Below are positions 1-64,000 of a stretch of 64,000 nucleotides of DNA, in pieces (the first letter of the stretch is position 1; the number at the start of each line of letters is the position of its first letter). A model generated the notes under the pieces. That model was not told the DNA's origin and ran no database searches. It worked only from the letters and a program-made list of their open reading frames with translations. The position numbers were made by a program, and so were the translations under genes. The stretch comes from Actinomycetes bacterium (GTDB lineage: Bacteria; Actinomycetota; Acidimicrobiia; Acidimicrobiales; Ilumatobacteraceae). The DNA lies in contig JANYCT010000051.1 in the NCBI GenBank assembly GCA_025360105.1, forward strand, positions 186,001 through 250,000, read 5' to 3'.

Positions 1-827
1 TAGCTGAACTTCGTTACGACCGATGGTGGAGCGTCGTCTTTGAACAGGTCGACCGCGATGGGACCCGCATTGACCAGGCCGGCCGCAAACACCGAGCCGA
101 GCAACAACCAACCGAGGTTGGGTGTGACCTCGGCCCATGGCGCGGGCGGGCCCTGCTCGGTCTTGAGATCGCCGCGTGCGAACACTACGGCCACACCCAC
201 GAGCGGAGCCAAGGCAACGGTGAACGCGTAGGCCCCGGTGTTGGTGACCCCTGCAGCCCAGAGCACGATGCAGCCGATGATGCGTGAGCCGCCGTCGGCG
301 CCCATGACGATGCCGTACGAAGCGAACCTGCCGTGACCCGAGCAGATGCCGCGGGCGATATGCGCCGGGGCGTAGGAGATGAACCCCACCAGCAGGGCCG
401 CAGTGACGACCCAGTCGCCCTCGAAGAACTTCGAGGTGATTGCCCCAGAGGCGGCAAGAATGGCCAGACAGACGATCGCGACGAGTGCGCCAGCCAGCGG
501 CAGGATCCGACGCACCACGGGGCGTCCGCCCTGTCCGAGGCCCAGGCGTTGTGCCAACGCGCGTCCGAGTTCTTGCTCGATTGGCAGGAAGAACCCCGGT
601 GCCAAGAAGAACGTCGCGAACCACAGGCTGCTGATCGGCTTGAACCCGTCTGTGCCGAGTGCCTTGACACCGACCTTGAAGAACGCATAACTAGACACGC
701 CAGCCACAAGCAGTCCCACGCCAACGGGCAATGTGCCGTCGGGCAGGGGGAGGCGTTGTATCGCCGAGAGTTGATCGTCGCGTTTGGCCAAGGCTGGCAA
801 GACTAGCGTCAGCGCTTGGGCGAACAT
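1..827 (-). CDS. Polysaccharide flippase-like integral membrane protein (3' end outside window)
   Basis: Reading the minus strand from an ATG at 827 (or GTG at 833) gives an open frame of about 275 codons with no stop up to the window edge, so the C-terminus is missing. The protein is very hydrophobic, with at least six likely membrane segments. It carries the run FFLPIEQELGRAL near residue 75 and ARGICSGHGRF near residue 160, which I recognise from actinobacterial MATE/Wzx-like proteins found beside envelope glycosyltransferases. The likely role is moving a lipid-linked glycan across the membrane, inferred from fold and context. It is divergent from the SpoIID-type gene. An in-frame stop lies upstream at 882-884, so the start cannot be much earlier. 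It could be any member of the MOP exporter superfamily. Confidence 0.7.
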   Translation of the reverse strand, partial: MFAQALTLVLPALAKRDDQLSAIQRLPLPDGTLPVGVGLLVAGVSSYAFFKVGVKALGTDGFKPISSLWFATFFLAPGFFLPIEQELGRALAQRLGLGQGGRPVVRRILPLAGALVAIVCLAILAASGAITSKFFEGDWVVTAALLVGFISYAPAHIARGICSGHGRFASYGIVMGADGGSRIIGCIVLWAAGVTNTGAYAFTVALAPLVGVAVVFARGDLKTEQGPPAPWAEVTPNLGWLLLGSVFAAGLVNAGPIAVDLFKDDAPPSVVTKFS

Positions 828-963
828 GGGCACCGTCTGCGTGTGGTCGCGCGGGCCGCACGCACCGATGCCTTGATTCTTTCACCTCGTGCGGCTAAGT
901 TCTCACTCTAGGCGGTGGACCGGCGAGCTGTGCTTGCCGAATTCCTGTGAGAGGTGGTGTCTC

Positions 964-3456
964 GTGGCCGACGCTTCGAATCGACGTCTTGTTGTTGGCG
1001 CGCTCATTGCTGCGGTGGTGTTGCCGGTAGCGCTACGCGCTGAGCCGATCGCTCAGGCCGGATCGCCCGCACCGGCTGTGGCGGGCATGCTCACCATTGA
1101 TGGTCACGGTTGGGGCCACGCAATTGGCATGAGCCAATGGGGAGCACTCGGCTACGCGGTCAACGTCGGATGGAGTGCGTCACAGATACTGGATCACTAC
1201 TACGGCGGAACCGTTGCCTCCACTGCGCCGAGTTCCGACATCACCGTGCGGTTGACCGCGCTCGACGGCGCGCAAACCGCGGTGGTGCACGACAAGGGAG
1301 CGCTCGTGATCGACGGGTTCAACCCCGGTCAGGGCCAACCGGCGACGTGGCGATCGCTCGTGGCCCGCGAGACGACCGAGGGCCACTACCGGGTGTGGGG
1401 CCGTACCGACGCCAATGTGTGTCCGGGTGCCGGCGTCGATCTCAACAACGCTGCGAACGGATGGAGCGTCGTCATCGGCGATCAACCGACCGTGGTTACG
1501 TTCCGACCGCAAACCGACTCGAGTGCGAGCGCCGATGTAAGCGACCTCGTCGGGCTCTGTGAACCAGCCTCGGGTCGGGTGCGCTATTACCGGGGCTCGA
1601 TACGGGCGGTGAATAGCAGTGTTGGCGCGAACCGCACGGTCAGCCAGGTCCCGCTTGAGCAATATCTGCGCTCAGTGGTTGGCGGCGAGGTCTCGTGGGG
1701 ATGGGCCTCCCTCGGCGGCGGCAAGGGCGCCCAAGCTCTCCAGGCGCAGGCGGTTGCGGCGAGGAGTTATGGCCTCGCCGAGAACAAGGAGTCGTATGCA
1801 AAGACATGCGACAACGTGTGCCAGACCTATCGCGGCGCTGCGTATCGCGACGGTGTCTCGGGATCGCTCGTCGCGCAGGAGTTCGGACCCACCGACGCTG
1901 CCGTCGCCGCCACCGCCGGCGTCGTGCGTCGCTACGGATCCACGAGCGGTGCGATTGCCTACACCATGTTCTCGTCGTCGTCTGGTGGTTTCACCGCGCA
2001 GAACTCCCTCGGCTTCACGCCCGTTGTTGATGAAGGCGATGCCGTGGCTGGCAACAGCGCGCACTCGTGGACCGCCACATTGGACCCGTCGACGATTCAG
2101 GCGGCGTGGCCGAGCATCGGCATCTACTCGAGCATCGTGGTCACGTCGCGCGACGGCAACGGGGAGTGGGGCGGACGAATCCTGACCTTGAGCGTCATTG
2201 GCTCGACGGGTTCGGTGAACCTGACCGGCAGTGTCTTCCGTCTGGCGATGGGCCTGAAGTCGGCGTGGTTCCAGATCCGCGACAGCGCGCCCGTTCCGGT
2301 TCCGGTGCCGGTGGATCCGTGCGCCGGTCGATACGCCAGTACTGTTCCCGGTGCCGGGGCGAACTCGACGCCAAGTCGGTTCACGGCGCTCACACCGACT
2401 CGCCTCATCGACACCCGTTCCGGTCTCGGCACCGACGCCCGTCCGCTCGGTTCCGGTTGCACGCTCACCATCGACCCGCATGCCCCCATTGACGCGACCG
2501 CTGTCGTGGTCAATGTCACCTCCGTGCTCCCGTCGATCAATGGGTTTCTCACGGCGTATCCCTGTGGTGCACAACGACCACTCGCGTCGATTGTTCCCTC
2601 GGTCGGGGACCGAATCGTGGCGGGCACGGCGGTCGTGCCGCTGGGTAACGACGGCAAGTTCTGTGTGTTCTCGTCCACGGCCACCGACTTGGTGGTGGAT
2701 CTCACGGGCATCTATCAGACGGGCGGCAGCGGCGGGCAGGCGTTTCAGCCCATTGCGCCCGTTCGACGCTTTGATTCCCGTACGGGAGCGATTCTGCCGG
2801 CCGGGACGGTAGTGCGCGTGCAGATCGGTGGCACGCCAGCAGCCCCGCCCGGAGCAACGGGAGCTGCCGTCACCGTGCACAGCACGAACGCGCTCGGCCC
2901 TGGCTTCGTCACGATATGGCCGTGTGGCGTCGAGCGGCCGACGACGTCGATACTGAACGCGACGACAGGTTCATCGGTCACCAACCACGCCCAGGTCGGT
3001 CTCGACGGGTACGGCGGTCTGTGTCTCTTTGCGTCGAACTCGATGCACCTGGTGCTCGACGTGAGTGGCTGGTTCGGCCCTGGCGCCGGCACGGTATTCC
3101 ACGCCACAATGCCGCAACGGGTGCTCGATACGCGTGACAATCTCGGCCTTGTCGGCGCCTTCGGAGCGAATCAGAATCGGGCAGTGTCGGTGACGGGCAT
3201 TGGGGCCGTACCCGCCTCTGGTGTGGCCGCCATCGCCGCTGAAGTCACCGAGGTGAGTGCCACTCAAGCTGGATTCATCACCGTGCATCCGTGCATGGCG
3301 ACAGTTCCGAATTTGTCGATGGTTCGCAACTTCGCGTACTCCATTGCGGCCACCACGGTGGCGGGGATCATCGATCCGTATGGACGCTGGTGCCTTCGAC
3401 CGAATGTCGCAATGGACATCCTCATCGACATCAGCGGCTGGTACGGAGCGGGCTGA
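964..3456 (+). CDS. Secreted SpoIID/LytB-domain protein with three C-terminal Cys-paired repeats
   Basis: The 830-residue protein has a signal-like hydrophobic N-terminus. The GHGxxHAIGMSQWGA motif lies at about residues 47-61, and the SpoIID core (VPLEQYLRSVVGGEVSWGW, then QAQAVAARSYG) starts at about 225. SpoIID-family proteins bind or cleave peptidoglycan, so action at the cell wall is inferred. A proline-rich linker (PVPVPVPVDP) leads to three repeats of about 115 residues. Each starts near a (L/F)DTR or FDSR motif, ends near VDLTGIY, LDVSGWF or IDISGWY, and holds two cysteines exactly 32 residues apart. The GTG at 964 is preferred because GAGAGGTGG lies 6 nt before it; an upstream GTG at 889 has no such site. 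Sporulation genes are not seen here, so a general wall role is more likely. The same repeat family occurs in the protein at 18068. Confidence 0.85.
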   Translation: MADASNRRLVVGALIAAVVLPVALRAEPIAQAGSPAPAVAGMLTIDGHGWGHAIGMSQWGALGYAVNVGWSASQILDHYYGGTVASTAPSSDITVRLTALDGAQTAVVHDKGALVIDGFNPGQGQPATWRSLVARETTEGHYRVWGRTDANVCPGAGVDLNNAANGWSVVIGDQPTVVTFRPQTDSSASADVSDLVGLCEPASGRVRYYRGSIRAVNSSVGANRTVSQVPLEQYLRSVVGGEVSWGWASLGGGKGAQALQAQAVAARSYGLAENKESYAKTCDNVCQTYRGAAYRDGVSGSLVAQEFGPTDAAVAATAGVVRRYGSTSGAIAYTMFSSSSGGFTAQNSLGFTPVVDEGDAVAGNSAHSWTATLDPSTIQAAWPSIGIYSSIVVTSRDGNGEWGGRILTLSVIGSTGSVNLTGSVFRLAMGLKSAWFQIRDSAPVPVPVPVDPCAGRYASTVPGAGANSTPSRFTALTPTRLIDTRSGLGTDARPLGSGCTLTIDPHAPIDATAVVVNVTSVLPSINGFLTAYPCGAQRPLASIVPSVGDRIVAGTAVVPLGNDGKFCVFSSTATDLVVDLTGIYQTGGSGGQAFQPIAPVRRFDSRTGAILPAGTVVRVQIGGTPAAPPGATGAAVTVHSTNALGPGFVTIWPCGVERPTTSILNATTGSSVTNHAQVGLDGYGGLCLFASNSMHLVLDVSGWFGPGAGTVFHATMPQRVLDTRDNLGLVGAFGANQNRAVSVTGIGAVPASGVAAIAAEVTEVSATQAGFITVHPCMATVPNLSMVRNFAYSIAATTVAGIIDPYGRWCLRPNVAMDILIDISGWYGAG

Positions 3457-3493
3457 GGTGTTCGCTCGACAGTCTGTTCTGCGTGACGTACGT

Positions 3494-3505
3494 GCCCTCG
3501 AGGGC
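3494..3505. terminator. Small palindrome between convergent genes
   Basis: GCCCTCGAGGGC is a perfect 12-bp palindrome in the 74-nt gap between the converging SpoIID-type and PK-repeat genes. TGCGTG upstream and CACGCA downstream could extend it into a larger stem. It has no T-tract, so a terminator role is only suggested by position. Confidence 0.25.
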
Positions 3506-3530
3506 GCGCAGCGCCACGCAGACGGTGCGA

Positions 3531-3848
3531 TCAGGCTGGAGTGACGCGGCGGGTCTGGGTGCGAACCGACTTGGTCAGTTCGCGGCGTTGTACTTGAAGC
3601 TTCTGAATCGTCAGCACCGTGAGGCCGATAGCGATGTATACGGCGTCCTTAGCGACGTTGGTCACCGCAGCGCTGTCGAATTTGGGGATCTCGACTTTGG
3701 GTACGTCGACTCGCGGCATGCCGAATTTCGGCATCTCGAACGTCGGCTTCTCGAACTTCGGCAGTTCAATCTTCGGCAGTTCAATCTTCGACAGGTCGAA
3801 ATTGCTGAGATCGATCGAGGGGAACGCGGGGAACTTGCGAGCGGTCAT
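3531..3848 (-). CDS. Small PK-repeat protein with conserved C-terminal helix
   Basis: This 105-residue protein has an N-terminal half made of a roughly five- to six-residue repeat of the form (I/F/V)(E/D)(L/M/V/I)PK: IELPK, IELPK, FEKP, FEMPK, FGMPR, VDVPK, VEIPK. A hydrophobic stretch of about 20 residues (AVYIAIGLTVLTIQKLQ) and a basic tail rich in Arg and Lys follow. No enzyme motif is visible. The alternating hydrophobic/charged repeat with a regular proline suggests an extended or surface-lying structure, and the hydrophobic helix suggests membrane or lipid-granule association; both are inference. ATG 3848 is chosen because AGGA sits just upstream and the clear promoter at 3883-3911 fits it. 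I do not recognise a characterised family. Confidence 0.75.
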   Translation of the reverse strand: MTARKFPAFPSIDLSNFDLSKIELPKIELPKFEKPTFEMPKFGMPRVDVPKVEIPKFDSAAVTNVAKDAVYIAIGLTVLTIQKLQVQRRELTKSVRTQTRRVTPA

Positions 3849-3882
3849 GGTATTCCTGCTGTGTGTTGGGGGACGTGTAAAC

Positions 3883-3911
3883 AGAATAGCGCATAGTGCT
3901 AACTTTTGCAA
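3883..3911 (-). promoter_or_regulatory. Sigma-70-type promoter of the PK-repeat gene
   Basis: On the minus strand TTGCAA (3911-3906) and TATTCT (3888-3883) are separated by exactly 17 nt. The start codon lies 35 nt beyond the -10 box, leaving a short leader that contains AGGA. This is one of the best-formed promoters in the window. Confidence 0.6.
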
Positions 3912-3918
3912 GCACTAT
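3893..3918. promoter_or_regulatory. Operator-like perfect inverted repeat over the PK-repeat promoter
   Basis: ATAGTGCT (3893-3900) and AGCACTAT (3911-3918) are perfect 8-bp arms around a 10-nt centre. They overlap the -35 box and spacer of the minus-strand promoter, the usual place for a repressor site. The half-site order is opposite to that of the CIRCE element, so HrcA is not implied. A dimeric TetR-like repressor is a guess; no regulator gene is adjacent. Confidence 0.5.
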
Positions 3919-4037
3919 GGAAAGATCGCACATGCCTCAGTGCCCTGCGGCGCGAGGCGGCGCTGGCAGCACGGTTCTGCGCTCACACGGGGCTGCCGTC
4001 ACTGGAGGGCTGCCCTCACTCGCGGGCGCGTCCCCGC

Positions 4038-4053
4038 TAGCCTCGGCTACCCG
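4038..4053 (+). promoter_or_regulatory. -10 box for a leaderless start at 4053
   Basis: TAGCCT at 4038-4043 lies 9 nt before the GTG at 4053, and no Shine-Dalgarno sequence is visible. This matches the leaderless arrangement seen at many other genes here. Confidence 0.45.
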
Positions 4054-7000
4054 TGGACACCAACACCGAACTCGCCCCGCCCGTCGTGGCCGTTGTGGTC
4101 GTCCACGAGCCCGGGGCCGACTTCGACGAGGTACTCGGTGCCCTGGCCGAGCAGGACTACCCGAACCTGAGATGGCTCTTCCTTGTCACCGGCGAGGCCG
4201 ACGACCTGCCGTCTCGAATTCGCGAACGCGTGCCGGGCGCCTTCGTTCGGGCGGTCAGTGGCAACCCCGGATATGGCACGGCGGCCAATGAGGTCTTGCA
4301 TCTGGTCGAGGGCGACAACGGGTTTTTCCTGCTCATGCACGACGATGTTGCGCTCGACGTCTCCGCCACACGCCTCCTCGTCGAGGAGTTGTACCGGTCG
4401 AACGCCGGCATCGTCGGACCGAAGCTGGTGTTCTGGGACGATCCAACGGTGCTCCAGCACGTAGGCCTCGGCGTCGATCGCTTTGGTGAGATCGACCCGC
4501 TGGTGGAGCCCGGTGAAGTCGATCAGGAACAGCACGACGCGGTCCGTGACGTGTTTGCCCTCCCTTCTGCATGCCTGCTCGTTCGCGCCGATTTGTTCCG
4601 CACGCTCGGTGGTTTCGATGCTGCTGGCAGCTTTCACGGCGAGGATCTCGATCTGTGCTGGCGCGCCCATCTCAGTGGAGCTCGGGTGGTGGTCGTTCCC
4701 GCCGCGCGGGGCCGCCACAGCCAACAACTGGTCACTCGACGGCCGGAATTTTCACATCGCTTGATGGCGGCCCAACAGCGAGTGCGCACGGTTGCGACAC
4801 TGACCGGAGGACTCCGCCTGCCCGTGGTGTTGTTGCAGATGTTGCTCATCGCGCTGCTGGAGTTGGTCGTCGGACTGTTCACCGGTCGGCTCGGAGATGC
4901 CTTCGCCTCACTGCGTGCCACCGTGGGTCTGATCCCGCGGATTCCGAGCATCGTGCACCGCCGACGCGAAGTCGCCGATCTCCGCCAGGTGCCATATCGC
5001 GAGGTCGCCGGGTTGCAGATTCGTGGCAGCGCGCGACTGGCTTCTTACCTGCGCACGCGCGAGCAGCAACACACCGCTATCGACCACAGCGCCATTGGCT
5101 CGCACCGCTTCACACGCAACACGGCGGGGCAGTTGGCGGCGTGGTTGTCGGTGATGATCCTTGCCCTGCTCGGCAGCCGCAGTTTCTTGCTGCACGGGGT
5201 GCCGTCGGTCGGAGAGTTCCTGCGCTACCCGCAGAGCTTGCGCACGCTGGTCGCTCAGTATTGGTCCGGCTGGTGGGGCCACGGCCTTGGCCAATCGACT
5301 CCGGTGCCCACAGGGATCGGCTTGTTGAGCGTGGCCGGAGCCTTCAGTCTGGGACACATGGGGCTACTCCACACGCTTGCAGTGTTGGCTTGGTTGCCCA
5401 TCGGCTACTACGGCGCGTGGCGCTTGATGTCGATCTTTCCGTCGTCGCGGGCGCGCATCGTCGGCTTTGTTGCGTATGCCGCGGTGCCGCTTCCGTACAG
5501 CGCACTCGGTGCTGGCCGATGGGGAGTTGTCGCGGCCTATGGTGCTGCGCCGTGGGTGGTGCACCTACTGCGACGCATCGCCACCATCGAGCCAGCGCTC
5601 ACCGCTCGTGCCGACGCCGATGTTGCTGATGCGTTCGGCGAGTTGAACCATCGCGAGCAGTTGCGCGGGGTCGCGCAACTCGCCCTGCTCACTGCTGTTG
5701 TCAGTGCGTTTTCACCGACGTTTGCCGGCATCGTTGCCGTCATCGGACTGGCGCTGGCCCTGGCTACCATGTTGGCTCGCGGCCTGATCAGAGCGGCACT
5801 CGTGCTGTTCGGCGCTGCAACCGCAGCGGGCGTGATCGCTCTCGTATTGAACCTGCCGTGGTTCGTGTCGTTGTTCGGTACGCACGGTTGGGACGCCTTC
5901 GTCGGCGCCCCAACGGCAACGTCTGCGGATCTCGGCGTCATGCGAGTTCTGCGCTTCGGTGTCGGACCGGAGAACCTTGGGGTGTTGGCGGTTGCGTTGT
6001 GGCTTCCCGTCGTGGTTGCTCCGTTGCTGGCCCGTGGCTGGCGGCTCACGTGGGCTAGCCGCGGTGGCGTGCTCGCCGTTGGCGGGTTGGCCTTGGCGGT
6101 CGCCGGGCTGCATCACGCGTTGCCGTTTCGTCTCCCCGAAATCGGTTTGCTCCTCGCGCCTGCCGGCGTTGGACTCGCCCTCTCGGCCGCGTGTGCTGCG
6201 GCCGCATTCGAGCAGGATGTGCAAGGCGGGAGCTTCGGCTGGCGTCAGCCGCTCGGCATCCTCAGCGGCGTAGCGATCGTGTTCGGTGTGGTGCCGGCTG
6301 TGGCTTCTACTGCGAACGGGCATTGGTCGACGCCCGCGAGCGTGTTGCTGCAGCCGTCACAGCAGTTCGCCGAGAATCCGCCAGAAGGGGACTACCGCAC
6401 ACTGTTCCTCGGCGACGCGCGAGTGATGCCGCTCGCCGGCTGGCGTTTCGACGACGCCGGTACCACGGGCATCTCGTTCGCGCTCGTCGATGACGGGCCG
6501 CTGTTCATCAACGAACACTGGGCAGGCGTGGCCTCGGGTGCTGAGCGCAATGTCAGCACCGTGCTGCAGCTCATTGCGGCGAACTCGACGGCGCGAGTCG
6601 GTCGGCTCTTGGCGCCCTACTCCATTCGCTACATCGTGATCCCACTCATCAATGGGATCGACTCCACTGCGGCCCACCCGTTACCCACGCCACTGGGCCT
6701 GGTCGAGGGTTTGAACTCGCAACTCGATCTCCGTCGGTTGTACACGCCGCCGAATTACATCGCCTTCGAGAACGTGGCCTGGATACCCACCCAGAGCAAC
6801 CTCAGCGCATCCGCCGCCGAGGCCAGCAAGCAGGCTGGCGCTGAGGTCCTTGCCAGGACCGATGTCTCTGGCTCGCAGCCGGTCATGGTGGGCATGAACG
6901 ATCACGGACCGGGTACCGGACCGGTGGCTGCAGGTGTGCTGCACTTGGCCGTGCCGTTCGACAGTCATTGGCGGCTTCACGTCGGTGGTGTCGTCAGCGC

Positions 7001-7316
7001 TGCGAGAGTCGCATTCGGCAGCACCATCGCATTCGACGTGCCCGCATCCGGTCAGGCCACCTTGAGCTACGACACGACTGTCGCGCGCTCCGCCATGGTG
7101 CTCACCCAATTGGCGGCGTGGTTGGCGCTGTTGGTGGTCGCAAGTCGTATTCGATGGGATTGGCTGCGCCGCGGTCGGCGAGACGTCGTTGTTGACGAAG
7201 GCCCGTTGCTCAGTCTCGACGCAGCCTTCGATCCGCTCGTACGCACGCGCGAGACAGAAGCATTCGAGAGCCATGTTGCCGACGACGCCGGCTCCATCGA
7301 CGGAGCTCCGTCGTGA
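4053..7316 (+). CDS. GT2 glycosyltransferase fused to a large membrane domain
   Basis: This is a 1087-residue two-part protein. Residues 1 to about 235 form a family 2 glycosyltransferase: AVVVVHEPG strand, MHDDVAL as the DxD-like metal site near residue 90, and GEDLDLCWR near residue 195 as the acceptor/base region. From about residue 255 a membrane-embedded half follows with roughly a dozen hydrophobic segments and large extracytoplasmic loops, plus a last membrane segment near residue 1015. The likely task is transfer of a sugar from a nucleotide or polyprenyl-phosphate donor to an envelope polymer; the substrate is unknown. It overlaps the DUF5719 gene by 4 nt (GTGA), so the two should be co-translated. 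This pairing is common in actinobacteria. Start is GTG with a nearby -10 box rather than a ribosome site. Confidence 0.85.
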   Translation: MDTNTELAPPVVAVVVVHEPGADFDEVLGALAEQDYPNLRWLFLVTGEADDLPSRIRERVPGAFVRAVSGNPGYGTAANEVLHLVEGDNGFFLLMHDDVALDVSATRLLVEELYRSNAGIVGPKLVFWDDPTVLQHVGLGVDRFGEIDPLVEPGEVDQEQHDAVRDVFALPSACLLVRADLFRTLGGFDAAGSFHGEDLDLCWRAHLSGARVVVVPAARGRHSQQLVTRRPEFSHRLMAAQQRVRTVATLTGGLRLPVVLLQMLLIALLELVVGLFTGRLGDAFASLRATVGLIPRIPSIVHRRREVADLRQVPYREVAGLQIRGSARLASYLRTREQQHTAIDHSAIGSHRFTRNTAGQLAAWLSVMILALLGSRSFLLHGVPSVGEFLRYPQSLRTLVAQYWSGWWGHGLGQSTPVPTGIGLLSVAGAFSLGHMGLLHTLAVLAWLPIGYYGAWRLMSIFPSSRARIVGFVAYAAVPLPYSALGAGRWGVVAAYGAAPWVVHLLRRIATIEPALTARADADVADAFGELNHREQLRGVAQLALLTAVVSAFSPTFAGIVAVIGLALALATMLARGLIRAALVLFGAATAAGVIALVLNLPWFVSLFGTHGWDAFVGAPTATSADLGVMRVLRFGVGPENLGVLAVALWLPVVVAPLLARGWRLTWASRGGVLAVGGLALAVAGLHHALPFRLPEIGLLLAPAGVGLALSAACAAAAFEQDVQGGSFGWRQPLGILSGVAIVFGVVPAVASTANGHWSTPASVLLQPSQQFAENPPEGDYRTLFLGDARVMPLAGWRFDDAGTTGISFALVDDGPLFINEHWAGVASGAERNVSTVLQLIAANSTARVGRLLAPYSIRYIVIPLINGIDSTAAHPLPTPLGLVEGLNSQLDLRRLYTPPNYIAFENVAWIPTQSNLSASAAEASKQAGAEVLARTDVSGSQPVMVGMNDHGPGTGPVAAGVLHLAVPFDSHWRLHVGGVVSAARVAFGSTIAFDVPASGQATLSYDTTVARSAMVLTQLAAWLALLVVASRIRWDWLRRGRRDVVVDEGPLLSLDAAFDPLVRTRETEAFESHVADDAGSIDGAPS

Positions 7317-8779
7317 ACCGGCGCAGTTCCGTTACAGCTGCCGTCGTGCTACTGGGACTTGGTGCCACCGTTGCCCTCGGACGGACCAGCCCGGCGCCGA
7401 CCACGGCGCGCTTTGGCGCCGCACCATTTGCGAGCCGTCCGTTTGCCTCGCACCGCTCGCCCATCACCACGACCTGGTACTGCCCGGGTGTTCCTGCGGG
7501 TGACGCAACGGTGGGCGGCGACATCGTCGTGGCCAACCCCACTGATACCCCCAAGCAGGGTCGCGTCACGCTCTTCGGCTCCGATGGGGTGGCGCCGTTG
7601 TCGCAAGACATCACGGTGCCTGCCCGCGACATCTTCACGCTGTCGGTGACCAAGGCGCTGTCGGCCACATTCGTGTCGGCCATGGTCGAACTCGATGGGG
7701 GAGAGGGCATAGTCGAGCAGCGGGCGTTGTTCCCGGCCGGAAACGCCGTGGCGTCGTGCATCACCCAGACGTCGCCCACCTGGTACTTCGCCGACGGATT
7801 CACCGTCGACGGCAGCACCGATCAGATCATCCTCACCAATCCCTCTGCCGACTCGGTGAGTGTGAATTTGGCGTTCATCACCAAAACGGGAAAGCGCGAA
7901 CCATCGGCCTTCCAGGGTGACTCGGTCGCACCGCACTCGGTGAAAGTGGTGTCCGTCGCCGACAATGGCCTCAAGGACGAAGCCGTTTTGGGCGTTCAGG
8001 TGATCGCTAGCCGCGGTCAACTCATCGTCGCCCGCGCACAGCACTACTTCGGGGGCAACCGACTCGGATACTCGCTCTCTCTCGGCGCGCCGGCACCATC
8101 GGAGCAGGTGTGGTTCGCCGCCGGCGAGAGCGGTACCGGCATCACCGAGCAGTATGTGATGTTCAACCCCACCTCGCAGGACGCAACGGTTGATGTCACC
8201 GTGCTTGGGCTACCCACGACGGCGGCGTTCTCGGCTCCCCCCGCTATCCCCGTGCCTGCCGGCGAGATCGTGGTGTTCGACACCTCGACCGTCGCTGGCC
8301 TTCCACCTGGATTGCACAGTATGGTCTTCTCCACGCTCGCCGCGCCCGCCATTGTGGTGGAACGTGTGCTCACCAAGCCCGCCGGCGACAAGATCGCCAC
8401 GTCGGTGGTGATGGGTACCACCGCCGAGTACGTGGTGCCGCGCTGGTACGTGCCCATCGGTGTCGATGCTGCTGCCACGAATGCACTCGTGGTGTACAAC
8501 GTGGACGGCGTTGATACCAAGATCACCGTGAAGGCAATCGGCCCCGGTGGCGAGGTTGCTGTGCCCAGCCTCACGGATCTGCCCGTCACTGCCGCCGGGC
8601 TCATCACGATTGATCTCACCGACCCGAGCGTGTTCGGTCGACCCCTCGTGGTTGAATCCACGCAGCGCCTCCTCGTCGAGCGGGTGCTGCCTCGTGGACA
8701 CAGCCTGCGCGGTGGTTCGGGTTCGTGGGCATTGCCGGAATGTGGACCATGCAATTTCTCATCGCCGCCGTCCTTGTAG
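7313..8779 (+). CDS. Secreted DUF5719-family protein
   Basis: The 488-residue protein has an N-terminal signal-type segment (VTAAVVLLGLGATVAL) followed by repeated beta-rich units. The repeats hold recurring phrases such as TTWYCPG, PTWYFADG, EQVWFAAGESG and VPRWYVP, each opening a module that continues with (V/L)xNP and ends near VERVL or VARAQ. This architecture is that of DUF5719, an extracytoplasmic family of unknown function that accompanies GT2/membrane fusion proteins in actinobacteria. The gene starts inside the stop of the glycosyltransferase gene (GTGA), which supports a joint role in glycan assembly at the outer face of the membrane. Two Cys are present in the N-terminal modules and may form a disulfide. 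Confidence 0.75.
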   Translation: MNRRSSVTAAVVLLGLGATVALGRTSPAPTTARFGAAPFASRPFASHRSPITTTWYCPGVPAGDATVGGDIVVANPTDTPKQGRVTLFGSDGVAPLSQDITVPARDIFTLSVTKALSATFVSAMVELDGGEGIVEQRALFPAGNAVASCITQTSPTWYFADGFTVDGSTDQIILTNPSADSVSVNLAFITKTGKREPSAFQGDSVAPHSVKVVSVADNGLKDEAVLGVQVIASRGQLIVARAQHYFGGNRLGYSLSLGAPAPSEQVWFAAGESGTGITEQYVMFNPTSQDATVDVTVLGLPTTAAFSAPPAIPVPAGEIVVFDTSTVAGLPPGLHSMVFSTLAAPAIVVERVLTKPAGDKIATSVVMGTTAEYVVPRWYVPIGVDAAATNALVVYNVDGVDTKITVKAIGPGGEVAVPSLTDLPVTAAGLITIDLTDPSVFGRPLVVESTQRLLVERVLPRGHSLRGGSGSWALPECGPCNFSSPPSL

Positions 8780-9207
8780 TGGTCGTTGGTGGCGTTGCAC
8801 TGCTGTTGCAGCGCAAACGCTCCATCGATCCACCCACCCAAAACAACTGGCAGGTGCCGGCTCAGCTGGATCGCGCCGACTTCGCCGAGCTGGTTTGTGC
8901 TCCGGCTGACTGGCTCGTAGTCACGTTCACCTCGGCCGCGTGTCATACGTGCGCCGATGTGAAGCGCAAAGCCGCGGTTCTCGCCTGTCGTGACGTGGCT
9001 GTGATCGACGCCGACTACACCACGCACCGGCACCTGCACGAGCGCTACAACATCGACGCAGTGCCAACGCTCGTGATCGCCGACAGCGACGGGGTGGTGA
9101 GAGCCAGCTTTCTGGGCCCCGTCACCGCAACCGATTTGTGGGCAGCCTGTGCCGAAGCGCGCAACCCAGGCAGTTCACCTGAGCCCGACCTCGGCCGCCA
9201 ACACTGA
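8740..9207 (+). CDS. Membrane-anchored thioredoxin-like protein
   Basis: About 155 residues. An N-terminal transmembrane helix (LIAAVLVVVVGGVALLL) is followed by a thioredoxin fold with the redox motif CHTC in TFTSAACHTCADVK and the cis-proline region AVPTLVI. The CxxC spacing and the single membrane anchor suggest a disulfide exchange role. Which side of the membrane it faces is not certain; N-in with a short tail would put it outside. The gene overlaps the end of the DUF5719 gene by 40 nt and is probably in the same operon, where it could service Cys pairs of secreted partners. Start candidates are GTG 8725, ATG 8740 and ATG 8749; the second is a compromise. Confidence 0.8.
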   Translation: MWTMQFLIAAVLVVVVGGVALLLQRKRSIDPPTQNNWQVPAQLDRADFAELVCAPADWLVVTFTSAACHTCADVKRKAAVLACRDVAVIDADYTTHRHLHERYNIDAVPTLVIADSDGVVRASFLGPVTATDLWAACAEARNPGSSPEPDLGRQH

Positions 9208-9241
9208 CGTCGCCTCCCGCCGACGCAGATCGGATGGTGGG

Positions 9242-11242
<2,001 letters not shown>

Positions 11243-11255
11243 GGATGTAATGCTA
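11243..11255 (-). promoter_or_regulatory. -10 box for leaderless ftsH
   Basis: On the minus strand TAGCAT (11255-11250) is followed after 7 nt by the ftsH ATG at 11242. There is no ribosome site between them. Confidence 0.5.
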
Positions 11256-11373
11256 CGTGCAATCCGGCAGGGCCAAACTGTCGCGGCTCACTTTGGCCGA
11301 TGCGGAAATGGTCACATGCCGGTGATCGAAAGCAGCGCAGTGACCCGCATCCACCACCGGGGACTAATGGTCG

Positions 11374-11388
11374 TATATTTTCGCGTTG
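11374..11388 (+). promoter_or_regulatory. -10 box for leaderless DUF3499 gene
   Basis: TATATT at 11374-11379 sits 8 nt before the GTG at 11388. It fixes the start of the short gene, whose conserved part begins exactly there. Confidence 0.55.
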
Positions 11389-11612
11389 TGCAGCGTCAGT
11401 GTTCTCGGTCCGGATGTGCGGAATCAGCCGTCGTCACGTTGACCTATCAATATGCCCGCTCCGCGGTGTGGCTCGACGATCTCGCGCCCGATCGTGACCC
11501 CCACGCGTACGACCTATGTCAGCGCCATGGAGCCCGCCTGTCCGTGCCGCACGGTTGGCGTCTCGAAGATCGTCGGTCGCGCACCGAACTGGTCTACGCG
11601 GCCGCTGGCTGA
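11388..11612 (+). CDS. DUF3499-family small protein
   Basis: The 74-residue protein begins at the family's usual N-terminus, (R)xCSRxGC, and continues with AVVTLTYQYARSA, a short acidic stretch, YDLCQRHGARL and VPHGW. The paired cysteines (two in CSRSGC, one in DLCQRH) plus His suggest a small metal-binding or zinc-ribbon fold. DUF3499 is confined to actinobacteria and has no established function. The open frame extends further upstream through low-complexity sequence that is antisense to ftsH, so that longer start is rejected in favour of GTG 11388 behind its own -10 box. The gene is divergent from ftsH and overlaps the converging lipoprotein gene by 19 nt. Confidence 0.75.
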   Translation: MQRQCSRSGCAESAVVTLTYQYARSAVWLDDLAPDRDPHAYDLCQRHGARLSVPHGWRLEDRRSRTELVYAAAG

Positions 11613-12457
11613 CCCCGGCCTGCCGATCCGCCGGTTCTGTTCGCGAGCGGAGATCTCCCCGAGCTGCCCGAGCCGGCCGCATCGAACGCCGCGAGGAGAT
11701 TTTCGCCGACGGTGACCAACGTCTGTAGCGCTGAGGCGTCGGTGGGCGCGACGATCGGTGGCGCGGCTACCGATTGCGCTGGGGTGGTGTCGCCGGGAGT
11801 AGCGATCATCTCAACGGGCGTGCCGTCGCCGGTTGGATACAGACGGAACCACGCGATCAGGTTGCCAACGCGGCACCAGCCATCGATGGTCTCGCTGACC
11901 GGCTGCTTCGCACGGACGACCAGCGACTCGTCACAACGAGTGGGTGTCGTGACGTCGACGATCTCGTACGAGAGCTTCGGCGCGGTGGACGACGACGGCG
12001 GGTGGGCGCAGGTCAAAAAGGTGCCGATCGCTGCCAGATACTGGTGCGCGCCATCCACCGTTTCGGCGTCGTAGAACGTGACCATGGCCACGACTGCTTG
12101 CCCACCGTCGTAGCCGCGATTCGTGGCCGCTGTCTCGCTCGATGCGATGTTCGAGTTCTGGCCTGCGCAATCGACGACATCGAGACGGCTGGTGAGGTCT
12201 GAGTCGTCGTTCGACGTGGTTTCGGGCGGCAACCACGCGAGCTGCGCGATTGTTGGCAGCGCCCGTGCCAGCTGGTCGTGTTCCAGATGACGGACGATGG
12301 TGCTATCGCTGGTCGTCGATGGCGCTGCCTGTTCAATGGCGGCCGCTGCGGACAACGGCGTGCCAGCGGTATCCGCGGGCGACGACGTGATCGTCTGAGA
12401 ACCGCACGAGCCGACCACGATCGCCATCGCGGCCAGCCACCACTTTGCGTCAGCCAT
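11594..12457 (-). CDS. Secreted lipoprotein of unknown function
   Basis: 287 residues. The N-terminus is a lipoprotein signal with lipobox VGSC near residue 18, followed by a Ser/Thr/Ala-rich linker and a globular region with several Cys (DCAG, LTCAH, TRCDES, GWCRVG). The phrase WCRVGNLIAWFRLYP looks like the core of an extracellular sensor-like fold, reminiscent of PknH-type extracellular domains of actinobacteria, but I cannot assign it firmly. The C-terminal 35 residues are Ser/Gly/Arg-rich and probably disordered. It converges on the DUF3499 gene and overlaps its last 19 nt. Confidence 0.65.
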   Translation of the reverse strand: MADAKWWLAAMAIVVGSCGSQTITSSPADTAGTPLSAAAAIEQAAPSTTSDSTIVRHLEHDQLARALPTIAQLAWLPPETTSNDDSDLTSRLDVVDCAGQNSNIASSETAATNRGYDGGQAVVAMVTFYDAETVDGAHQYLAAIGTFLTCAHPPSSSTAPKLSYEIVDVTTPTRCDESLVVRAKQPVSETIDGWCRVGNLIAWFRLYPTGDGTPVEMIATPGDTTPAQSVAAPPIVAPTDASALQTLVTVGENLLAAFDAAGSGSSGRSPLANRTGGSAGRGQPAAA

Positions 12458-12783
12458 GTCACGAACCGTACCGGAACCATCCCGTCCGATTCGGCGAAGT
12501 AGCGCTGTAGGGGCCTAAGAAGGGCCGTTGGAGCGCTACTTCGCGAGGCCGGGCGACGGTTCGAACCATTGTCACCGACGGCGCAGGCGACCTGGCGATC
12601 GCAACGGGATCGCTCAGAACCGTGGCGACGATTGCCGCGACCGTAGGCGGCTGACCCGCCGAGATCGCAGGCGGCCGATCCGCGGCAACCGAGTCGGCGA
12701 AACGGCGAACTTGCGTGCCGGACGCGGAACACAGCACGCCCTTCATCGACCTGTACAACGCAACTTCGCTCAGGGGTACTACC
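12458..12783. other. 326-nt divergent intergenic region
   Basis: This gap separates the minus-strand lipoprotein from the plus-strand CPBP protease, so it must hold both promoters. The only strong structure is a 13-bp perfect inverted repeat at 12494-12544. Frames crossing it have no recognisable protein features. Confidence 0.6.
12494..12544. repeat. 13-bp perfect inverted repeat
   Basis: GCGAAGTAGCGCT (12494-12506) is repeated in inverted orientation as AGCGCTACTTCGC (12532-12544) around a 25-nt loop that itself contains two GGCC blocks able to pair. It lies in a divergent promoter region close to the lipoprotein start and has no T-tract. It may be a regulatory structure, a terminator for antisense transcription, or one copy of an interspersed palindrome. 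Confidence 0.6.
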
Positions 12784-13557
12784 GTGGCAACCGTGCCCAA
12801 AACACCATCCATCCGCGGCGCGGGCGCTGCCCAAACAACGGTCGCGGGCGCGCCGCTCACGTCGACGCCGGCAGTCTCTCTGGGCGTCGCTTTGCTCACG
12901 TGGATGGCGGGCTGGTTCATGGGCAACGTGTTGGGCAGTCTGGTGCTGGCCGGCTCGGGCAAAGCAAACGTGCCCTCAGCCGAGCGTCCGGTGTGGCTCG
13001 TGGCGAGCATGGCCGTTGCGTTATGGCTTCCCCAAATAGCAGCGCTCGTGGTGGCGAGCCGCCGCTTCGCGACGGGCAATCTCGCAACCGACTTCTCGCT
13101 GCGCTTCGCGACCATCGACCTCGTGGGAGTCCCTATCGGTGTGCTCAGCCAGTTGGTGTTGCTGCGTCTCGTCTACTGGCCACTCGAAGCCGCGTGGCCA
13201 CACACATTTGGCAGCAAGCAACTCGAACAAAACGCGCGCGATCTGTATGACACGGCGCACGGTGCGTGGCTCGTGGTGCTCGTCCTCATCATCGTGGTCG
13301 GCGCACCGTTGGTCGAGGAGTTGGTATACCGCGGCCTGCTGATGGGCGCCGCCCGTCGTCGCCTGCACGATGTCGTCGCGCTCGTTGCCGTGGCGGCGTT
13401 CTTCGCGCTGATTCACTTCCGTCCTGTTGAGTACCCAGGCTTGTTCGTGTTCGGCCTTGTGCTCGGCGCGTGCGTGCTTGTGACCGATCGCATCGGCATG
13501 GGAGTCGTGGCGCACATGGCCTTCAACGCCACTGCGCTTGCCCTCGTTGCGCGCTGA
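12784..13557 (+). CDS. CPBP-family intramembrane metalloprotease (Abi/CAAX type)
   Basis: About 257 residues with six or more membrane helices. The three family motifs are present: EELVYRG (EExxxR) near residue 176, FFALIHF (FxxxH) near 204, and HMAFN (HxxxN) near 243. These glutamic intramembrane proteases cleave prenylated or other membrane proteins, and some give immunity to bacteriocins; the substrate here is unknown. GTG 12784 is favoured over earlier starts because AGGGG lies 7 nt upstream. GTG 12793 is also possible. The gene runs alone between the divergent lipoprotein and the following membrane protein. Confidence 0.85.
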   Translation: MATVPKTPSIRGAGAAQTTVAGAPLTSTPAVSLGVALLTWMAGWFMGNVLGSLVLAGSGKANVPSAERPVWLVASMAVALWLPQIAALVVASRRFATGNLATDFSLRFATIDLVGVPIGVLSQLVLLRLVYWPLEAAWPHTFGSKQLEQNARDLYDTAHGAWLVVLVLIIVVGAPLVEELVYRGLLMGAARRRLHDVVALVAVAAFFALIHFRPVEYPGLFVFGLVLGACVLVTDRIGMGVVAHMAFNATALALVAR

Positions 13558-13611
13558 TTGAACGACGCCTGACGTGAGTTCTTGTCCGGTGGATGACAGA
13601 CTGTCGCCCGC

Positions 13612-16299
13612 ATGACGGAACTGTTCGATCCCGCCGCTGTTCTGGTAGATGCACCAGAAGTCGAATTCGCTGGCGAACCGGCGGCACCCGCGCGTGCGCC
13701 TGGAGTTTTCCGCCGCAGTTGGCAGTCCATCATTCGTCGACCTTTGAACTGGATCGATCGGCCGTGGACGCTCGAACGTGTTGTGCAGACTGTTACGGCG
13801 TTTGTGTTCCTCCTCGTGGCCGCGATCATCACGCTCAACGTTGTGCACTGGGATCTTGTCACGACCAACAACACACCGACTGGCGGCGATATGGGCGCGC
13901 ACGTCATGGGCCCGGCCTATCTGCGCGATCATCTGTTGCCGAACCTGCGTCTGTCGGGATGGAACCCGTATTGGTACGACGGCTTCCCGATGTACCGCTT
14001 CTACATGGTCATCCCCGCGCTGATGATCGTGCTCGTCAACGTGATCGTGCCGTACGGCATCGCGTTCAAGATCGTCGCGGTGCTCGGCATCTTGTCGTTG
14101 CCGGCCTGCTGTTGGGCGTTCGGCCGGCTGAGCAAGTTCGTCTTTCCGATCCCCGAATTGTTCGCACTCGGCGCGCTGATCTTCTTGCTCGACGAGAGCT
14201 TCAGCATTTACGGCGGAAACGTCAAGAGCACGATGGCTGGAGAGTTCTCGTTCAGCATCGCACTCTCGTTCGCGATGCTCGGCCTCGGACTGTTCTCGCA
14301 GGGACTCGAGACGGGTAAGTACCGCGGACGAACGGCGGTGATCCTTGCCCTGGCCGTGCTGTGCCATGGAATCGTCGCAATCTTCGTGGTGATCGCGGTG
14401 GCCCTGATGTGGTTGATCTCGCTTGACAAGGAGCGCTTCAAGTACGGCGTCACCACGCTGTTGCCGGCTGTGCTGTTGTCTGCGTTCTGGATGATCCCGT
14501 TCGTGAGCGGCACTGCGTACATGACCGACATGAAGTACGGCAAGCGGCCCGAAGGCGCTGGCGATTCGTACTGGAAGATGTTCTTCCCACTCGACGTCAC
14601 CTTCGACCGAATCATCTTCGTGCTCGCCGCGATCGGGTTGGTCAGCGCGATCGTTCGTCGGCACCGCGCCGGCACCTGGCTCGGTGTGTGCATCCTCGCG
14701 TTGTGCGTACTCACCCGTCTCGCCGAGAACTCGCTGCCGGTTATTGGTCTCTTGTGGAACCCGCGTGTTCTGCCGTTCATTTACCTGCTGCGTTACCTGC
14801 TGATGATGGTCGGTCTGGTCGAGGTGGGCCGCAGCTTCATCTGGACGTTCAACATGGCGCGGGTCGGCCAAGCTGTATTCCGCGAACGTCGCGTGGGCCG
14901 AACGGGTGCGGCGGTGGCGTTGCCGAGCGGTCGTTCATACGTGGTCGGTGGGGCGATCACCGCCTTTGCTGCACTACTTGTCGTCGGCGCGATCCTGTCG
15001 GTGGAGTTCGAAGTGGATTGGTGGGGGAGCGGCCGCGTGAATGGCCGCTACGCGCTCACCATCGGACCCGACAACGGCCAGAGCGTGGCGCTCTACGAAA
15101 AGCGACCCACGACCGGCCGCGGCCTCAGCGACAGTTGGTCCCGATACAACTTCACCGGTTACGAATCGAAGAACGCGTACGGCGAGTACCGCTCGGTGGT
15201 CCTGGCTATGGATGCCATCGGCAAGGACCCCAACTATGGCTGCGGTCGAGCGCTCTGGGAGAACAATGGCGACAACGGCAAGTACGGCACCACGATGGCG
15301 CTGATGCTCTTGCCGCATTGGACTGACGGCTGCATCGGAAGTAGCGAGGGTCTGTTCTTCGAGGCATCGGGTACGACGCCGTATCACTTCCTCACGGCCG
15401 CAGCGATGTCGGCGAACAGCTCGAATCCCGTGCGTCAACTCCGCTATCTCGACAACGACCCTGCTGTCGGCGTGCCGTACCTGCAGAAGCTCGGCATCCG
15501 TTATTACATGGCATGGACCGAAAAGGCGGTCGCCAAGGCCGAGGTGCAACCAGGCCTCAAGCGAATCGCCACGAGCGGGCCGTGGCACATCTATCAGGTG
15601 GCCGACAGCGACATCGTGGTGCCGATGACGGTGCAGCCCGTGGTGGTCAAGGAACGGCCCGGCGACCAGCGCGAACGTTGGCTGGAACTCGGCTCGAGTT
15701 GGTTCCAGAACCCCAAGGATTGGGCGGCGATGCCAGCGGCCGACGGGCCGAGCGCGTGGCAACACATCACATCTCAGGTCGATCAGTCTCGTGTGTCGCT
15801 GAACCGTGTCGATGTATTGAAGCCGGTGGAGACGATCACACCCGTTGCATTGCCTGCGATAACCGTGTCGAACGTGAAGATGGGCAACGAGACCGTCGAT
15901 TTCGATGTCAGCCAGGTGGGCGTGCCTGTGCTCGTGAAGGTGAGCTACTTCCCGAACTGGTCCGTCTCCGGCGGGCTGGGCCCGTACCGGGTGGCCCCAA
16001 ACCTGATGGTGGTCATCCCTACCTCCAAGCACGTCCACATGAACTACGCGCACACCTTCACTGACTACGTCGCGTATTTCCTCACCATGCTCGGTGTGGC
16101 GCTCATCTTCGTGTTCCGCAAATGGGTGCCCATTCGGTACCGAACGTCGACGCTCGCCGGAGTGTCGCCCCGTGACTTTGGCGGATCCCCTGCACCTGCC
16201 ACCGCGCCAGATTGGGTACCCATTGACGACACACCGCCCGATGGGTCTGCGGTGATGCCACCCGAAGCTCTCGCGGAGGCTCCGCACGGAATGGGGTGA
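13612..16299 (+). CDS. Large GT-C-like membrane protein (PTPS-related family)
   Basis: 895 residues with about ten N-terminal membrane segments, a long soluble region from roughly 460 to 820, and one more membrane segment near 825-845. The first loop holds GGDMGAHVMGPAYLRDHLLPN and NPYWYDGFPMYRFY, the acid-rich first-loop signature seen in membrane proteins of the 6-pyruvoyl-tetrahydropterin-synthase-related family, which share the GT-C fold. A glycosyltransferase acting from a polyprenyl-phosphate sugar at the outer face is inferred. It lies directly before the phosphomannomutase gene, which supports a sugar role. The start ATG 13612 has a CAGACT box 9 nt upstream. Confidence 0.75.
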   Translation: MTELFDPAAVLVDAPEVEFAGEPAAPARAPGVFRRSWQSIIRRPLNWIDRPWTLERVVQTVTAFVFLLVAAIITLNVVHWDLVTTNNTPTGGDMGAHVMGPAYLRDHLLPNLRLSGWNPYWYDGFPMYRFYMVIPALMIVLVNVIVPYGIAFKIVAVLGILSLPACCWAFGRLSKFVFPIPELFALGALIFLLDESFSIYGGNVKSTMAGEFSFSIALSFAMLGLGLFSQGLETGKYRGRTAVILALAVLCHGIVAIFVVIAVALMWLISLDKERFKYGVTTLLPAVLLSAFWMIPFVSGTAYMTDMKYGKRPEGAGDSYWKMFFPLDVTFDRIIFVLAAIGLVSAIVRRHRAGTWLGVCILALCVLTRLAENSLPVIGLLWNPRVLPFIYLLRYLLMMVGLVEVGRSFIWTFNMARVGQAVFRERRVGRTGAAVALPSGRSYVVGGAITAFAALLVVGAILSVEFEVDWWGSGRVNGRYALTIGPDNGQSVALYEKRPTTGRGLSDSWSRYNFTGYESKNAYGEYRSVVLAMDAIGKDPNYGCGRALWENNGDNGKYGTTMALMLLPHWTDGCIGSSEGLFFEASGTTPYHFLTAAAMSANSSNPVRQLRYLDNDPAVGVPYLQKLGIRYYMAWTEKAVAKAEVQPGLKRIATSGPWHIYQVADSDIVVPMTVQPVVVKERPGDQRERWLELGSSWFQNPKDWAAMPAADGPSAWQHITSQVDQSRVSLNRVDVLKPVETITPVALPAITVSNVKMGNETVDFDVSQVGVPVLVKVSYFPNWSVSGGLGPYRVAPNLMVVIPTSKHVHMNYAHTFTDYVAYFLTMLGVALIFVFRKWVPIRYRTSTLAGVSPRDFGGSPAPATAPDWVPIDDTPPDGSAVMPPEALAEAPHGMG

Positions 16300-16323
16300 G
16301 TGGGCGAAGTCGCGCCGCTCCGA

Positions 16324-16340
16324 TAACGTTTCGGCTGACA
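16324..16340 (+). promoter_or_regulatory. -10 box for leaderless phosphomannomutase
   Basis: TAACGT at 16324-16329 is 10 nt before the ATG at 16340, with no ribosome site in between. A separate promoter for this gene is therefore likely even though the upstream gene ends only 40 nt earlier. Confidence 0.4.
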
Positions 16341-17719
16341 TGCCCACTTCAGACTCCCAGCCCATTTCGAAGCTTGATGCCATCGTCAAGGCCTACGACA
16401 TCAGAGGCACGGTGCCTGATCAGTTCGACACCGACGTCGCGTATGCGCTGGGTGTTGCCTTCGCTGCCTTCACCCGCGTGCCCCACATCGTGGTCGGTCA
16501 CGACATGCGCCCGTCAGGTCCCGAACTCGTCGAGGCGTTCGCCCGTGGTGTGATGGAGCAGGGCATCGACGTGATTCATCTCGGTCTTGCATCAACCGAT
16601 CTGTTGTATTTTGCCGCCGGTCGTCTCGATGCTCCCGGCGCGATGTTCACCGCGTCGCACAACCCGGCGCAATACAACGGCATCAAGTTGTGCCTGTCGG
16701 GCGCTCGCCCGGTCGGCGCCGATACCGGCCTGCCTGAGATCCAGGCCAGCGCTCAGGCCGTGCTCGATGGTCGCGGACCATTGCCAGTGCAGCGCCCGGG
16801 CCGCGCGACGCAACGCAATCTGCTCTCCGCCTTTGCCGATCACGTGATCTCCTTCATCGACCCCTCACAATTGCGTCCGCTGAAGGTCGTTGCCGACACA
16901 GCGAACGGCATGGGGGGCCTCGTCGTGCCTGCGGTGTTCGAACGCCTTGCCGTCATCGACCTCGAGATCATGTACGGCGAACTCGACGGCACGTTCCCGA
17001 ATCATCCCGCCGATCCGTTGCAGCCTGCTAATCAGCGTGATCTGCAGGCCCGCGTTGTGTCGGGCGGCTTCGATGTCGGCCTTGCCTTCGATGGCGATGC
17101 CGATCGAGTGTTCGTTGTCGACGAGCAGGGCCGCGGCATCAGCGGTTCCACCACCACTGCGCTGTTGGCTACCAGCGTGTTGCGCAAGCACCCCGGCGCC
17201 ACCATCTTGTACAACCTCATCTGCTCACGTGCCGTGCCAGAGGTGATTCGTGAACACGGCGGCGTGCCGATTCGCACTAAGGTAGGTCATTCGTTCATCA
17301 AGCAGATCATGGCCGATACCGGTGCCGTGTTCGGTGGCGAACACTCGGCGCACTACTACTTCCTCGAGAACTACCGCGCCGACAGCGGCCTCATCGCATC
17401 GATGCTCGTCCTCGAAGAACTCAGTCGCGGGCAGCAGGATCTGTCGATCCTGCGCAAGCCGTTCGAGCGTTACTCCTCGAGCGGTGAGATCAATACGCAG
17501 GTGAACGATGCCGATGCAGTCCTCAAAGCCGTCGCTGCGCAGTTCGCCTCCGCGGGGCTCGATCACCTTGACGGCCTCACCGTGGACTCCGGCCCGTGGT
17601 GGTTCAATCTGCGACCCAGCAATACCGAACCACTGCTCCGCCTGAATCTCGAAGCACCCAACCGCGACGAATGTGATCAGCACGTGGCAGAAGTCCTCGC
17701 CCTGATCACCAGCGTCTGA
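16340..17719 (+). CDS. manB: Phosphomannomutase/phosphoglucomutase
   Basis: 459 residues of the alpha-D-phosphohexomutase superfamily. The catalytic serine loop TASHNPAQYNGIK is at about 109-121, the metal loop DGDADR at about 252, the sugar-specificity loop GGEHSAHYYF near 333, and the phosphate-binding RPSNTEP near 430. The GEHS loop is typical of the bifunctional PMM/PGM enzymes. It interconverts mannose- or glucose-6-phosphate with the 1-phosphate, feeding GDP-mannose, and from it GDP-fucose, to glycan synthesis. That suits the fucosyltransferase-bearing locus further on. The symbol follows common actinobacterial use; an algC-like assignment is equally fair. Confidence 0.9.
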   Translation: MPTSDSQPISKLDAIVKAYDIRGTVPDQFDTDVAYALGVAFAAFTRVPHIVVGHDMRPSGPELVEAFARGVMEQGIDVIHLGLASTDLLYFAAGRLDAPGAMFTASHNPAQYNGIKLCLSGARPVGADTGLPEIQASAQAVLDGRGPLPVQRPGRATQRNLLSAFADHVISFIDPSQLRPLKVVADTANGMGGLVVPAVFERLAVIDLEIMYGELDGTFPNHPADPLQPANQRDLQARVVSGGFDVGLAFDGDADRVFVVDEQGRGISGSTTTALLATSVLRKHPGATILYNLICSRAVPEVIREHGGVPIRTKVGHSFIKQIMADTGAVFGGEHSAHYYFLENYRADSGLIASMLVLEELSRGQQDLSILRKPFERYSSSGEINTQVNDADAVLKAVAAQFASAGLDHLDGLTVDSGPWWFNLRPSNTEPLLRLNLEAPNRDECDQHVAEVLALITSV

Positions 17720-17739
17720 CGCAAAGGAACGAACCGCTC

Positions 17740-17982
17740 ATGGCACTCGACCAACGCCTGCTCGACATTCTCGCCTGTCCCAAGGACAAAGGCCCGCTCT
17801 ACTACATCGCCGACGAAGGCGCGCTGTACAACCCCCGTCTGCAGTTGCGTTATGCGGTTCGCGACGACATCCCCGTGATGCTCATCGACGAGGCTGATCA
17901 CGTGACGGCCGAGGAGCACGCACGCATCATCGCGCTCGTCGAGGCGCGGGGCATCGATCCCACCTTCATCGCTACGGCGTGA
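17740..17982 (+). CDS. Trm112-like/UPF0434 family protein
   Basis: An 80-residue protein with the family start LLDILACPKDKGPL, the YNPRLQLRYAVRDDIPVML block and DEADHVTAEEHA. UPF0434/Trm112-like proteins are small zinc-ribbon relatives; here only one cysteine (ACP) is kept, so zinc binding in the usual four-Cys form is unlikely. AAAGGA lies before the ATG. The gene sits 20 nt after the phosphomannomutase gene and is probably co-transcribed with it, an arrangement common in actinobacteria. Function is not established. Confidence 0.85.
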   Translation: MALDQRLLDILACPKDKGPLYYIADEGALYNPRLQLRYAVRDDIPVMLIDEADHVTAEEHARIIALVEARGIDPTFIATA

Positions 17983-18067
17983 GGTTCGCATCCACATGCT
18001 GCGTTCGCTCGTCGACCCCGCGGGGGATACAGTGAGCTGCCGGGCGGCCGAGGTAGGGAGCAACGGA

Positions 18068-19489
18068 ATGCGGATTCGTCACCGAATGAGATCAAGGGTC
18101 ATCGGTGGGCTGCTCGCGTCGGCGGTGGCTCTGTCAGCTGTGTCGCTCACCTCGGTCGCCGGTGTCGTCCCCTCGGCGCACGCCATTCCATTGGGGTTGG
18201 GGGCCGGCGGCGAGTACCACCCGCTGACTCCTGCACGTATCTACGACACCCGCCCGAGTACGGCGTTTCCCAGCGGTATCAATTCGGCTGGCGTACCCAT
18301 CGCGACCAGCCCCGCTGGCGGCTTCGTCGATGTCCAGATCCTGGGTCAGGGTGGTATTCCGGCATCGGCGGACGATGTGCTCGCGGTAGCGGTCAGCATC
18401 ACTGTCACCGGCCCGACAAGCGTGGGTTTCCTGCAGGCCTACCCCACTGGTTCTGCGGCGGGTATCTCGAGCATCGTCAACTTCACGGCTGGCCAGACGG
18501 TACCGAACCTCACGGTGATCACCCTCGGAGCAAACGGCAAGCTCACGCTCAGGTTGTCGACGCCGGTAGCGGCGCAAGCCGATGTGCTGATCGATGTGTT
18601 CGGCTGGTTCTCCACCAGTGCGTACGGAACCAACGGCGCCCGGTTCATCCCGGTCGGACCTGGTCGAATCTGGGACACACGAGAGCCGTCGTTCAACGGC
18701 ACTGGCAAACCCATTGGACAGGCCCAGACGATCGCCGTTCCGATCCGTGGCGCCGACTCGCAGATTCCCGCCGTCACCGACATCGTGCCGAATGATCCCA
18801 ATGTCGTGGGTGTGGTGCTGAACGTCACCGGCATCAACACCGAGCCCTACAACGTTCCCACCTTCGTCAGCGTGCTGCCCGAGTCCCCCAGCGCGCCGCC
18901 TACCACCTCGAATCTCAACCTCGGTCAGAACCAGATCAAGGCCAACCTCGTCATCGTCCCAGTCACCAACGCCGATGGAGCGATCCGGCTGTACAACAGT
19001 GGCGGCAACACACATGTGGCCATTGATGTCGTCGGCTACATGATGGCCGGCGTCGACGACTCCACTCACCCTCGCCAGGGTCGCGTCATTCCACTCACGT
19101 CGCCATTCCGGGCCTTCGACACCCGCGAGCCCAGCTTCGGCAATGCACAACTTGGGCCGGGCCAAGCCGAGGCGTGGAGCTTCAGCCAGTTTGTCAGCTC
19201 GGTCACCCTGGGCGGCCAAGGAGTGGGCAATCAGTTAGCACTCCTCGGCAACCTCACCGGCACCGGTCTCACCCGCGTGTACCCCTATGTGCCGGTGGCC
19301 AGTTTCTTCACGATGTATCCCGGCGATGTCGGCCGGCCTCTCACCAGCAACATCAACCTCACCGAGGGCGCCAGCGTGCCCAACATGGCGGTTCTGAAGC
19401 TCGGCGCAGGCAGCCAGATCAAGGCGTTCAACAGCGCCGGCTACCTGCACTACCTGTTCGACGTGAGTGCCGTGGTGCTGGGCGACTGA
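18068..19489 (+). CDS. Secreted protein with three DTR/GWF-type repeats
   Basis: 473 residues with a signal peptide (VIGGLLASAVALSAVSL, cleavage after SAHA near residue 41). Three tandem repeats of about 130-140 residues follow. They start at ARIYDTR, GRIWDTR and FRAFDTR, and close with IDVFGWF, IDVVGYM and FDVSAVV. This is the same module as in the C-terminal half of the protein at 964, but without its paired cysteines. No catalytic motif is visible, and a beta-rich adhesion, sugar-binding or surface-layer role is inferred. ATG 18068 is preferred over the earlier TTG/ATG frame because AGGGAG lies 7 nt upstream and the signal peptide begins there. Confidence 0.8.
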   Translation: MRIRHRMRSRVIGGLLASAVALSAVSLTSVAGVVPSAHAIPLGLGAGGEYHPLTPARIYDTRPSTAFPSGINSAGVPIATSPAGGFVDVQILGQGGIPASADDVLAVAVSITVTGPTSVGFLQAYPTGSAAGISSIVNFTAGQTVPNLTVITLGANGKLTLRLSTPVAAQADVLIDVFGWFSTSAYGTNGARFIPVGPGRIWDTREPSFNGTGKPIGQAQTIAVPIRGADSQIPAVTDIVPNDPNVVGVVLNVTGINTEPYNVPTFVSVLPESPSAPPTTSNLNLGQNQIKANLVIVPVTNADGAIRLYNSGGNTHVAIDVVGYMMAGVDDSTHPRQGRVIPLTSPFRAFDTREPSFGNAQLGPGQAEAWSFSQFVSSVTLGGQGVGNQLALLGNLTGTGLTRVYPYVPVASFFTMYPGDVGRPLTSNINLTEGASVPNMAVLKLGAGSQIKAFNSAGYLHYLFDVSAVVLGD

Positions 19490-19494
19490 CACCG

Positions 19495-19585
19495 TAGACT
19501 CACCGGCTGCGGGCTGACACGAACACGGTGCCAGCAGGCCCCGGCCCGAGATCATCCACACTCTGTTTCCCTTGGAGGAACCGTT
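19495..19585 (+). promoter_or_regulatory. Promoter -10 box and leader of sahH
   Basis: TAGACT at 19495-19500 would start transcription near 19507, giving a leader of about 80 nt. The leader contains a CGGGC/GCCCG pair, and GGAGG lies just before the ATG. Unlike many neighbours this gene is therefore leadered. I do not find the conserved core of the SAH or SAM riboswitches in it. Confidence 0.4.
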
Positions 19586-21052
<1,467 letters not shown>

Positions 21053-21057
21053 TGGTC

Positions 21058-21090
21058 GGGAGTGGCCGCCGCTTCGCTTCGGCCACTCCC
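21058..21090. terminator. Bidirectional hairpin between ahcY and the YczE-like gene
   Basis: GGGAGTGGCCG and CGGCCACTCCC are perfect 11-bp arms around an 11-nt loop, 6 nt after the ahcY stop. The next gene converges from the other side. There is no T-run on either strand, as is usual for terminators of high-GC actinobacteria. Confidence 0.7.
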
Positions 21091-21155
21091 TCCGTGCACC
21101 TCGTCGCTGGCGCTTCCCTCGGCGCCTGCGACCGCGGCTACTCGGCCGAGTACAG

Positions 21156-21863
21156 CTAGGCGGCGGGGAGGATGTGGGTGTCTGGGTCGGGTGTGCTCGC
21201 AGCGGCGATGAGGCCGCGCGATTCGGCGAGCGGGGGAAGGGCGAGGCGGGGCAGGGTGATCTGCACCAACGGGCCGATGCCGAACATGAACATGAGCGTG
21301 CCGATGCCTGGCCGGACGCCAAGCAGCATGCCGCCGACGCCAACGCAGAGTTCGATGACGGTTCGTGCAAGGCGCACACTGTGACCACGCTGGATGAATC
21401 CGAGCATCAGCCCATCACGCGGACCGGGTCCCAGGCCCGCGCCGATGTAGAAGCCCGATCCGATGCCAATGATGATGATTCCCGCCACGAGGTATGCCAT
21501 GCGGCTGGCCAGCCGATCGGTGTGGGGCAGATGTGGCCCGACGATATCGACCACGAGCCCAATCACGATGGCGTTCAAGATGGTGCCCACCCCTGGCCGT
21601 TGGCGCAGCGGGATCCACAACAACAAGATCACCAGACCCATGCCCTCGATGACGATTCCCACGCGGATCCCGGTCTTGTTGCTGATGCCCTGATGCAACA
21701 TGTCCCACGGGGCGGCACCAAGTTGGGCATGCAGAATGAGGGCGATGCCTGCACCGAAGAGGGTGAGTCCGCCGACGCATCGGGCCAGGCGATTCACCCA
21801 ATCCGCCAGGTTCGAGCGGGGCGTATACGGACGTCGTGCGATCGTTGCATTCGGGGCTACCAC
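21156..21863 (-). CDS. YczE/YyaS/YitT-type membrane protein
   Basis: About 235 residues with five to six membrane helices. The family phrases GIALILHAQLGAAPWDMLHQG and GAGLGPGPRDGLMLGF are clear. Members are small integral membrane proteins of unknown transport or regulatory function, often beside regulators. The frame is open for another 300 nt upstream, but that part has no hydrophobic or family features and overlaps the next gene's promoter. GTG 21863 is chosen because TACGGT lies 8 nt before it, and it begins just before the conserved region. It converges on ahcY. Confidence 0.75.
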   Translation of the reverse strand: MVAPNATIARRPYTPRSNLADWVNRLARCVGGLTLFGAGIALILHAQLGAAPWDMLHQGISNKTGIRVGIVIEGMGLVILLLWIPLRQRPGVGTILNAIVIGLVVDIVGPHLPHTDRLASRMAYLVAGIIIIGIGSGFYIGAGLGPGPRDGLMLGFIQRGHSVRLARTVIELCVGVGGMLLGVRPGIGTLMFMFGIGPLVQITLPRLALPPLAESRGLIAAASTPDPDTHILPAA

Positions 21864-21877
21864 GGACACGAACCGTA
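21864..21877 (-). promoter_or_regulatory. -10 box for leaderless YczE-like gene
   Basis: On the minus strand TACGGT (21877-21872) stands 8 nt before the GTG at 21863. It supports the short start of that gene. Confidence 0.4.
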
Positions 21878-21976
21878 TCCGCCTCTGGCGGACAGCGACA
21901 GTGAGTTTCCTCTCGATAGTGGTGCTGTCGGCACCGGTTGGCAGGTGACGACGAACTCCTGTCTGGGCTGCTCGGC

Positions 21977-21993
21977 TACGCTTCGAGACACCA
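21977..21993 (+). promoter_or_regulatory. -10 box upstream of the 27-codon leader ORF
   Basis: TACGCT (21977-21982) lies 10 nt before the ATG at 21993, so the transcript probably begins at or near that ATG, which opens a short ORF instead of the main gene. Confidence 0.4.
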
Positions 21994-22076
21994 TGAGCGA
22001 GTGTCCCGAGCAACTTTCCCGTCGCGGTGGCCGACGTATCGACACAGTGCAGCGCCGCCCCACACGTACCCGCTAA
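21993..22076 (+). CDS. 27-codon leader ORF overlapping the O-antigen ligase start
   Basis: ATG 21993 opens a 27-residue Arg-rich peptide (MSECPEQLSRRGG..., eight Arg in all) that ends with TAA at 22074-22076. The last A of that stop is the first base of the next ATG (TAATG), so a ribosome finishing the leader is placed on the ligase start, which has no visible Shine-Dalgarno site. This makes translational coupling the likely role. The peptide itself resembles nothing I know. It is too short to judge coding bias, so the call rests on the overlap and the -10 box. Confidence 0.45.
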   Translation: MSECPEQLSRRGGRRIDTVQRRPTRTR

Positions 22077-23308
22077 TGCCTCACGATCCGCACACACTGT
22101 TGTTGTTGGCCGCAGGCCCACTTGTGTTGATCGAGTTGATGGTCGTGATACGAAAATTTCCGATTGTCGGGGCATGGGTCTTTATGACTGTTGCGGTGCT
22201 CGCCACCTTCTCGGTGGCTCCAGTATTGGCGTTGTTCGGCTTCAATGTCTTCCCAATCGACATCGTCTCTGCCGCGCTCGGCGGTGTGTGCGTGCTGCGT
22301 CTGCTCGAGCGACACCGGGCGGCCCGATCGCTGTGGGTTGTGCTCGGGCTGCTGGCTCTTGCTGCCCTACGCGGCGTGGGTTCGTTCGGCACACAGGGTG
22401 CGGTGAACGCTTCGCGAGGATTGCTGTACGTCTTCGTTGCGATTCTGTTCACCCAAGTGTGCCTCGGGGCGCAGGCTTGGCCGAAGCTGCAGCGGCTCTG
22501 GATGGTGACCGCTGGATTCCTCGTGGTGGCCGCCTTGGTGTACTTCGCCCGGTACGGGCTCAACACATATTCCGGTTCGGGTCAGCGCGCGCTCGACGCA
22601 AGCCAGGCCCTGATCGTTGCGCAGGCCGGGCTGTTGGCGATTGCTTTGCCCGGCCGCCGACAACGCGCGTTCGCGCTGCTGTGCTTTGTCGTGGTCCTCG
22701 CGAGTCAGCAGCGCACCGTCTGGGCCGCGACGTTGATGGCTGCGCTCGTGTTGGCCGTCGGGCACCGTAGCATCGATGGGCGGCGAGTATCGCGTACTGT
22801 TCGCCGAGGCCTTGTGGCATCGTTCGCTGCCGTTGTTCTGCTGCTCGTGCTCGGCCCGACGCAGCTGCAACAGAGCGTCTCGACCGCCACCTCCACGGTG
22901 TCGACCGATAGCAGCAGCAGTACGTTCGGTTGGCGTTTACAGGGATGGATCGATCTGCTTCGGCAGTATCAGACGAAGTCGATTGTCGATCAGGCGGTGG
23001 GTCAGCCGGCCGGAACCGGCTTCGTTCGAACCGTTGGCCGCGGCGTCGTGACCGCATCGCCGCACAACATGTATGTCACTGTGTTGCTGTCGCTCGGAGC
23101 CCTTGGGCTGGGGGCGTTCGTGGTGCTGCTTGCGACTGGCCTCCGCCGCTCGCAACGAGGCGGCATCGCGTTACGAGCGTTGGTGGCGGGATTGGTGGTG
23201 TTCGGGATCGGGTATCAATTTGCACCCGAACAGGGCTTGGTCGTTGGCGCCGCGCTCGCGCTCACCGTTCCGGCGCGACGAGCCGCAAAGGAACTGCAGT
23301 TCGCATGA
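22076..23308 (+). CDS. O-antigen ligase/polymerase-like membrane protein
   Basis: 410 residues with ten to twelve hydrophobic segments and one large loop between about 265 and 325. That loop holds FGWRLQGWIDLL and then SPHNMYV, matching the Wzy_C family pattern of an Arg followed later by an HN(x)Y motif before a membrane helix. Such proteins join or polymerise lipid-linked glycans outside the membrane. The gene begins in a TAATG overlap with the leader ORF and ends in an ATGA overlap with the next gene. It is the first full gene of the polysaccharide locus. Polymerase and ligase cannot be told apart by sequence. Confidence 0.8.
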   Translation: MPHDPHTLLLLAAGPLVLIELMVVIRKFPIVGAWVFMTVAVLATFSVAPVLALFGFNVFPIDIVSAALGGVCVLRLLERHRAARSLWVVLGLLALAALRGVGSFGTQGAVNASRGLLYVFVAILFTQVCLGAQAWPKLQRLWMVTAGFLVVAALVYFARYGLNTYSGSGQRALDASQALIVAQAGLLAIALPGRRQRAFALLCFVVVLASQQRTVWAATLMAALVLAVGHRSIDGRRVSRTVRRGLVASFAAVVLLLVLGPTQLQQSVSTATSTVSTDSSSSTFGWRLQGWIDLLRQYQTKSIVDQAVGQPAGTGFVRTVGRGVVTASPHNMYVTVLLSLGALGLGAFVVLLATGLRRSQRGGIALRALVAGLVVFGIGYQFAPEQGLVVGAALALTVPARRAAKELQFA

Positions 23309-25323
23309 CGGTTGACCTTGCGGTCTTGCTCACCTGCTTCAACCGACGAGAAACCACACTGCGATGCCTGGCGGGAGTTCACGCCCAGCGTGGCCTCGAC
23401 GACGTGACCCTCAGCGTGATTGTCGTCGATGATGGCGGTGACGACGGCACGTCGGCAGCGATCGCCCGCGAGTTCCCCGAGGTCATCGTGGTGCAGGGTG
23501 ACGGATCGCTGTATTGGACGGGTGGCATGCGTCGCGCTGACGAAGTGGGGTCGCGCACGCGGCCCGACTTCTTGCTCTGGCTGAACGACGACGTCGACCT
23601 AAAGCCCGACGCAGTCCGTGAACTCCTCGACGCAGCCGACGCGACCATGAGGCGGTCCCTGATCGTCGGCACGGTCCGCGACCCCGACACGGGTCGAGCG
23701 TCGTACGGGGGCTATCTGCAGACCGACAAACGCCGACCGCTGCGAATGCTGCGCGTCGAACCGAATGGCTCGTTGCAACCTGTGCACACAATGAACGGAA
23801 ATGTAGTGCTTGTGCCGCGCGAGGTTCGGGTCGCGGTCGGCCCGCTCGATGCTGGGTTGCCGCACAACATGGCCGACATGGAGTACGCGTTTCGCGCCCG
23901 CCGAGCGGGCTGGGAAGTCAACGTATCGCCCAGCTTCGTCGGGAGCTGTGCGGCGAATCGCGACAAGGCGCGTTGGGTAGACCCAGCGTTTCCGTTGCGT
24001 GAGCGTGTTCGCGCGCTTACCTCCCCCAAAGGTCTGCCGCCTCGTGCGTGGTTGCAGTTCACTCGCCGCCATTGCGGCTGGCGCTGGCCGCGGTACTTTG
24101 CGGGGCCATACGTGCGCAGCATCGTGTGCCGTATCGCCCCGACAGGCGATCTCGGCGGTCGCAGTGGCGCGACTGGCGAGGTGCGCGTCGTCCATGTGCT
24201 CAACGAGTTGAAGCGATCTGGCGCCGAGGTGATGCTGCTCAACGCAGCAAATGATTTCCGCAATGCAGGGGTCCGATCCAGTGTGATGTCGCTCGGCGGA
24301 GCCAGCGAGGATGCGGTTGTCGACCTGTTCACCCGGGCCGGCTATCCGGTGGTGCAGGCCGGCCAGCGACCGAGTTTGTTGAGATTTCTACGTTCGTACC
24401 ATCGGGAACTGCGGCTGTTGCATCCCCAGTGTGTGCATGTTCACCCCGAACGACGCTCGCTGCTCACCTGCCTCATGCCTCGGCTGATGGGCATGGACGT
24501 GGTCCGCACGATCCACAACAACTTCGGCTTCGAGGGTGTACTTTGGGCGAGAAAGACGCTTGAGCGACAAATCCTGCGCGTTGCCCGAGTGCAGACGGTG
24601 GCTGTGTCGCCGTCGGTGCAGGCGAACGAGCGCAACCGATTCCGGAATCCGACCACGCTTGTCTTCAACTGGTACGACGATGGTCGATTTGTTCCGCCGA
24701 GCGCAGCGATGAAGCAGTCGGCGCGCGAAGCGTTCGCCATACCGGCCAACCGTCGTGTCGTCGCTGTCATCGGCAATTGTTCCCACGTCAAGAACCACGG
24801 GTTGCTCCTCGACGCGATGGCGTTGATCCCCGCCGCACATCGACCGATCCTTCTGCATGTCGGCAACGGCGACACCTGTGTGGACGAGCGCCAGCAGTGC
24901 GAGGACATTGGGATCTCGGACGATGTGATGTTTCTCGGTTCGCTCGATGACGTCCTGCCTGTGCTGCTCGCGGCGGATCAGTTCGTGATGCCATCGTTGT
25001 ACGAAGGGATGAGCATCGCCGCGCTCGAGGCCCTCGCAAGTGGGCTGCCATTGCGTGTCGCTCCGGTGGCCGGGCTGCTCGACCTGGTTGCGCTGTTTGA
25101 TACGGTCCAGGCGGTTGCGCTGGATCCAAAAAGTTGGGCAGTGTCGCTGGAAGCAGTGACACAGACCCCGGAGCTTGCCGGGCCCAGCGGCGACCAGACC
25201 GAACGAACGCGGCAACTGTTCGGTATCGCTCGTGGCGTCGACCAATATGTGCGCCTGTATCGGCAATCGGCGCACCGAACGCGGGCGCGTCGAGACTCAG
25301 CTATGGGCACGGTGTTCCGGTGA
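23305..25323 (+). CDS. GT2-GT4 two-domain glycosyltransferase
   Basis: 672 residues with two catalytic domains. Residues 1 to about 275 are a GT2 enzyme: LLTCFNRRETTLRCL, VVDDGGDDGT, WLNDDVDL as the metal-binding acidic motif, and a GWEVNV region. It resembles rhamnosyltransferase-like GT2 proteins. Residues about 291-672 are a GT4/GT-B enzyme: VHVLNELKRSGAEVMLLNAA, VFNWYDDGRF, IGNCSHVKNHGLLLDA and the donor motif MPSLYEGMSIAALEALASG. The fused pair could add two successive sugars. The ATG 23305 overlaps the ligase stop (ATGA), which excludes the much longer open frame upstream. The following gene starts in its TGATG stop. Confidence 0.88.
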   Translation: MTVDLAVLLTCFNRRETTLRCLAGVHAQRGLDDVTLSVIVVDDGGDDGTSAAIAREFPEVIVVQGDGSLYWTGGMRRADEVGSRTRPDFLLWLNDDVDLKPDAVRELLDAADATMRRSLIVGTVRDPDTGRASYGGYLQTDKRRPLRMLRVEPNGSLQPVHTMNGNVVLVPREVRVAVGPLDAGLPHNMADMEYAFRARRAGWEVNVSPSFVGSCAANRDKARWVDPAFPLRERVRALTSPKGLPPRAWLQFTRRHCGWRWPRYFAGPYVRSIVCRIAPTGDLGGRSGATGEVRVVHVLNELKRSGAEVMLLNAANDFRNAGVRSSVMSLGGASEDAVVDLFTRAGYPVVQAGQRPSLLRFLRSYHRELRLLHPQCVHVHPERRSLLTCLMPRLMGMDVVRTIHNNFGFEGVLWARKTLERQILRVARVQTVAVSPSVQANERNRFRNPTTLVFNWYDDGRFVPPSAAMKQSAREAFAIPANRRVVAVIGNCSHVKNHGLLLDAMALIPAAHRPILLHVGNGDTCVDERQQCEDIGISDDVMFLGSLDDVLPVLLAADQFVMPSLYEGMSIAALEALASGLPLRVAPVAGLLDLVALFDTVQAVALDPKSWAVSLEAVTQTPELAGPSGDQTERTRQLFGIARGVDQYVRLYRQSAHRTRARRDSAMGTVFR

Positions 25324-26528
25324 TGATCCCGCGGTCACGCTGGCAGCTGACCCGGCTGGCTGATCGTGCACTGCGGATGCCCAGACATTTGGCGAGCGTG
25401 CACCGGGGTCCGCATCCTGCGGCGCCCGAGAACCGCCGCGCCGGACACCGGTTGCAATTGTTCAATCTCGACCTCCACATCGGTGTCATCAGCGATCTCA
25501 AGGATCTGTTCAACGATCTCGGTGTCGGGATCACCGACTGGACACTGTCTGGTCATGCCGATGTCATCGGTAGACACATCGAACCCGTGCGCGTCGTCAA
25601 TGAATTGACGTGGCGCTCAATGGGGCCGCAGATGGTCGATGAATTCGATCGTCGTTACGGCACGTTTCTCAGCGGGTTCGACGGCTTCGTCTGCACGCAC
25701 ACGCCGTCGTTCATTCCGTTGTTCATGCGCTACGGGAAGCCGATCATCGGGGTCGCTTCGACGCGCTACGAGCAGCCTTTCACTGCAGATCCCGAGCGTT
25801 GGCGTTGGCTCGACTCGCAGCTCAAGGCGGCGAGCGCGAGCGGACAACTCGCGCTCGTGGCCAACAACCGCGCAGATCGCGAGTATCTCCGTCGTTTCAC
25901 CGGGCTCGATGCCGAGTTGATCAGCAGCGTGTGTCGCTACCCGAACGCACCGTTCACCGGCCGCCGAGATGTCTTTGCCATTGCCTCGAAGTCGCCCGAG
26001 CTGGACCGTCTGATCGAGGTCGCCGCCGCCGGTGGGGCGCGTTCGCGCAAAGAACTCTTCCCGCTGCGGCCGACGTGGAAAGCGATGCACGACGTGCACG
26101 GCTGGGTGCACGTGCCCTACAACATCAGCCAGATGGCACTCTTCGAGCAGCACTACGCCGGGGTGCCGATCTTCATTCCCGACGATCGGTTCCTCGTTGA
26201 ACTCCGCGGCCGTTACCCGCAAGCGGTGTTGAGCCAGCTCTCGTTCAGGCAGGTCGCAGAACTCGACCCCTCAGTTGTGGCGTGGGATGACCCAAACAAG
26301 GTTGACAATCCGGAGGTGCTTCATTGGTGGCTGGATCGTGCCGACTTCGCGGCCCATGGCGCGCTCACAGGTGTCATCCGCTTCGGTTCATTCAACGAGT
26401 TGGCCGATCTGCTCCGATCGTGTGACGTCGAGGCCATCGCCGAGACGTACCGTGCAACCAACCGAGCGCGCGAGAGAACCGCATTGGCTCAGTGGGAGTC
26501 GTTATTGGCGCGCCACTTCGACCTCTGA
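25323..26528 (+). CDS. Glycosyltransferase-like protein of the polysaccharide locus
   Basis: 401 residues, no membrane segments. I do not recognise a definite family. Features that resemble GT-B enzymes are an early strand-rich region (LQLFNLDLHIGVISDLKDLF), a central FDGFVCTHTPSFIPLFMRYGKPIIGV block, and a late YNISQMALFEQHYAGVPIFIP segment in the place of a nucleotide-sugar-binding helix. Membership of a sugar-transfer family is inferred from that pattern and from its place, coupled by TGATG to the GT2-GT4 gene. It could also be a modifying enzyme. A 7-bp hairpin follows at 26541. Confidence 0.6.
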   Translation: MIPRSRWQLTRLADRALRMPRHLASVHRGPHPAAPENRRAGHRLQLFNLDLHIGVISDLKDLFNDLGVGITDWTLSGHADVIGRHIEPVRVVNELTWRSMGPQMVDEFDRRYGTFLSGFDGFVCTHTPSFIPLFMRYGKPIIGVASTRYEQPFTADPERWRWLDSQLKAASASGQLALVANNRADREYLRRFTGLDAELISSVCRYPNAPFTGRRDVFAIASKSPELDRLIEVAAAGGARSRKELFPLRPTWKAMHDVHGWVHVPYNISQMALFEQHYAGVPIFIPDDRFLVELRGRYPQAVLSQLSFRQVAELDPSVVAWDDPNKVDNPEVLHWWLDRADFAAHGALTGVIRFGSFNELADLLRSCDVEAIAETYRATNRARERTALAQWESLLARHFDL

Positions 26529-26540
26529 GGCGCTTGCGAG

Positions 26541-26559
26541 GCGCGCATGCGCTGCGCGC
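26541..26559 (+). terminator. GC-rich hairpin after the ligase-GT operon
   Basis: GCGCGCA and TGCGCGC pair around a 5-nt loop 12 nt after the stop of the preceding gene, before the promoter-like TACACT at 26604. No T-tract follows. A weak terminator between the two transcription units is plausible. Confidence 0.4.
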
Positions 26560-26603
26560 GATCTGTTCACTCAGTGAGGTGCTCGCCGGCGGGGTGGTGC
26601 ACC

Positions 26604-26616
26604 TACACTGAAGCGG
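26604..26616 (+). promoter_or_regulatory. -10 box upstream of the 21-codon leader ORF
   Basis: TACACT (26604-26609) lies 6 nt before the GTG at 26616 that opens a short ORF. The geometry is that of a leaderless transcript. Confidence 0.4.
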
Positions 26617-26681
26617 TGGTTCGACCGGTTCACCTTCGTTGCTCGGCCCTACGGCTTTGCGCGGGGGTTGCCCCGGCGTGA
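26616..26681 (+). CDS. 21-codon leader ORF overlapping the ABC flippase start
   Basis: GTG 26616 opens a 21-codon ORF (MVRPVHLRC...) ending with TGA at 26679-26681. The flippase GTG at 26678 overlaps this stop as GTGA. Just before the overlap CGGGG-GTTG-CCCCG (26662-26675) could fold into a hairpin that would hide the flippase start unless a ribosome reads through it. Two Cys codons are present. The design mirrors the leader before the ligase gene. Confidence 0.45.
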   Translation: MVRPVHLRCSALRLCAGVAPA

Positions 26682-28489
26682 CCGCTTTGCCTCAATCGGA
26701 GCGCCTTGGCACCCCGACACCCAGACTGCACCGGATCTTTCCCTCGTTCGAACTGATCGATCGGTCGCACAGCAGGCGGTTCTTGGTCTCGCTGGTTTTT
26801 TCGGCATTGCTCGCGGTTCTGGAGTCGGTCTCGCTGGTTTTGTTGTACGCACTCGTCGACGCGGCGTCGACCAAGGGCATCCCCACCGGGCGAGTTGCCG
26901 ACATCGCCGGCTGGTTCAACCTCAACACACGACGATCACTACTGACCGCGATGGGGGTGACCCTGTGTGTGGTTTATATTTCCAAGACGACGTTCGGCCT
27001 TCTGCTCCGCAAGTGGACTATCAAGATCCTGTTGGAAGCCGATACCGCTGTCCAGACGAGGTTCTTTTCCGAGTACCTCAACGCACCGCTGTCGTTTCAT
27101 CTGGCGAACAACTCGGCCACATTCGTCCGCAACATCACACGCACGCTCTCGGACGCGGTCGGTAGCGGCCTCAGCACCGTGTCCCAGGTTGTCTCCGATG
27201 GGCTGGTGCTGATCGCGGTGTTCGCAACGGCGCTCTTGGTGGAGCCCGTTGGTGCTCTCGTGGCAGCGGCGTATTTCACTGCGCTTGGACTCGTCATCTA
27301 CAAGGTGATCCGCCGCCGCCACTTGGCAGCATCGAAGCAGTACATGCGCGGCGCCCAGGCAACCTTGGCCGCCACAAATCAGGCGTTCGGCGCGATTCGC
27401 GAGATTGCGGTTGCCGGAAAGGGCGATGCGTTTTCCCGCCTGCTCAGCGCCGGTCGCGCCGACATTGTGGAATCGCAGGCGACCACGATGTTCTTTGGTG
27501 AGCTGCCCCGCTTCGTGCTCGAACTCGGTGTCGTGCTGGCTGCGGCGCCGATCATCGTGATCGTGCAGTCGAACGACTCGAATAGTTCTGCGGCGGCGAT
27601 CGCGCTGTTTGCTGCCGTCGCGTTCCGAGCGATGCCAACTGTCTCGCGGCTGCTGTCGGGTTTTGCGAGCGCGGTCTACACCCGTGTCGCAGCCACCGCA
27701 ATGCTCGACGCCGAGCGTGAAGTGACCGCGGCAATCGAAGCTGACAGCGTCCCCACGCTGAACGACGACGGACCGCAGTTGCACTTCAACGACAGCATTG
27801 TGTTCGACAACGTTTCCTTTCGCTACGGTGGCCATATCGAGAACACGTTGGTGCTCGAGCACATCTCGCTCACGATTCACCGTGGCGAGTACATCGGTCT
27901 CATCGGGGAGTCGGGCTCGGGGAAGAGCACTCTGCTCGATTTGATGGTCGGGCTGCAGCGGCCGACGAGCGGCGTTGTGTCGGTCGACGGAGTCGATATC
28001 GCCCATGCCCGCGATGCCTGGCGCGACCTGATCGGTTACGTGCCGCAGCACGTATACATCCTCGACCGCAGCGTGCTCGAAAACGTCGCGTTCGGTGAAC
28101 TCGGCGCAGACGGCATAGATCGCGATCGCGTGTGGGAGGCACTGGAGGCCGCCCACCTCGGCGACGTGATCCGCTCTCTCCCCAACGGCATCGAGACGGC
28201 TCTGGGTGAACGCGGTACCCGTCTCTCGGGTGGGCAGCAGCAGCGAATCGGGATTGCCCGGGCGCTGTATCGCAGACCCAAACTGCTGATCCTCGACGAG
28301 GCGACATCCGCGCTCGACACTGCAACCGAGCGAGAGATTCTCTCCGCGATCGACCAGCTCTCAGGAAGCGTCGCCATCGTGGCGGTGACGCACCGCCTGG
28401 CCTCACTCGATCATTGCGACCGCATTCTCGGGATCAGCGCTGGTCGGCTGAGCGAACTCCACAGTCGTCGCATCGATCCAGCGCCGTAA
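26678..28489 (+). CDS. ABC transporter, fused permease and ATPase (glycan/lipid flippase type)
   Basis: About 603 residues. An N-terminal exporter membrane domain of six helices spans about 30-320. The nucleotide-binding domain follows with Walker A GESGSGKS at 410-417, the signature LSGGQQQR near 515, Walker B LLILDEAT near 537 and the switch His in VTHR near 570. Single-gene half transporters of this kind act as dimers; in glycan loci they flip lipid-linked saccharides (PglK-like), which fits the surroundings. GTG 26678 is supported by the GTGA overlap with the short ORF ahead. The last 56 nt overlap the converging A-T-TE gene. Confidence 0.9.
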   Translation: MTALPQSERLGTPTPRLHRIFPSFELIDRSHSRRFLVSLVFSALLAVLESVSLVLLYALVDAASTKGIPTGRVADIAGWFNLNTRRSLLTAMGVTLCVVYISKTTFGLLLRKWTIKILLEADTAVQTRFFSEYLNAPLSFHLANNSATFVRNITRTLSDAVGSGLSTVSQVVSDGLVLIAVFATALLVEPVGALVAAAYFTALGLVIYKVIRRRHLAASKQYMRGAQATLAATNQAFGAIREIAVAGKGDAFSRLLSAGRADIVESQATTMFFGELPRFVLELGVVLAAAPIIVIVQSNDSNSSAAAIALFAAVAFRAMPTVSRLLSGFASAVYTRVAATAMLDAEREVTAAIEADSVPTLNDDGPQLHFNDSIVFDNVSFRYGGHIENTLVLEHISLTIHRGEYIGLIGESGSGKSTLLDLMVGLQRPTSGVVSVDGVDIAHARDAWRDLIGYVPQHVYILDRSVLENVAFGELGADGIDRDRVWEALEAAHLGDVIRSLPNGIETALGERGTRLSGGQQQRIGIARALYRRPKLLILDEATSALDTATEREILSAIDQLSGSVAIVAVTHRLASLDHCDRILGISAGRLSELHSRRIDPAP

Positions 28490-31001
28490 CGTCGAGGATC
28501 GGTGCGAACTCCTTCACCAGCGACTGTACGTGTGGCGGCTCGAGCATCGTGTAGTGGGTGCCCTCGACGCGCACGATCTGCAGATGCGTCACGATGCGCG
28601 ACCAATGGGCTTCGTAGCGGCTGCCTTCGACCGCGAACATCGTGACCGCAAACTCGGCGGCGGTCGGTGAGTATTTCTCGACGCTTCGTTTTGCGATACG
28701 CCCAAAGGCGATGCGGCGCGCTGGGCTGGTTGATGGCTTGCCGGGCACGACCGTGCGGTAGTTGATCCTCACCTGCAGCGTGGCTTTGTCGAGCGCGGCG
28801 CGGGCGTTGGCCGCAATCGATCGCGACTTGATCTTCGATCGGTAGGTGTCGATTGTCGAAATGGGGACGTCGGGTGGTGCTTCTCTGCGGCCGCCGGCCA
28901 CGGGCGCATCGAGCAGTGCGACCTGCACGTGTCGACCCAGCTGCCGTAGCTGTTGGGCGATCTCGTACGCCACGACGCCACCAGCCGAGTAGCCGGCGAC
29001 CACGACTCGGCCGCTCGGTTGCAAGCGCTCGATTTCGGCCACGGCGCGTCGGGCCGCTGCTGGTACCGAGCGATCGGGGCGACCTGGGCGGTGCAATCCG
29101 TGCGACTCGATCACGACGATGGGCTGATCTAATCCGAAGGCCCGCGCAAGCGAACGGAACTCGAGTGCGTTGCCCCCTCGACCAGGAAGGCAGAACAACG
29201 GTTTAAGGGTGCCCGTTGCATTGAGTGTCGTGATCGTCGATGCTCGTTGCAAGGTCGTTGTGGCCAGCAGCGCAGCCAGTCGTGCGGCAGATGGGCACTC
29301 GACGATGGCACTGACGTCGAGCGCGTCCCATCCCGCATCGGAAAGCCGGGAGGCGAGTTCGACGGCCCCCAACGAATCGAGGCCAATGTCCCAGAACTCG
29401 TCGTCGGCGCCCACAGTGTCGAGTTCGAGCAGGTCGGCAACGTTGTCGACGACGAGTTGCTCGAGCGCGTCGCCCGGCGGACGCGGCGGCGTCGAACGCC
29501 ATGGTTGTGTTGGGCCGTTCTGTAGTGCGGTCCGATCGATCTTGGAGCGATCGTTCATGGGCAGCTCCGCGTGGCGAACCAGCAGCGCCGGTACCAGATG
29601 AGGAGGCAGCGAGTCGGCCAGACGCGAGCGCACCTGAGCAGGCGTGATATCGGTGTTGGCATCGAGGTCGAGATGGGCAACGAGTCGCGCCATGCCCGTC
29701 GAGGTGTTATGCGGGAGCACGATCACATTGCGGATGCCGTCGATCTGACGAAGCACGCGTTCGGGTTCGGCCGGTTCGACGAGCTTGCCATTGATCTTGA
29801 TGAGATCGTCGAGTCGACCGACGTGTCGAAACAATCCATCAGGGCCTTGCTCAGCAACGTCCCCGGAGCGCCACCATCGCGTGCCGTCGGGATCCACGCC
29901 GAAACGCTGCGCAGTCAGTGCTGGTTCGCCGAGGTATCCGGTTGCGACGACGCCGCGGATCACGATCTGGCGCGGAGCGTCGGGGGAATCGTGCACTGGC
30001 TCAAGGCGCACTCGGCCGGGACTACTTTCCGAGCCGAGTGGAACGCGTCCGGTGCCGATCGGATGGTCAGGCGGAATCTCATACGCAAGCACGGCCATCG
30101 CCGCCTCTGTCGCCGCGTAACCCCCGGAGATCAACGCTTCTTCGTTCAGCAACTCGCGCAGTAGGGCCACCTGCTGCCAGGCAAGCGGCTCGCCGAAAAG
30201 GTTCAAGCGTTTGACCCGTTCAAGCCGCCGACCTGATGGCCACCTCCCGAGCAAAGATGCGGCCAGCGATGTGACCATGCCGAGGCGGGAAACTTCCTCG
30301 CGATCGATTCGTTCGAGCAGCGTCTGCGGGTCCATGCCTGACGGGTCGATCAGCGTGACTGGCAGTCCGGCAGAGGGCGACAACGCGGAACTGAGGCCCG
30401 CGACAAAACTGAACGGCGAGAAGTGGAGCAATCGGCGCGCCCCGTCTTGCTTGGCGTGCAATGTGCGTTGTTCGTGAATGAAGGTGAGCATGTCCGAGCC
30501 ATACACGACGCCTTTGGCCCGCCCAGTGGATCCCGACGTGAAGACCACGGCGGCCTGTTCCCTCGTTGCGTTTGGTTGTGGGGGGACGGGATGTTCGATC
30601 TCGTGCAGCGCGTCGAGCCAACGCACGTCGGGCGGGAGCAGCCCAGCGAAGTGAGGTCGGGCCACGATGGCGAGAGTCGGGCCGCCGAGCCGCTCGAAGA
30701 GCTCGGCGATGACAGCGGGAGGGCTCGATGCGTCGAGCGTGGCGAATGCCAGACCTGCCCGAATCGCCGCCTGGATCGCAATCACGGACCGCACCCCGCG
30801 CCCACCCACAATGGGCAGCACCATTGTGGGCTGCCCGCCGCGATCGGCAAGGTGTTCGAGGATCAAGCGGGCGAGCGTGCCGACGCGGCCGTCGAACTCG
30901 GTGTAGGTAAGACTCAGCTCCTCGTCTGCCATGGCAATTCGCCCGGGGTCCGTGCGTGCCCAACGTTGGAGGCCCGTAGCGACGCAGCTTGGCTCGTTCA
31001 C
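28434..31001 (-). CDS. NRPS-like A-T-TE enzyme (adenylation, carrier, thioesterase)
   Basis: 855 residues without a condensation domain. Residues 1 to about 490 are an AMP-forming adenylation domain: FTSGSTGRAKG (A3), GGYAATE (A5), RSGDVAE (A7), VGRLDDLIKING (A8) and the Lys of A10 in NDRSKIDR. A carrier domain follows with the phosphopantetheine Ser543 in DIGLDSLG, then a thioesterase with nucleophile Ser672 in GYSAGG and a late His in GTHYTML. The A4 region reads HFSPFSFVAG, without the Asp that holds an alpha-amino group in amino-acid-activating domains, so an aryl, hydroxy, keto or fatty acid is a better guess. It is embedded in the polysaccharide locus and overlaps the next minus-strand GT2 gene by GTGA, so acylation of a glycan is one inferred role. 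Confidence 0.88.
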   Translation of the reverse strand: MNEPSCVATGLQRWARTDPGRIAMADEELSLTYTEFDGRVGTLARLILEHLADRGGQPTMVLPIVGGRGVRSVIAIQAAIRAGLAFATLDASSPPAVIAELFERLGGPTLAIVARPHFAGLLPPDVRWLDALHEIEHPVPPQPNATREQAAVVFTSGSTGRAKGVVYGSDMLTFIHEQRTLHAKQDGARRLLHFSPFSFVAGLSSALSPSAGLPVTLIDPSGMDPQTLLERIDREEVSRLGMVTSLAASLLGRWPSGRRLERVKRLNLFGEPLAWQQVALLRELLNEEALISGGYAATEAAMAVLAYEIPPDHPIGTGRVPLGSESSPGRVRLEPVHDSPDAPRQIVIRGVVATGYLGEPALTAQRFGVDPDGTRWWRSGDVAEQGPDGLFRHVGRLDDLIKINGKLVEPAEPERVLRQIDGIRNVIVLPHNTSTGMARLVAHLDLDANTDITPAQVRSRLADSLPPHLVPALLVRHAELPMNDRSKIDRTALQNGPTQPWRSTPPRPPGDALEQLVVDNVADLLELDTVGADDEFWDIGLDSLGAVELASRLSDAGWDALDVSAIVECPSAARLAALLATTTLQRASTITTLNATGTLKPLFCLPGRGGNALEFRSLARAFGLDQPIVVIESHGLHRPGRPDRSVPAAARRAVAEIERLQPSGRVVVAGYSAGGVVAYEIAQQLRQLGRHVQVALLDAPVAGGRREAPPDVPISTIDTYRSKIKSRSIAANARAALDKATLQVRINYRTVVPGKPSTSPARRIAFGRIAKRSVEKYSPTAAEFAVTMFAVEGSRYEAHWSRIVTHLQIVRVEGTHYTMLEPPHVQSLVKEFAPILDVTALDRCDDCGVRSADQR

Positions 31002-32038
31002 GTTGCATCTCTGTTCTGGGGGCGGCGCTCGGTCTCAGGCACCAAGGACTGCCACGGCTCGAGCCGAATTCCGTAGCGAGGCCCTCCGGGAAAGACGGAC
31101 CTGATCGAGTGCCACTGTTGCCGATACACGAGATCGAGGCTTTGGTAGCGAAGCCTCGACGAATAGTAGGTGCTCCGGCCGGCGAGACGTCCGCCGGGCG
31201 CATACGCCCGATCGAGCTTCTGCTCGATGTCCACTCGGTTGCGGAATTGGATGTGATGCAGGAGAAGCGATTGCTCTGGCTCGATCATCGTGCCCTCGCG
31301 TGATTGATGGCGGTGGTAGCCCGGTAATACGTGCACGGAGTCGGGTTCGCGAACTCGCACGAGTGAATGCTTCCAGTGACCCCACGGACAGCACGGATGG
31401 TTGCGCCACCGTGCCAACGGCTGGACGGCCACGGGATCGGTGCGGGGGACATAGTCGGTTTCACCGCTTGGGTAGTGGTCAAGCACACGGCAGCCAACGA
31501 CGTCGACGCGCGGGTCGAGCCGGCCGATGAAATCAACGATGGTGGTTCCGTCGGGACCGACAACGAACTCGTCGGCGTCGATGATCAGCCACCAGATCTC
31601 TGTGCCTGCGAGGCGAGTCTGCTCGTTGATCACATCGCGGAACCGGGCCATTTTTGCGGCGTCGTCGAACCAGCCTTCATTCCTGAAACGAATCACCTCG
31701 GCGCCAGCCGCTTCTGCTTCGCTGCAGGTGTCATCGTCGCTCTCGTCGTCGACCACGAAGACGCGCTGTGCCCCTTGCTCGAAAGCGTTTCGAATCGTGG
31801 CGTACACGATGTCTGCTTCGTTCCACGTGCCGAGCAAGGCATACAGCCGAGTGGCCTCCGTGGCGCCAGCAGAGGCGCTCGGTGCCGCCGGATCTGACAC
31901 GCGCTGCACCCATGCACGATTGTTGCGAAGGAACTCGCGTGACATCGGCTGGTTTCGTCCGCGTAGTCTCCACGGCACGCTGTGCACTCGGTTAGCAAAC
32001 TGGCGAACTGTTGGTTTCGTTATCAATCGCTTCGCCAT
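30998..32038 (-). CDS. GT2-like glycosyltransferase
   Basis: 346 residues. The catalytic part lies at about 60-290 and has the features of the Glyco_tranf_2_4 type: YALLGTWNEADIV, VFVVDDESDDDT, and WWLIIDADEFV carrying the metal-binding DAD. Downstream it has HWKHSLVRV and YHRHQSREG, typical of this class. It is cytosolic, with no membrane helix. ATG 32038 is used because GGTGA lies just upstream and the preceding gene ends 4 nt earlier; the frame extends further but without support. It shares a GTGA overlap with the A-T-TE gene, so both are translated together. Sugar donor and acceptor are unknown. Confidence 0.8.
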   Translation of the reverse strand: MAKRLITKPTVRQFANRVHSVPWRLRGRNQPMSREFLRNNRAWVQRVSDPAAPSASAGATEATRLYALLGTWNEADIVYATIRNAFEQGAQRVFVVDDESDDDTCSEAEAAGAEVIRFRNEGWFDDAAKMARFRDVINEQTRLAGTEIWWLIIDADEFVVGPDGTTIVDFIGRLDPRVDVVGCRVLDHYPSGETDYVPRTDPVAVQPLARWRNHPCCPWGHWKHSLVRVREPDSVHVLPGYHRHQSREGTMIEPEQSLLLHHIQFRNRVDIEQKLDRAYAPGGRLAGRSTYYSSRLRYQSLDLVYRQQWHSIRSVFPGGPRYGIRLEPWQSLVPETERRPQNRDAT

Positions 32039-32042
32039 TGGT

Positions 32043-33203
32043 TCACCACGCTCGCAGGGCCGTAGCGTTCTCGGCCTGCACATTGACACCGTCGTGGAAG
32101 AAATCGAGGGGCGGGCAGATGGCCTGACGCCCGGTGACTTTCGCTATGTGCACCTCGTTCATGATAGCCACGATGAGCCGCGTGCGATGGCTGTCCATAT
32201 GGCGTGCACGCACTGCTTCCGCGCCGTTGCGACCTATGGTTCGCGCGTGGTCAGGGTCTGTCAAGAGAGAGTCAATCGCGGCAATCGTCTCGTCGATATC
32301 GCGCGCCAACAGCCACTCCCTGCCAGCTTCGAGCAATGTGTCCACGCGTGGCACGGCGTGGTCGACGACAGGGGTGCCCGACAGTGCCTGGATCATCGGC
32401 CGATTCGATGTGTAGTAGTCGCATCGCGATCCGGGGTAGCCACCGAACACGACATGTGCTCGCTGGCAGGTGCTCACCTGATCATTGAACTCGATCGCTC
32501 CCTGCCGCGATGAGAGACCATCCCAACCATGGCCGAACAGACCGAATCGACGGCCGTACCGTGCAGTGAGCTGCTGCACCGCCTCGGCACGTCGACGTCC
32601 CGACCAGAAGAGATGATTGGCAGGGTTGTGGCCGCCTGGACGACTGCCGATGAAGACCACGTCGAACTCGGGGTCCGAGTTCTCGAACAGCGGATCGGCC
32701 AGGATGGGTGATTGGTGCCCGAAACGTTCGTCGCACGCAGAACTCGCCATCAGCGTGATGCGCCGCGCCCCGGCCCGTTGCAGCCGGCCGGCGAGATGTC
32801 CCATTGACGTGACAAATGTGATGTCAGAGCCTGAACCCGCGTGCGTGAGTGAGGCCGGTGGCCTCGCGAGAAAGGGCCCGAATGGGTCTCCGCAGCTGGT
32901 GGCGATGACGGGCTGTTGGGGGAGTAGCGCGACGCGTTGCAGAAATGGGCGAGGGTCGGCGATGCGGTGCCAATGAAAGAACTGACACAGTAACGCATTC
33001 GACCCAGTGTCGAGCATGTGGCGCGCCACCGTGTCGTAGAACTCGGCCCAGTCGTTGGGAGTCTGGAGACCCCGATACGGAAAGGGTCTGTAGCCCGACA
33101 GTGAGCCATCGGCCACGAGACGCTCGAAACCGCTGTGATAGCCGAGCTGGTCCTCGGCCGTTGCGCCCTGCATCAGCACGGTCAGATTCAACGTGCGTGC
33201 CAC
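32043..33203 (-). CDS. Glycosyltransferase of the CgeB/DUF3880-like GT-B type
   Basis: About 386 residues with no membrane helix. The C-terminal half has the pattern of GT-B proteins with a late donor domain: DVVFIGSRPGGHN, RYGRRFGLFGHGWDGL, AHVVFGGYPGSRCDYYTSNRPMIQALSGTPVV, then LEAGREWLLARDIDE and a TDPDHARTIGRNG tail. Loss of a canonical EGFG motif and the YxSNRxxE-like segment place it near CgeB-type enzymes. GTG 33203 is favoured because AGGGCGG lies 5 nt upstream and the conserved part begins at once. It is divergent from the fucosyltransferase gene. Confidence 0.72.
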   Translation of the reverse strand: MARTLNLTVLMQGATAEDQLGYHSGFERLVADGSLSGYRPFPYRGLQTPNDWAEFYDTVARHMLDTGSNALLCQFFHWHRIADPRPFLQRVALLPQQPVIATSCGDPFGPFLARPPASLTHAGSGSDITFVTSMGHLAGRLQRAGARRITLMASSACDERFGHQSPILADPLFENSDPEFDVVFIGSRPGGHNPANHLFWSGRRRAEAVQQLTARYGRRFGLFGHGWDGLSSRQGAIEFNDQVSTCQRAHVVFGGYPGSRCDYYTSNRPMIQALSGTPVVDHAVPRVDTLLEAGREWLLARDIDETIAAIDSLLTDPDHARTIGRNGAEAVRARHMDSHRTRLIVAIMNEVHIAKVTGRQAICPPLDFFHDGVNVQAENATALRAW

Positions 33204-33266
33204 GGTACCGCCCTGTTCTGGCCCACTAGTGTGATCAACGATTCCTCGACTTGATGGAGCTACGAA

Positions 33267-34082
33267 GTGCATAGCAGGGAGCGCCACGTCGTTGCCATCT
33301 TTGGTGGACTTGGCAATCAACTGTTCCAATATTGCTGGGCGCAGCATCTGACGGAGAGCAGCGGGTATCGCTCAGTTCTCGATACCAGTGGGCTTCGATC
33401 CGGTCCGCGGACCTTAGGTTTGCAGCATCTCGGACTCGATGTCACACGGCGTGAACTGCGGCCGATGCGCTACGTGCCCTTCGTAGGCGGACGTGTTGAC
33501 GTGGTGGCACGGGCAGTTCGCCAGGTGCTCGGCCCCACGAACATCGTTCGTGAGCGGGCGCCAGGTGCCGTCTACAACGTCATGCGGCCTTCGTGGTGGT
33601 ACGGCTACTGGCAGTCGCGAGACACGGTGTTGAGTGTGCTCGAAGGCCTGCGCGCCGTGGTCGCTGTGCCTGTGATGCAGTCCAATTCCATCGGAGTGCA
33701 TGTTCGGCGCGGCGACTATGTGCCGCTGGAACTGCACCTGAATGCTGCCTACTTCGAGCACGCAGTTCGTGAGATGGCCACTGCTCATCCGGGCGTCGCC
33801 AGTGTCGTGGTCTATTCGGACGACCCGATGTGGTGCCGCAAGAATCTGCATTTCGACCTGCCGACCACTATTGCGCACGCGGCGCATCCCGCCGACGACT
33901 TGATTGCGTTGGCCGCCAGCGAATACCTCGTGTTGTCGCGGGGAACCTTCGGATGGTGGGCGAGCCACCTCGTTGAGCGTGTACCCGCCACGGTCATCGT
34001 CCCCGACCCGTATCTGCCCGGTTCTCCAAACCAGCAACGGCGGCTTGCCGATCCATCGTGGTGGTCTCAGCCGGCGACCTGA
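33267..34082 (+). CDS. GT11-family fucosyltransferase (alpha-1,2 type)
   Basis: 271 residues, soluble. The three GT11 motifs are clear: GGLGNQLFQY at 13-22, VHVRRGDY near 149 and SRGTFGWWASHL near 226. GT11 enzymes of bacteria transfer fucose from GDP-fucose to galactose in an alpha-1,2 bond on surface glycans. The gene is the only plus-strand member between minus-strand glycosyltransferases, which suggests separate acquisition or control. GTG 33267 has GGAG 8 nt upstream. Its 3' end overlaps the converging GT4 gene by 16 nt. Confidence 0.88.
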   Translation: MHSRERHVVAIFGGLGNQLFQYCWAQHLTESSGYRSVLDTSGLRSGPRTLGLQHLGLDVTRRELRPMRYVPFVGGRVDVVARAVRQVLGPTNIVRERAPGAVYNVMRPSWWYGYWQSRDTVLSVLEGLRAVVAVPVMQSNSIGVHVRRGDYVPLELHLNAAYFEHAVREMATAHPGVASVVVYSDDPMWCRKNLHFDLPTTIAHAAHPADDLIALAASEYLVLSRGTFGWWASHLVERVPATVIVPDPYLPGSPNQQRRLADPSWWSQPAT

Positions 34083-35257
34083 CCCGTCGTCTGCAAGGCC
34101 GCGCGGTAGGCGCTCGCCATCGAGGCACAAATCGCGGGCCAGCCGAACTGCGACCTGATCAGGCGTGCAGCGTTGTCGCCCATCTCGATGAGCCGTTCGG
34201 CGCTCGTGCCTGAGATCACCAACAGTGCTTCGGCGATACTCTCCGGCGTATCGTCGCAACCGAACGCACAATCGGCGTCTTCGGTAAGAGAACGAAGATT
34301 CGTGCCCGTGGTTAAGAGCGCGGGCAGGCCCACCGCGAGTGCCTCGAGTACCGCAAAGGGCAGCCCCTCGCTTCGTGACGAATGGACGAATGCGCGGGCA
34401 CCACGAAAGGCGGTGTTCTTCGCATCGCCGGTCGCGCTTTGCTCAAATGAGACGTGGCCCTCGATGCCCAGCCGAATGGCCAAGGATCGCAGTGTTGCGA
34501 GTCCACCGTCGTGATCGGGGCCGACGAGCAACAGTGGCGGAAGGGACTTCGTTTTCGACATTGCGAGCGCATACCCCTCGAACAGAAGATCGAGGCCCTT
34601 GTATCGGACTGCGATTCGTCCGAGGAAGAGCAGGTAGCCGTTGGAATCGCCACCGTAGGACTGGCGAAAATCTGCCGGCGCGATTCCGTTCGGTGCTACG
34701 ACGCTGCTGCGCAATCGGCCGCGTGTGAGGTGTTGCAGATCGGCGAGTTCGCGTTCGCTCATGAGATGCACAAGACGGGCGTTGGTCACCAGGGAGCGTT
34801 CTATCGAGTACCACCACAGTGTCTTCAGGCGTCGTCTTCCACCGGCCATCACCTGAGGCGCGTACCCGCCGTGCGGGGTGAGCACATACGAAATCCGTTG
34901 GCGAGCGAAGGCCACGTTGAGCGGCCGGAACACTGAGTGAAGGTGGATGAGATCGACACGGTCGGCTTGGCTCCGAATCCATTGTCGGGTGCGTCGCGGA
35001 AGAGGAAACACTCGACCGTGCAGGCCTTTGCGGGCGGGCAAGGTCCACATGTCGATGCCGTCGACGGACGTGAGGTACGGGGTCTTCAGACCTCGCTCGA
35101 CGCGCCACAATTCGACGTCGATGTCGGACGGTGGCAGGAATGTAACGAGGCCTGCGATGGCCCGGTCGACGCCGTTTGCTCCGTTCGGTTGGTAGTCCCC
35201 GACGTGCGCCACACGGAGTCGTGAGCCCCCCGCAGGCTGCGTGTCCCGCGGACTCAC
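34067..35257 (-). CDS. GT4 glycosyltransferase
   Basis: 396 residues with two Rossmann-like halves. The N-terminal acceptor side has HVGDYQPNGANGVDRAIAGL and LIHLHSVFRPLN. The donor side has LLFLGRIAVRYKGLDLLFEGY near 215 and the nucleotide-sugar motif SEGLPFAVLEALAVGLP near 300. The EGLPFAVLEA form is canonical for retaining GT4 enzymes. It begins in the stop of the next upstream gene (GTGA overlap at 35254-35257), so it belongs to the minus-strand operon that begins at 39613. Confidence 0.88.
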   Translation of the reverse strand: MSPRDTQPAGGSRLRVAHVGDYQPNGANGVDRAIAGLVTFLPPSDIDVELWRVERGLKTPYLTSVDGIDMWTLPARKGLHGRVFPLPRRTRQWIRSQADRVDLIHLHSVFRPLNVAFARQRISYVLTPHGGYAPQVMAGGRRRLKTLWWYSIERSLVTNARLVHLMSERELADLQHLTRGRLRSSVVAPNGIAPADFRQSYGGDSNGYLLFLGRIAVRYKGLDLLFEGYALAMSKTKSLPPLLLVGPDHDGGLATLRSLAIRLGIEGHVSFEQSATGDAKNTAFRGARAFVHSSRSEGLPFAVLEALAVGLPALLTTGTNLRSLTEDADCAFGCDDTPESIAEALLVISGTSAERLIEMGDNAARLIRSQFGWPAICASMASAYRAALQTTGQVAG

Positions 35258-36513
35258 CGGCGGTGCCGTTCGATGGCACGTCGATAGCCGGCGACGAGTG
35301 TGGTGATCGCAGCGTCGCGCCGATGCGTTTCGGCAAACTGTCGAGCGGACGCGCTGGCCGCTCGGAATCGTTCGATGTCAGAACAGATCGAGACGGTTGC
35401 CGCAGCCATCCCTGCGCTCATCGTTTCGGGTGTATCGAGTTGCTCGAGATGGCCGGCTTCCATGGGTACGTAGTCGTGAACACCTTGATGGTCGATCGCC
35501 ACGATCGGGAGACCTGTGCTTGCGGCCTCGAGGAGCTGCGCCCCCGTGGTGTCACGAATGCTCGTGAACAGCATGATGTCGGCCGAGTCGTACAGCGACG
35601 GCAGCGACTCCCAGGGCACCCTGCCATGAAAGACCACGCGGTTGTCGATCCCCCGTGCTGCAGCGTGCTGTTGCGCTCTCTCCAACTCGGAGCCATCGCC
35701 GACGACGTGCAGCACGTACTCCGGTGGCAGCTTGGCCGCGATATCCATGGCGAGGAGCACTCCCTTTCTTGGCAGGAGTCGCGCCACCCAGATGACGCTG
35801 ATGGTGTCGCTACCGAGCCGCACGGTTGAGTAGCGGTCGGGCACGGCGCGAGCCAGCCATGCGTGTGGCGTTGTCTCGGGCATCATCAGTGAAGATGCCC
35901 CACCGAGACGATGGATGAGGTGGGCGGTATCGGAGTTTGCGGCGAGCACGACGGCTGAGCGCCGCACGACCGAACGCGCCCACGGATTGAGTCGGAGTGA
36001 TCGCCCGGCCACGGCGCGAAGCCGTTCCATCCAACGGTCGCGCGGGCGATACAGCCCCATCATCTCGCGGGGGCTGGTGGAGCCGCCGCCCACAGGGCCG
36101 AAGACGAACGGCAAACCGAGCGCTGTCAGTGGGCTTCCCCAGAAGAGCGAGCCCCAGGAATAGTGATGCACGACGTCGAATCGATTCGGTGATCCGGCGA
36201 GGAGTTCTTGGGCGGTTCTGACCGACTGACGCTGCCAGTATCGGTAGCCCGCGTACACGCCTACATGTCCGCGTGCGAGCAAGCGCGGGGCAGGTGCGTG
36301 GGCGTGCTCGATCATGAGGTTGGCGCGTAGCTCGGCGGGAACCTGCTGTTCGTCGGTGTATCGGGTGCTCGTGAGCACCGTCACTTGGTGCCCGGCGCGT
36401 GCCAACCCTTCGGCCAGCCGCCACGAGTTGCCTGGTTCGCTGCCGCGCGCCGACGACAACGCGTACGCGCTGAGCAGAATCCTCAGCGGTCGATCATCAC
36501 CGTTCTCCGACAC
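35254..36513 (-). CDS. GT4 glycosyltransferase
   Basis: 419 residues. Motifs are SARGSEPGNSWRLAEGLARAGHQVTVLTS at the N-terminal glycine-rich loop, FGPVGGGSTSP near 140, IWVARLLPRKGVLLAMD near 230 and DTTGAQLLEAASTGLPIV near 320 as the donor-binding E-x7-E region. The fold is GT-B. It starts only a few nt after the acetyltransferase gene ends and overlaps the following GT4 gene by 4 nt. Several bacterial proteins with the EPGNSWRL loop act on rhamnose or glucose donors, but that is not enough for a substrate call. Confidence 0.87.
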   Translation of the reverse strand: MSENGDDRPLRILLSAYALSSARGSEPGNSWRLAEGLARAGHQVTVLTSTRYTDEQQVPAELRANLMIEHAHAPAPRLLARGHVGVYAGYRYWQRQSVRTAQELLAGSPNRFDVVHHYSWGSLFWGSPLTALGLPFVFGPVGGGSTSPREMMGLYRPRDRWMERLRAVAGRSLRLNPWARSVVRRSAVVLAANSDTAHLIHRLGGASSLMMPETTPHAWLARAVPDRYSTVRLGSDTISVIWVARLLPRKGVLLAMDIAAKLPPEYVLHVVGDGSELERAQQHAAARGIDNRVVFHGRVPWESLPSLYDSADIMLFTSIRDTTGAQLLEAASTGLPIVAIDHQGVHDYVPMEAGHLEQLDTPETMSAGMAAATVSICSDIERFRAASASARQFAETHRRDAAITTLVAGYRRAIERHRR

Positions 36514-36516
36514 GGT

Positions 36517-37098
36517 TCAAAACTCTGCCGAACTCGGCCCTGACGGCTTCGCTCTGAGCATCTGCTCGTGGCGCTCGATGTCGGCGGCATCGAAGCGTGT
36601 TCCAACCACACGCGCTGGGCAACCGGCAACGACTGCGTATGTGGGCACGGCTGCGGCGACCACGGCGCCAGCGCTCACCACAGCACCACGTCCGATCGAC
36701 ACCCCCGACAGCACGATGGCCCCGTATCCAATCCAGCAGTCCTCGCCGATGGTGACCGAGTGCTCGGGCAGATCTGACCGAGTGTCGGCGTCGCCGATCC
36801 ATGGGGCATGGCGCATCAAGCTGCCGACGTGGCGGTGATCATGATCGTGGCGTCCGACAATGCCAACATCATTGGCAATCAGCGTGCCGCGGCCGACAGA
36901 ACCATTGACCTCGATGGTGCATCGCTTGCCGATGTACACATCGTCATCGATCGACAAACGGTCGGGCGCCCACAACGTGGATCCAACACCGATATGAACG
37001 CGTCGGCCCACGTGCACGTTGTCCCGCACCGAGTAGAACCTGACGATGGTTTGACTGATGGTTCGTGCCGTGCGCATTGGAATCGATTGCAGTTTCAT
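36517..37098 (-). CDS. Left-handed beta-helix acetyltransferase (hexapeptide family)
   Basis: 193 residues. Hexapeptide turns run from about residue 30 (VHVGRRVHIGVGSTLWAP, IDDDVYIGKRCTIEV) to the end (VTIGEDCWIGYGAIVLSGVSIGRGAVVSAGAVV, then VPTYAVVAGCPARVVG). A loop inserted near residue 85 carries HDHDHRHVGS; a His there acts as the base in WbbJ/NodL-type enzymes. It likely O-acetylates a sugar of the glycan using acetyl-CoA. ATG 37098 overlaps the stop of the preceding GT4 gene (ATGA), so the long open frame further upstream is not the real start. Confidence 0.87.
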   Translation of the reverse strand: MKLQSIPMRTARTISQTIVRFYSVRDNVHVGRRVHIGVGSTLWAPDRLSIDDDVYIGKRCTIEVNGSVGRGTLIANDVGIVGRHDHDHRHVGSLMRHAPWIGDADTRSDLPEHSVTIGEDCWIGYGAIVLSGVSIGRGAVVSAGAVVAAAVPTYAVVAGCPARVVGTRFDAADIERHEQMLRAKPSGPSSAEF

Positions 37099-38309
37099 TG
37101 GGCGAGTGCCTTCTGAACGCCCACGCTGAACCGTTCGACCATTTCCTCGACCGTATACCGCGTCGCCGCCTTGCGACATCCTGCGCAGAGTCGGTCGAGA
37201 AGTTGCTGATTCGTCATCGTGGCCACGACGGCGCTCGCGTACGCTCGCTCCGACGCAGCTTCCGGGACGATGACCCCGTTGCGACCGTCCTCGAGATACT
37301 CGATTTCGGGGCTGTGGTTTGTCACCGCGCTCGTGATCATCGGTAGTTCGAGCGCGAACGAGTCGAGCACCGCGAGACCCACCAGACCGGGCATGAGCAT
37401 GACAGTGGCCACCGAACAGAGCCTGGCCAACTCGTCGTTTCGTCTGACCCCCAGCATGTGAAGCCACGGGCGCGTGGCAGCTGCGGTCTCGACGGTGGTG
37501 CGGTGAGGGCCATCGCCGATGATCAGCAACTCAAAGTCAGGCAGCTGCAGTCTCACGATGTCGGCAGCATCGATCAGAAAGCCAAGTCGTTTGCCCGCGT
37601 ACAGGCTGCCCACATAGACCGCGACGTGTGGCGATCTGATCCCCAGTTCGGTACGGGTCTTCTCCATCGCGGCCGCGTCTACGGCTAGGTGGGCCTGGGC
37701 CAGGGCCGCCGTGTCGATTGCGTTCTGTACGATCGTGATGTGATTGGATGCGAATCCGGCCGCGGACACAAGGGCTGCCGTGCCTTCCGTGTACGCGAAC
37801 CACCAGTCGCACGAACGAATCGTGCGTCGTTTCCACCATTCACCGATGCGCGAGGCCGTTGAGTCGTCGCGATTGATGCCGTGGCCCCACAGCGCGAACT
37901 TGGGGCCGCCGAGTCTGCGCCATGTGGCGAGAACGGGATTCACGAGCAGCCGGCTTGCCTGCTCGACGATTACGAGATCCGAGCGATGTATCGATCTCAG
38001 CATCGGCTGCCAGACGAGTGTCCGATTGCCGGCTCGGAGTGAGTGGTTGGAGATCGACTCTGCCCATGGGATGGTCGCTGTGTCGTAACGCGATGCGGAC
38101 TCGGTATCGGGTTCACCTACGATGAGACGGAACCGGATGCCTTCTGCCGTGAGTCGGGAGCGGACGCCTTCGAAGAACGCAACGCGATAGTGGGGAAGCG
38201 TCTTGTAGACCACCACGACCTCTCGGGTGCGCGATGGGTCTTGACGTTCCGTTCGTCTCACGTCACGACGTCGGCGAGACGTGTCGGCCTCGATCTCAGA
38301 TTCACCCAC
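37095..38309 (-). CDS. GT4 glycosyltransferase
   Basis: 404 residues, GT-B fold. The N-terminal part has VVVVYKTLPHYRVAFFEGVR, a phrase typical of a GT4 subgroup acting on lipid-linked saccharides. Further on are FALWGHGINRD, VYVGSLYAGKRLGFLIDAADIV near 225 and MPGLVGLAVLDSFALELP near 310 in place of the donor EGxxxxxxE motif; the usual first Glu is replaced here by Gly in PGLVGLAV. The first 30 residues are polar and may not be translated. It overlaps the priming-transferase gene by 52 nt and the acetyltransferase gene by 4 nt. Confidence 0.83.
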   Translation of the reverse strand: MGESEIEADTSRRRRDVRRTERQDPSRTREVVVVYKTLPHYRVAFFEGVRSRLTAEGIRFRLIVGEPDTESASRYDTATIPWAESISNHSLRAGNRTLVWQPMLRSIHRSDLVIVEQASRLLVNPVLATWRRLGGPKFALWGHGINRDDSTASRIGEWWKRRTIRSCDWWFAYTEGTAALVSAAGFASNHITIVQNAIDTAALAQAHLAVDAAAMEKTRTELGIRSPHVAVYVGSLYAGKRLGFLIDAADIVRLQLPDFELLIIGDGPHRTTVETAAATRPWLHMLGVRRNDELARLCSVATVMLMPGLVGLAVLDSFALELPMITSAVTNHSPEIEYLEDGRNGVIVPEAASERAYASAVVATMTNQQLLDRLCAGCRKAATRYTVEEMVERFSVGVQKALAQ

Positions 38310-39613
38310 ACGAAACGAGCGTTACCGAACACGTAGCGACGCCAGAGGCGGCGTGGTTCGCTGGCAAAGCGGTACAGCCATTCGAGTCCGTTTCGCCGCA
38401 TCCAACTCGGTGCCTGCGACGTGGTGCCAGCGATGAAATCGAACGCCGCACCGATCGCGACGAAGGTGCGCGAGCTGAGAGCGCCCAAGCGCTCGACGAG
38501 CTCGTCCTGCTTGGGGGTTCCCATGCCCACCCAGACGATGTCGGCTTCCGATGTGTCGATCGTATGAAGCGATTCGCGGAGTTCGTCATCGCTGATGTCA
38601 TGGAACGGCGGTGCGATTGCGCCGACGATCTTCGCTGCGGGCCAACGAGAACTGATCTCTGTACCCAACGCGTCGAGTACCTCGGGCGTACTGCCGAACA
38701 GAAAATGGCGGGTCTGCGATTCTTGTCCGCGGTCGATGACTGCGGCCATCAGGTCGGGGCCGTACACACGTCGGTCGATGTGCGCGTAACCGAGCTGCTG
38801 GGCAATCCACACCAGTGGCATGCCGTCGGCAAGATTGAGTCCGCTCTGATTGAGCGTGCGAATCAGGCGGTCGCTTTTGGAGGCAAGCGCCAACGTGTAC
38901 GCGTTGCACAGGTGCACCGTGAGCCCGCCCTTTGCGGCGAGCACCGTGTCGACGGCGTCATGCAGGGCGATCGCATTGATACGCACGCCGCAGGTTTGGA
39001 ACGCGTTCGAGTCTCTGTGTGCGTCGCGAGCTGAGCTGGCCCAGTGGGGTACGTCGATGAGCGGTGCCGGCGGTTCGCCGAGCACTTCGCCGATCGTCCG
39101 GCGCAGAATCCAAAGGTCGAGGCGTAGCGAGCGATGACGGTCGTAGAACATGTCGTACGCCGGGGACTCGTACATCATCTCCGCGCACGCTGGGCTGATC
39201 TGCCACAGTCCGGTGCATCCAGGCCGATGCCGCGACCGGGCTTCCAGATGCTCGTCGTCGAAGCGATGTAACAGGTGGATCATTTCCGGCCGGGGTCCGA
39301 CCAAGCTCATCTGTCCGAATGGAACGAGCCAGAGCTGTGGCAGCTCGTCAAGGTGGTGGCCCCGAATGAACTGACCGAATCTGCTGATGCGCACTGCCTG
39401 CAGTTGGTACTTGTCGATCCGAGCCGGTGTGGACGCGGCAAGACTGCGGATTTTGACCACACGGAACGGGCGATTACCCAGACCGGCTCGAGGCTGAGTG
39501 AAGAACGGCCAGGCCCGGAACCGAACCGCCGACAGGAGCGCCAAGACGATGATCACCGGGGTGGCGAGCGCGGCCAACGCGGAACCAACGATCACGTCAA
39601 AGGTGCGCTTCAC
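38258..39613 (-). CDS. Priming sugar-phosphate transferase fused to a WecG/TagA glycosyltransferase
   Basis: 451 residues. Residues 1 to about 190 are a bacterial sugar transferase: one re-entrant membrane helix (VIVGSALAALATPVIIVLALL), VVKIRSL, DELPQLWLVPFGQMSLVGPRPE and RPGCTGLWQIS. Such enzymes put the first sugar phosphate on undecaprenyl phosphate. Residues about 210-440 are a GT26 WecG/TagA/CpsF domain: VHLCNAYTLALA, LNLADGMPLVW, HFLFGSTPEVL and WVGMGTPKQDELV. This half would add the second sugar. The fused protein thus covers the first two steps of the lipid-linked glycan. It heads the minus-strand operon. GTG 39613 has AGGA directly upstream. Confidence 0.9.
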   Translation of the reverse strand: MKRTFDVIVGSALAALATPVIIVLALLSAVRFRAWPFFTQPRAGLGNRPFRVVKIRSLAASTPARIDKYQLQAVRISRFGQFIRGHHLDELPQLWLVPFGQMSLVGPRPEMIHLLHRFDDEHLEARSRHRPGCTGLWQISPACAEMMYESPAYDMFYDRHRSLRLDLWILRRTIGEVLGEPPAPLIDVPHWASSARDAHRDSNAFQTCGVRINAIALHDAVDTVLAAKGGLTVHLCNAYTLALASKSDRLIRTLNQSGLNLADGMPLVWIAQQLGYAHIDRRVYGPDLMAAVIDRGQESQTRHFLFGSTPEVLDALGTEISSRWPAAKIVGAIAPPFHDISDDELRESLHTIDTSEADIVWVGMGTPKQDELVERLGALSSRTFVAIGAAFDFIAGTTSQAPSWMRRNGLEWLYRFASEPRRLWRRYVFGNARFVWVNLRSRPTRLADVVT

Positions 39614-39693
39614 GTTCCTGTTTCCCGATCCGCATCCAAGAAAGCTACCGCATGCGAATCATGGCTGTCACACCCCCTTGATACACAACAGAC

Positions 39694-40473
39694 ATGCTGA
39701 TCAATCGTTGTGCTGGTTGCGGGGAACCCGGTGTCGAATTGTGTCGCCGTTGTCGATTTGCACTGGTTGCATCGCCACCGGTGGTGACGGCGTCGGGCAT
39801 CACCGCAGCAACACAGTTCGTCGGACTGTCCAAAGAGTTGGTGATCGGGCTGAAGTTCCGTAATCGGCGCCGACTCGCCCGTTATCTTGCCGAACAGCTC
39901 GGCCGGCGGCTCGATCCCACCCAAATCGACGTCATCACGTGGGCACCTACGAGTTCCCGTCGGGCCCGTCGGCGAGGGTACGACCAGGCCGAGCTCCTGG
40001 CCCGGGCGCTGGCTGCGCAATGGCGCAAACCGTGCCGGCGCATGTTGTTCCGCCGCCATGGTGCTGCCCAGACCGGACAGACCCGCCACGACCGGTTGGA
40101 TCGCGCGCATGGACCATCGTTTGCATCGAGACCACTCCGCAATCCGCCACGGGTGCTGGTCATCGACGATGTCGTCACCACAGGCGCGACGCTGCTCGCG
40201 GCTCGCGACGCTCTTCTGGCGGCGGGTGCGCGGTCAGTGGTTTTGGCCGCAGTTGCGGCTACGCCCGAGACACATCTTCAAGCACGGGATCAGGCCCGGT
40301 TTCGGGCGAGGCCTGCCAAGCGCTCCACCGCGGCGATGGCAGGATCGCTGTCTTCGTCCACCACCACGCCGAACATGCCCACCCGCTCGGCGGCTTCCAC
40401 GTTCGACGCCACGTCGTCCAAAAAGGCGGTGCGCGCTGCCTCGGCATTGAGTCTCGTGAGCGCCAATTCGTAG
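39694..40473 (+). CDS. comF: ComF-family phosphoribosyltransferase-like protein
   Basis: 259 residues. It has an N-terminal zinc-type Cys set (CAGC then CRRC) and a phosphoribosyltransferase domain with the PRPP loop VLVIDDVVTTGAT at about 152-164. WAPTSSRRARRRGYDQAELLARALA is the typical ComF segment. ComF acts in DNA uptake in transformable species, while in others it may serve DNA repair or nucleotide salvage. The normal domain end falls near residue 197. The last 60 or so residues are low in family features and lie antisense to the HAD gene, an overlap of 184 nt. A lost stop codon or a sequencing error there is possible. Confidence 0.8.
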   Translation: MLINRCAGCGEPGVELCRRCRFALVASPPVVTASGITAATQFVGLSKELVIGLKFRNRRRLARYLAEQLGRRLDPTQIDVITWAPTSSRRARRRGYDQAELLARALAAQWRKPCRRMLFRRHGAAQTGQTRHDRLDRAHGPSFASRPLRNPPRVLVIDDVVTTGATLLAARDALLAAGARSVVLAAVAATPETHLQARDQARFRARPAKRSTAAMAGSLSSSTTTPNMPTRSAASTFDATSSKKAVRAASALSLVSANS

Positions 40474-40964
40474 ATCGCCGAGTTAGGTTTGCGCAGACCC
40501 ACCTCGTGACTATCGACGATGTCGTCGAACAGCTCGTCGTACGCCAAGAGCGGCCGCCACAGATCGCGGAACTCGCGCACATTGTTCGTGAGGATGCCGG
40601 TGCGTAGGCCGGCCCCGCGCAGCCGTTGCACCAGATCGAGCATCTCGCGGTTCGGATCGAATGTCATCGGTGGGACCGTGCTGCCTGCGGCTGGCGAGGG
40701 CATCTCGATGCCGATCTCGGCCAAACTGGCCCGGTTCATCCGGCGCACTTCGTCAAAGCTGATCTCGCCTCGTTCCAGTCGGTGCCATGGATGGTCGTTG
40801 TCGGCGCCGTAGTCACCCATAAAGACGCGCAGCACGACGTCGGCCACCTCGGGCGGAAACCTCCGCACAAGATCGCTCTGACGCCCGTTGCGCATCAGCA
40901 CGCCACCCAGATCGAAGATGACGGTGTCGATCCGGCGTGTGGTCGAAGCATGCACAGCCAACAT
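40290..40964 (-). CDS. HAD-family hydrolase
   Basis: About 224 residues. Motif I is VIFDLGGVLM near residue 15, with Gly in the place of the second Asp, a form common in HAD-IA enzymes of the epoxide-hydrolase N-terminal/YihX type. Motif II TGILTNN lies near 110, and motif III/IV is given by GLRKPNSAIYE with Lys and FLDDVASNVEAA with the acidic pair. A small-molecule phosphatase is likely. ATG 40964 is used; the longer frame would run into the secA promoter. It is divergent from secA and runs into comF at its 3' end. Confidence 0.83.
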   Translation of the reverse strand: MLAVHASTTRRIDTVIFDLGGVLMRNGRQSDLVRRFPPEVADVVLRVFMGDYGADNDHPWHRLERGEISFDEVRRMNRASLAEIGIEMPSPAAGSTVPPMTFDPNREMLDLVQRLRGAGLRTGILTNNVREFRDLWRPLLAYDELFDDIVDSHEVGLRKPNSAIYELALTRLNAEAARTAFLDDVASNVEAAERVGMFGVVVDEDSDPAIAAVERLAGLARNRA

Positions 40965-41052
40965 TCTGTCCGACGCCCCGCGGGCACGCCCAACCGGCCG
41001 CCATGTTGCGATGGACCCCGTTGGTTGCCGGGGGCTGCGGGCCTTGCAACGG

Positions 41053-41069
41053 TAGGCTCTCACCTCGCA
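41053..41069 (+). promoter_or_regulatory. -10 box for leaderless secA
   Basis: TAGGCT at 41053-41058 is followed after 10 nt by the ATG at 41069, without a ribosome site. Confidence 0.5.
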
Positions 41070-43861
41070 TGGGTATTCTCGATCGCATCCTCCGCGCCGG
41101 TGAAGGCAAGAAACTGAAGGCTCTCGAAGGCCTCGTTCCTGAAATCAACGCGCTCAGCACCTCCATCGCAGCGCTGTCAGATGACGCGCTCCGCGCCAAG
41201 ACCGGTGACTTCCGCCAGCGCATTGAGCGCGGCGAGACGCTCGACGACCTCCTTATCGAGGCGTTTGCGGTCACTCGCGAGGCGGCCGAACGGGTCATTG
41301 GCCAGCGCCATTACGATGTACAGCTCATGGGCGGCGCCGCGCTGCATTTCGGCTGGGTCGCCGAAATGAAGACCGGTGAAGGCAAGACCCTTGTGTCCAC
41401 CCTGCCCATCTATCTCAACGGTGTCGGCGGCAAGGGGGTGCACCTCGTCACGGTGAACGACTACCTCGCCCGACGAGATGCTGAATGGATGGGCCGAATC
41501 CATAAGTGGATGGGTCTCTCCGTCGGTCTCGTCATTCCCGGGTTCAAGGAGCATCCTCTCGAAAAGCGTGCCGCGTACGCCTGCGACATCACCTACGGCA
41601 CGAATAACGAATTCGGCTTCGATTACCTGCGCGACAACATGGCGCCCACCCTCGACGACAAGGCCCAGCGCGGGCACAACTTCGCCATCGTCGACGAAGT
41701 CGACTCGATCCTCATCGACGAAGCGCGGACGCCGCTCATCATCTCGGGCCGTCTCGCCGACGCCGCCAAGCTCTATTACCGGTTCGCTTCCGTCGTGCGT
41801 GGACTGCGCCGCGATGTCGACTATGAAGTCGAAGAGGACAAGCGCATCGTCGTGCCACTCGAAGAAGGCATCGACAAAGTCGAGAAGGCCCTCGGGCTCG
41901 ACAACCTCTACGACGAGGTGCAGCAGAACTTGGTGCACCAGTTGCAGGTGGCCCTGAAGGCCAAAGAGCTCTACAAGCGTGACAAGGACTACATCATTCA
42001 AAACGGCGAGGTGAAGATCGTCGACGAGTTCACCGGTCGCGTCCTCGAAGGTCGTCGGTGGAGCGAGGGTATCCATCAGGCCGTGGAGGCCAAAGAGGGC
42101 GTCAAGATCAAAGAAGAGAACCAGACGCTCGCCACGATCACCCTGCAGAACTATTTCCGTATGTACGACAAGCTCGCTGGCATGACTGGTACAGCCTCTA
42201 CCGAGGCCGCCGAGCTGAAGAACACCTACGGCCTCGATGTCGTGCCGATCCCCACCAACAAGCCAGTCGGTCGCGTTGACGAACCCGACCTCATCTACAA
42301 AGGCGAGATGGGCAAGTTCGATGCCGTCGTCGAAGACATCGCCGAGAAGTTCGAGCGCGGCCAACCCGTACTCGTTGGCACCATCAGCGTGGAAAAGAGC
42401 GAATACTTGTCGCGGTTACTCGACAAGCGCGGTGTTGATCACGAGGTGTTGAACGCCAAGCAGCACACCCGAGAAGCACAGATCGTCACCCAGGCCGGAC
42501 GCCTGCATGCCGTCACTGTGGCCACCAACATGGCCGGTCGCGGCGTCGACATCTTGCTCGGTGGCAACCCCGAGGGACTTGCCCGTGCCGAGGTCTACAA
42601 AGAGGGCCATTCGCCGGAGGTGATGGTCGACGATTTTGCGCTGCCGATGCCGCTCGACGAGATGCCTGCCGACTTCCAAGCCGCGCGCACAGCAGCATTC
42701 AGCCGATACAACGAACTGCTCGCCGAGTTGAGCGTGTCATGTCGGGCCGAGGGAGACGCGATTCGTGCGCTCGGCGGGTTGTACGTGCTCGGAACCGAAC
42801 GCCACGACAGCCGTCGTATCGACAATCAGTTGCGTGGTCGTGCCGGTCGTCAGGGCGATCCGGGCGAGAGCCGCTTTTATTTGAGCCTCGACGACGAACT
42901 GATGCGTCTGTTCGCCACCGGTGCGTTGAGCTGGGTGATGGGTCGTGCCCTGCCCGACGACGAAGCCATTGAGGCAAAAATGGTCACTAAGGCCATCGAG
43001 CGCGCACAGAGCACCGTCGAGCAACGCAACGGCGAGGTTCGCAAGAACGTGCTCAAGTACGACGAAGTGATGAACGAGCAGCGCAAGATCATCTATCAGC
43101 GTCGTGATCAGATCCTCGAAGGCGCCGATCTGAAGGCCGGTGCGCTCGAGTACCTCGCCGATGCTGTCGACACTCTCATCGATAGTCACTGTGTGAGCGA
43201 AGCCGACGACGAATGGGACATCGACGGTCTGATGACCGAGCTGCGCTCGTTCTGGCCCACCGAGATCACCGATCAGCAGTTGCTCGCGTGTCGCGGTACC
43301 GACCAGATGTATGACATCGTGATGCAAGATGCCACCGCCTTCTACGCCCTGCGTGAGGACGAACTCGGTGCCGAGGTCATGCGCGATGTCGAGCGTCAGG
43401 TGATGCTGCGCATCATCGATCAGCGCTGGCGCGAGCATCTCGAGGAGATGGACTACCTGCAAGAGGGCATCAACCTTCGCGCCATGGGCCAGAAGGATCC
43501 CCTCACCGAGTGGCAGCGTGAGGGATTCGAGATGTTCGGCGCACTGATGAAGGGCGTCGCCCAGGACTTCGTGCGTTACGTGATGCATGTACAGGTCGTA
43601 CGCAACGACGAACCTGGACAACTCGTTCAGAACGTGCAGCAGACCTCGGCTGACAACGTGCAGTCGTCGGGCTTTGCATCGGCCGCACAGGTTGCTGCCG
43701 CCGACGGCGAGATCGCTCCCGAGCTCGCCGCATCAGCAGCGTCGGCACCGGTGAAGCAGATGCCCATCGTGAACGACCAATGGTCCAAGACCCCGCGTAA
43801 CGCCCCCTGTCCGTGTGGCTCCGGCAAGAAGTTCAAGGTGTGCCACGGCGCCACCATGTAG
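41069..43861 (+). CDS. secA: Preprotein translocase ATPase SecA
   Basis: 930 residues. SecA drives Sec-dependent export through SecYEG. Walker A MKTGEGKT is at about 100-107, followed by VTVNDYLARRDAEWM, the DEAD-box DEVDS and DEARTPLI, the preprotein cross-linking domain, VATNMAGRGVDI, LRGRAGRQGDPGES, and a helical scaffold with IDQRWREHLEEMD. The C-terminus ends in the zinc motif CPCGSGKKFKVCHG that binds SecB-like chaperones or lipids. The frame is open 132 nt upstream, but the conserved start MGILDRILRAGEGKKL begins at 41069. It is followed by prfB after 18 nt, the usual actinobacterial order. Confidence 0.97.
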   Translation: MGILDRILRAGEGKKLKALEGLVPEINALSTSIAALSDDALRAKTGDFRQRIERGETLDDLLIEAFAVTREAAERVIGQRHYDVQLMGGAALHFGWVAEMKTGEGKTLVSTLPIYLNGVGGKGVHLVTVNDYLARRDAEWMGRIHKWMGLSVGLVIPGFKEHPLEKRAAYACDITYGTNNEFGFDYLRDNMAPTLDDKAQRGHNFAIVDEVDSILIDEARTPLIISGRLADAAKLYYRFASVVRGLRRDVDYEVEEDKRIVVPLEEGIDKVEKALGLDNLYDEVQQNLVHQLQVALKAKELYKRDKDYIIQNGEVKIVDEFTGRVLEGRRWSEGIHQAVEAKEGVKIKEENQTLATITLQNYFRMYDKLAGMTGTASTEAAELKNTYGLDVVPIPTNKPVGRVDEPDLIYKGEMGKFDAVVEDIAEKFERGQPVLVGTISVEKSEYLSRLLDKRGVDHEVLNAKQHTREAQIVTQAGRLHAVTVATNMAGRGVDILLGGNPEGLARAEVYKEGHSPEVMVDDFALPMPLDEMPADFQAARTAAFSRYNELLAELSVSCRAEGDAIRALGGLYVLGTERHDSRRIDNQLRGRAGRQGDPGESRFYLSLDDELMRLFATGALSWVMGRALPDDEAIEAKMVTKAIERAQSTVEQRNGEVRKNVLKYDEVMNEQRKIIYQRRDQILEGADLKAGALEYLADAVDTLIDSHCVSEADDEWDIDGLMTELRSFWPTEITDQQLLACRGTDQMYDIVMQDATAFYALREDELGAEVMRDVERQVMLRIIDQRWREHLEEMDYLQEGINLRAMGQKDPLTEWQREGFEMFGALMKGVAQDFVRYVMHVQVVRNDEPGQLVQNVQQTSADNVQSSGFASAAQVAAADGEIAPELAASAASAPVKQMPIVNDQWSKTPRNAPCPCGSGKKFKVCHGATM

Positions 43862-43879
43862 TTGCTGCGAAAGCACCCC

Positions 43880-44980
43880 ATGAGAGATTTCACTGACGAC
43901 CTCAAAGATCTGCGCCGCCGTCTCGGCGAGGCGGATGCGTATCTGAAGATTCCCGAAAAGCGCGCGCGCTTGGGCGAGCTTGAGCTCGAGGTGTCGCGCC
44001 CCGATCTGTGGGACGACCAGGAGCTGGCCAAGAAGGTCAACGGCGAGTACTCGAACGTGAAGGGCGATATCGATACCTACGACGTCCTCGCCGGCGATAT
44101 CGAGGACACCGAGGTCTTGCACGAGATGGCCCGTGAGGTCGACGACGCCAGTCAGGAACCCGAGCTCGCCGAAGCCATCGCCAAGACTGCGGCCACGCTG
44201 CACCAACTCGAGCTGCGCAGCCTGTTCACCGGCGAGCACGACGAACTTGATTGCATCGTGCAGATAAATGCCAAAGACGGCGGCGTCGACGCTCAGGACT
44301 GGAGCGAGATTCTGCTACGGATGTACGGCCGCTGGGCCGAGCGACATGGGTTTGGCTTCGAGATCGACGGCATCTCCGAGGGCACCGAGGCCGGCATCCT
44401 CTCGGCCGAGTTCACGATCACCGGACGCTACGCGTACGGGCTGATGACGAGCGAGCGCGGCACACACCGCCTCGTACGGATCAGCCCGTTCGACAACCAG
44501 GGCCGTCGCCAGACGAGTTTTGCCGCGGTGCAGGTATGGCCGGTGCTCGAAGATCCCGACGTGGAACTCAACGAGGCCGATGTACGCATGGAGGTCTTTC
44601 GTGCCAGCGGTGCAGGCGGCCAGCACGTGAACAAGACCTCGTCGGCGGTGCGTCTGATCCACGAGCCAACGGGTCTGGTTTCGTCGTCGCAAGAGGAGCG
44701 CAGCCAATTGCAGAACCGCGAAAAGGCAATGAACCGTCTGCGGACCATGCTCGCTGCGCGCATTGAGGAAGAGCGTCAGAACGAAATGGATCGCATTGCG
44801 GGTCGTCAGGCACAGGTGGGCTGGGGCAGCCAGATCCGCAGCTACGTGCTGCAGCCCTACCAGATGGTGAAGGATCTGCGCACAGAGATCGAATCGGGCA
44901 ACGTGGCGGGCGTGCTCGACGGTGACCTCGATGTCTTCATGGAGGGCTTTCTCCAGCACCGTCGCCGCGACCAAGGGTGA
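43880..44980 (+). CDS. prfB: Peptide chain release factor 2
   Basis: About 366 residues. RF2 ends translation at UGA and UAA. The stop-recognition tripeptide SPF is in RISPFDNQGRRQTSF near residue 205, marking RF2 rather than RF1, and the catalytic GGQ is in ASGAGGQHVNKT near 244. There is no in-frame TGA with a Shine-Dalgarno slip site in the first codons, so the programmed frameshift of many bacteria is absent, as is usual for actinobacteria. ATG 43880 is preferred to TTG 43862 because RF2 begins at about this point. It sits between secA and ftsE. Confidence 0.95.
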   Translation: MRDFTDDLKDLRRRLGEADAYLKIPEKRARLGELELEVSRPDLWDDQELAKKVNGEYSNVKGDIDTYDVLAGDIEDTEVLHEMAREVDDASQEPELAEAIAKTAATLHQLELRSLFTGEHDELDCIVQINAKDGGVDAQDWSEILLRMYGRWAERHGFGFEIDGISEGTEAGILSAEFTITGRYAYGLMTSERGTHRLVRISPFDNQGRRQTSFAAVQVWPVLEDPDVELNEADVRMEVFRASGAGGQHVNKTSSAVRLIHEPTGLVSSSQEERSQLQNREKAMNRLRTMLAARIEEERQNEMDRIAGRQAQVGWGSQIRSYVLQPYQMVKDLRTEIESGNVAGVLDGDLDVFMEGFLQHRRRDQG

Positions 44981-45060
44981 CGGGATGCCACGTCGTGCCA
45001 CTGGTAACTTGTGATGTCTGCGGGCGGCAGGCACATTCTCTGTCCATCTGAGGAGCTGGC

Positions 45061-45738
45061 TTGATACGCCTCGAGAACGTCACCAAGATCTACAACTCAG
45101 AGGTCACTGCGCTCCGTGATGCCACCTTCGATGTGGCCAAGGGCGAGTTCGTGTTCCTCGTCGGGCCGTCGGGTTCGGGTAAGTCCACCCTGTTGCGCAT
45201 GATGAACCGACAGGAGAGCCCCGAGAAGGGCGCCGTGTGGGTCGCTGGCCGCAACATCAACGAAATGCCCGACAGCAAAGTGCCGCACCTGAGGCGCAAC
45301 ATCGGCAACATCTTTCAGGACTACAAACTGCTGCTCAACAAGACGGTGCACGAAAACGTGGCCTTTGCGCTCGAGGTCATCGGCCGACCCAAGCACGTGA
45401 TCCGTCAGCAGGTGCCGGCCGTGCTCGACCTCGTTGGGCTGACGGGCAAGCAGGATCGCTTTCCCCATCAGCTCTCCGGTGGTGAGCAGCAGCGCGTGTC
45501 GATCGCTCGCGCGTTCGTGAACCGCCCGTTGATCCTGCTCGCCGACGAGCCCACCGGAAACCTCGACCCCGCAACGGGTGAGGGCATCATGCGTCTGCTC
45601 GACCGGATCAACAAGACCGGCACGACCGTGGTGATGGCCACGCACGATCAACGCATCGTGAACATGATGCGCAAGCGCGTCATCCAGATGGATCGCGGCA
45701 TCATCGTCCGCGACCAGGCCCGCGGAGTGTACGAATAA
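45061..45738 (+). CDS. ftsE: Cell division ATP-binding protein FtsE
   Basis: 225 residues, ABC ATPase. It shows Walker A GPSGSGKS, the Q-loop in NIFQDYKLL, the signature LSGGEQQR, Walker [10 protein letters not shown] and the switch His in ATHDQ. With FtsX it controls peptidoglycan hydrolases (RipC-type in actinobacteria) at the septum. The start is TTG: AGGAG at 45051-45055 lies 5 nt before it, and the conserved [11 protein letters not shown] begins there. The ftsX start overlaps its stop (TAATG). TAACTT near 45004 could serve as a -10 box. Confidence 0.96.
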
Positions 45739-46643
45739 TGTGGTCTCGCCTTGCCTATACCTTCCGCGAGACCGGCGCCAGCCTGAAACGCAACATCACG
45801 CTCACCGTCGCAGCCGTGCTCACCTCGGCCGTGTCGCTGTTCCTCGTGGGTGGCACGTTCCTGGTGCAGCGCGGCTTCGACAACCTGTTGTCGAAGTGGG
45901 CCGGCGGCGTTCAGATGATCGTGTATGTCAGCCCTACGGCCACGCCGGATCAGGTCGCCAACATCAAGACCGCTCTCGAATCCAGCCCGACCGTGGTCGA
46001 CACAAGCAAGCTCGAGTATCTCGACTTCACGAAGTCGCTCGCGGAGGCCAAGCGCCTACTGGCCGCCGACCCCACCACATTCAAGCTGCTCAACGAGGCC
46101 AACCTCCCCACCGAGTTCAAGGTGGTGCCCAAGGCCCGCCAGCTCAACGTGCTCGTCGAGTTGGCCAACGGTTTCTCTGAGGTGCCGAAGGTGCAAAAGG
46201 TGGTGCTCGCCCGCGATCAGGTCGAGCAGATCTCCAAGTTGCGCGACTTCGTGCAGACGGTCACGGTGGGACTCTCCGTGTTGTTGCTCATCGGCGCGCT
46301 CATTCTGATCTGGACCACGATCAGAACGGCGATGTTCGCTCGTCGTCGTGAGATTGAGGTGATGAAGTTGGTCGGTGCCACCAACTGGTTTATCCGAATA
46401 CCGTTCATGCTCGAGGGACTCATCCAAGGTCTCATCGGAGCGCTGATGTCATGCGGGTTTCTGCTGTTCTTCAACCGCCTGTGGACCAATGGGGTCGTGA
46501 AACTCAAGGGTGACAACGGCTTCATCGCGCTCGTTGTGAGCGACAGCTTCCTCAATTTCGTGATGCTGATGGTGTTGCTGTTCGGCATGCTCGCTGGTGC
46601 AGTTGCATCGGGCGTCGCGGCCAGTCGCTTCCTCGACGTCTGA
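45738..46643 (+). CDS. ftsX: Cell division permease-like protein FtsX
   Basis: 301 residues with four membrane helices (about 22-44, 172-194, 224-246, 273-295) and one extracytoplasmic domain at about 50-165. This is the standard FtsX layout. The first loop is the part that contacts a secreted peptidoglycan hydrolase. ARRREIEVMKLVGATNWFIRIPFMLEG is the conserved coupling segment that meets FtsE. The ATG shares a base with the ftsE stop. In many actinobacteria smpB follows ftsX; here an enoyl-CoA hydratase with its own promoter follows instead. Confidence 0.95.
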   Translation: MWSRLAYTFRETGASLKRNITLTVAAVLTSAVSLFLVGGTFLVQRGFDNLLSKWAGGVQMIVYVSPTATPDQVANIKTALESSPTVVDTSKLEYLDFTKSLAEAKRLLAADPTTFKLLNEANLPTEFKVVPKARQLNVLVELANGFSEVPKVQKVVLARDQVEQISKLRDFVQTVTVGLSVLLLIGALILIWTTIRTAMFARRREIEVMKLVGATNWFIRIPFMLEGLIQGLIGALMSCGFLLFFNRLWTNGVVKLKGDNGFIALVVSDSFLNFVMLMVLLFGMLAGAVASGVAASRFLDV

Positions 46644-46703
46644 TCTGTCCGCTCGCCGGCGAACGCCGACCGTCCTCGCTCGTGCACCTGCGCCCTCGTG
46701 GTT

Positions 46704-46717
46704 TAGGTTCTGTCTTA
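46704..46717 (+). promoter_or_regulatory. -10 box for leaderless enoyl-CoA hydratase gene
   Basis: TAGGTT at 46704-46709 is 7 nt before the ATG at 46717; no ribosome site is present. Confidence 0.5.
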
Positions 46718-47574
46718 TGTACTCGGAGATCATGTACGACGTCGCTGATCACATCGCGACCATCACGCTGAACCGGCCGGCGCAGCTCAATGCGTTCACG
46801 AACACGATGATGCGCGAGCTCATCGATGCCTTCGACCAGGTCGACGCCGACGACGACGTGCGCGTGGTCATCGTCACGGGCGCGGGCCGGGGGTTCTGTG
46901 CAGGGGCCGACCTGTCGGGTGGCGGCGACACCTTCAAGGGTGGCGGTAGCGACGTGCAGACCAAGGTGGGTGTGCCACGCGACGGCGGTGGTCTGGTGTC
47001 GCTGCGCATCTTCGAGTGCACCAAGCCCGTGATCGGTGCGATCAACGGTGCAGCCGTGGGAGTCGGCGCCACGATGACCCTTCCGATGGACATCCGATTG
47101 GCGTCGGACGCAGCTCGCTTCGGATTCGTGTTCGCTCGTCGCGGCATCGTGCCCGAGGCGTGTTCGTCGTGGTTCCTGCCGCGGGTGGTTGGTATCAGCC
47201 AAGCTGCAGAGTGGGTGTACACAGGTCGCGTGTTCGGGGCGGCCGAGGCACACGGTGCAGGCTTGGTGCGCAGTGTGCACCCGGCCGATGACTTGATCAC
47301 TGTGGCGCGGTCACTCGCAACGGAGATCGCTGCGAACACGGCACCGGTGTCGGTGGCATTGTCGCGTCAGATGCTCTGGCGCATGCTCGGCGCCTCGCAC
47401 CCCATGGAGGCCCACCGCGTGGACTCGCGTGGAATCAAAGAACGCGGCAGAAGCGCTGACAGTCGCGAGGGCGTGATGAGCTTCCTCGAAAAGCGCGCCC
47501 CGGTGTTCCCCGACACGGTGAGCGCCGGCCTGCCCGACATTTTCCCCGATTGGGAAGCTCCCGAGTTCTCGTAG
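46717..47574 (+). CDS. Enoyl-CoA hydratase/isomerase family protein
   Basis: 285 residues of the crotonase fold. It shows ITLNRPAQLNAFTNTMM, GRGFCAGADLSG as first oxyanion-hole strand, KPVIGAINGAAVGVGATMTLPMDIRLASD, and RRGIVPEACSSWFLPRVVG with the Glu corresponding to the second catalytic acid. The C-terminus REGVMSFLEKRAPVFPD is shared by crotonase-like enzymes of acyl-CoA beta-oxidation. Substrate chain length cannot be told. ATG 46717 is fixed by the -10 box just ahead. It reads away from ftsX with a 73-nt gap. Confidence 0.9.
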   Translation: MYSEIMYDVADHIATITLNRPAQLNAFTNTMMRELIDAFDQVDADDDVRVVIVTGAGRGFCAGADLSGGGDTFKGGGSDVQTKVGVPRDGGGLVSLRIFECTKPVIGAINGAAVGVGATMTLPMDIRLASDAARFGFVFARRGIVPEACSSWFLPRVVGISQAAEWVYTGRVFGAAEAHGAGLVRSVHPADDLITVARSLATEIAANTAPVSVALSRQMLWRMLGASHPMEAHRVDSRGIKERGRSADSREGVMSFLEKRAPVFPDTVSAGLPDIFPDWEAPEFS

Positions 47575-47594
47575 TCGAGAGCAGGCAACAGAGT

Positions 47595-47612
47595 TTGTGA
47601 CGGAGATCACAA
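47595..47612. promoter_or_regulatory. CRP-type binding site
   Basis: TTGTGACGGAGATCACAA is a perfect palindrome of TTGTGA and TCACAA around 6 nt, matching the CRP/Cmr consensus TGTGA-N6-TCACA of actinobacteria. It lies 21 nt after the enoyl-CoA hydratase stop and 114 nt before the next gene, whose promoter it probably controls. TATAGC at 47680 is a possible -10 box. Confidence 0.65.
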
Positions 47613-47725
47613 GCCCGAACGGGAACAAACGCGCCATTCGATTCGGTTATCACCCACACAGAACGCGAAACTCTCCCTTATAGCTGCGACAGATAGCAGC
47701 ATCTGTTTCCAAGAAAGAATCCCCC

Positions 47726-47923
47726 ATGAACACCCTGTTGATCGAACGAATTGAATCCGGAGATGTCATCGAGATGGATTGCGACGGCGAGCGCATCTCT
47801 GCGTTGGTGCTGTTGGCCACCGAGGACGCAATCATTCTCGACGCGTGCGACGACACGACTCCTTTCGTGATCCGCCGCAGTGATCTCACCGATTACCGCC
47901 TGTTTCGCCCCGAAGCAGCCTGA
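47726..47923 (+). CDS. Small acidic protein, function unknown
   Basis: 65 residues: MNTLLIERIESGDVIEMDC..., with alternating hydrophobic strands (ISALVLLAT, AIILDAC) and a closing RSDLTDYRLF. The pattern suggests a small all-beta barrel, possibly SH3-like, and the pI is low. I do not recognise a family. It stands alone, preceded by 151 nt that hold a perfect CRP-type site and a possible promoter, and followed closely by glbO. An AAGAAAG sequence before the ATG is a weak ribosome site. Regulation by a CRP-family protein would make it a condition-dependent gene. Confidence 0.6.
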   Translation: MNTLLIERIESGDVIEMDCDGERISALVLLATEDAIILDACDDTTPFVIRRSDLTDYRLFRPEAA

Positions 47924-47966
47924 GCCGCACAGCGAGCGGCTGCGATCCTGCGCGGTTGACGACTCG

Positions 47967-47981
47967 TAGGCTTATCACCCA
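47967..47981 (+). promoter_or_regulatory. -10 box for leaderless glbO
   Basis: TAGGCT at 47967-47972 lies 8 nt before the glbO ATG at 47981. Confidence 0.5.
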
Positions 47982-48415
47982 TGACAGGTAGCGACGCTGT
48001 TGAGAACGGGGTCTCGCTGTACGAGGCCGTCGGTGGCATGAACTTCTTCGAGCGCCTCGTCAATGTTTTTTACGAAGGTATCGAGACCGACGATGTCCTC
48101 GCGCCGCTCTATCCTGACGCACCCGACTTTGCTCCGGCACGACATCGGCTCACGCTATTCCTCGCTCAGTATTGGGGCGGGCCGATGACGTATAACGAAG
48201 AGCGTGGCCACCCGAAATTGCGGATGCGCCACTTTCCGTTTCCTGTGGGACCTCTGCAGCGTGACCGGTGGATGCTGCACATGACCAACGCCGTGCGGTC
48301 TACTGGCGCTGACGACGTCATCCAGACCACGTTGCTCGACTACTTCGTGCGCGCTGCAGAGCATCTCCGCAACGACACCGGCCTGCCGATCAGCAGCTCG
48401 GACCATCCGCGTTGA
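47981..48415 (+). CDS. glbO: Group II truncated haemoglobin
   Basis: 144 residues. The globin fold of trHbO is marked by LYEAVGGMNFFERLVNVFYEG, the LAQYWGGPMTYNEERGHPKLRMRHFPF block carrying the proximal His and the group II Trp/Tyr region, and DRWMLHMTNAV. These heme proteins bind oxygen tightly and are tied to redox or NO chemistry near the membrane in mycobacteria. The start is leaderless. Its stop lies inside an 11-bp hairpin shared with the converging methyltransferase gene. Confidence 0.93.
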   Translation: MTGSDAVENGVSLYEAVGGMNFFERLVNVFYEGIETDDVLAPLYPDAPDFAPARHRLTLFLAQYWGGPMTYNEERGHPKLRMRHFPFPVGPLQRDRWMLHMTNAVRSTGADDVIQTTLLDYFVRAAEHLRNDTGLPISSSDHPR

Positions 48416-48431
48416 CGTATCGCGGATGGTC
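48401..48431. terminator. Bidirectional hairpin between glbO and the SpoU methyltransferase gene
   Basis: GACCATCCGCG and CGCGGATGGTC are perfect 11-bp arms around a 9-nt loop. The glbO stop is in the loop and the methyltransferase stop overlaps the right arm. No T-run is present. Serving both converging genes is the simplest reading. Confidence 0.65.
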
Positions 48432-49227
48432 AGCGGCGAAGTGCGTAGCAGGCGATGGCGGCTGCGGCGGCGGCGTTCAGCGAGTCGACGCCGGGGGCCA
48501 TCTCGATGGTGGCGTGCACGCTGGCGCATCCGAGCAATGCATCACTGAGTCCCGTCCGTTCAGCGCCGAGGAGGAGCATCACGGGCTGATCGATGTCGGG
48601 CCTCACCGTCTGGAGCGGCATTGCGTCAGGAGTGAGGGTGAGCGCAACCACCAGCGTGCCCGATTCGCGCGCAGCCACCACGGTGTCGTGCAGCGAGTCG
48701 GCCCGCACGAAGGCAAGCGCGAATGAGGTGCCCATCGAGACGCGCAGGGCGCGCCGAGCGAGTGGGTCGGCGCTCGTGCGATCAAGTAGCAACGCGTTCC
48801 AGCCCAGGCCAGCAGCGCTACGTATCACCGTGCCCACGTTGACCGGATTGTCGACTGCCTCCAACGCCACGATGCGCTGGGCGCCGACCAACGCTGTTGC
48901 GTCGAGTGGGTCTGGTCGGCGGAAGAGCGCAACGATCGACAGAGGCACGCCCAAGCCCATGCCGACGCGACGTACGTCTTCGTCGGCGGCGTAGACGGCG
49001 ACGCCTAGACCGAAGCGATTGACCACATCGGGCGGCGAAAGCGTGTCGACCAGCGCCATCACGGCTTCACAGCCGGCATCGAGCGCGCGGGACACCACGA
49101 GATCGCCCTCGGCTACGAAGAGTCCGGCGCCGACGCGTTCACGTCGATCGGCACGTGTATTGAGCCCACGCTCGCGCATCCGGAATGGGGCAATACGGTC
49201 ATCGTCGGCGCTGTCGATGATGATCAC
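48430..49227 (-). CDS. SpoU/TrmH-family RNA 2'-O-methyltransferase
   Basis: 265 residues. An N-terminal substrate-binding part is followed by the SPOUT knot: motif 1 VALEAVDNPVNVGTVIRSAA near residue 120 with the Asn and Arg of the family, motif 2 VMLLLGAERTGL near 217, and motif 3 VDSLNAAAAAAI near 245. It transfers methyl from SAM to a ribose 2'-OH in rRNA or tRNA; the position is unknown. GTG 49227 starts the frame, with GGTGGCGAA before it as a loose ribosome site. The gene converges on glbO. Confidence 0.88.
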   Translation of the reverse strand: MIIIDSADDDRIAPFRMRERGLNTRADRRERVGAGLFVAEGDLVVSRALDAGCEAVMALVDTLSPPDVVNRFGLGVAVYAADEDVRRVGMGLGVPLSIVALFRRPDPLDATALVGAQRIVALEAVDNPVNVGTVIRSAAGLGWNALLLDRTSADPLARRALRVSMGTSFALAFVRADSLHDTVVAARESGTLVVALTLTPDAMPLQTVRPDIDQPVMLLLGAERTGLSDALLGCASVHATIEMAPGVDSLNAAAAAAIACYALRR

Positions 49228-49275
49228 TTCGCCACCGGACCGGGCGTCATCATTGGTAGCGAGAACGCAAGGCGC

Positions 49276-50199
49276 TCAGAACAACCACCGGTACGGACTC
49301 CAGTCAGGCTCGCGCTTTTCGAGGAACGACATGCGCCCCTCCTGCGCCTCATCGGTCATGTACGCGAGACGGGTCGCCTCGCCTGCGAAGACCTGTTGGC
49401 CAACGAGTCCGTCGTCGATGAGGTTGAACGAGAACTTCAGCATGCGCTGCGCTGTGGGACTCTTGGCGTTGATCTTGCGCCCCCACTCGAGCGCGGTCGC
49501 TTCGAGTTCGGCGTGCGGCACAACGGCGTTGACCATGCCCATCCGGTGAGCATCATCCGCGCTGTATTCATCGCCGAGAAAGAAGATCTCCCGCGCGAAC
49601 TTCTGGCCCACCTGACGGGCGAGATAGGCCGACCCGAAGCCGCCGTCGAAGCTCGCGACGTCGGCATCGGTCTGCTTGAAGCGGGCGTGCTCGCGGCTCG
49701 CGATGGTGAGATCGCTGACCACGTGCAGGCTGTGGCCGCCACCAGCGGCCCACCCCGGCACCACACAGATCACGACCTTGGGCATGAAACGAATGAGGCG
49801 CTGTACCTCGAGAATGTGCAGCCGTCCGGCGCGTCCGGGCTCGATCGCATCGGCGGTCTCGCCGGCCACCCCATCGGGACCCTCGGGCAGGGTGTACTTG
49901 TAACCGTCTCGGCCGCGGATGCGCTGGTCGCCGCCGCTGCAGAACGCCCACCCACCGTCTTTGGCCGACGGACCGTTGCCAGTGAGCAGCACGCATCCGA
50001 CGTCGGTGCTCATCCGCGCGTGGTCGAGTGCGGTGTACAACTCGTCGACAGTGTGCGGGCGGAACGCGTTGCGCACCTCGGGCCGATTGAACGCCACGCG
50101 CACTGTGCCGTGGGCGAGCGCGCGATGGTAGGTGATGTCAGTGAACGTGAAGCCAGGGACCTCGCGCCACACCGTTGGGTCGAAGATGTCGGAAACCAC
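49276..50199 (-). CDS. menB: 1,4-dihydroxy-2-naphthoyl-CoA synthase
   Basis: About 307 residues of the crotonase family. MenB closes the second ring of menaquinone from o-succinylbenzoyl-CoA. Diagnostic parts are AFNRPEVRNAFRPHTVDELY, FCSGGDQRIRG, VVPGWAAGGGHSLHVVSDLTIAS, the DADVASFDGGFGSAYLARQVGQ block and the C-terminal RMSFLEKREPDWSPYRWLF. The frame stays open for another 860 nt upstream, but the MenB N-terminus SDIFDPTVWREVPGF fixes the start near GTG 50199. The gene is divergent from cofE. Other men genes are not in this window. Confidence 0.93.
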   Translation of the reverse strand: MVSDIFDPTVWREVPGFTFTDITYHRALAHGTVRVAFNRPEVRNAFRPHTVDELYTALDHARMSTDVGCVLLTGNGPSAKDGGWAFCSGGDQRIRGRDGYKYTLPEGPDGVAGETADAIEPGRAGRLHILEVQRLIRFMPKVVICVVPGWAAGGGHSLHVVSDLTIASREHARFKQTDADVASFDGGFGSAYLARQVGQKFAREIFFLGDEYSADDAHRMGMVNAVVPHAELEATALEWGRKINAKSPTAQRMLKFSFNLIDDGLVGQQVFAGEATRLAYMTDEAQEGRMSFLEKREPDWSPYRWLF

Positions 50200-50277
50200 G
50201 CTGACATGTTGGCCGTTCCGTCTGCCCCGCGCCACATTGATGTTGGCGCGGGGTGTCCTTCGACGGCCGTCATCGGC

Positions 50278-50290
50278 AAGACTCGACGCA
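50278..50290 (+). promoter_or_regulatory. Possible -10 box for leaderless cofE
   Basis: AAGACT at 50278-50283 (first base off consensus) lies 6 nt before the ATG at 50290. No ribosome site is seen. Confidence 0.3.
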
Positions 50291-51042
50291 TGAGTGGGAT
50301 TCAGATCTTTGGTATTGCCGGTGTACCCGAAATCGAAACCGGGTCCGATCTGGCTGCGCTCACGCTGCGCGCCGCAGATGCCGCTGGCACGCCGCTGCAC
50401 AGTGGTGACGTTCTGGTGGTCACCAGCAAAATCGTGTCCAAGGCCGAGGGTCGCACGGTGGAGCTTGCCGACATCGAGCCCTCGCCGTTTGCCGTCGAGT
50501 GGTCCAAACAGTGGGACAAAGACCCGGCCGTCACCGAAATCGTGCTGCGCGAATCCAAGCGTGTGGTCCGCCAGATCGGGCCGATCCTGATCACCGAGAC
50601 GCATCACGGCTTTGTGTGCGCGAACTCGGGTGTGGATCAGTCGAGCAGCGGCGCACATGGGCGTGCCGTGCTGCTGCCGATCGACTCCGACGAGAGTGCA
50701 CGTCGCATCCGCAGGGGCTTGCTCGCTGCGGGACTCGATATCGCAGTGATCATCAGCGACACGTTCGGCCGGGCGTGGCGCGAAGGGCAGACCGATATCG
50801 CGATCGGCATTGCGGGTATGCAGCCCATCCTCAGCTACATCGGCCAGGTGGACCCGCACGGTCACGAGTTCAAGGTCCAGGCCCTGTGTAGCGCCGACGA
50901 ACTTGCCGGAGCAGCTGAGTTGGTGAAGGGCAACCTCAGCCGGGTGCCGTTGGCCGTGATTCGTGGCTACGCGTGGGAGCGCGATGACGCCGCCACGATC
51001 GCCCCCGTTCTGCGCGATCAGAGCCGCGATCTGTTCCGCTGA
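50290..51042 (+). CDS. cofE: Coenzyme F420-0:L-glutamate ligase
   Basis: 250 residues. CofE adds glutamate residues to F420-0 with GTP. Family motifs are VLVVTSKIVSKAEGR, ITETHHGFVCANSGVDQSSS, the LLPIDSDESARRIR block and VIISDTFGRAWREGQTDIAIG. It is a stand-alone enzyme; the C-terminal FMN domain that is fused in mycobacterial FbiB is absent. Its presence shows that the organism makes F420. The open frame runs far upstream through the antisense of menB, which is rejected in favour of ATG 50290, where the conserved sequence begins. Confidence 0.94.
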   Translation: MSGIQIFGIAGVPEIETGSDLAALTLRAADAAGTPLHSGDVLVVTSKIVSKAEGRTVELADIEPSPFAVEWSKQWDKDPAVTEIVLRESKRVVRQIGPILITETHHGFVCANSGVDQSSSGAHGRAVLLPIDSDESARRIRRGLLAAGLDIAVIISDTFGRAWREGQTDIAIGIAGMQPILSYIGQVDPHGHEFKVQALCSADELAGAAELVKGNLSRVPLAVIRGYAWERDDAATIAPVLRDQSRDLFR

Positions 51043-51081
51043 GTGCAGCGTGCGGGTGCGCAACTCAATCTGAGTCCTGAC

Positions 51082-51118
51082 TTCACAATCTACCTACCAG
51101 TAGGTAGGCTGACTTTCG
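51082..51118 (+). promoter_or_regulatory. Promoter and operator of the acyl-ACP desaturase gene
   Basis: TTCACA (51082-51087), a 17-nt spacer and TAGGCT (51105-51110) form a good promoter, and GTG 51118 follows after 7 nt, so the mRNA is probably leaderless. CTACCTACCAGTAGGTAG (51090-51107) is a perfect palindrome of two 8-bp arms around CA. It fills the spacer and enters the -10 box, as expected for a repressor operator. TetR-type regulators of lipid genes often use such sites; the protein is not in the window. Confidence 0.65.
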
Positions 51119-52047
51119 TGACACCAGAAACGTTTCTCGCCGAGCTCGAACCCGTGGCTGGGCAACTCCTCGATCGCCATCTGGCGACCACCAAGGAGTG
51201 GTTCCCGCACGAGTTGGTGCCCTATGGCCGCGGTCGCGATTTCGAACGTGGCTACGAGTGGTCCCCCGATGACTGCAACATCGATGGTGCAGTCCTGCCC
51301 GAAGCGGTGCGCAGCGCGCTGTACGTCAACTTGCTCACTGAGGACAACCTGCCGTACTACTTCCGTGACATTGAGCGGATGTTCAGTATGGACGGCGCGT
51401 TCGGTACATGGAACCGCCGTTGGACCGCCGAAGAGGGTCGTCATTCAATTGTGATCCGCGACTACCTTACGGCGACCCGCGCGGTCGACCCGGTGCAGCT
51501 CGAGCGGGCGCGCATGGCCCAGGTTTCAGGGGGCGAGGTGCCGTCGCCGGCGTCGCCCCTCGTCGGCGTGATCTATGTGAGCCTGCAGGAACTCGCGACC
51601 CGCATCGCGCACCGCAACACGGGAAAGCTCATCGGCGATCGCAGCGGTTACGAAGTCATGGCCCGCGTTGCAGCCGACGAGAACCTGCACTACCTGTTCT
51701 ACCGCGACTTGGCGACCGCCGCGATCGAACTCGATCCTTCCGAGATGGTGATTGCCATCGAGGACGTCGTTCGCAACTTCACGATGCCGGGCACGGGGAT
51801 CCTCGGCTTCGATCAACACAGTGCGGCCATCGCCCGCGCCGGAATCTACGACGCGACGATCCTGCACGAGCAGGTGCTGGTGCCCGTGATCGTGAACCAC
51901 TGGCGGGTGGCTCATCTCGAGGGTCTCACCGCGGCGGCCGAGCAGGCCCGAGATGCGCTGATGAAGCGGATCGAGCGTCTGGGTCAGCTTGCCAAGAACC
52001 TCGCCGCTCGCGCGGCGCGGCGCGAGCTCGCGGTCGCTACTGCCTGA
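51118..52047 (+). CDS. Acyl-ACP desaturase (ferritin-like di-iron type)
   Basis: 309 residues. It belongs to the soluble stearoyl-ACP desaturase family, which introduces a double bond into an ACP-bound fatty acid using a di-iron centre. Two iron-binding helices are visible: EEGRHSIVIRDY (ExxH) near residue 101 and DENLHYLFYRDL (DENxxH) near 186. VNLLTEDNLPYYFRD gives the first Glu ligand. Actinobacterial relatives are DesA1 and DesA2. The GTG start has a promoter and palindromic operator just upstream, so fatty-acid-dependent control is likely. Length is normal for the family. Confidence 0.9.
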   Translation: MTPETFLAELEPVAGQLLDRHLATTKEWFPHELVPYGRGRDFERGYEWSPDDCNIDGAVLPEAVRSALYVNLLTEDNLPYYFRDIERMFSMDGAFGTWNRRWTAEEGRHSIVIRDYLTATRAVDPVQLERARMAQVSGGEVPSPASPLVGVIYVSLQELATRIAHRNTGKLIGDRSGYEVMARVAADENLHYLFYRDLATAAIELDPSEMVIAIEDVVRNFTMPGTGILGFDQHSAAIARAGIYDATILHEQVLVPVIVNHWRVAHLEGLTAAAEQARDALMKRIERLGQLAKNLAARAARRELAVATA

Positions 52048-52355
52048 ATCTCGTTCACTCGTGAGCAACGTTGACATGCCCGGTCGCGGCTCGGGTTTCG
52101 GATTGCTGAGCGCGATCACCTGTGCCCAACGTGGTCATCGTGAACGTCAGCTCGGTCGGCGGTTTTGTAGGCGAGCCCGCGGAGGCATGTAGGCCGCCGG
52201 CAAGCATGCCGTCGAGGCCTCCTGAGGACTTCGATACCACGATGCGCGCAGCGCTCAACTGGTTTGACTCAACAAGGAATCTCGGCGGGGTGCTCATCCG
52301 GATCGCGCGCTGTGACGTAGGTTTATGCCAGATCTGAACGACGAGGAGTTTCCCC
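52048..52355. other. 308-nt region with a decayed gene and a promoter
   Basis: The region between the desaturase and cupredoxin genes has no intact gene. Its middle third carries the SDR remnant described separately. Near its end TAGGTT (52318-52323) is a possible -10 box and GAGGAG precedes the next ATG. Confidence 0.6.
52110..52230 (+). pseudogene. Remnant of a short-chain dehydrogenase/reductase
   Basis: From about 52122 one frame reads VPNVVIVNVSSVGGFVGEP, the catalytic-serine strand of classical SDR enzymes. After a one-base frame shift the DNA at 52191-52217 reads stop-A-A-G-K-HAVEAS, where the stop TAG stands in the place of the catalytic Tyr of the YxxxK motif. The distance from the catalytic Ser to this Tyr position is 13 residues, the family norm. 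The coenzyme-binding N-terminus and the C-terminal half are missing. The pieces are too well spaced to be chance, so a decayed gene is the best reading. Confidence 0.55.
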
Positions 52356-52793
52356 ATGAACCGACGCACCACTGCTGTTGCCATTGCGATCGCGCTTGGG
52401 GCCACGGCCCTCACCGCGTGTAGTAGCGACAAGTCGGCGAGCTCATCGTCGAACCAGGCGTCGACGACCACGCAAGCTGGGGGCACGCCGGCGGTGACCG
52501 CCGGAACCGAGGGTGTTGTCCCCACGGTCCCGGGCGCCACGACGCCGGCGCCCACAGGAGCGGTATTGACGATCAAGGACTTTGCTTTTAGCGCCCTCAC
52601 CGTCAAAGCAGGCGAGTCGTTCACCATCGTCAACGCCGACGGAGCAAACCACACCGTGTCGGCCGACGACGGCAGCTTTGTGGTCAAGGTCGATGCCGGC
52701 TCCAATTCGCTGCTCGTGATTCCGGCGGCCGGCACGTACAAGATCCACTGCGACATCCACAAGTCGATGACGGGCACCATCGTCGTCAGCTGA
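52356..52793 (+). CDS. Cupredoxin-domain lipoprotein
   Basis: 145 residues. A lipoprotein signal ends in the lipobox LTAC near residue 22, then comes a Ser/Thr linker and a blue-copper fold at about 65-145. Copper ligands appear as His in ANHTVSADD and the C-terminal set C-x2-H-x3-M in KIHCDIHKSMTG. It probably carries electrons or copper outside the membrane. GAGGAG lies 8 nt before the ATG. A second cupredoxin lipoprotein sits at 61524. Confidence 0.85.
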   Translation: MNRRTTAVAIAIALGATALTACSSDKSASSSSNQASTTTQAGGTPAVTAGTEGVVPTVPGATTPAPTGAVLTIKDFAFSALTVKAGESFTIVNADGANHTVSADDGSFVVKVDAGSNSLLVIPAAGTYKIHCDIHKSMTGTIVVS

Positions 52794-52804
52794 GACGAGG
52801 TGGA

Positions 52805-53908
52805 TTACGAGCCGGTGCTCGTAAACGCCTGTACTGCTGCGACACCCTGATCGGGGTAGTTGATGTTGAGTCCATCGAGCCCCATCTGCAGGAGCTGCTT
52901 GTATCCCGCAGGGTTCTCCCATTTGGCATCGTTGGGCCAGACCCAGATCACGTAACCGGCGGCCTTGCTGGCGGCGATGTTGGCGGCTGACAACACCTCA
53001 ATGCCTTGATATTCCGGCGGCAATTGGAGGATGCGCATGCCCGCAGGCAACGGTGTGCCGCTCAAAATGAACGCGGTCGACAGCCCCAGGCCAGGCGTGA
53101 CCTCCACCGTTGGGGCGAATCCGTGAAAGGCGGTGACGATGGAGTCGTCGAACGAAGTGACCACCGCGTTCGAGAGCCGATGCAGGTCGGTGAGTTCAGT
53201 GGCGAGTTCCTTGGCGGCCGCGATCGCGGGTTCGCCGGAACCCTTGATCTCGATGTTCAAGGGCATCGACGGGAAACGTTCGACGATGTCTCGAAAGCGC
53301 GGGATGATGAAGTCCTCGGGCGTGTATCCAGCCGGCGGCGGCTGTGCGCCCGTGCGGATGCCGCGCAATGTGTAGTTGGCTTCAGGCTGGTCGGTGCATG
53401 TGCAACCAGTGGTGAACCAATAGGCGTTGTCGAGCTTGGCGAGTTCGGCATAGGTCATGTCGGCGATCTTGCCTGTGCCCTCGGTGGTGCGAGCCACATT
53501 GTCGTCGTGTTGCACGATGAGGACGCCGTCCTTGGTGAGCTGCACATCGAAGTCGAGCATGTCGACACCGGCCTTCACGCTCTCGGCGTAGCCGTACGGC
53601 GTGGAGTGCGGATGTTCGTCCTCACCCCCTGCATGCGCCAACACGATGGGTCTGGCGAGGTGCAGCAGTTGCTCCACCGTCAGGGGCTCGTTGGGCGTTG
53701 CCATCGTGGTCGACGTGGTCGGAGCGACGGTCGTTTCGGGGGCGGTCGTAGCGGGAGTCGTCGATGCCGGCCGGGGTGACGATGCAGCAGTATTCGACGA
53801 ACTCGAACTGCACGCCGCAGCACCGATCGACAGGGCTGTGATGCTGATCATCGATCCCATCCGGCGGAATAAGCGTGTGCATGTACGGCTGTTTCTTGCC
53901 CCGATCAT
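52805..53908 (-). CDS. Glycerophosphodiester phosphodiesterase-like lipoprotein
   Basis: 367 residues. Basic N-tail, hydrophobic core and lipobox GAAC (AAACS near residue 33), a Thr/Pro-rich linker, then a TIM-barrel GDPD domain. The catalytic first strand is LAHAGGEDEHPHSTPYG, followed by VDMLDFDVQLTKDGVLIVQHDDN. The general acid/base His residues and an acidic metal pair are kept, but HRG and PENT of the family are replaced by HAG and PHST, and the usual Glu of ELDV is Asp, so the substrate may differ from glycerophosphodiesters. It is anchored outside the membrane and faces the cupredoxin gene tail to tail, 11 nt apart. Confidence 0.83.
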   Translation of the reverse strand: MIGARNSRTCTRLFRRMGSMISITALSIGAAACSSSSSNTAASSPRPASTTPATTAPETTVAPTTSTTMATPNEPLTVEQLLHLARPIVLAHAGGEDEHPHSTPYGYAESVKAGVDMLDFDVQLTKDGVLIVQHDDNVARTTEGTGKIADMTYAELAKLDNAYWFTTGCTCTDQPEANYTLRGIRTGAQPPPAGYTPEDFIIPRFRDIVERFPSMPLNIEIKGSGEPAIAAAKELATELTDLHRLSNAVVTSFDDSIVTAFHGFAPTVEVTPGLGLSTAFILSGTPLPAGMRILQLPPEYQGIEVLSAANIAASKAAGYVIWVWPNDAKWENPAGYKQLLQMGLDGLNINYPDQGVAAVQAFTSTGS

Positions 53909-54007
53909 CGGGTCAGCCTAGCGGTGCGGACTTTGTGCTCTATCGCCAACGAGCGGGCCTCGCCTACGATTGTGTTGTCAGAGTTGTCTGTATTCAAGGG
54001 AGCGGCA

Positions 54008-54586
54008 ATGTCGGTGCGTAGATGGCTTGGTATGGGCGTGATGCTGGGGGCGGTCATGCTGCTCGCACCACCACGTCCTGTCGCAGCGGGCCTCGATGGT
54101 CCCTGCGGCGCGTCCGGCACATTTGTTACGGGCACCAAAGCGGCTGGCTCGTTCACGGTGAACGCGAAGGACGTTGGCTCCAAGACGGTGGTCATTCCCC
54201 GCAAGGACACGGTGAGCTGGACGGGTTCCGTCAATGTTCCAGCGACAACGCGTGCCTATGCGGGTTCCGTCACTGTGAAGCTGCCGCCACCGTTCGGTGA
54301 TGCGACGATCGATTCGTGGAACGGTTCCAGTGCTCGAGTGTCGAACAGCGGCACCCATGAGTACAACCTGCCCAAGATGGTGCCCGCCGGTGTGACCTTC
54401 ACGGTGCAAGGCCAGCACGTTGAACCCGCGGCAACATGTAGTGGCTCGGTGGCGGTGCAGATCGAGGGTGGTTTGTTCGATTCGCCGATCGCGCTAATCA
54501 GTTTTGCCCTCACCGGTCTGGTGGGAGCCGGGTTTGTTGGGGCTATCTGGCCGATGTTCAGGCCGATCAGTAGGAGGATTGGGTGA
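54008..54586 (+). CDS. Secreted, membrane-tethered protein of unknown function
   Basis: 192 residues. It has a signal peptide (LGMGVMLGAVMLLA, cleavage near PVAAG), a beta-rich middle with two Cys (PCGASG and ATCSG), and a C-terminal membrane helix (PIALISFALTGLVGAGFVGAIWPMF) with a short basic tail. This is the layout of a type I cell-surface protein. I do not recognise the domain. ATG 54008 has GGGAG upstream. The next gene begins in its stop (TGATG), so the two probably work together at the membrane. Confidence 0.65.
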   Translation: MSVRRWLGMGVMLGAVMLLAPPRPVAAGLDGPCGASGTFVTGTKAAGSFTVNAKDVGSKTVVIPRKDTVSWTGSVNVPATTRAYAGSVTVKLPPPFGDATIDSWNGSSARVSNSGTHEYNLPKMVPAGVTFTVQGQHVEPAATCSGSVAVQIEGGLFDSPIALISFALTGLVGAGFVGAIWPMFRPISRRIG

Positions 54587-54822
54587 TGAAGGTCGGACGT
54601 GTTGTGGGTACTGCGGTGCTGGGTCTGTTCCTGTTCCTGTTCATCGCGATCGACCTGGTGCTGTTCGGGGTGATTGCATTCGACAGTGTGCTTGTTTCGC
54701 TGATACCGCTCATCGGCTTGGTGGTCGGTGGCGTGCTCGGTGCGATGGCATCTCAACGGGCGAGCGCACGAAACGATGTAAGCGCCGCCGTCAACGTTGT
54801 GACAACGTCACAGCCTGCTTGA
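54586..54822 (+). CDS. Small two-helix membrane protein
   Basis: About 78 residues with two hydrophobic segments (VVGTAVLGLFLFLFIAIDLVLFGVI and VSLIPLIGLVVGGVLGAMA) and a polar C-terminal tail. AGGAGG at 54572-54577 serves either GTG 54583 or ATG 54586, and the ATG shares a base with the preceding stop. No homologous family comes to mind. The tail overlaps the converging PdxA-type gene by 32 nt. A partner role for the secreted protein encoded just ahead is inferred. Confidence 0.6.
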   Translation: MKVGRVVGTAVLGLFLFLFIAIDLVLFGVIAFDSVLVSLIPLIGLVVGGVLGAMASQRASARNDVSAAVNVVTTSQPA

Positions 54823-55783
54823 GCGCCTCGATCATCGAGCGCTCGTCGGCGAGGCCGGTGCCAGCGATGTCGAAGGCCGTGCCATGATCCACCGATGTGC
54901 GCACCACCGGGAGCCCGATGGTGATATTGACGCCGGCTTCGAGGCCGAGCACCTTCACCGGGCCATGACCTTGGTCGTGATACATCGCGACGACGCAGTC
55001 GAATTCGCCTCGGCGCGCGCGAAAGAACAGCGTGTCTGCGGGCAACGGACCGACCGCGTCGATACCCTCGCTGCGCACCTGTGCGACGGCGGGCACGATC
55101 TTGGAGTCTTCCTCGCCATGGCCGAACAGCCCGTTTTCGCCAGCGTGCGGATTGATTCCGCACACCGCTAATCGTGGATGGGCGATGCCTGCGCGACGCA
55201 GGGTTGTGTCGGTGCGGCGGATGGTTCGAGCGACCAACTGAGGTTCGATCTTCGCGATCGCATCGATGATGCCGATGTGGGTGGTCACGTGCACGACGCG
55301 CAGCCCGGGCGCCTCGAGCATCATCGACACCTCGTTGGTGCCCGTGAGGTGGGCGAGCAGTTCGGTGTGACCCGGAAAGCGATGCCCTGCCGCGTGCAAC
55401 GCCTCCTTGTTCAGCGGCGCCGTACAGATCGCGTGCACCTCACCGGCGAGCGCCAGCCGTGCTGCGATCTCGATGTATCGATACGCCGCTTCACCGGCGA
55501 CGGCTGAGACGTGGCCGAAGGGCAGATCGGCGGGCACGACCTGGGGATCGATCACGTGGATCACGGTTGCGTCATCGGTGAGTTGGCCGGCGCTCTCGAC
55601 TGCGACAATGTTGGGCGACACGCCGCACAGGTCGGCCGCACGCGCCAAACGGTGCACGTCGCCGATCACCAACGCCCGACACATGGTGGCGACCTGCGCC
55701 TGGGCGAGTGCCTTGACCACGACCTCGGGTCCGACGCCGGCGGGGTCGCCCATCGTGATCGCGATGATGGGACGTTCGGTCAT
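54791..55783 (-). CDS. pdxA: PdxA-family dehydrogenase (probably PdxA2, 4-phospho-threonate/erythronate type)
   Basis: 330 residues. It begins IIAITMGDPAGVGPEVVVKAL, then ICTAPLNKEALHAAGHRFPGHTELLAHLTG, and CGINPHAGENGLFGHGEE with metal-binding His, all diagnostic for PdxA. Classical PdxA oxidises 4-phosphohydroxy-L-threonine in vitamin B6 synthesis; the PdxA2 paralogue oxidises 4-phospho-D-threonate or D-erythronate to dihydroxyacetone phosphate. Its direct neighbour is a DUF1537 kinase 10 nt upstream, the known partner of PdxA2, which favours the catabolic role. ATG 55783 matches the family start. Confidence 0.9.
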   Translation of the reverse strand: MTERPIIAITMGDPAGVGPEVVVKALAQAQVATMCRALVIGDVHRLARAADLCGVSPNIVAVESAGQLTDDATVIHVIDPQVVPADLPFGHVSAVAGEAAYRYIEIAARLALAGEVHAICTAPLNKEALHAAGHRFPGHTELLAHLTGTNEVSMMLEAPGLRVVHVTTHIGIIDAIAKIEPQLVARTIRRTDTTLRRAGIAHPRLAVCGINPHAGENGLFGHGEEDSKIVPAVAQVRSEGIDAVGPLPADTLFFRARRGEFDCVVAMYHDQGHGPVKVLGLEAGVNITIGLPVVRTSVDHGTAFDIAGTGLADERSMIEALKQAVTLSQR

Positions 55784-55793
55784 GTGCACGCAG

Positions 55794-56777
55794 TCATTCT
55801 GGCCGACGCAGAAAGCGTACGGCACGCTGCAGGGTGAGGGTGTCGCCGAAGCCGCCGGCCTTGGTCACGACGGCGATGGTCCCATGCCGACCGACAGCTG
55901 TGGACCATGGGACGCCCGGCTCGACCTCGCCTCCGATGTGCAGGGTGTCGACATGCAGCGCGTCGAGCACGGCGCGTGCCGTGGCGCCGCCGGTGAGCAC
56001 AAGGCCGTCGGCGGCGTGTATTGCCTCGTGAGCCACGTCGCGAAACGCAGCACTGCGAGGGTCGAGGAGAATGGTCTCGGTGCCCGGGTCGAGCTGCGTG
56101 AGCTGTTCGGCTGTGCGATCGTGTTGTGAGCCGGCCACCACGACCACACGTCGGGCGGGAGCCGGCAAGGGCAACGCAGGCCATACAGCTGGCGTGCGGG
56201 CGCCAAGCTGCCGCGCCAGCCCGGCTGAGCCAACCCAAAGCGTCGGCCCCGACGTTTTGTTCGAGGTTGTTGCCGTTGCAACAATGCGTGCGAGGTCGTG
56301 GTCATCGAGAGCGTCGGGGATCATCACCGGTATCGAGTCGGCAAGATCGGCCAGCAATTCGTGCAACGTCACGCCATCGATTGCGCTGCCATCGATGTGC
56401 ACGCGGCCAGCGACGAGCGAGCGACCGTGGCTCGGGAACGCGGGACACACGACGATGCGTGCCGGTGGTTCATCCATGCCGGCGAGCGCAGCCTCCACGG
56501 TGGCCAGCACATGCCCGCGCAGGGTGGAGTCGATCTTGATCAGGAGTTCCGGTGCATGAGCACAGCGAACGATTTCGGTGGTGACGCGACACGCGTCAAC
56601 CGGGCGCATCGCCCGGCTGTCGGTATCGACGATCGTGATGACATCGGGGTCGAGGTCGGCGAAGGCAAGGGCCCCTGTGCCCGCGTGGTGTAGGACGACG
56701 ACGCACCGGTGGCCTCCCGATGCGAAGGCGCCTGCAGAGTCGGCCGCGCCGGTGAGATCGTCGGCGATCACTAACAC
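55794..56777 (-). CDS. Four-carbon acid sugar kinase family protein (DUF1537)
   Basis: 327 residues. The start MLVIADDLTGAADSAGAFA is the hallmark of the family, with KIDSTLRGHV near 80 and a C-terminal nucleotide-binding region VLTGGATARAVLDALH, then VVTKAGGFGD near 300. Family members phosphorylate D-threonate, L-threonate, D-erythronate or 3-oxo acids at the expense of ATP. The length is on the short side (usual 400-430), mainly from a reduced middle. It sits just upstream of pdxA in the same operon. GTG 56777 is fixed by the conserved start. Confidence 0.88.
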   Translation of the reverse strand: MLVIADDLTGAADSAGAFASGGHRCVVVLHHAGTGALAFADLDPDVITIVDTDSRAMRPVDACRVTTEIVRCAHAPELLIKIDSTLRGHVLATVEAALAGMDEPPARIVVCPAFPSHGRSLVAGRVHIDGSAIDGVTLHELLADLADSIPVMIPDALDDHDLARIVATATTSNKTSGPTLWVGSAGLARQLGARTPAVWPALPLPAPARRVVVVAGSQHDRTAEQLTQLDPGTETILLDPRSAAFRDVAHEAIHAADGLVLTGGATARAVLDALHVDTLHIGGEVEPGVPWSTAVGRHGTIAVVTKAGGFGDTLTLQRAVRFLRRPE

Positions 56778-56844
56778 GCTGTGGCCCCAATCGTCATTCC
56801 ACCATCATCCCAGCAACACATCATCCGCACTGCGCGTGTGGCGG

Positions 56845-57807
56845 TCAGACCGTGATGGGAGTGGGCGCCGCGTCGCCGCACAGTACTGCGAGGGCGTTTC
56901 TCACAGCGAGGATAGCCATCGCGGTGCGGGTCTCGATGGTGGCCGACCCGAGGTGCGGGATGAGCACTACGTTGTCGAGGTCGAGGAGATCGGGGTGCAC
57001 CGTTGGCTCGTTCTCGAACACGTCGAGTCCGGCTCCGGCAATCACACCGTGGCGCAGCGCGGCGGCGAGCGCTGCCTCATCGACCACGGGACCGCGAGCA
57101 GTGTTGATGAGGAACGAGTCGGGTTGCATCGCTGCCAGTTCGGTGGCGCCGATGAGATGATGGGTGTCCGGCGAGTAGGGGCAGTGCAATGACACCACGT
57201 CGCTCGTCGCGAGCAACTCGGCCAGATCGAGCCGTACACATCCGAGCTCTTGGACGAGTTCGGGCGCGATCTCGTTGCGATTGGAGTACGCAATGGTCAT
57301 GCCGAACGCCTTCGCCCGGCGAGCCAGTGCAGCGCCGATTTGGCCCATTCCGACAATGCCGAGGCGGCGACCCTGGATGCTCGTGCCGAGCATGAAGAAC
57401 ATGCCCCACTGCCACGGCTGCTGCTCGCGGATAACGCGCTCGCCCGCGGCGAGGCGACGGGTCGACATGAGGATGAGCGCCATCGCGATGTCGGCGGTCG
57501 CGTCGGTGAGCACGCCCGGGGTGTTGGTGGCGATGACGTTGCGTTCGCGACAGGCCGGCACGTCGATGTTGTTGTAACCCACGGCCACGTTGGCGACCAC
57601 CTGCAGCTGCACGCCCGCGGCGTCGAGCAACTCAGCATCGACTTTCTCGGTGAGCAGAGTCACCAGCGCATCGGCTCCAGCAACCTGCTCGAGCAGCTCT
57701 GCGCGCGAGATCGGGGTTGTCTGTTCCCACGCCCACACATCGTGCTCGGACCGCAACATCTCCACCGCTTCTGATGGGATTCGACCGGTGATGACGACGC
57801 GTGCCAT
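56845..57807 (-). CDS. D-2-hydroxyacid dehydrogenase
   Basis: 320 residues. An NAD-binding Rossmann domain lies inside a split catalytic domain: VVANVAVGYNNIDV, RLGIVGMGQIGAALARRAKAFGM near 145, INTARGPVVDEAAL with catalytic Arg near 235, DVFENEP with Glu, and IPHLGSAT with the catalytic His. Closest in pattern to glyoxylate/hydroxypyruvate reductases of the GyaR type, but substrate is not fixed by sequence. ATG 57807 shares a base with the aminotransferase stop (TGATG), and the kinase gene follows after 67 nt. Confidence 0.9.
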   Translation of the reverse strand: MARVVITGRIPSEAVEMLRSEHDVWAWEQTTPISRAELLEQVAGADALVTLLTEKVDAELLDAAGVQLQVVANVAVGYNNIDVPACRERNVIATNTPGVLTDATADIAMALILMSTRRLAAGERVIREQQPWQWGMFFMLGTSIQGRRLGIVGMGQIGAALARRAKAFGMTIAYSNRNEIAPELVQELGCVRLDLAELLATSDVVSLHCPYSPDTHHLIGATELAAMQPDSFLINTARGPVVDEAALAAALRHGVIAGAGLDVFENEPTVHPDLLDLDNVVLIPHLGSATIETRTAMAILAVRNALAVLCGDAAPTPITV

Positions 57808-59018
57808 CAGACGCTGGCGATCCACTGCTGCAGCAGCGTGAGGCCCTCGTTGATGTCGGCGAGTTCGATACCCGAATAGGCGAAACGCACGTAGTGATGT
57901 TGCTCGCCAGGCTGCGGGCGCCCGAAGTGGCGGCGCGTGCAGAACGACACGCCGGTGTTGTGCAACGCAGCCTCGGCGAAGGCGGCGAGGTCGGTGATGC
58001 CCATGCTTGCCATCGCATCGGTGACATCAGGGAAGAGGTAGAAGGTGGCTTCCGGCGTGAACACGTCGATGCCAGGTGTTGCTGCAAGCAGCGAGACGGC
58101 AGCGTCGCGGCGAGTGCGCAGCGTGTCGAGCATCACCGCCGTGCCCGACTGGTCACCGCGGATGCCTTCGACGCCCGCGTACTGCACGAAGTGAGTCGTG
58201 CATGATTCGTCGTTGGTGTTCAGCTTGGCGATCACGTCGGCGAGCGCAGCGGGCGCAATGGCTGCGCCGAGGCGCCAACCGGTCATCGCGAACTTCTTGG
58301 AAAAGGTATACAGGATGACGGTGCGCTCCTGCATGCCCGGCAGCGACGCAATCGACGACGAGGTTCCTGAGTAGCGCATCTCGAAGTACGCCTCGTCGGA
58401 GAGGACCCAGAGGTCGTGTTCGATGGCCAACGCGGCGATGGCCTCGCGCTCGGCATCGGTGGATTCGGCACCAATCGGGTTCTGCAGATCGTTGTAGATG
58501 ATGGCGCGGGTGTTCGGACCGATGAGCGCACGTACCTGATCGAGGTCGATGCGAAACCCGGTGGCATCGGGGAGGTATCGGTAGGCCTTGGCCACGCCTC
58601 CGAAGTATTCGATCTGGCTTTCGTAGATGGGGTAGCCGGGGTTGGGGTAGAGCACCTCTTCGCCGGGGTTCATCACGGCCTGAATGAACTTGGTGATGAC
58701 TGGCTTGCCGCCCGGCTGCACCACCACATTCGCAGGGGAGTACTGCAGGCCGCGGCGGGCGCCGACATCGTCGGCAAGGGCCTCGCGTAGCTGCGGGATA
58801 CCAGCGGCCTGGCAGTAGCCGGTCTTGCCATCGGCGATCGCTTTGTCCATTGCGGCCACGACGTTGGCCGGCGTGGCCAGATTCAGGTCACCGAGATGGA
58901 AAGGAAAAATCCGGTTGCCTCGCGATGCCCATTCGGCTGCGGCGAGTGAGACCGAGAACGCCGTCTCCGTGCCGAGACGATCGAGTCGGTCTGCGAATGC
59001 CAACTTGGTGAGCGTCAT
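57807..59018 (-). CDS. Class I/II pyridoxal-phosphate aminotransferase
   Basis: 403 residues. It shows FHLGDLNLATPANV, GYCQAAGIPQLREALA, PNPGYPIYESQI, the DLQNPIGAES segment in place of the more usual NPHNPTG, SDEAYFEMRY and the PLP lysine in LYTFSKKFAMTGWRLG near 245. It resembles alanine/aspartate-type transaminases. GAAGGAC lies ahead of ATG 59018. It heads the four-gene minus-strand operon (aminotransferase, hydroxyacid dehydrogenase, kinase, PdxA). The 188-nt gap to the divergent EamA gene carries a 15-bp palindrome. Confidence 0.9.
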   Translation of the reverse strand: MTLTKLAFADRLDRLGTETAFSVSLAAAEWASRGNRIFPFHLGDLNLATPANVVAAMDKAIADGKTGYCQAAGIPQLREALADDVGARRGLQYSPANVVVQPGGKPVITKFIQAVMNPGEEVLYPNPGYPIYESQIEYFGGVAKAYRYLPDATGFRIDLDQVRALIGPNTRAIIYNDLQNPIGAESTDAEREAIAALAIEHDLWVLSDEAYFEMRYSGTSSSIASLPGMQERTVILYTFSKKFAMTGWRLGAAIAPAALADVIAKLNTNDESCTTHFVQYAGVEGIRGDQSGTAVMLDTLRTRRDAAVSLLAATPGIDVFTPEATFYLFPDVTDAMASMGITDLAAFAEAALHNTGVSFCTRRHFGRPQPGEQHHYVRFAYSGIELADINEGLTLLQQWIASV

Positions 59019-59102
59019 GTCGTGTCCTTCGGGTTGGCTCGCACCCTGTGGACGGCTGCGCGATTGCCAAGCCGGAAACACAGAGCTGTTCCTCAGCCAG
59101 CA

Positions 59103-59160
59103 ACTGTACAAAACCCGCGGGTCCCTGTGCCACAATTCGGCAATCTTCCGCCTGGCGGAA
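59103..59160. promoter_or_regulatory. 15-bp palindrome and possible promoter between divergent genes
   Basis: TTCCGCCTGGCGGAA (59146-59160) is a perfect palindrome around one central T. Its TTCCGC/GCGGAA ends recall operators of IclR-family regulators. It lies about 45 nt before the EamA start and 130 nt before the aminotransferase start. TACAGT on the minus strand (59108-59103) is a candidate -10 box for the aminotransferase operon. Confidence 0.45.
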
Positions 59161-59194
59161 AGTGAGTGTCAAGCCCACCGTCGACAGGGTGGCC

Positions 59195-59207
59195 TAGTCT
59201 TTCTGGG
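59195..59207 (+). promoter_or_regulatory. -10 box for leaderless EamA gene
   Basis: TAGTCT at 59195-59200 lies 6 nt before the GTG at 59207; no ribosome site is seen. Confidence 0.5.
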
Positions 59208-60166
59208 TGCCGAGCATCGAACGCGCCGACGAATCAGCCTCGGACGAGGTGTGTGACCCTTCCACGTTGGGCCCCGGACTGGCATGGGGAGCCCTTGGCG
59301 TGCTCGCTTTCAGCGTGTCGCTTCCGGCCACCAAGCTGGCCATCCGCGACCTCGACCCGGTGTTCGTCTCGATCGGTCGCGCCGTGATCGCGGGTACTTT
59401 GGCCGCCATCGTCCTTGCTGCGACCCGAGCGACCGTGCCGACCCGTGCCCAGTTTCGTCGACTGGCCATCGTTGCGGCCGGCGTGGTGTTCGGATTTCCA
59501 CTGCTCACTGGCTACGCGCTCAAACATGTGCCGTCGGCTCATGGTTCAGTGGTCATCGGCATCCTGCCCGCAGCGACCGCTGCGCTCGGGGTAATTCGCA
59601 ACCGCGAGCGACCGAGTGCGGTGTTCTGGGCTGCGGCATTCCTGGGTTCGGCCATCGTGATCGGGTTCTCGCTCCGGCACGGAACGAGCGGATTCGAGCT
59701 GGCCGATGTGATGCTGCTCGGTGCAGTGGTGTGCGCGGCCATCGGGTACGTAGAGGGTGCACGACTTGCGGCCGAACTGGGCGGCGCGCGGGTGATCTGC
59801 TGGTCGGTGCTCATCGCGCTCCCACTCACGATCCCGATCACGGTGTACGCCGGGGTGCAGGCCGGCGTACACGCCGCTGCGCGCTCGTGGGTCGCCTTTG
59901 CGTATCTTGGTATGGTGAGCATGTTCTTGGGCTTCTTCGCCTGGTACCGCGGACTGCACGAGGGCGGTGTTGCTCGCGTGAGTCAGGTGCAGTTGGCTCA
60001 ACCAGGTTTGGCGCTGGTGTGGGCCGCGCTCTTGCTCGGTGAGCACCTCGATTCGGCCGCGATACTGGCCACCGCTGCCATTGTTGGCTGCGTTGGCGTG
60101 GCTCAGCGGGCGCGCATCGACAGCGCCCCCATTGCTGCGGCAACGCCAGTACTGAAGCAGGCCTGA
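59207..60166 (+). CDS. EamA-family (drug/metabolite) transporter
   Basis: 319 residues with ten hydrophobic segments forming two EamA repeats. The first repeat ends in GSVVIGILPAATAALGVI and the second in FFAWYRGLHEGGVARVSQVQLAQPGLALVWAALLLGE, both typical. Members export or import amino acids and other small metabolites. Its divergence from the aminotransferase operon across a shared palindrome suggests joint control, so a substrate or product of that pathway is a possible cargo. The 3' end overlaps the converging flavoprotein gene by 64 nt. Confidence 0.87.
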   Translation: MPSIERADESASDEVCDPSTLGPGLAWGALGVLAFSVSLPATKLAIRDLDPVFVSIGRAVIAGTLAAIVLAATRATVPTRAQFRRLAIVAAGVVFGFPLLTGYALKHVPSAHGSVVIGILPAATAALGVIRNRERPSAVFWAAAFLGSAIVIGFSLRHGTSGFELADVMLLGAVVCAAIGYVEGARLAAELGGARVICWSVLIALPLTIPITVYAGVQAGVHAAARSWVAFAYLGMVSMFLGFFAWYRGLHEGGVARVSQVQLAQPGLALVWAALLLGEHLDSAAILATAAIVGCVGVAQRARIDSAPIAAATPVLKQA

Positions 60167-61305
60167 AGCAGATAGCCCCCCGTCGGGGCCTCCCAGTCGA
60201 GCATTTCGCCGGCAACGAACACCCCGGGGCGGCGGCGCAACATGAAGTGCTCATCGACCTCGCTGAGCGCCACCCCGCCTGCGGTGGATATGGCTCGCTC
60301 GATGGGCTGCGAGCTCACCAAGCGCACCCGAACGGATTTGAGTTGCGCCGGATCGGTGCCCGTCTCGCGGACGAGCGCCGCAGCGACGGGTGAGAGCCCC
60401 GTCCGGCGAAGCCGGTTGGACGCAGAGTCGCCCGGGCGCGCCCGTGCGAGGCGGGCGGCCAGCTGCGGCGCCGACAGATCCGGGTGGAGATCGACCGTGA
60501 GATCAGCGAACCCGTCGCGCTCGATGGCATCACGCAGCAGCGCGCCGAGGGCGTAGACCACGCCTCCCTCGATGCCAGTAGAGGTGATCATTGCCTCACC
60601 TCTGGCTGTGTGCGCGCCGATGGACATGCGCACGTTCTTCAGTGGTACGCCTGCAAACCGATCGGTGAAGGGGCTCGACCATGCAACCACGAAGCCGCAG
60701 TTGGCGGCACGCAGGGTGGTGACCTCCACGCCGACGCTGCGCAGCACGGGGACCCATGCCGCGGTCGAGCCGGTGCGCGGCCAACTCGCGCCACCGAGGG
60801 CGAGCACGGTGGCGGTGGGTCGCAGCAGCAGTTCGCGATCGGGGCCGCGAACGACGAGCGCACCGTCGGTATCCCAACCCATCCACTCGTGACGCACCCG
60901 ACGTTCGACGCCGAGGGTGTCGAGTCGCTGCAACCACGAGCGCAGCAGCGGCGTCGCGCGAAATGAGGCCGGGAACACTCGCCCGCTCGTGCCGACCACG
61001 CTTCGTTGGCCAAGACCTTCGCACCATGCCCGCAGCGAGGCAGGCGGAAAAGCGGTAACCGCGTTCGTCAGCATCGGCTCGGCTTGGTCGTAGTGGCGTA
61101 ACAACTCGTCGAGCGGCTCGCTGTGCGTCAGGTTGAGCCCACCCCTGCCGGCGAGTAGCAGCTTTCTTCCCACCGAGGCCATGTGCTCGATCACGGTGAC
61201 ACGCCGTCCCGCGGAGGCCATGGTCTCGGCCGCAATCAACCCCGCGGGGCCGCCGCCGATGACAACCACGTCGCTGTTTTGCGGATTGTTCGGCGTTGCA
61301 TTCAT
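60103..61305 (-). CDS. BaiN/HI0933-type NAD(P)/FAD-dependent oxidoreductase
   Basis: About 400 residues. The FAD-binding start is VVVIGGGPAGLIAAETMASAGRRVTVIE, then VGRKLLLAGRGGLNLTHSEP, which marks the HI0933/BaiN family. TVLALGGASWPRTGSTAAW is the second dinucleotide-contact motif. The C-terminal TAGGVALSEVDEHFMLRRRPGVFVAGEMLDWEAPTGGYLLQACFSTG is the family signature. The reaction is not established outside bile-acid reduction in gut clostridia. ATG 61305 is chosen over an earlier ATG because the conserved fold begins just after it. Confidence 0.87.
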   Translation of the reverse strand: MNATPNNPQNSDVVVIGGGPAGLIAAETMASAGRRVTVIEHMASVGRKLLLAGRGGLNLTHSEPLDELLRHYDQAEPMLTNAVTAFPPASLRAWCEGLGQRSVVGTSGRVFPASFRATPLLRSWLQRLDTLGVERRVRHEWMGWDTDGALVVRGPDRELLLRPTATVLALGGASWPRTGSTAAWVPVLRSVGVEVTTLRAANCGFVVAWSSPFTDRFAGVPLKNVRMSIGAHTARGEAMITSTGIEGGVVYALGALLRDAIERDGFADLTVDLHPDLSAPQLAARLARARPGDSASNRLRRTGLSPVAAALVRETGTDPAQLKSVRVRLVSSQPIERAISTAGGVALSEVDEHFMLRRRPGVFVAGEMLDWEAPTGGYLLQACFSTGVAAAMGALSMRAR

Positions 61306-61490
61306 CTCATTCGGTCCCTGCGGCACGGGTCGTACGCTCGCAACCTTGTCACAGGGCACTGGTGGCTGCCGACAGGTTCGCGAGCGATTACAGAATCGAC
61401 ATATCGTCGGCGCAGATGGGTGGTATCAGTACTTGTTGCGTCCGCATGGAGTTGGGACTTTTGACTCTGTGACCGCGACGTGGCGTTTCG

Positions 61491-61523
61491 TACTCTGAGG
61501 CCACCTACAACAAGGAGAAGTCG
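61491..61523 (+). promoter_or_regulatory. Promoter -10 box and ribosome site of the second cupredoxin gene
   Basis: TACTCT (61491-61496) would start transcription near 61503, and AAGGAGA lies about 5 nt before the ATG at 61524. The 185-nt stretch from 61306 to 61490 shows no gene. Confidence 0.4.
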
Positions 61524-62006
61524 ATGCATCGAGGAATGGTTATGTTTACGGCGGGAGTGCTGGGGATGATCGCGCTCGTAGGCTGCTCGAGCAGCAGCAA
61601 AACCGCTACCACATCCGGTGGAGGTGGAGGCGGGGTCACCGTGCCCGCCGCCAATGGCACGCCGGTTGCTGTGACAGCCGGCGACAAGAGTGATACCGAG
61701 CAGTTCCTGACGCCGGTTCCGGTGTCGGTGAAGGCGGGGCCGACCACGTTTACGCTCACGAACACCTCGACCACGAAGAAGCACGAGATGGTCGTTCTGA
61801 AGACAGATGCCCCGTTCGACAGTCTCAAGGTCGGCGCGGACAACAAGGTCAGCGAAGACACCACCGTGGGCGAGGTCGGCGAACTCGATGCGGGCAAGAC
61901 CGGCACGGTCACGCTCGATCTGAAGCCCGGTAAGTACGTCCTCGTGTGCAACCTCGAAAAGCACTACGCGCAGGGTATGCGGGCTGCATTCACCGTCACC
62001 GGATGA
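61524..62006 (+). CDS. Cupredoxin-like lipoprotein
   Basis: 160 residues. Lipobox LVGC near residue 21, Gly-rich linker, then a beta-sandwich with the late copper set CNLEKHYAQGM (C-x4-H-x4-M) and an earlier His in TKKHEMVVL. The CNxxxHYxxGM form is that of cupredoxins linked to membrane electron transport rather than of plastocyanin proper. The next gene, for a two-helix membrane protein, starts in its stop (ATGA), and the FAD/Fe-S oxidoreductase follows in the same way, so an electron-transfer role with them is inferred. Confidence 0.83.
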   Translation: MHRGMVMFTAGVLGMIALVGCSSSSKTATTSGGGGGGVTVPAANGTPVAVTAGDKSDTEQFLTPVPVSVKAGPTTFTLTNTSTTKKHEMVVLKTDAPFDSLKVGADNKVSEDTTVGEVGELDAGKTGTVTLDLKPGKYVLVCNLEKHYAQGMRAAFTVTG

Positions 62007-62209
62007 GCTGGCCGCGAGCCATCGTGAGTGGTCTGGTCATCGTTGCGATGACCTTCGCACTCCTCGTGTACATCCCTGACCTGATTCTTTCCCAAGTCAC
62101 CGGATTGGAGCGCGGTGGGCGTGTCGCCTTGGCCACTGGTTGGTTCGTTGTCTCATTCGTCGGACTGCTCTGGGGGCTTCGCCGCCTCCAGAGCAGTCGG
62201 CTCATCTGA
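62003..62209 (+). CDS. Small two-helix membrane protein of the electron-transfer operon
   Basis: 68 residues with two hydrophobic helices (AIVSGLVIVAMTFALLVYI and ATGWFVVSFVGLLWGL) and a short basic end. No metal or heme ligands are visible. ATG 62003 overlaps the cupredoxin stop (ATGA), and the next start overlaps its own stop (TGATG). The tight coupling suggests a subunit or membrane anchor for the neighbouring redox proteins. I do not know a named family. Confidence 0.65.
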   Translation: MSWPRAIVSGLVIVAMTFALLVYIPDLILSQVTGLERGGRVALATGWFVVSFVGLLWGLRRLQSSRLI

Positions 62210-64000
62210 TGACAACCCAACTTCCCGTCCCCGACGCCCAATGGCTGTGGGAGAACGAGCCGTGCCGGGCGGCCTGCCCGGTGCATACCGATGCAGGCGC
62301 CTACGTGACAGCCATCGCCGAAGGCCGCTTCCGCGATGCCTACATGATTGCGAGGGAACCGAATCCGTTCCCCTCGATCTGTGGGCGGGTGTGTGCAGCG
62401 CCGTGCGAGACGGCGTGCCGGCGCGGCAAGATCGATTCGCCGGTGTCGATTCGCGCGTTGAAGCGCTTCGTCAGCGAGCGTTACGGCGTCGAAAGCTTCG
62501 CTGGGGCCGCTGCTTGGCATGAGGGTCATGGACCAGTGCCCACCCCCTCGGGCAAGTCTGTGGGCATCATTGGCGGCGGCCCTGGTGGACTCGCTGCGGC
62601 GCACGACCTGCGCATGGCCGGACACCCGGTGACCATCTATGAGGCCGAGTCTCGCCTCGGCGGGATGATGGTGCTCGGCATCCCTGAATATCGTCTGCCG
62701 CGACCGCTGATCGAGCGGGAGATCGACGCAGTCCTCGAACTCGGCGTCGACGTGGAGCTCAATTGTCGAATCGGGCGCGACGTCACCCTCAATGAATTGC
62801 TGGAGCGCCACGAGGCCGTTTTCGTGTGTGTCGGTACCGGTCGCGGTCGCAGCCTCGATATCCCCGGTAACGATCTCGACGGCGTCTTCAAGGCCGTGGA
62901 ATTTCTGCTCAATGTGAACCGTGGGTTCCGCGTGGAGCTCGGCGAACGCGTCGTCGTGGTAGGCGGCGGCAACGTTGCCTTCGATGCGGCGCGCACTGCA
63001 CTACGCGCGGCAGCGCACGACGAAGAGGCGCCAGCGCCGGTCGCCCTCGGCAGCGACGCCGACGACAGCGCGCGTCGTGGTCTGACCACAACACTCGACG
63101 CCGCTCGCGCAGCTATTCGGGCTGGCGTGTTGCATGTGACCGTTGTGGCGCTCGAGTCGTTCGCCGAAATGCCTGCGGCGCTCGAGGAGATCGAGGAGGC
63201 GGAGTCCGAGGGCATCCACATCGTGTATCGCCGTGGGCCGCATCGCATCGTCGGAACTGACCGCGTCACCGGTCTGGAAACAGTAGAGGTGGTGTCGGTG
63301 TTCGACGAGCAGCATCGCTTCGCACCTGTTTTCGCCCCCGAGACGGAGTCGGTGATCCCTGCCGACACCGTGATTCTTGCCGTCGGCCAATCGCCCGACG
63401 TCGACTTCCTCGGTGAGGGCACCATTGATCGCAACCGCTTCGGTGGCGTCGGTGTCGATGCGTCGTTGCGCAGTAGCCACCCGCGCATCTGGGCAGGCGG
63501 TGACGTGGCCTTCGGGCCCCGCAACCTGATCGACGCGATCTCCGACGGTCGACGCGCTGCGGCTTCGATTCATGCCGCGCTCGCAGGAGATGGTGCGTCG
63601 TCGAGCGCGCCAAAGCCGGTGACGGTACCGGCGGGTGTACGGATCAAGTTGACGGCGAAGCCGAATTTCCGTCGTATGGCAACGGGCTACGACTCGATCC
63701 AGCGGGTGCCGGTGCCGAGCGTTGCCAACGAGCGTCGCATCGGTTTCGCCGAAGTCGAGACCGGCTACGACGAGGGGCACGCCGTGCTCGAGGGCCTGCG
63801 CTGCCTGCGCTGCTTCGAGAACATCATGCTCAAGCCCGAACTGTGCATCTTGTGCGGGTTGTGCGTGGATGTGTGTCCCACCAACTGCATCTCGATCGTG
63901 CGCGCCGACCACGCCGGTCACGGCACCGCAGCGCAGTCCGTGCTGCTGCTCGATGAAGAACTCTGTATCCGCTGCGGGCTCTGTATCAACAGGTGCCCGC
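62209..64000 (+). CDS. FAD-dependent oxidoreductase with Fe-S clusters (GltD-like; 3' end outside window)
   Basis: At least 597 residues, cut by the window edge. The N-terminus has the GltD-type cluster cysteines in EPCRAACPVHTD and CGRVCAAPCETACRRG. FAD binding follows in GIIGGGPGGLAAAHDLRMAGH near 119, NAD(P) binding in VVVVGGGNVAFDAARTAL near 245, and WAGGDVAFGPRNLIDAI near 430. The C-terminal part has a bacterial ferredoxin module with CILCGLCVDVCPTNC and a second cluster CIRCGLCINRCP just at the edge. It moves electrons between NAD(P)H and an Fe-S acceptor; a respiratory or ferredoxin-linked partner is likely downstream. It starts inside the stop of the small membrane protein gene. Confidence 0.9.
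   Translation, partial: MTTQLPVPDAQWLWENEPCRAACPVHTDAGAYVTAIAEGRFRDAYMIAREPNPFPSICGRVCAAPCETACRRGKIDSPVSIRALKRFVSERYGVESFAGAAAWHEGHGPVPTPSGKSVGIIGGGPGGLAAAHDLRMAGHPVTIYEAESRLGGMMVLGIPEYRLPRPLIEREIDAVLELGVDVELNCRIGRDVTLNELLERHEAVFVCVGTGRGRSLDIPGNDLDGVFKAVEFLLNVNRGFRVELGERVVVVGGGNVAFDAARTALRAAAHDEEAPAPVALGSDADDSARRGLTTTLDAARAAIRAGVLHVTVVALESFAEMPAALEEIEEAESEGIHIVYRRGPHRIVGTDRVTGLETVEVVSVFDEQHRFAPVFAPETESVIPADTVILAVGQSPDVDFLGEGTIDRNRFGGVGVDASLRSSHPRIWAGGDVAFGPRNLIDAISDGRRAAASIHAALAGDGASSSAPKPVTVPAGVRIKLTAKPNFRRMATGYDSIQRVPVPSVANERRIGFAEVETGYDEGHAVLEGLRCLRCFENIMLKPELCILCGLCVDVCPTNCISIVRADHAGHGTAAQSVLLLDEELCIRCGLCINRCP

Follow-up and report, generated by a model that had tools for sequence, protein, structure and literature searches.

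The explanation that we tentatively prefer for the A-T-TE gene in the window (the whole stretch of DNA that was analysed, 64,000 nucleotides) is that an acyl-loading synthetase has been recruited into an exopolysaccharide (EPS) operon, where it may acylate a sugar or a lipid-linked glycan intermediate. Judged by sequence comparison, the protein, with its adenylation (A), carrier (T) and thioesterase (TE) domains, belongs to a distinct, patchy clade of stand-alone A-T-TE synthetases.

On gene content, the surrounding locus is an exopolysaccharide locus (Table 1), and gene content together with packing places the A-T-TE gene in a glycan operon. Three minus-strand genes are packed closely here, the A-T-TE gene coming third after a PF13524 glycosyltransferase gene and a GT2 gene, and the TGA stop of the GT2 gene and the GTG start of the A-T-TE gene share positions 30998-31001, which confirmed the 4-base GTGA overlap that had been read from the sequence. 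When the GT2 partner was sought at 1e-30 in 200 genomes of the taxonomic family, it was found only in the window's own genome, and when the DNA of 28000-34100 was sought in 9 genomes of the genus, the matches outside its own place were limited to segments of the A-T-TE gene and a few short pieces of the ABC transporter gene. The best NCBIfam rows of the ABC transporter were PglK, HepA and MsbA, all of them below their cut-offs. The ABC transporter gene and the A-T-TE gene are convergent and overlap tail-to-tail by 56 bases. PGT and WecG are fused in the window, whereas they are two separate genes in L076.

Table 1. Positions of the genes, domains and codons discussed, in the window and beside A-T-TE genes at other loci
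Feature	Locus	Position	Strand	Basis or remark
Wzy_C protein	window	21938-23308	+	
GT2-GT4 fusion	window	22930-25323	+	
Protein without family match	window	25134-26528	+	
ABC transporter	window	26639-28489	+	
A-T-TE gene	window	28434-31001	-	855 aa, GTG start
Thioesterase domain, residues 601-831	window	28509-29201	-	Pfam Thioesterase 6.9e-19, TE fold
Carrier domain, residues 516-579	window	29265-29456	-	Pfam PP-binding 7.8e-9
Carrier Ser543 codon	window	29373-29375	-	within GLDSLGA
Adenylation domain, about residues 11-495	window	29517-30971	-	Pfam AMP-binding and alignment of solved A domains
Lys487 codon	window	29541-29543	-	A10 catalytic lysine (GrsA K517), kept
Ala297 codon, place of A5 Pro (YGPTE)	window	30111-30113	-	motif alignment
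Val200 codon, place of A4 Asp (GrsA D235)	window	30402-30404	-	LgrA HMMER and family alignments
GT2 (PF13704)	window	30998-32089	-	likely true start an ATG near 32038
Glycosyltransferase (PF13524)	window	32043-33347	-	opens the three-gene run from 33347 to 28434
GT11-like glycosyltransferase	window	33267-34082	+	opposite strand, splits the minus-strand run
GT4	window	34067-35257	-	
GT4	window	35254-36513	-	
Hexapeptide transferase, open frame	window	36517-37467	-	match in last third of frame
GT4	window	37095-38309	-	
Fused PGT-WecG	window	38258-39613	-	Pfam
ABC importer genes beside A-T-TE	L071	6810-8770		
ABC importer genes beside A-T-TE	L175	1175-3120		
ABC importer genes beside A-T-TE	L081	1304-3472		
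ABC importer genes beside A-T-TE	L171	8665-11434		

Pfam matches and motifs confirmed the A, carrier (Ser543) and TE (Ser672) domains claimed by the sequence-only reading in a single chain, and no condensation (C) domain was found by Pfam in that chain. The AMP-binding match (4e-29) covers residues 11-320, and solved A domains could be aligned up to about residue 494. Ser672 sits in a GYSAGG motif. In a 16-row family alignment Ser543, Ser672 and His816 are invariant and Asp698 is nearly so (Glu in L076); Ser672, Asp698 and His816 are the likely TE triad. When the predicted structure of the full-length protein (mean pLDDT 83.9) was compared by Foldseek, the NRPS termination modules EntF and AB3403 headed the rows.

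The A4 Asp that binds the alpha-amino group in amino-acid-activating domains had been noted as missing, and this was borne out, with Val200 in its place also in a HMMER alignment to LgrA. Across the family, window included, the A4 Asp was present in 0/19 members and the A5 Pro in 0/19, where L001 is the window and was counted once and the duplicates L002 and L057-L070 were left out. In the other adenylating domains of the loci collected, used as controls (88 in all), Asp was present in 66 of the 77 readable rows and Pro in 60 of 79, these rows including other adenylating enzymes and not all being independent (L003 and L004 overlap). Several of the control rows lacking Asp or Pro resemble acyl-CoA ligases, as judged from motifs read by eye. 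Because both residues are missing in 19/19 members, the activated acid is probably one without an alpha-amino group, in agreement with what had been proposed from the letters. An A5 motif without Pro is usual in acyl-CoA ligases too, and therefore the loss of this Pro does not fix the exact class of acid. We take Met415 of StsA to be at the A5 Pro position. In the available text of PMC11253843, small or hydrophobic residues are described as replacing the alpha-amino Asp in A domains for keto or hydroxy acids, and Met as standing, in one keto acid A domain, in place of the Pro conserved among amino acid domains. The same text describes McyG, with a Val-bearing A domain, as Phe-activating; therefore, loss of the Asp is strong, though not absolute, evidence.

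In the ten-residue code of the A domain, the window protein has Val200 at position 1 and Asn267 at position 5. The numbering of this code is our own assignment, which we take from motif anchors and GrsA numbering. According to the part of PMC10316625 that was available, Val at code position 1 indicates an alpha-keto acid enzyme, 4-hydroxyphenylpyruvate being associated with Asn at position 5. This agreement is suggestive for the window protein, and was rejected as proof of keto-acid specificity because both positions vary among close relatives. The match may be due to chance, since the code differs even between the window protein and its two closest homologues.

A scan of genome contigs resulted in 52 loci, and further loci came from genome searches. 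Full-length members of the family reach at least about 340 bits, and individual domains from other NRPS proteins at most about 215 bits; NRPS hits outside the family were excluded on their score and, in a few cases, on their position in the tree. The 19 family rows of a 24-row tree split from L010, L021, L025, L171a and L173 with a support of 100/100. The 16-row alignment and the first tree were made without the partial L081, and L171 and L175 came later. The closest homologues are L005 (52%) and L006 (51%); the paralogue in the window's own genome, L071, stands at 39%. All members come from the window's order or from a public assembly matching the genus mate G341 (the frames and scores of L005 and L006 are identical to those of L062 and L066), except L007 (42%), which is on a contig labelled Akkermansia. 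Tandem A-T-TE copies are found in L078 and L079.

The family gene is rare and patchy. With the profile at 1e-120, matches were found in 10/397 genomes of the order, two of which (G002 and G018) carry genes outside the family; the profile search gave A-T-TE matches in 6/221 genomes of the window's taxonomic family, and a single-protein search at 1e-70 found 3/396 genomes of the phylum, every one from the window's order. The gene of G018 (L174) was rejected as a family member on its condensation domain and A4 Asp, and the first A-T-TE gene of G886 (L171a) on its A4 Asp. Also rejected was the A-T-TE gene of G002 (L173, 8632-11235), which encodes Thr at A4. In the tree its long branch lies outside the family, and it may represent a further lineage of A-T-TE enzymes for non-amino acids. 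Among the literature matches listed, none dealt with this A-T-TE family or with A-T-TE enzymes in glycan loci.

Association with glycan genes recurs in the family but is not the rule, because most homologues are outside glycan loci and the EPS copies are scattered over the tree. Three or more glycan markers were found in 3 of the 17 family loci (the window, L072 and L076), a count in which the window and L072 are favoured, as both contributed seeds to the models of the markers, and in which GT2 genes are undercounted, as the GT2 model found only two frames. The other 14 loci comprise 13 without markers and L171 with two, and the short length of L005, L007, L074, L077, L079, L080, L081 and L175 gives these loci a lower chance of showing glycan genes. 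The closest homologues, L005 and L006, and the paralogue L071 had no glycan markers. The background, with at least three markers in 1/60 stretches and one marker in 8/60, consisted of 20 kb stretches from 6 related genomes, with A-T-TE loci excluded, which are not random draws because they were taken at chosen steps on large contigs. The enrichment of 3/17 versus 1/60 had a Fisher p of 0.032, with the window itself selected for its glycan context; without the window, it was 2/16 versus 1/60 with a p of 0.11. The marker models (GT4, GT2, PGT, WecG and Wzz) were made here, with proteins from the window and L072 that Pfam had confirmed as seeds; the PGT, WecG and Wzz models took in proteins of distant loci as well, chosen by similarity or reading. 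The sequence-only reading had named homologues regularly outside glycan loci, beside natural-product genes, as counting against a glycan role, and this is partly what is found (14/17 loci below three markers), alongside L072 and L076 in EPS loci.

L072, an order relative at 40%, is an EPS locus with Wzz, Rhamno_transf, GT4s, GT2, Wzy_C and an ABC transporter by Pfam, and a GT4 frame overlaps or directly follows its A-T-TE stop. L076, a relative from the taxonomic family at 35%, is an EPS locus by PGT, WecG, Wzy_C and epimerase (Pfam) and GT4 (local model). L171, where two GT4 genes and also a sulfotransferase gene lie 1-6 kb past the family gene, is borderline. The EPS copies are on separate branches of the tree, where the four rows labelled as such, L025 among them, require four changes, and no partner gene common to them was seen in the locus contexts. 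CoA-transferase genes are present in the context of L073 and L074, and a flavin monooxygenase gene adjoins L077. At L005:10261-11202 there is a frame that looks GT-like by eye and is without a Pfam match.

NRPS-type genes were also observed in glycan surroundings outside the family. In two Calothrix genomes, L023 (9245-16162) and L054 (9905-12495), NRPS-type genes with a TE lie among Wzz, GT4, WecG and PGT genes; the L023 gene has a long N-terminal extension, the L054 gene is split in two, and both carry the A4 Asp, unlike the window's family. In the acidobacterial L025 (8418-21030), an A-T-TE gene with the A4 Asp has its start on the final base of a PGT gene. This is an EPS-type locus with Wzz and GT4, to which reading by eye adds a sulfotransferase and a P450, and a second A-T gene lies further on.

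In a sister subclade of the window's group, a different neighbour was found. Four of its 6 members (L071, L175, L081 and L171b) adjoin genes for an NMT1/THI5-related binding lipoprotein and a permease, identified by Pfam for L071, L175 and L171b and by similarity alone for L081. L171, where alone the ATPase was examined, has the importer ATPase gene too, with the genes on one strand in overlapping frames. Of the remaining members, L077 runs into the end of its contig, and in L007 another gene lies upstream. At 1e-8, the binding protein had no match in the other loci examined, background stretches included. At 1e-25 it was found in 4/221 genomes of the taxonomic family (G000, G341, G312 and G343), all among the six A-T-TE carriers, a co-occurrence with a hypergeometric p of 1.6e-7 that ignores kinship (two pairs of genus mates). 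In G312, the binding-protein gene begins at a contig end, and its A-T-TE gene likewise. At L171, two different A-T-TE genes (5959-8586 and 11419-14010) flank one ABC importer; the first carries the A4 Asp, and the second belongs to the window's family. The importer linkage suggests that a small, diffusible acid or product is involved in this subclade, and makes a glycan role weaker as the ancestral one.

The main alternative, possible but somewhat improbable, is that the enzyme alone makes a free small molecule, its TE joining two acyl units or releasing one, and that the gene is a mobile one which stands at the glycan site by accident. The importer-tied subclade would fit such a product, as would the patchy distribution, the absence of a fixed partner, the tandem copies and the self-sufficient architecture. 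The A-T-TE layout is also that of the alpha-keto-acid quinone synthetases described in the available part of PMC10316625, and Val200 and Asn267 follow the rule given there. Against this, besides the possibly fortuitous code match, the likeness to RalA and EchA is by description, not by sequence, and a free product accounts neither for the GTGA coupling nor for the presence of the gene at three separate EPS sites.

It is improbable that an alpha-amino acid is loaded and a glycan or lipid aminoacylated, in a fused version of Dlt/Alm logic. By sequence and fold, the closest matches of the A domain are NRPS domains that activate amino acids, with DltA among the rows, and McyG shows that a Val-bearing domain can be described as Phe-activating; however, the A4 Asp and A5 Pro are lost throughout the family, the protein scores 123.7 bits against the DltA equivalog with its NCBIfam cut-off of 559.85, and a single chain with a TE takes the place of a separate carrier and transferase. 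That the enzyme acts in trans, on or with a different enzyme or carrier of the cell (for example the NRPS of contig C75), the TE only proof-reading or supplying an acid, is very improbable: one of the genome's two ACPS-family hits is on C75 alongside several NRPS-type matches, but no other NRPS gene was found among the Pfam-scanned genes surrounding the A-T-TE gene, T and TE are complete in one chain, and the relatives are at varied sites.

For acylation of a glycan, the reading preferred here, the TE is the domain that would carry out the transfer. All of the first eight Foldseek rows for this domain were the Pks13 TE; by VIA-align NocB came first (Z 27.2), with the EntF TE (3tej, 24.8) tying with Pks13 (24.6), and by sequence an NRPS TE (7crn, 3e-11) was ahead of Pks13 (7e-8). 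The Pks13 TE ligates its chain to trehalose, according to the available text of PMC9900942. The TE fold was rejected as proof of sugar transfer because many TEs match equally well.

From the intact catalytic residues, we infer that the A domain would use ATP to adenylate a carboxylic acid that lacks an alpha-amino group (a keto, a hydroxy or a plain acyl acid, a substrate class deduced from the lost Asp and Pro), that the acyl unit would be loaded as a thioester onto the phosphopantetheine of Ser543 (the two ACPS-family hits of the genome fit this step), and that the TE would take it as an ester on Ser672. The TE could then pass it to a nucleophile, here most likely a hydroxyl or amine group on a sugar in the cytosol or on a lipid-linked glycan intermediate; this acceptor is a guess, favoured because of the glycosyltransferase coupling, the repeated occurrence in EPS loci and the Pks13 TE as a precedent. 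The earlier proposal of acyl transfer to a sugar therefore stands as chemically reasonable and GT2-coupled, and is weakened by the many relatives outside glycan loci and by the importer-tied subclade. We consider it unlikely that the whole is a new one-chain family whose TE is a sugar acyltransferase, repeatedly recruited to EPS loci, with a sister group dedicated to an importer-served small molecule. If a glycan is acylated, one chain would perform the activation, carriage and transfer to a sugar for which Dlt and Alm use several proteins; if a small molecule is made, a group of environmental bacteria would own a stand-alone synthetase family with a linked importer.

Dlt and Alm consist of separate proteins with amino acid substrates, and Dlt and the exosortase-associated ligase TIGR03098 are adenylating enzymes of cell-surface polymers. 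The window protein is like DltA, AlmE and TIGR03098 if it serves a surface polymer as an adenylation enzyme, but it is far below the cut-offs of both DltA and TIGR03098 (110 bits against 592.35 for the latter). AlmE is listed as serving LPS modification in the available part of PMC11253843. Adenylating enzymes do serve surface polymers, and the earlier view that A-T-TE enzymes are not an expected component of glycan loci has to be corrected in this respect.

The terminal NRPS modules of C-A-T-TE type (EntF, SrfA-C and AB3403) share the A, T and TE folds with the window protein, which differs from them in having no C domain, A4 Asp or A5 Pro and in falling in a clade separate from the modules compared. 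Pks13 shares the TE fold and has acyl transfer to a sugar as its described reaction, whereas identity is only about 20%, its TE is part of a PKS, and other TEs match equally. The quinone and furanone synthetases are similar in design: the fungal atromentin and polyporic acid enzymes and RalA and EchA, the bacterial counterparts according to the available text of PMC10316625, which knows A-T-TE enzymes without a C domain from fungi. They have the same domain order and a similar length, have lost the alpha-amino Asp and have Val at code position 1; unlike them, the window copy is in a glycan operon and its family has a varying code, in a comparison made by description.
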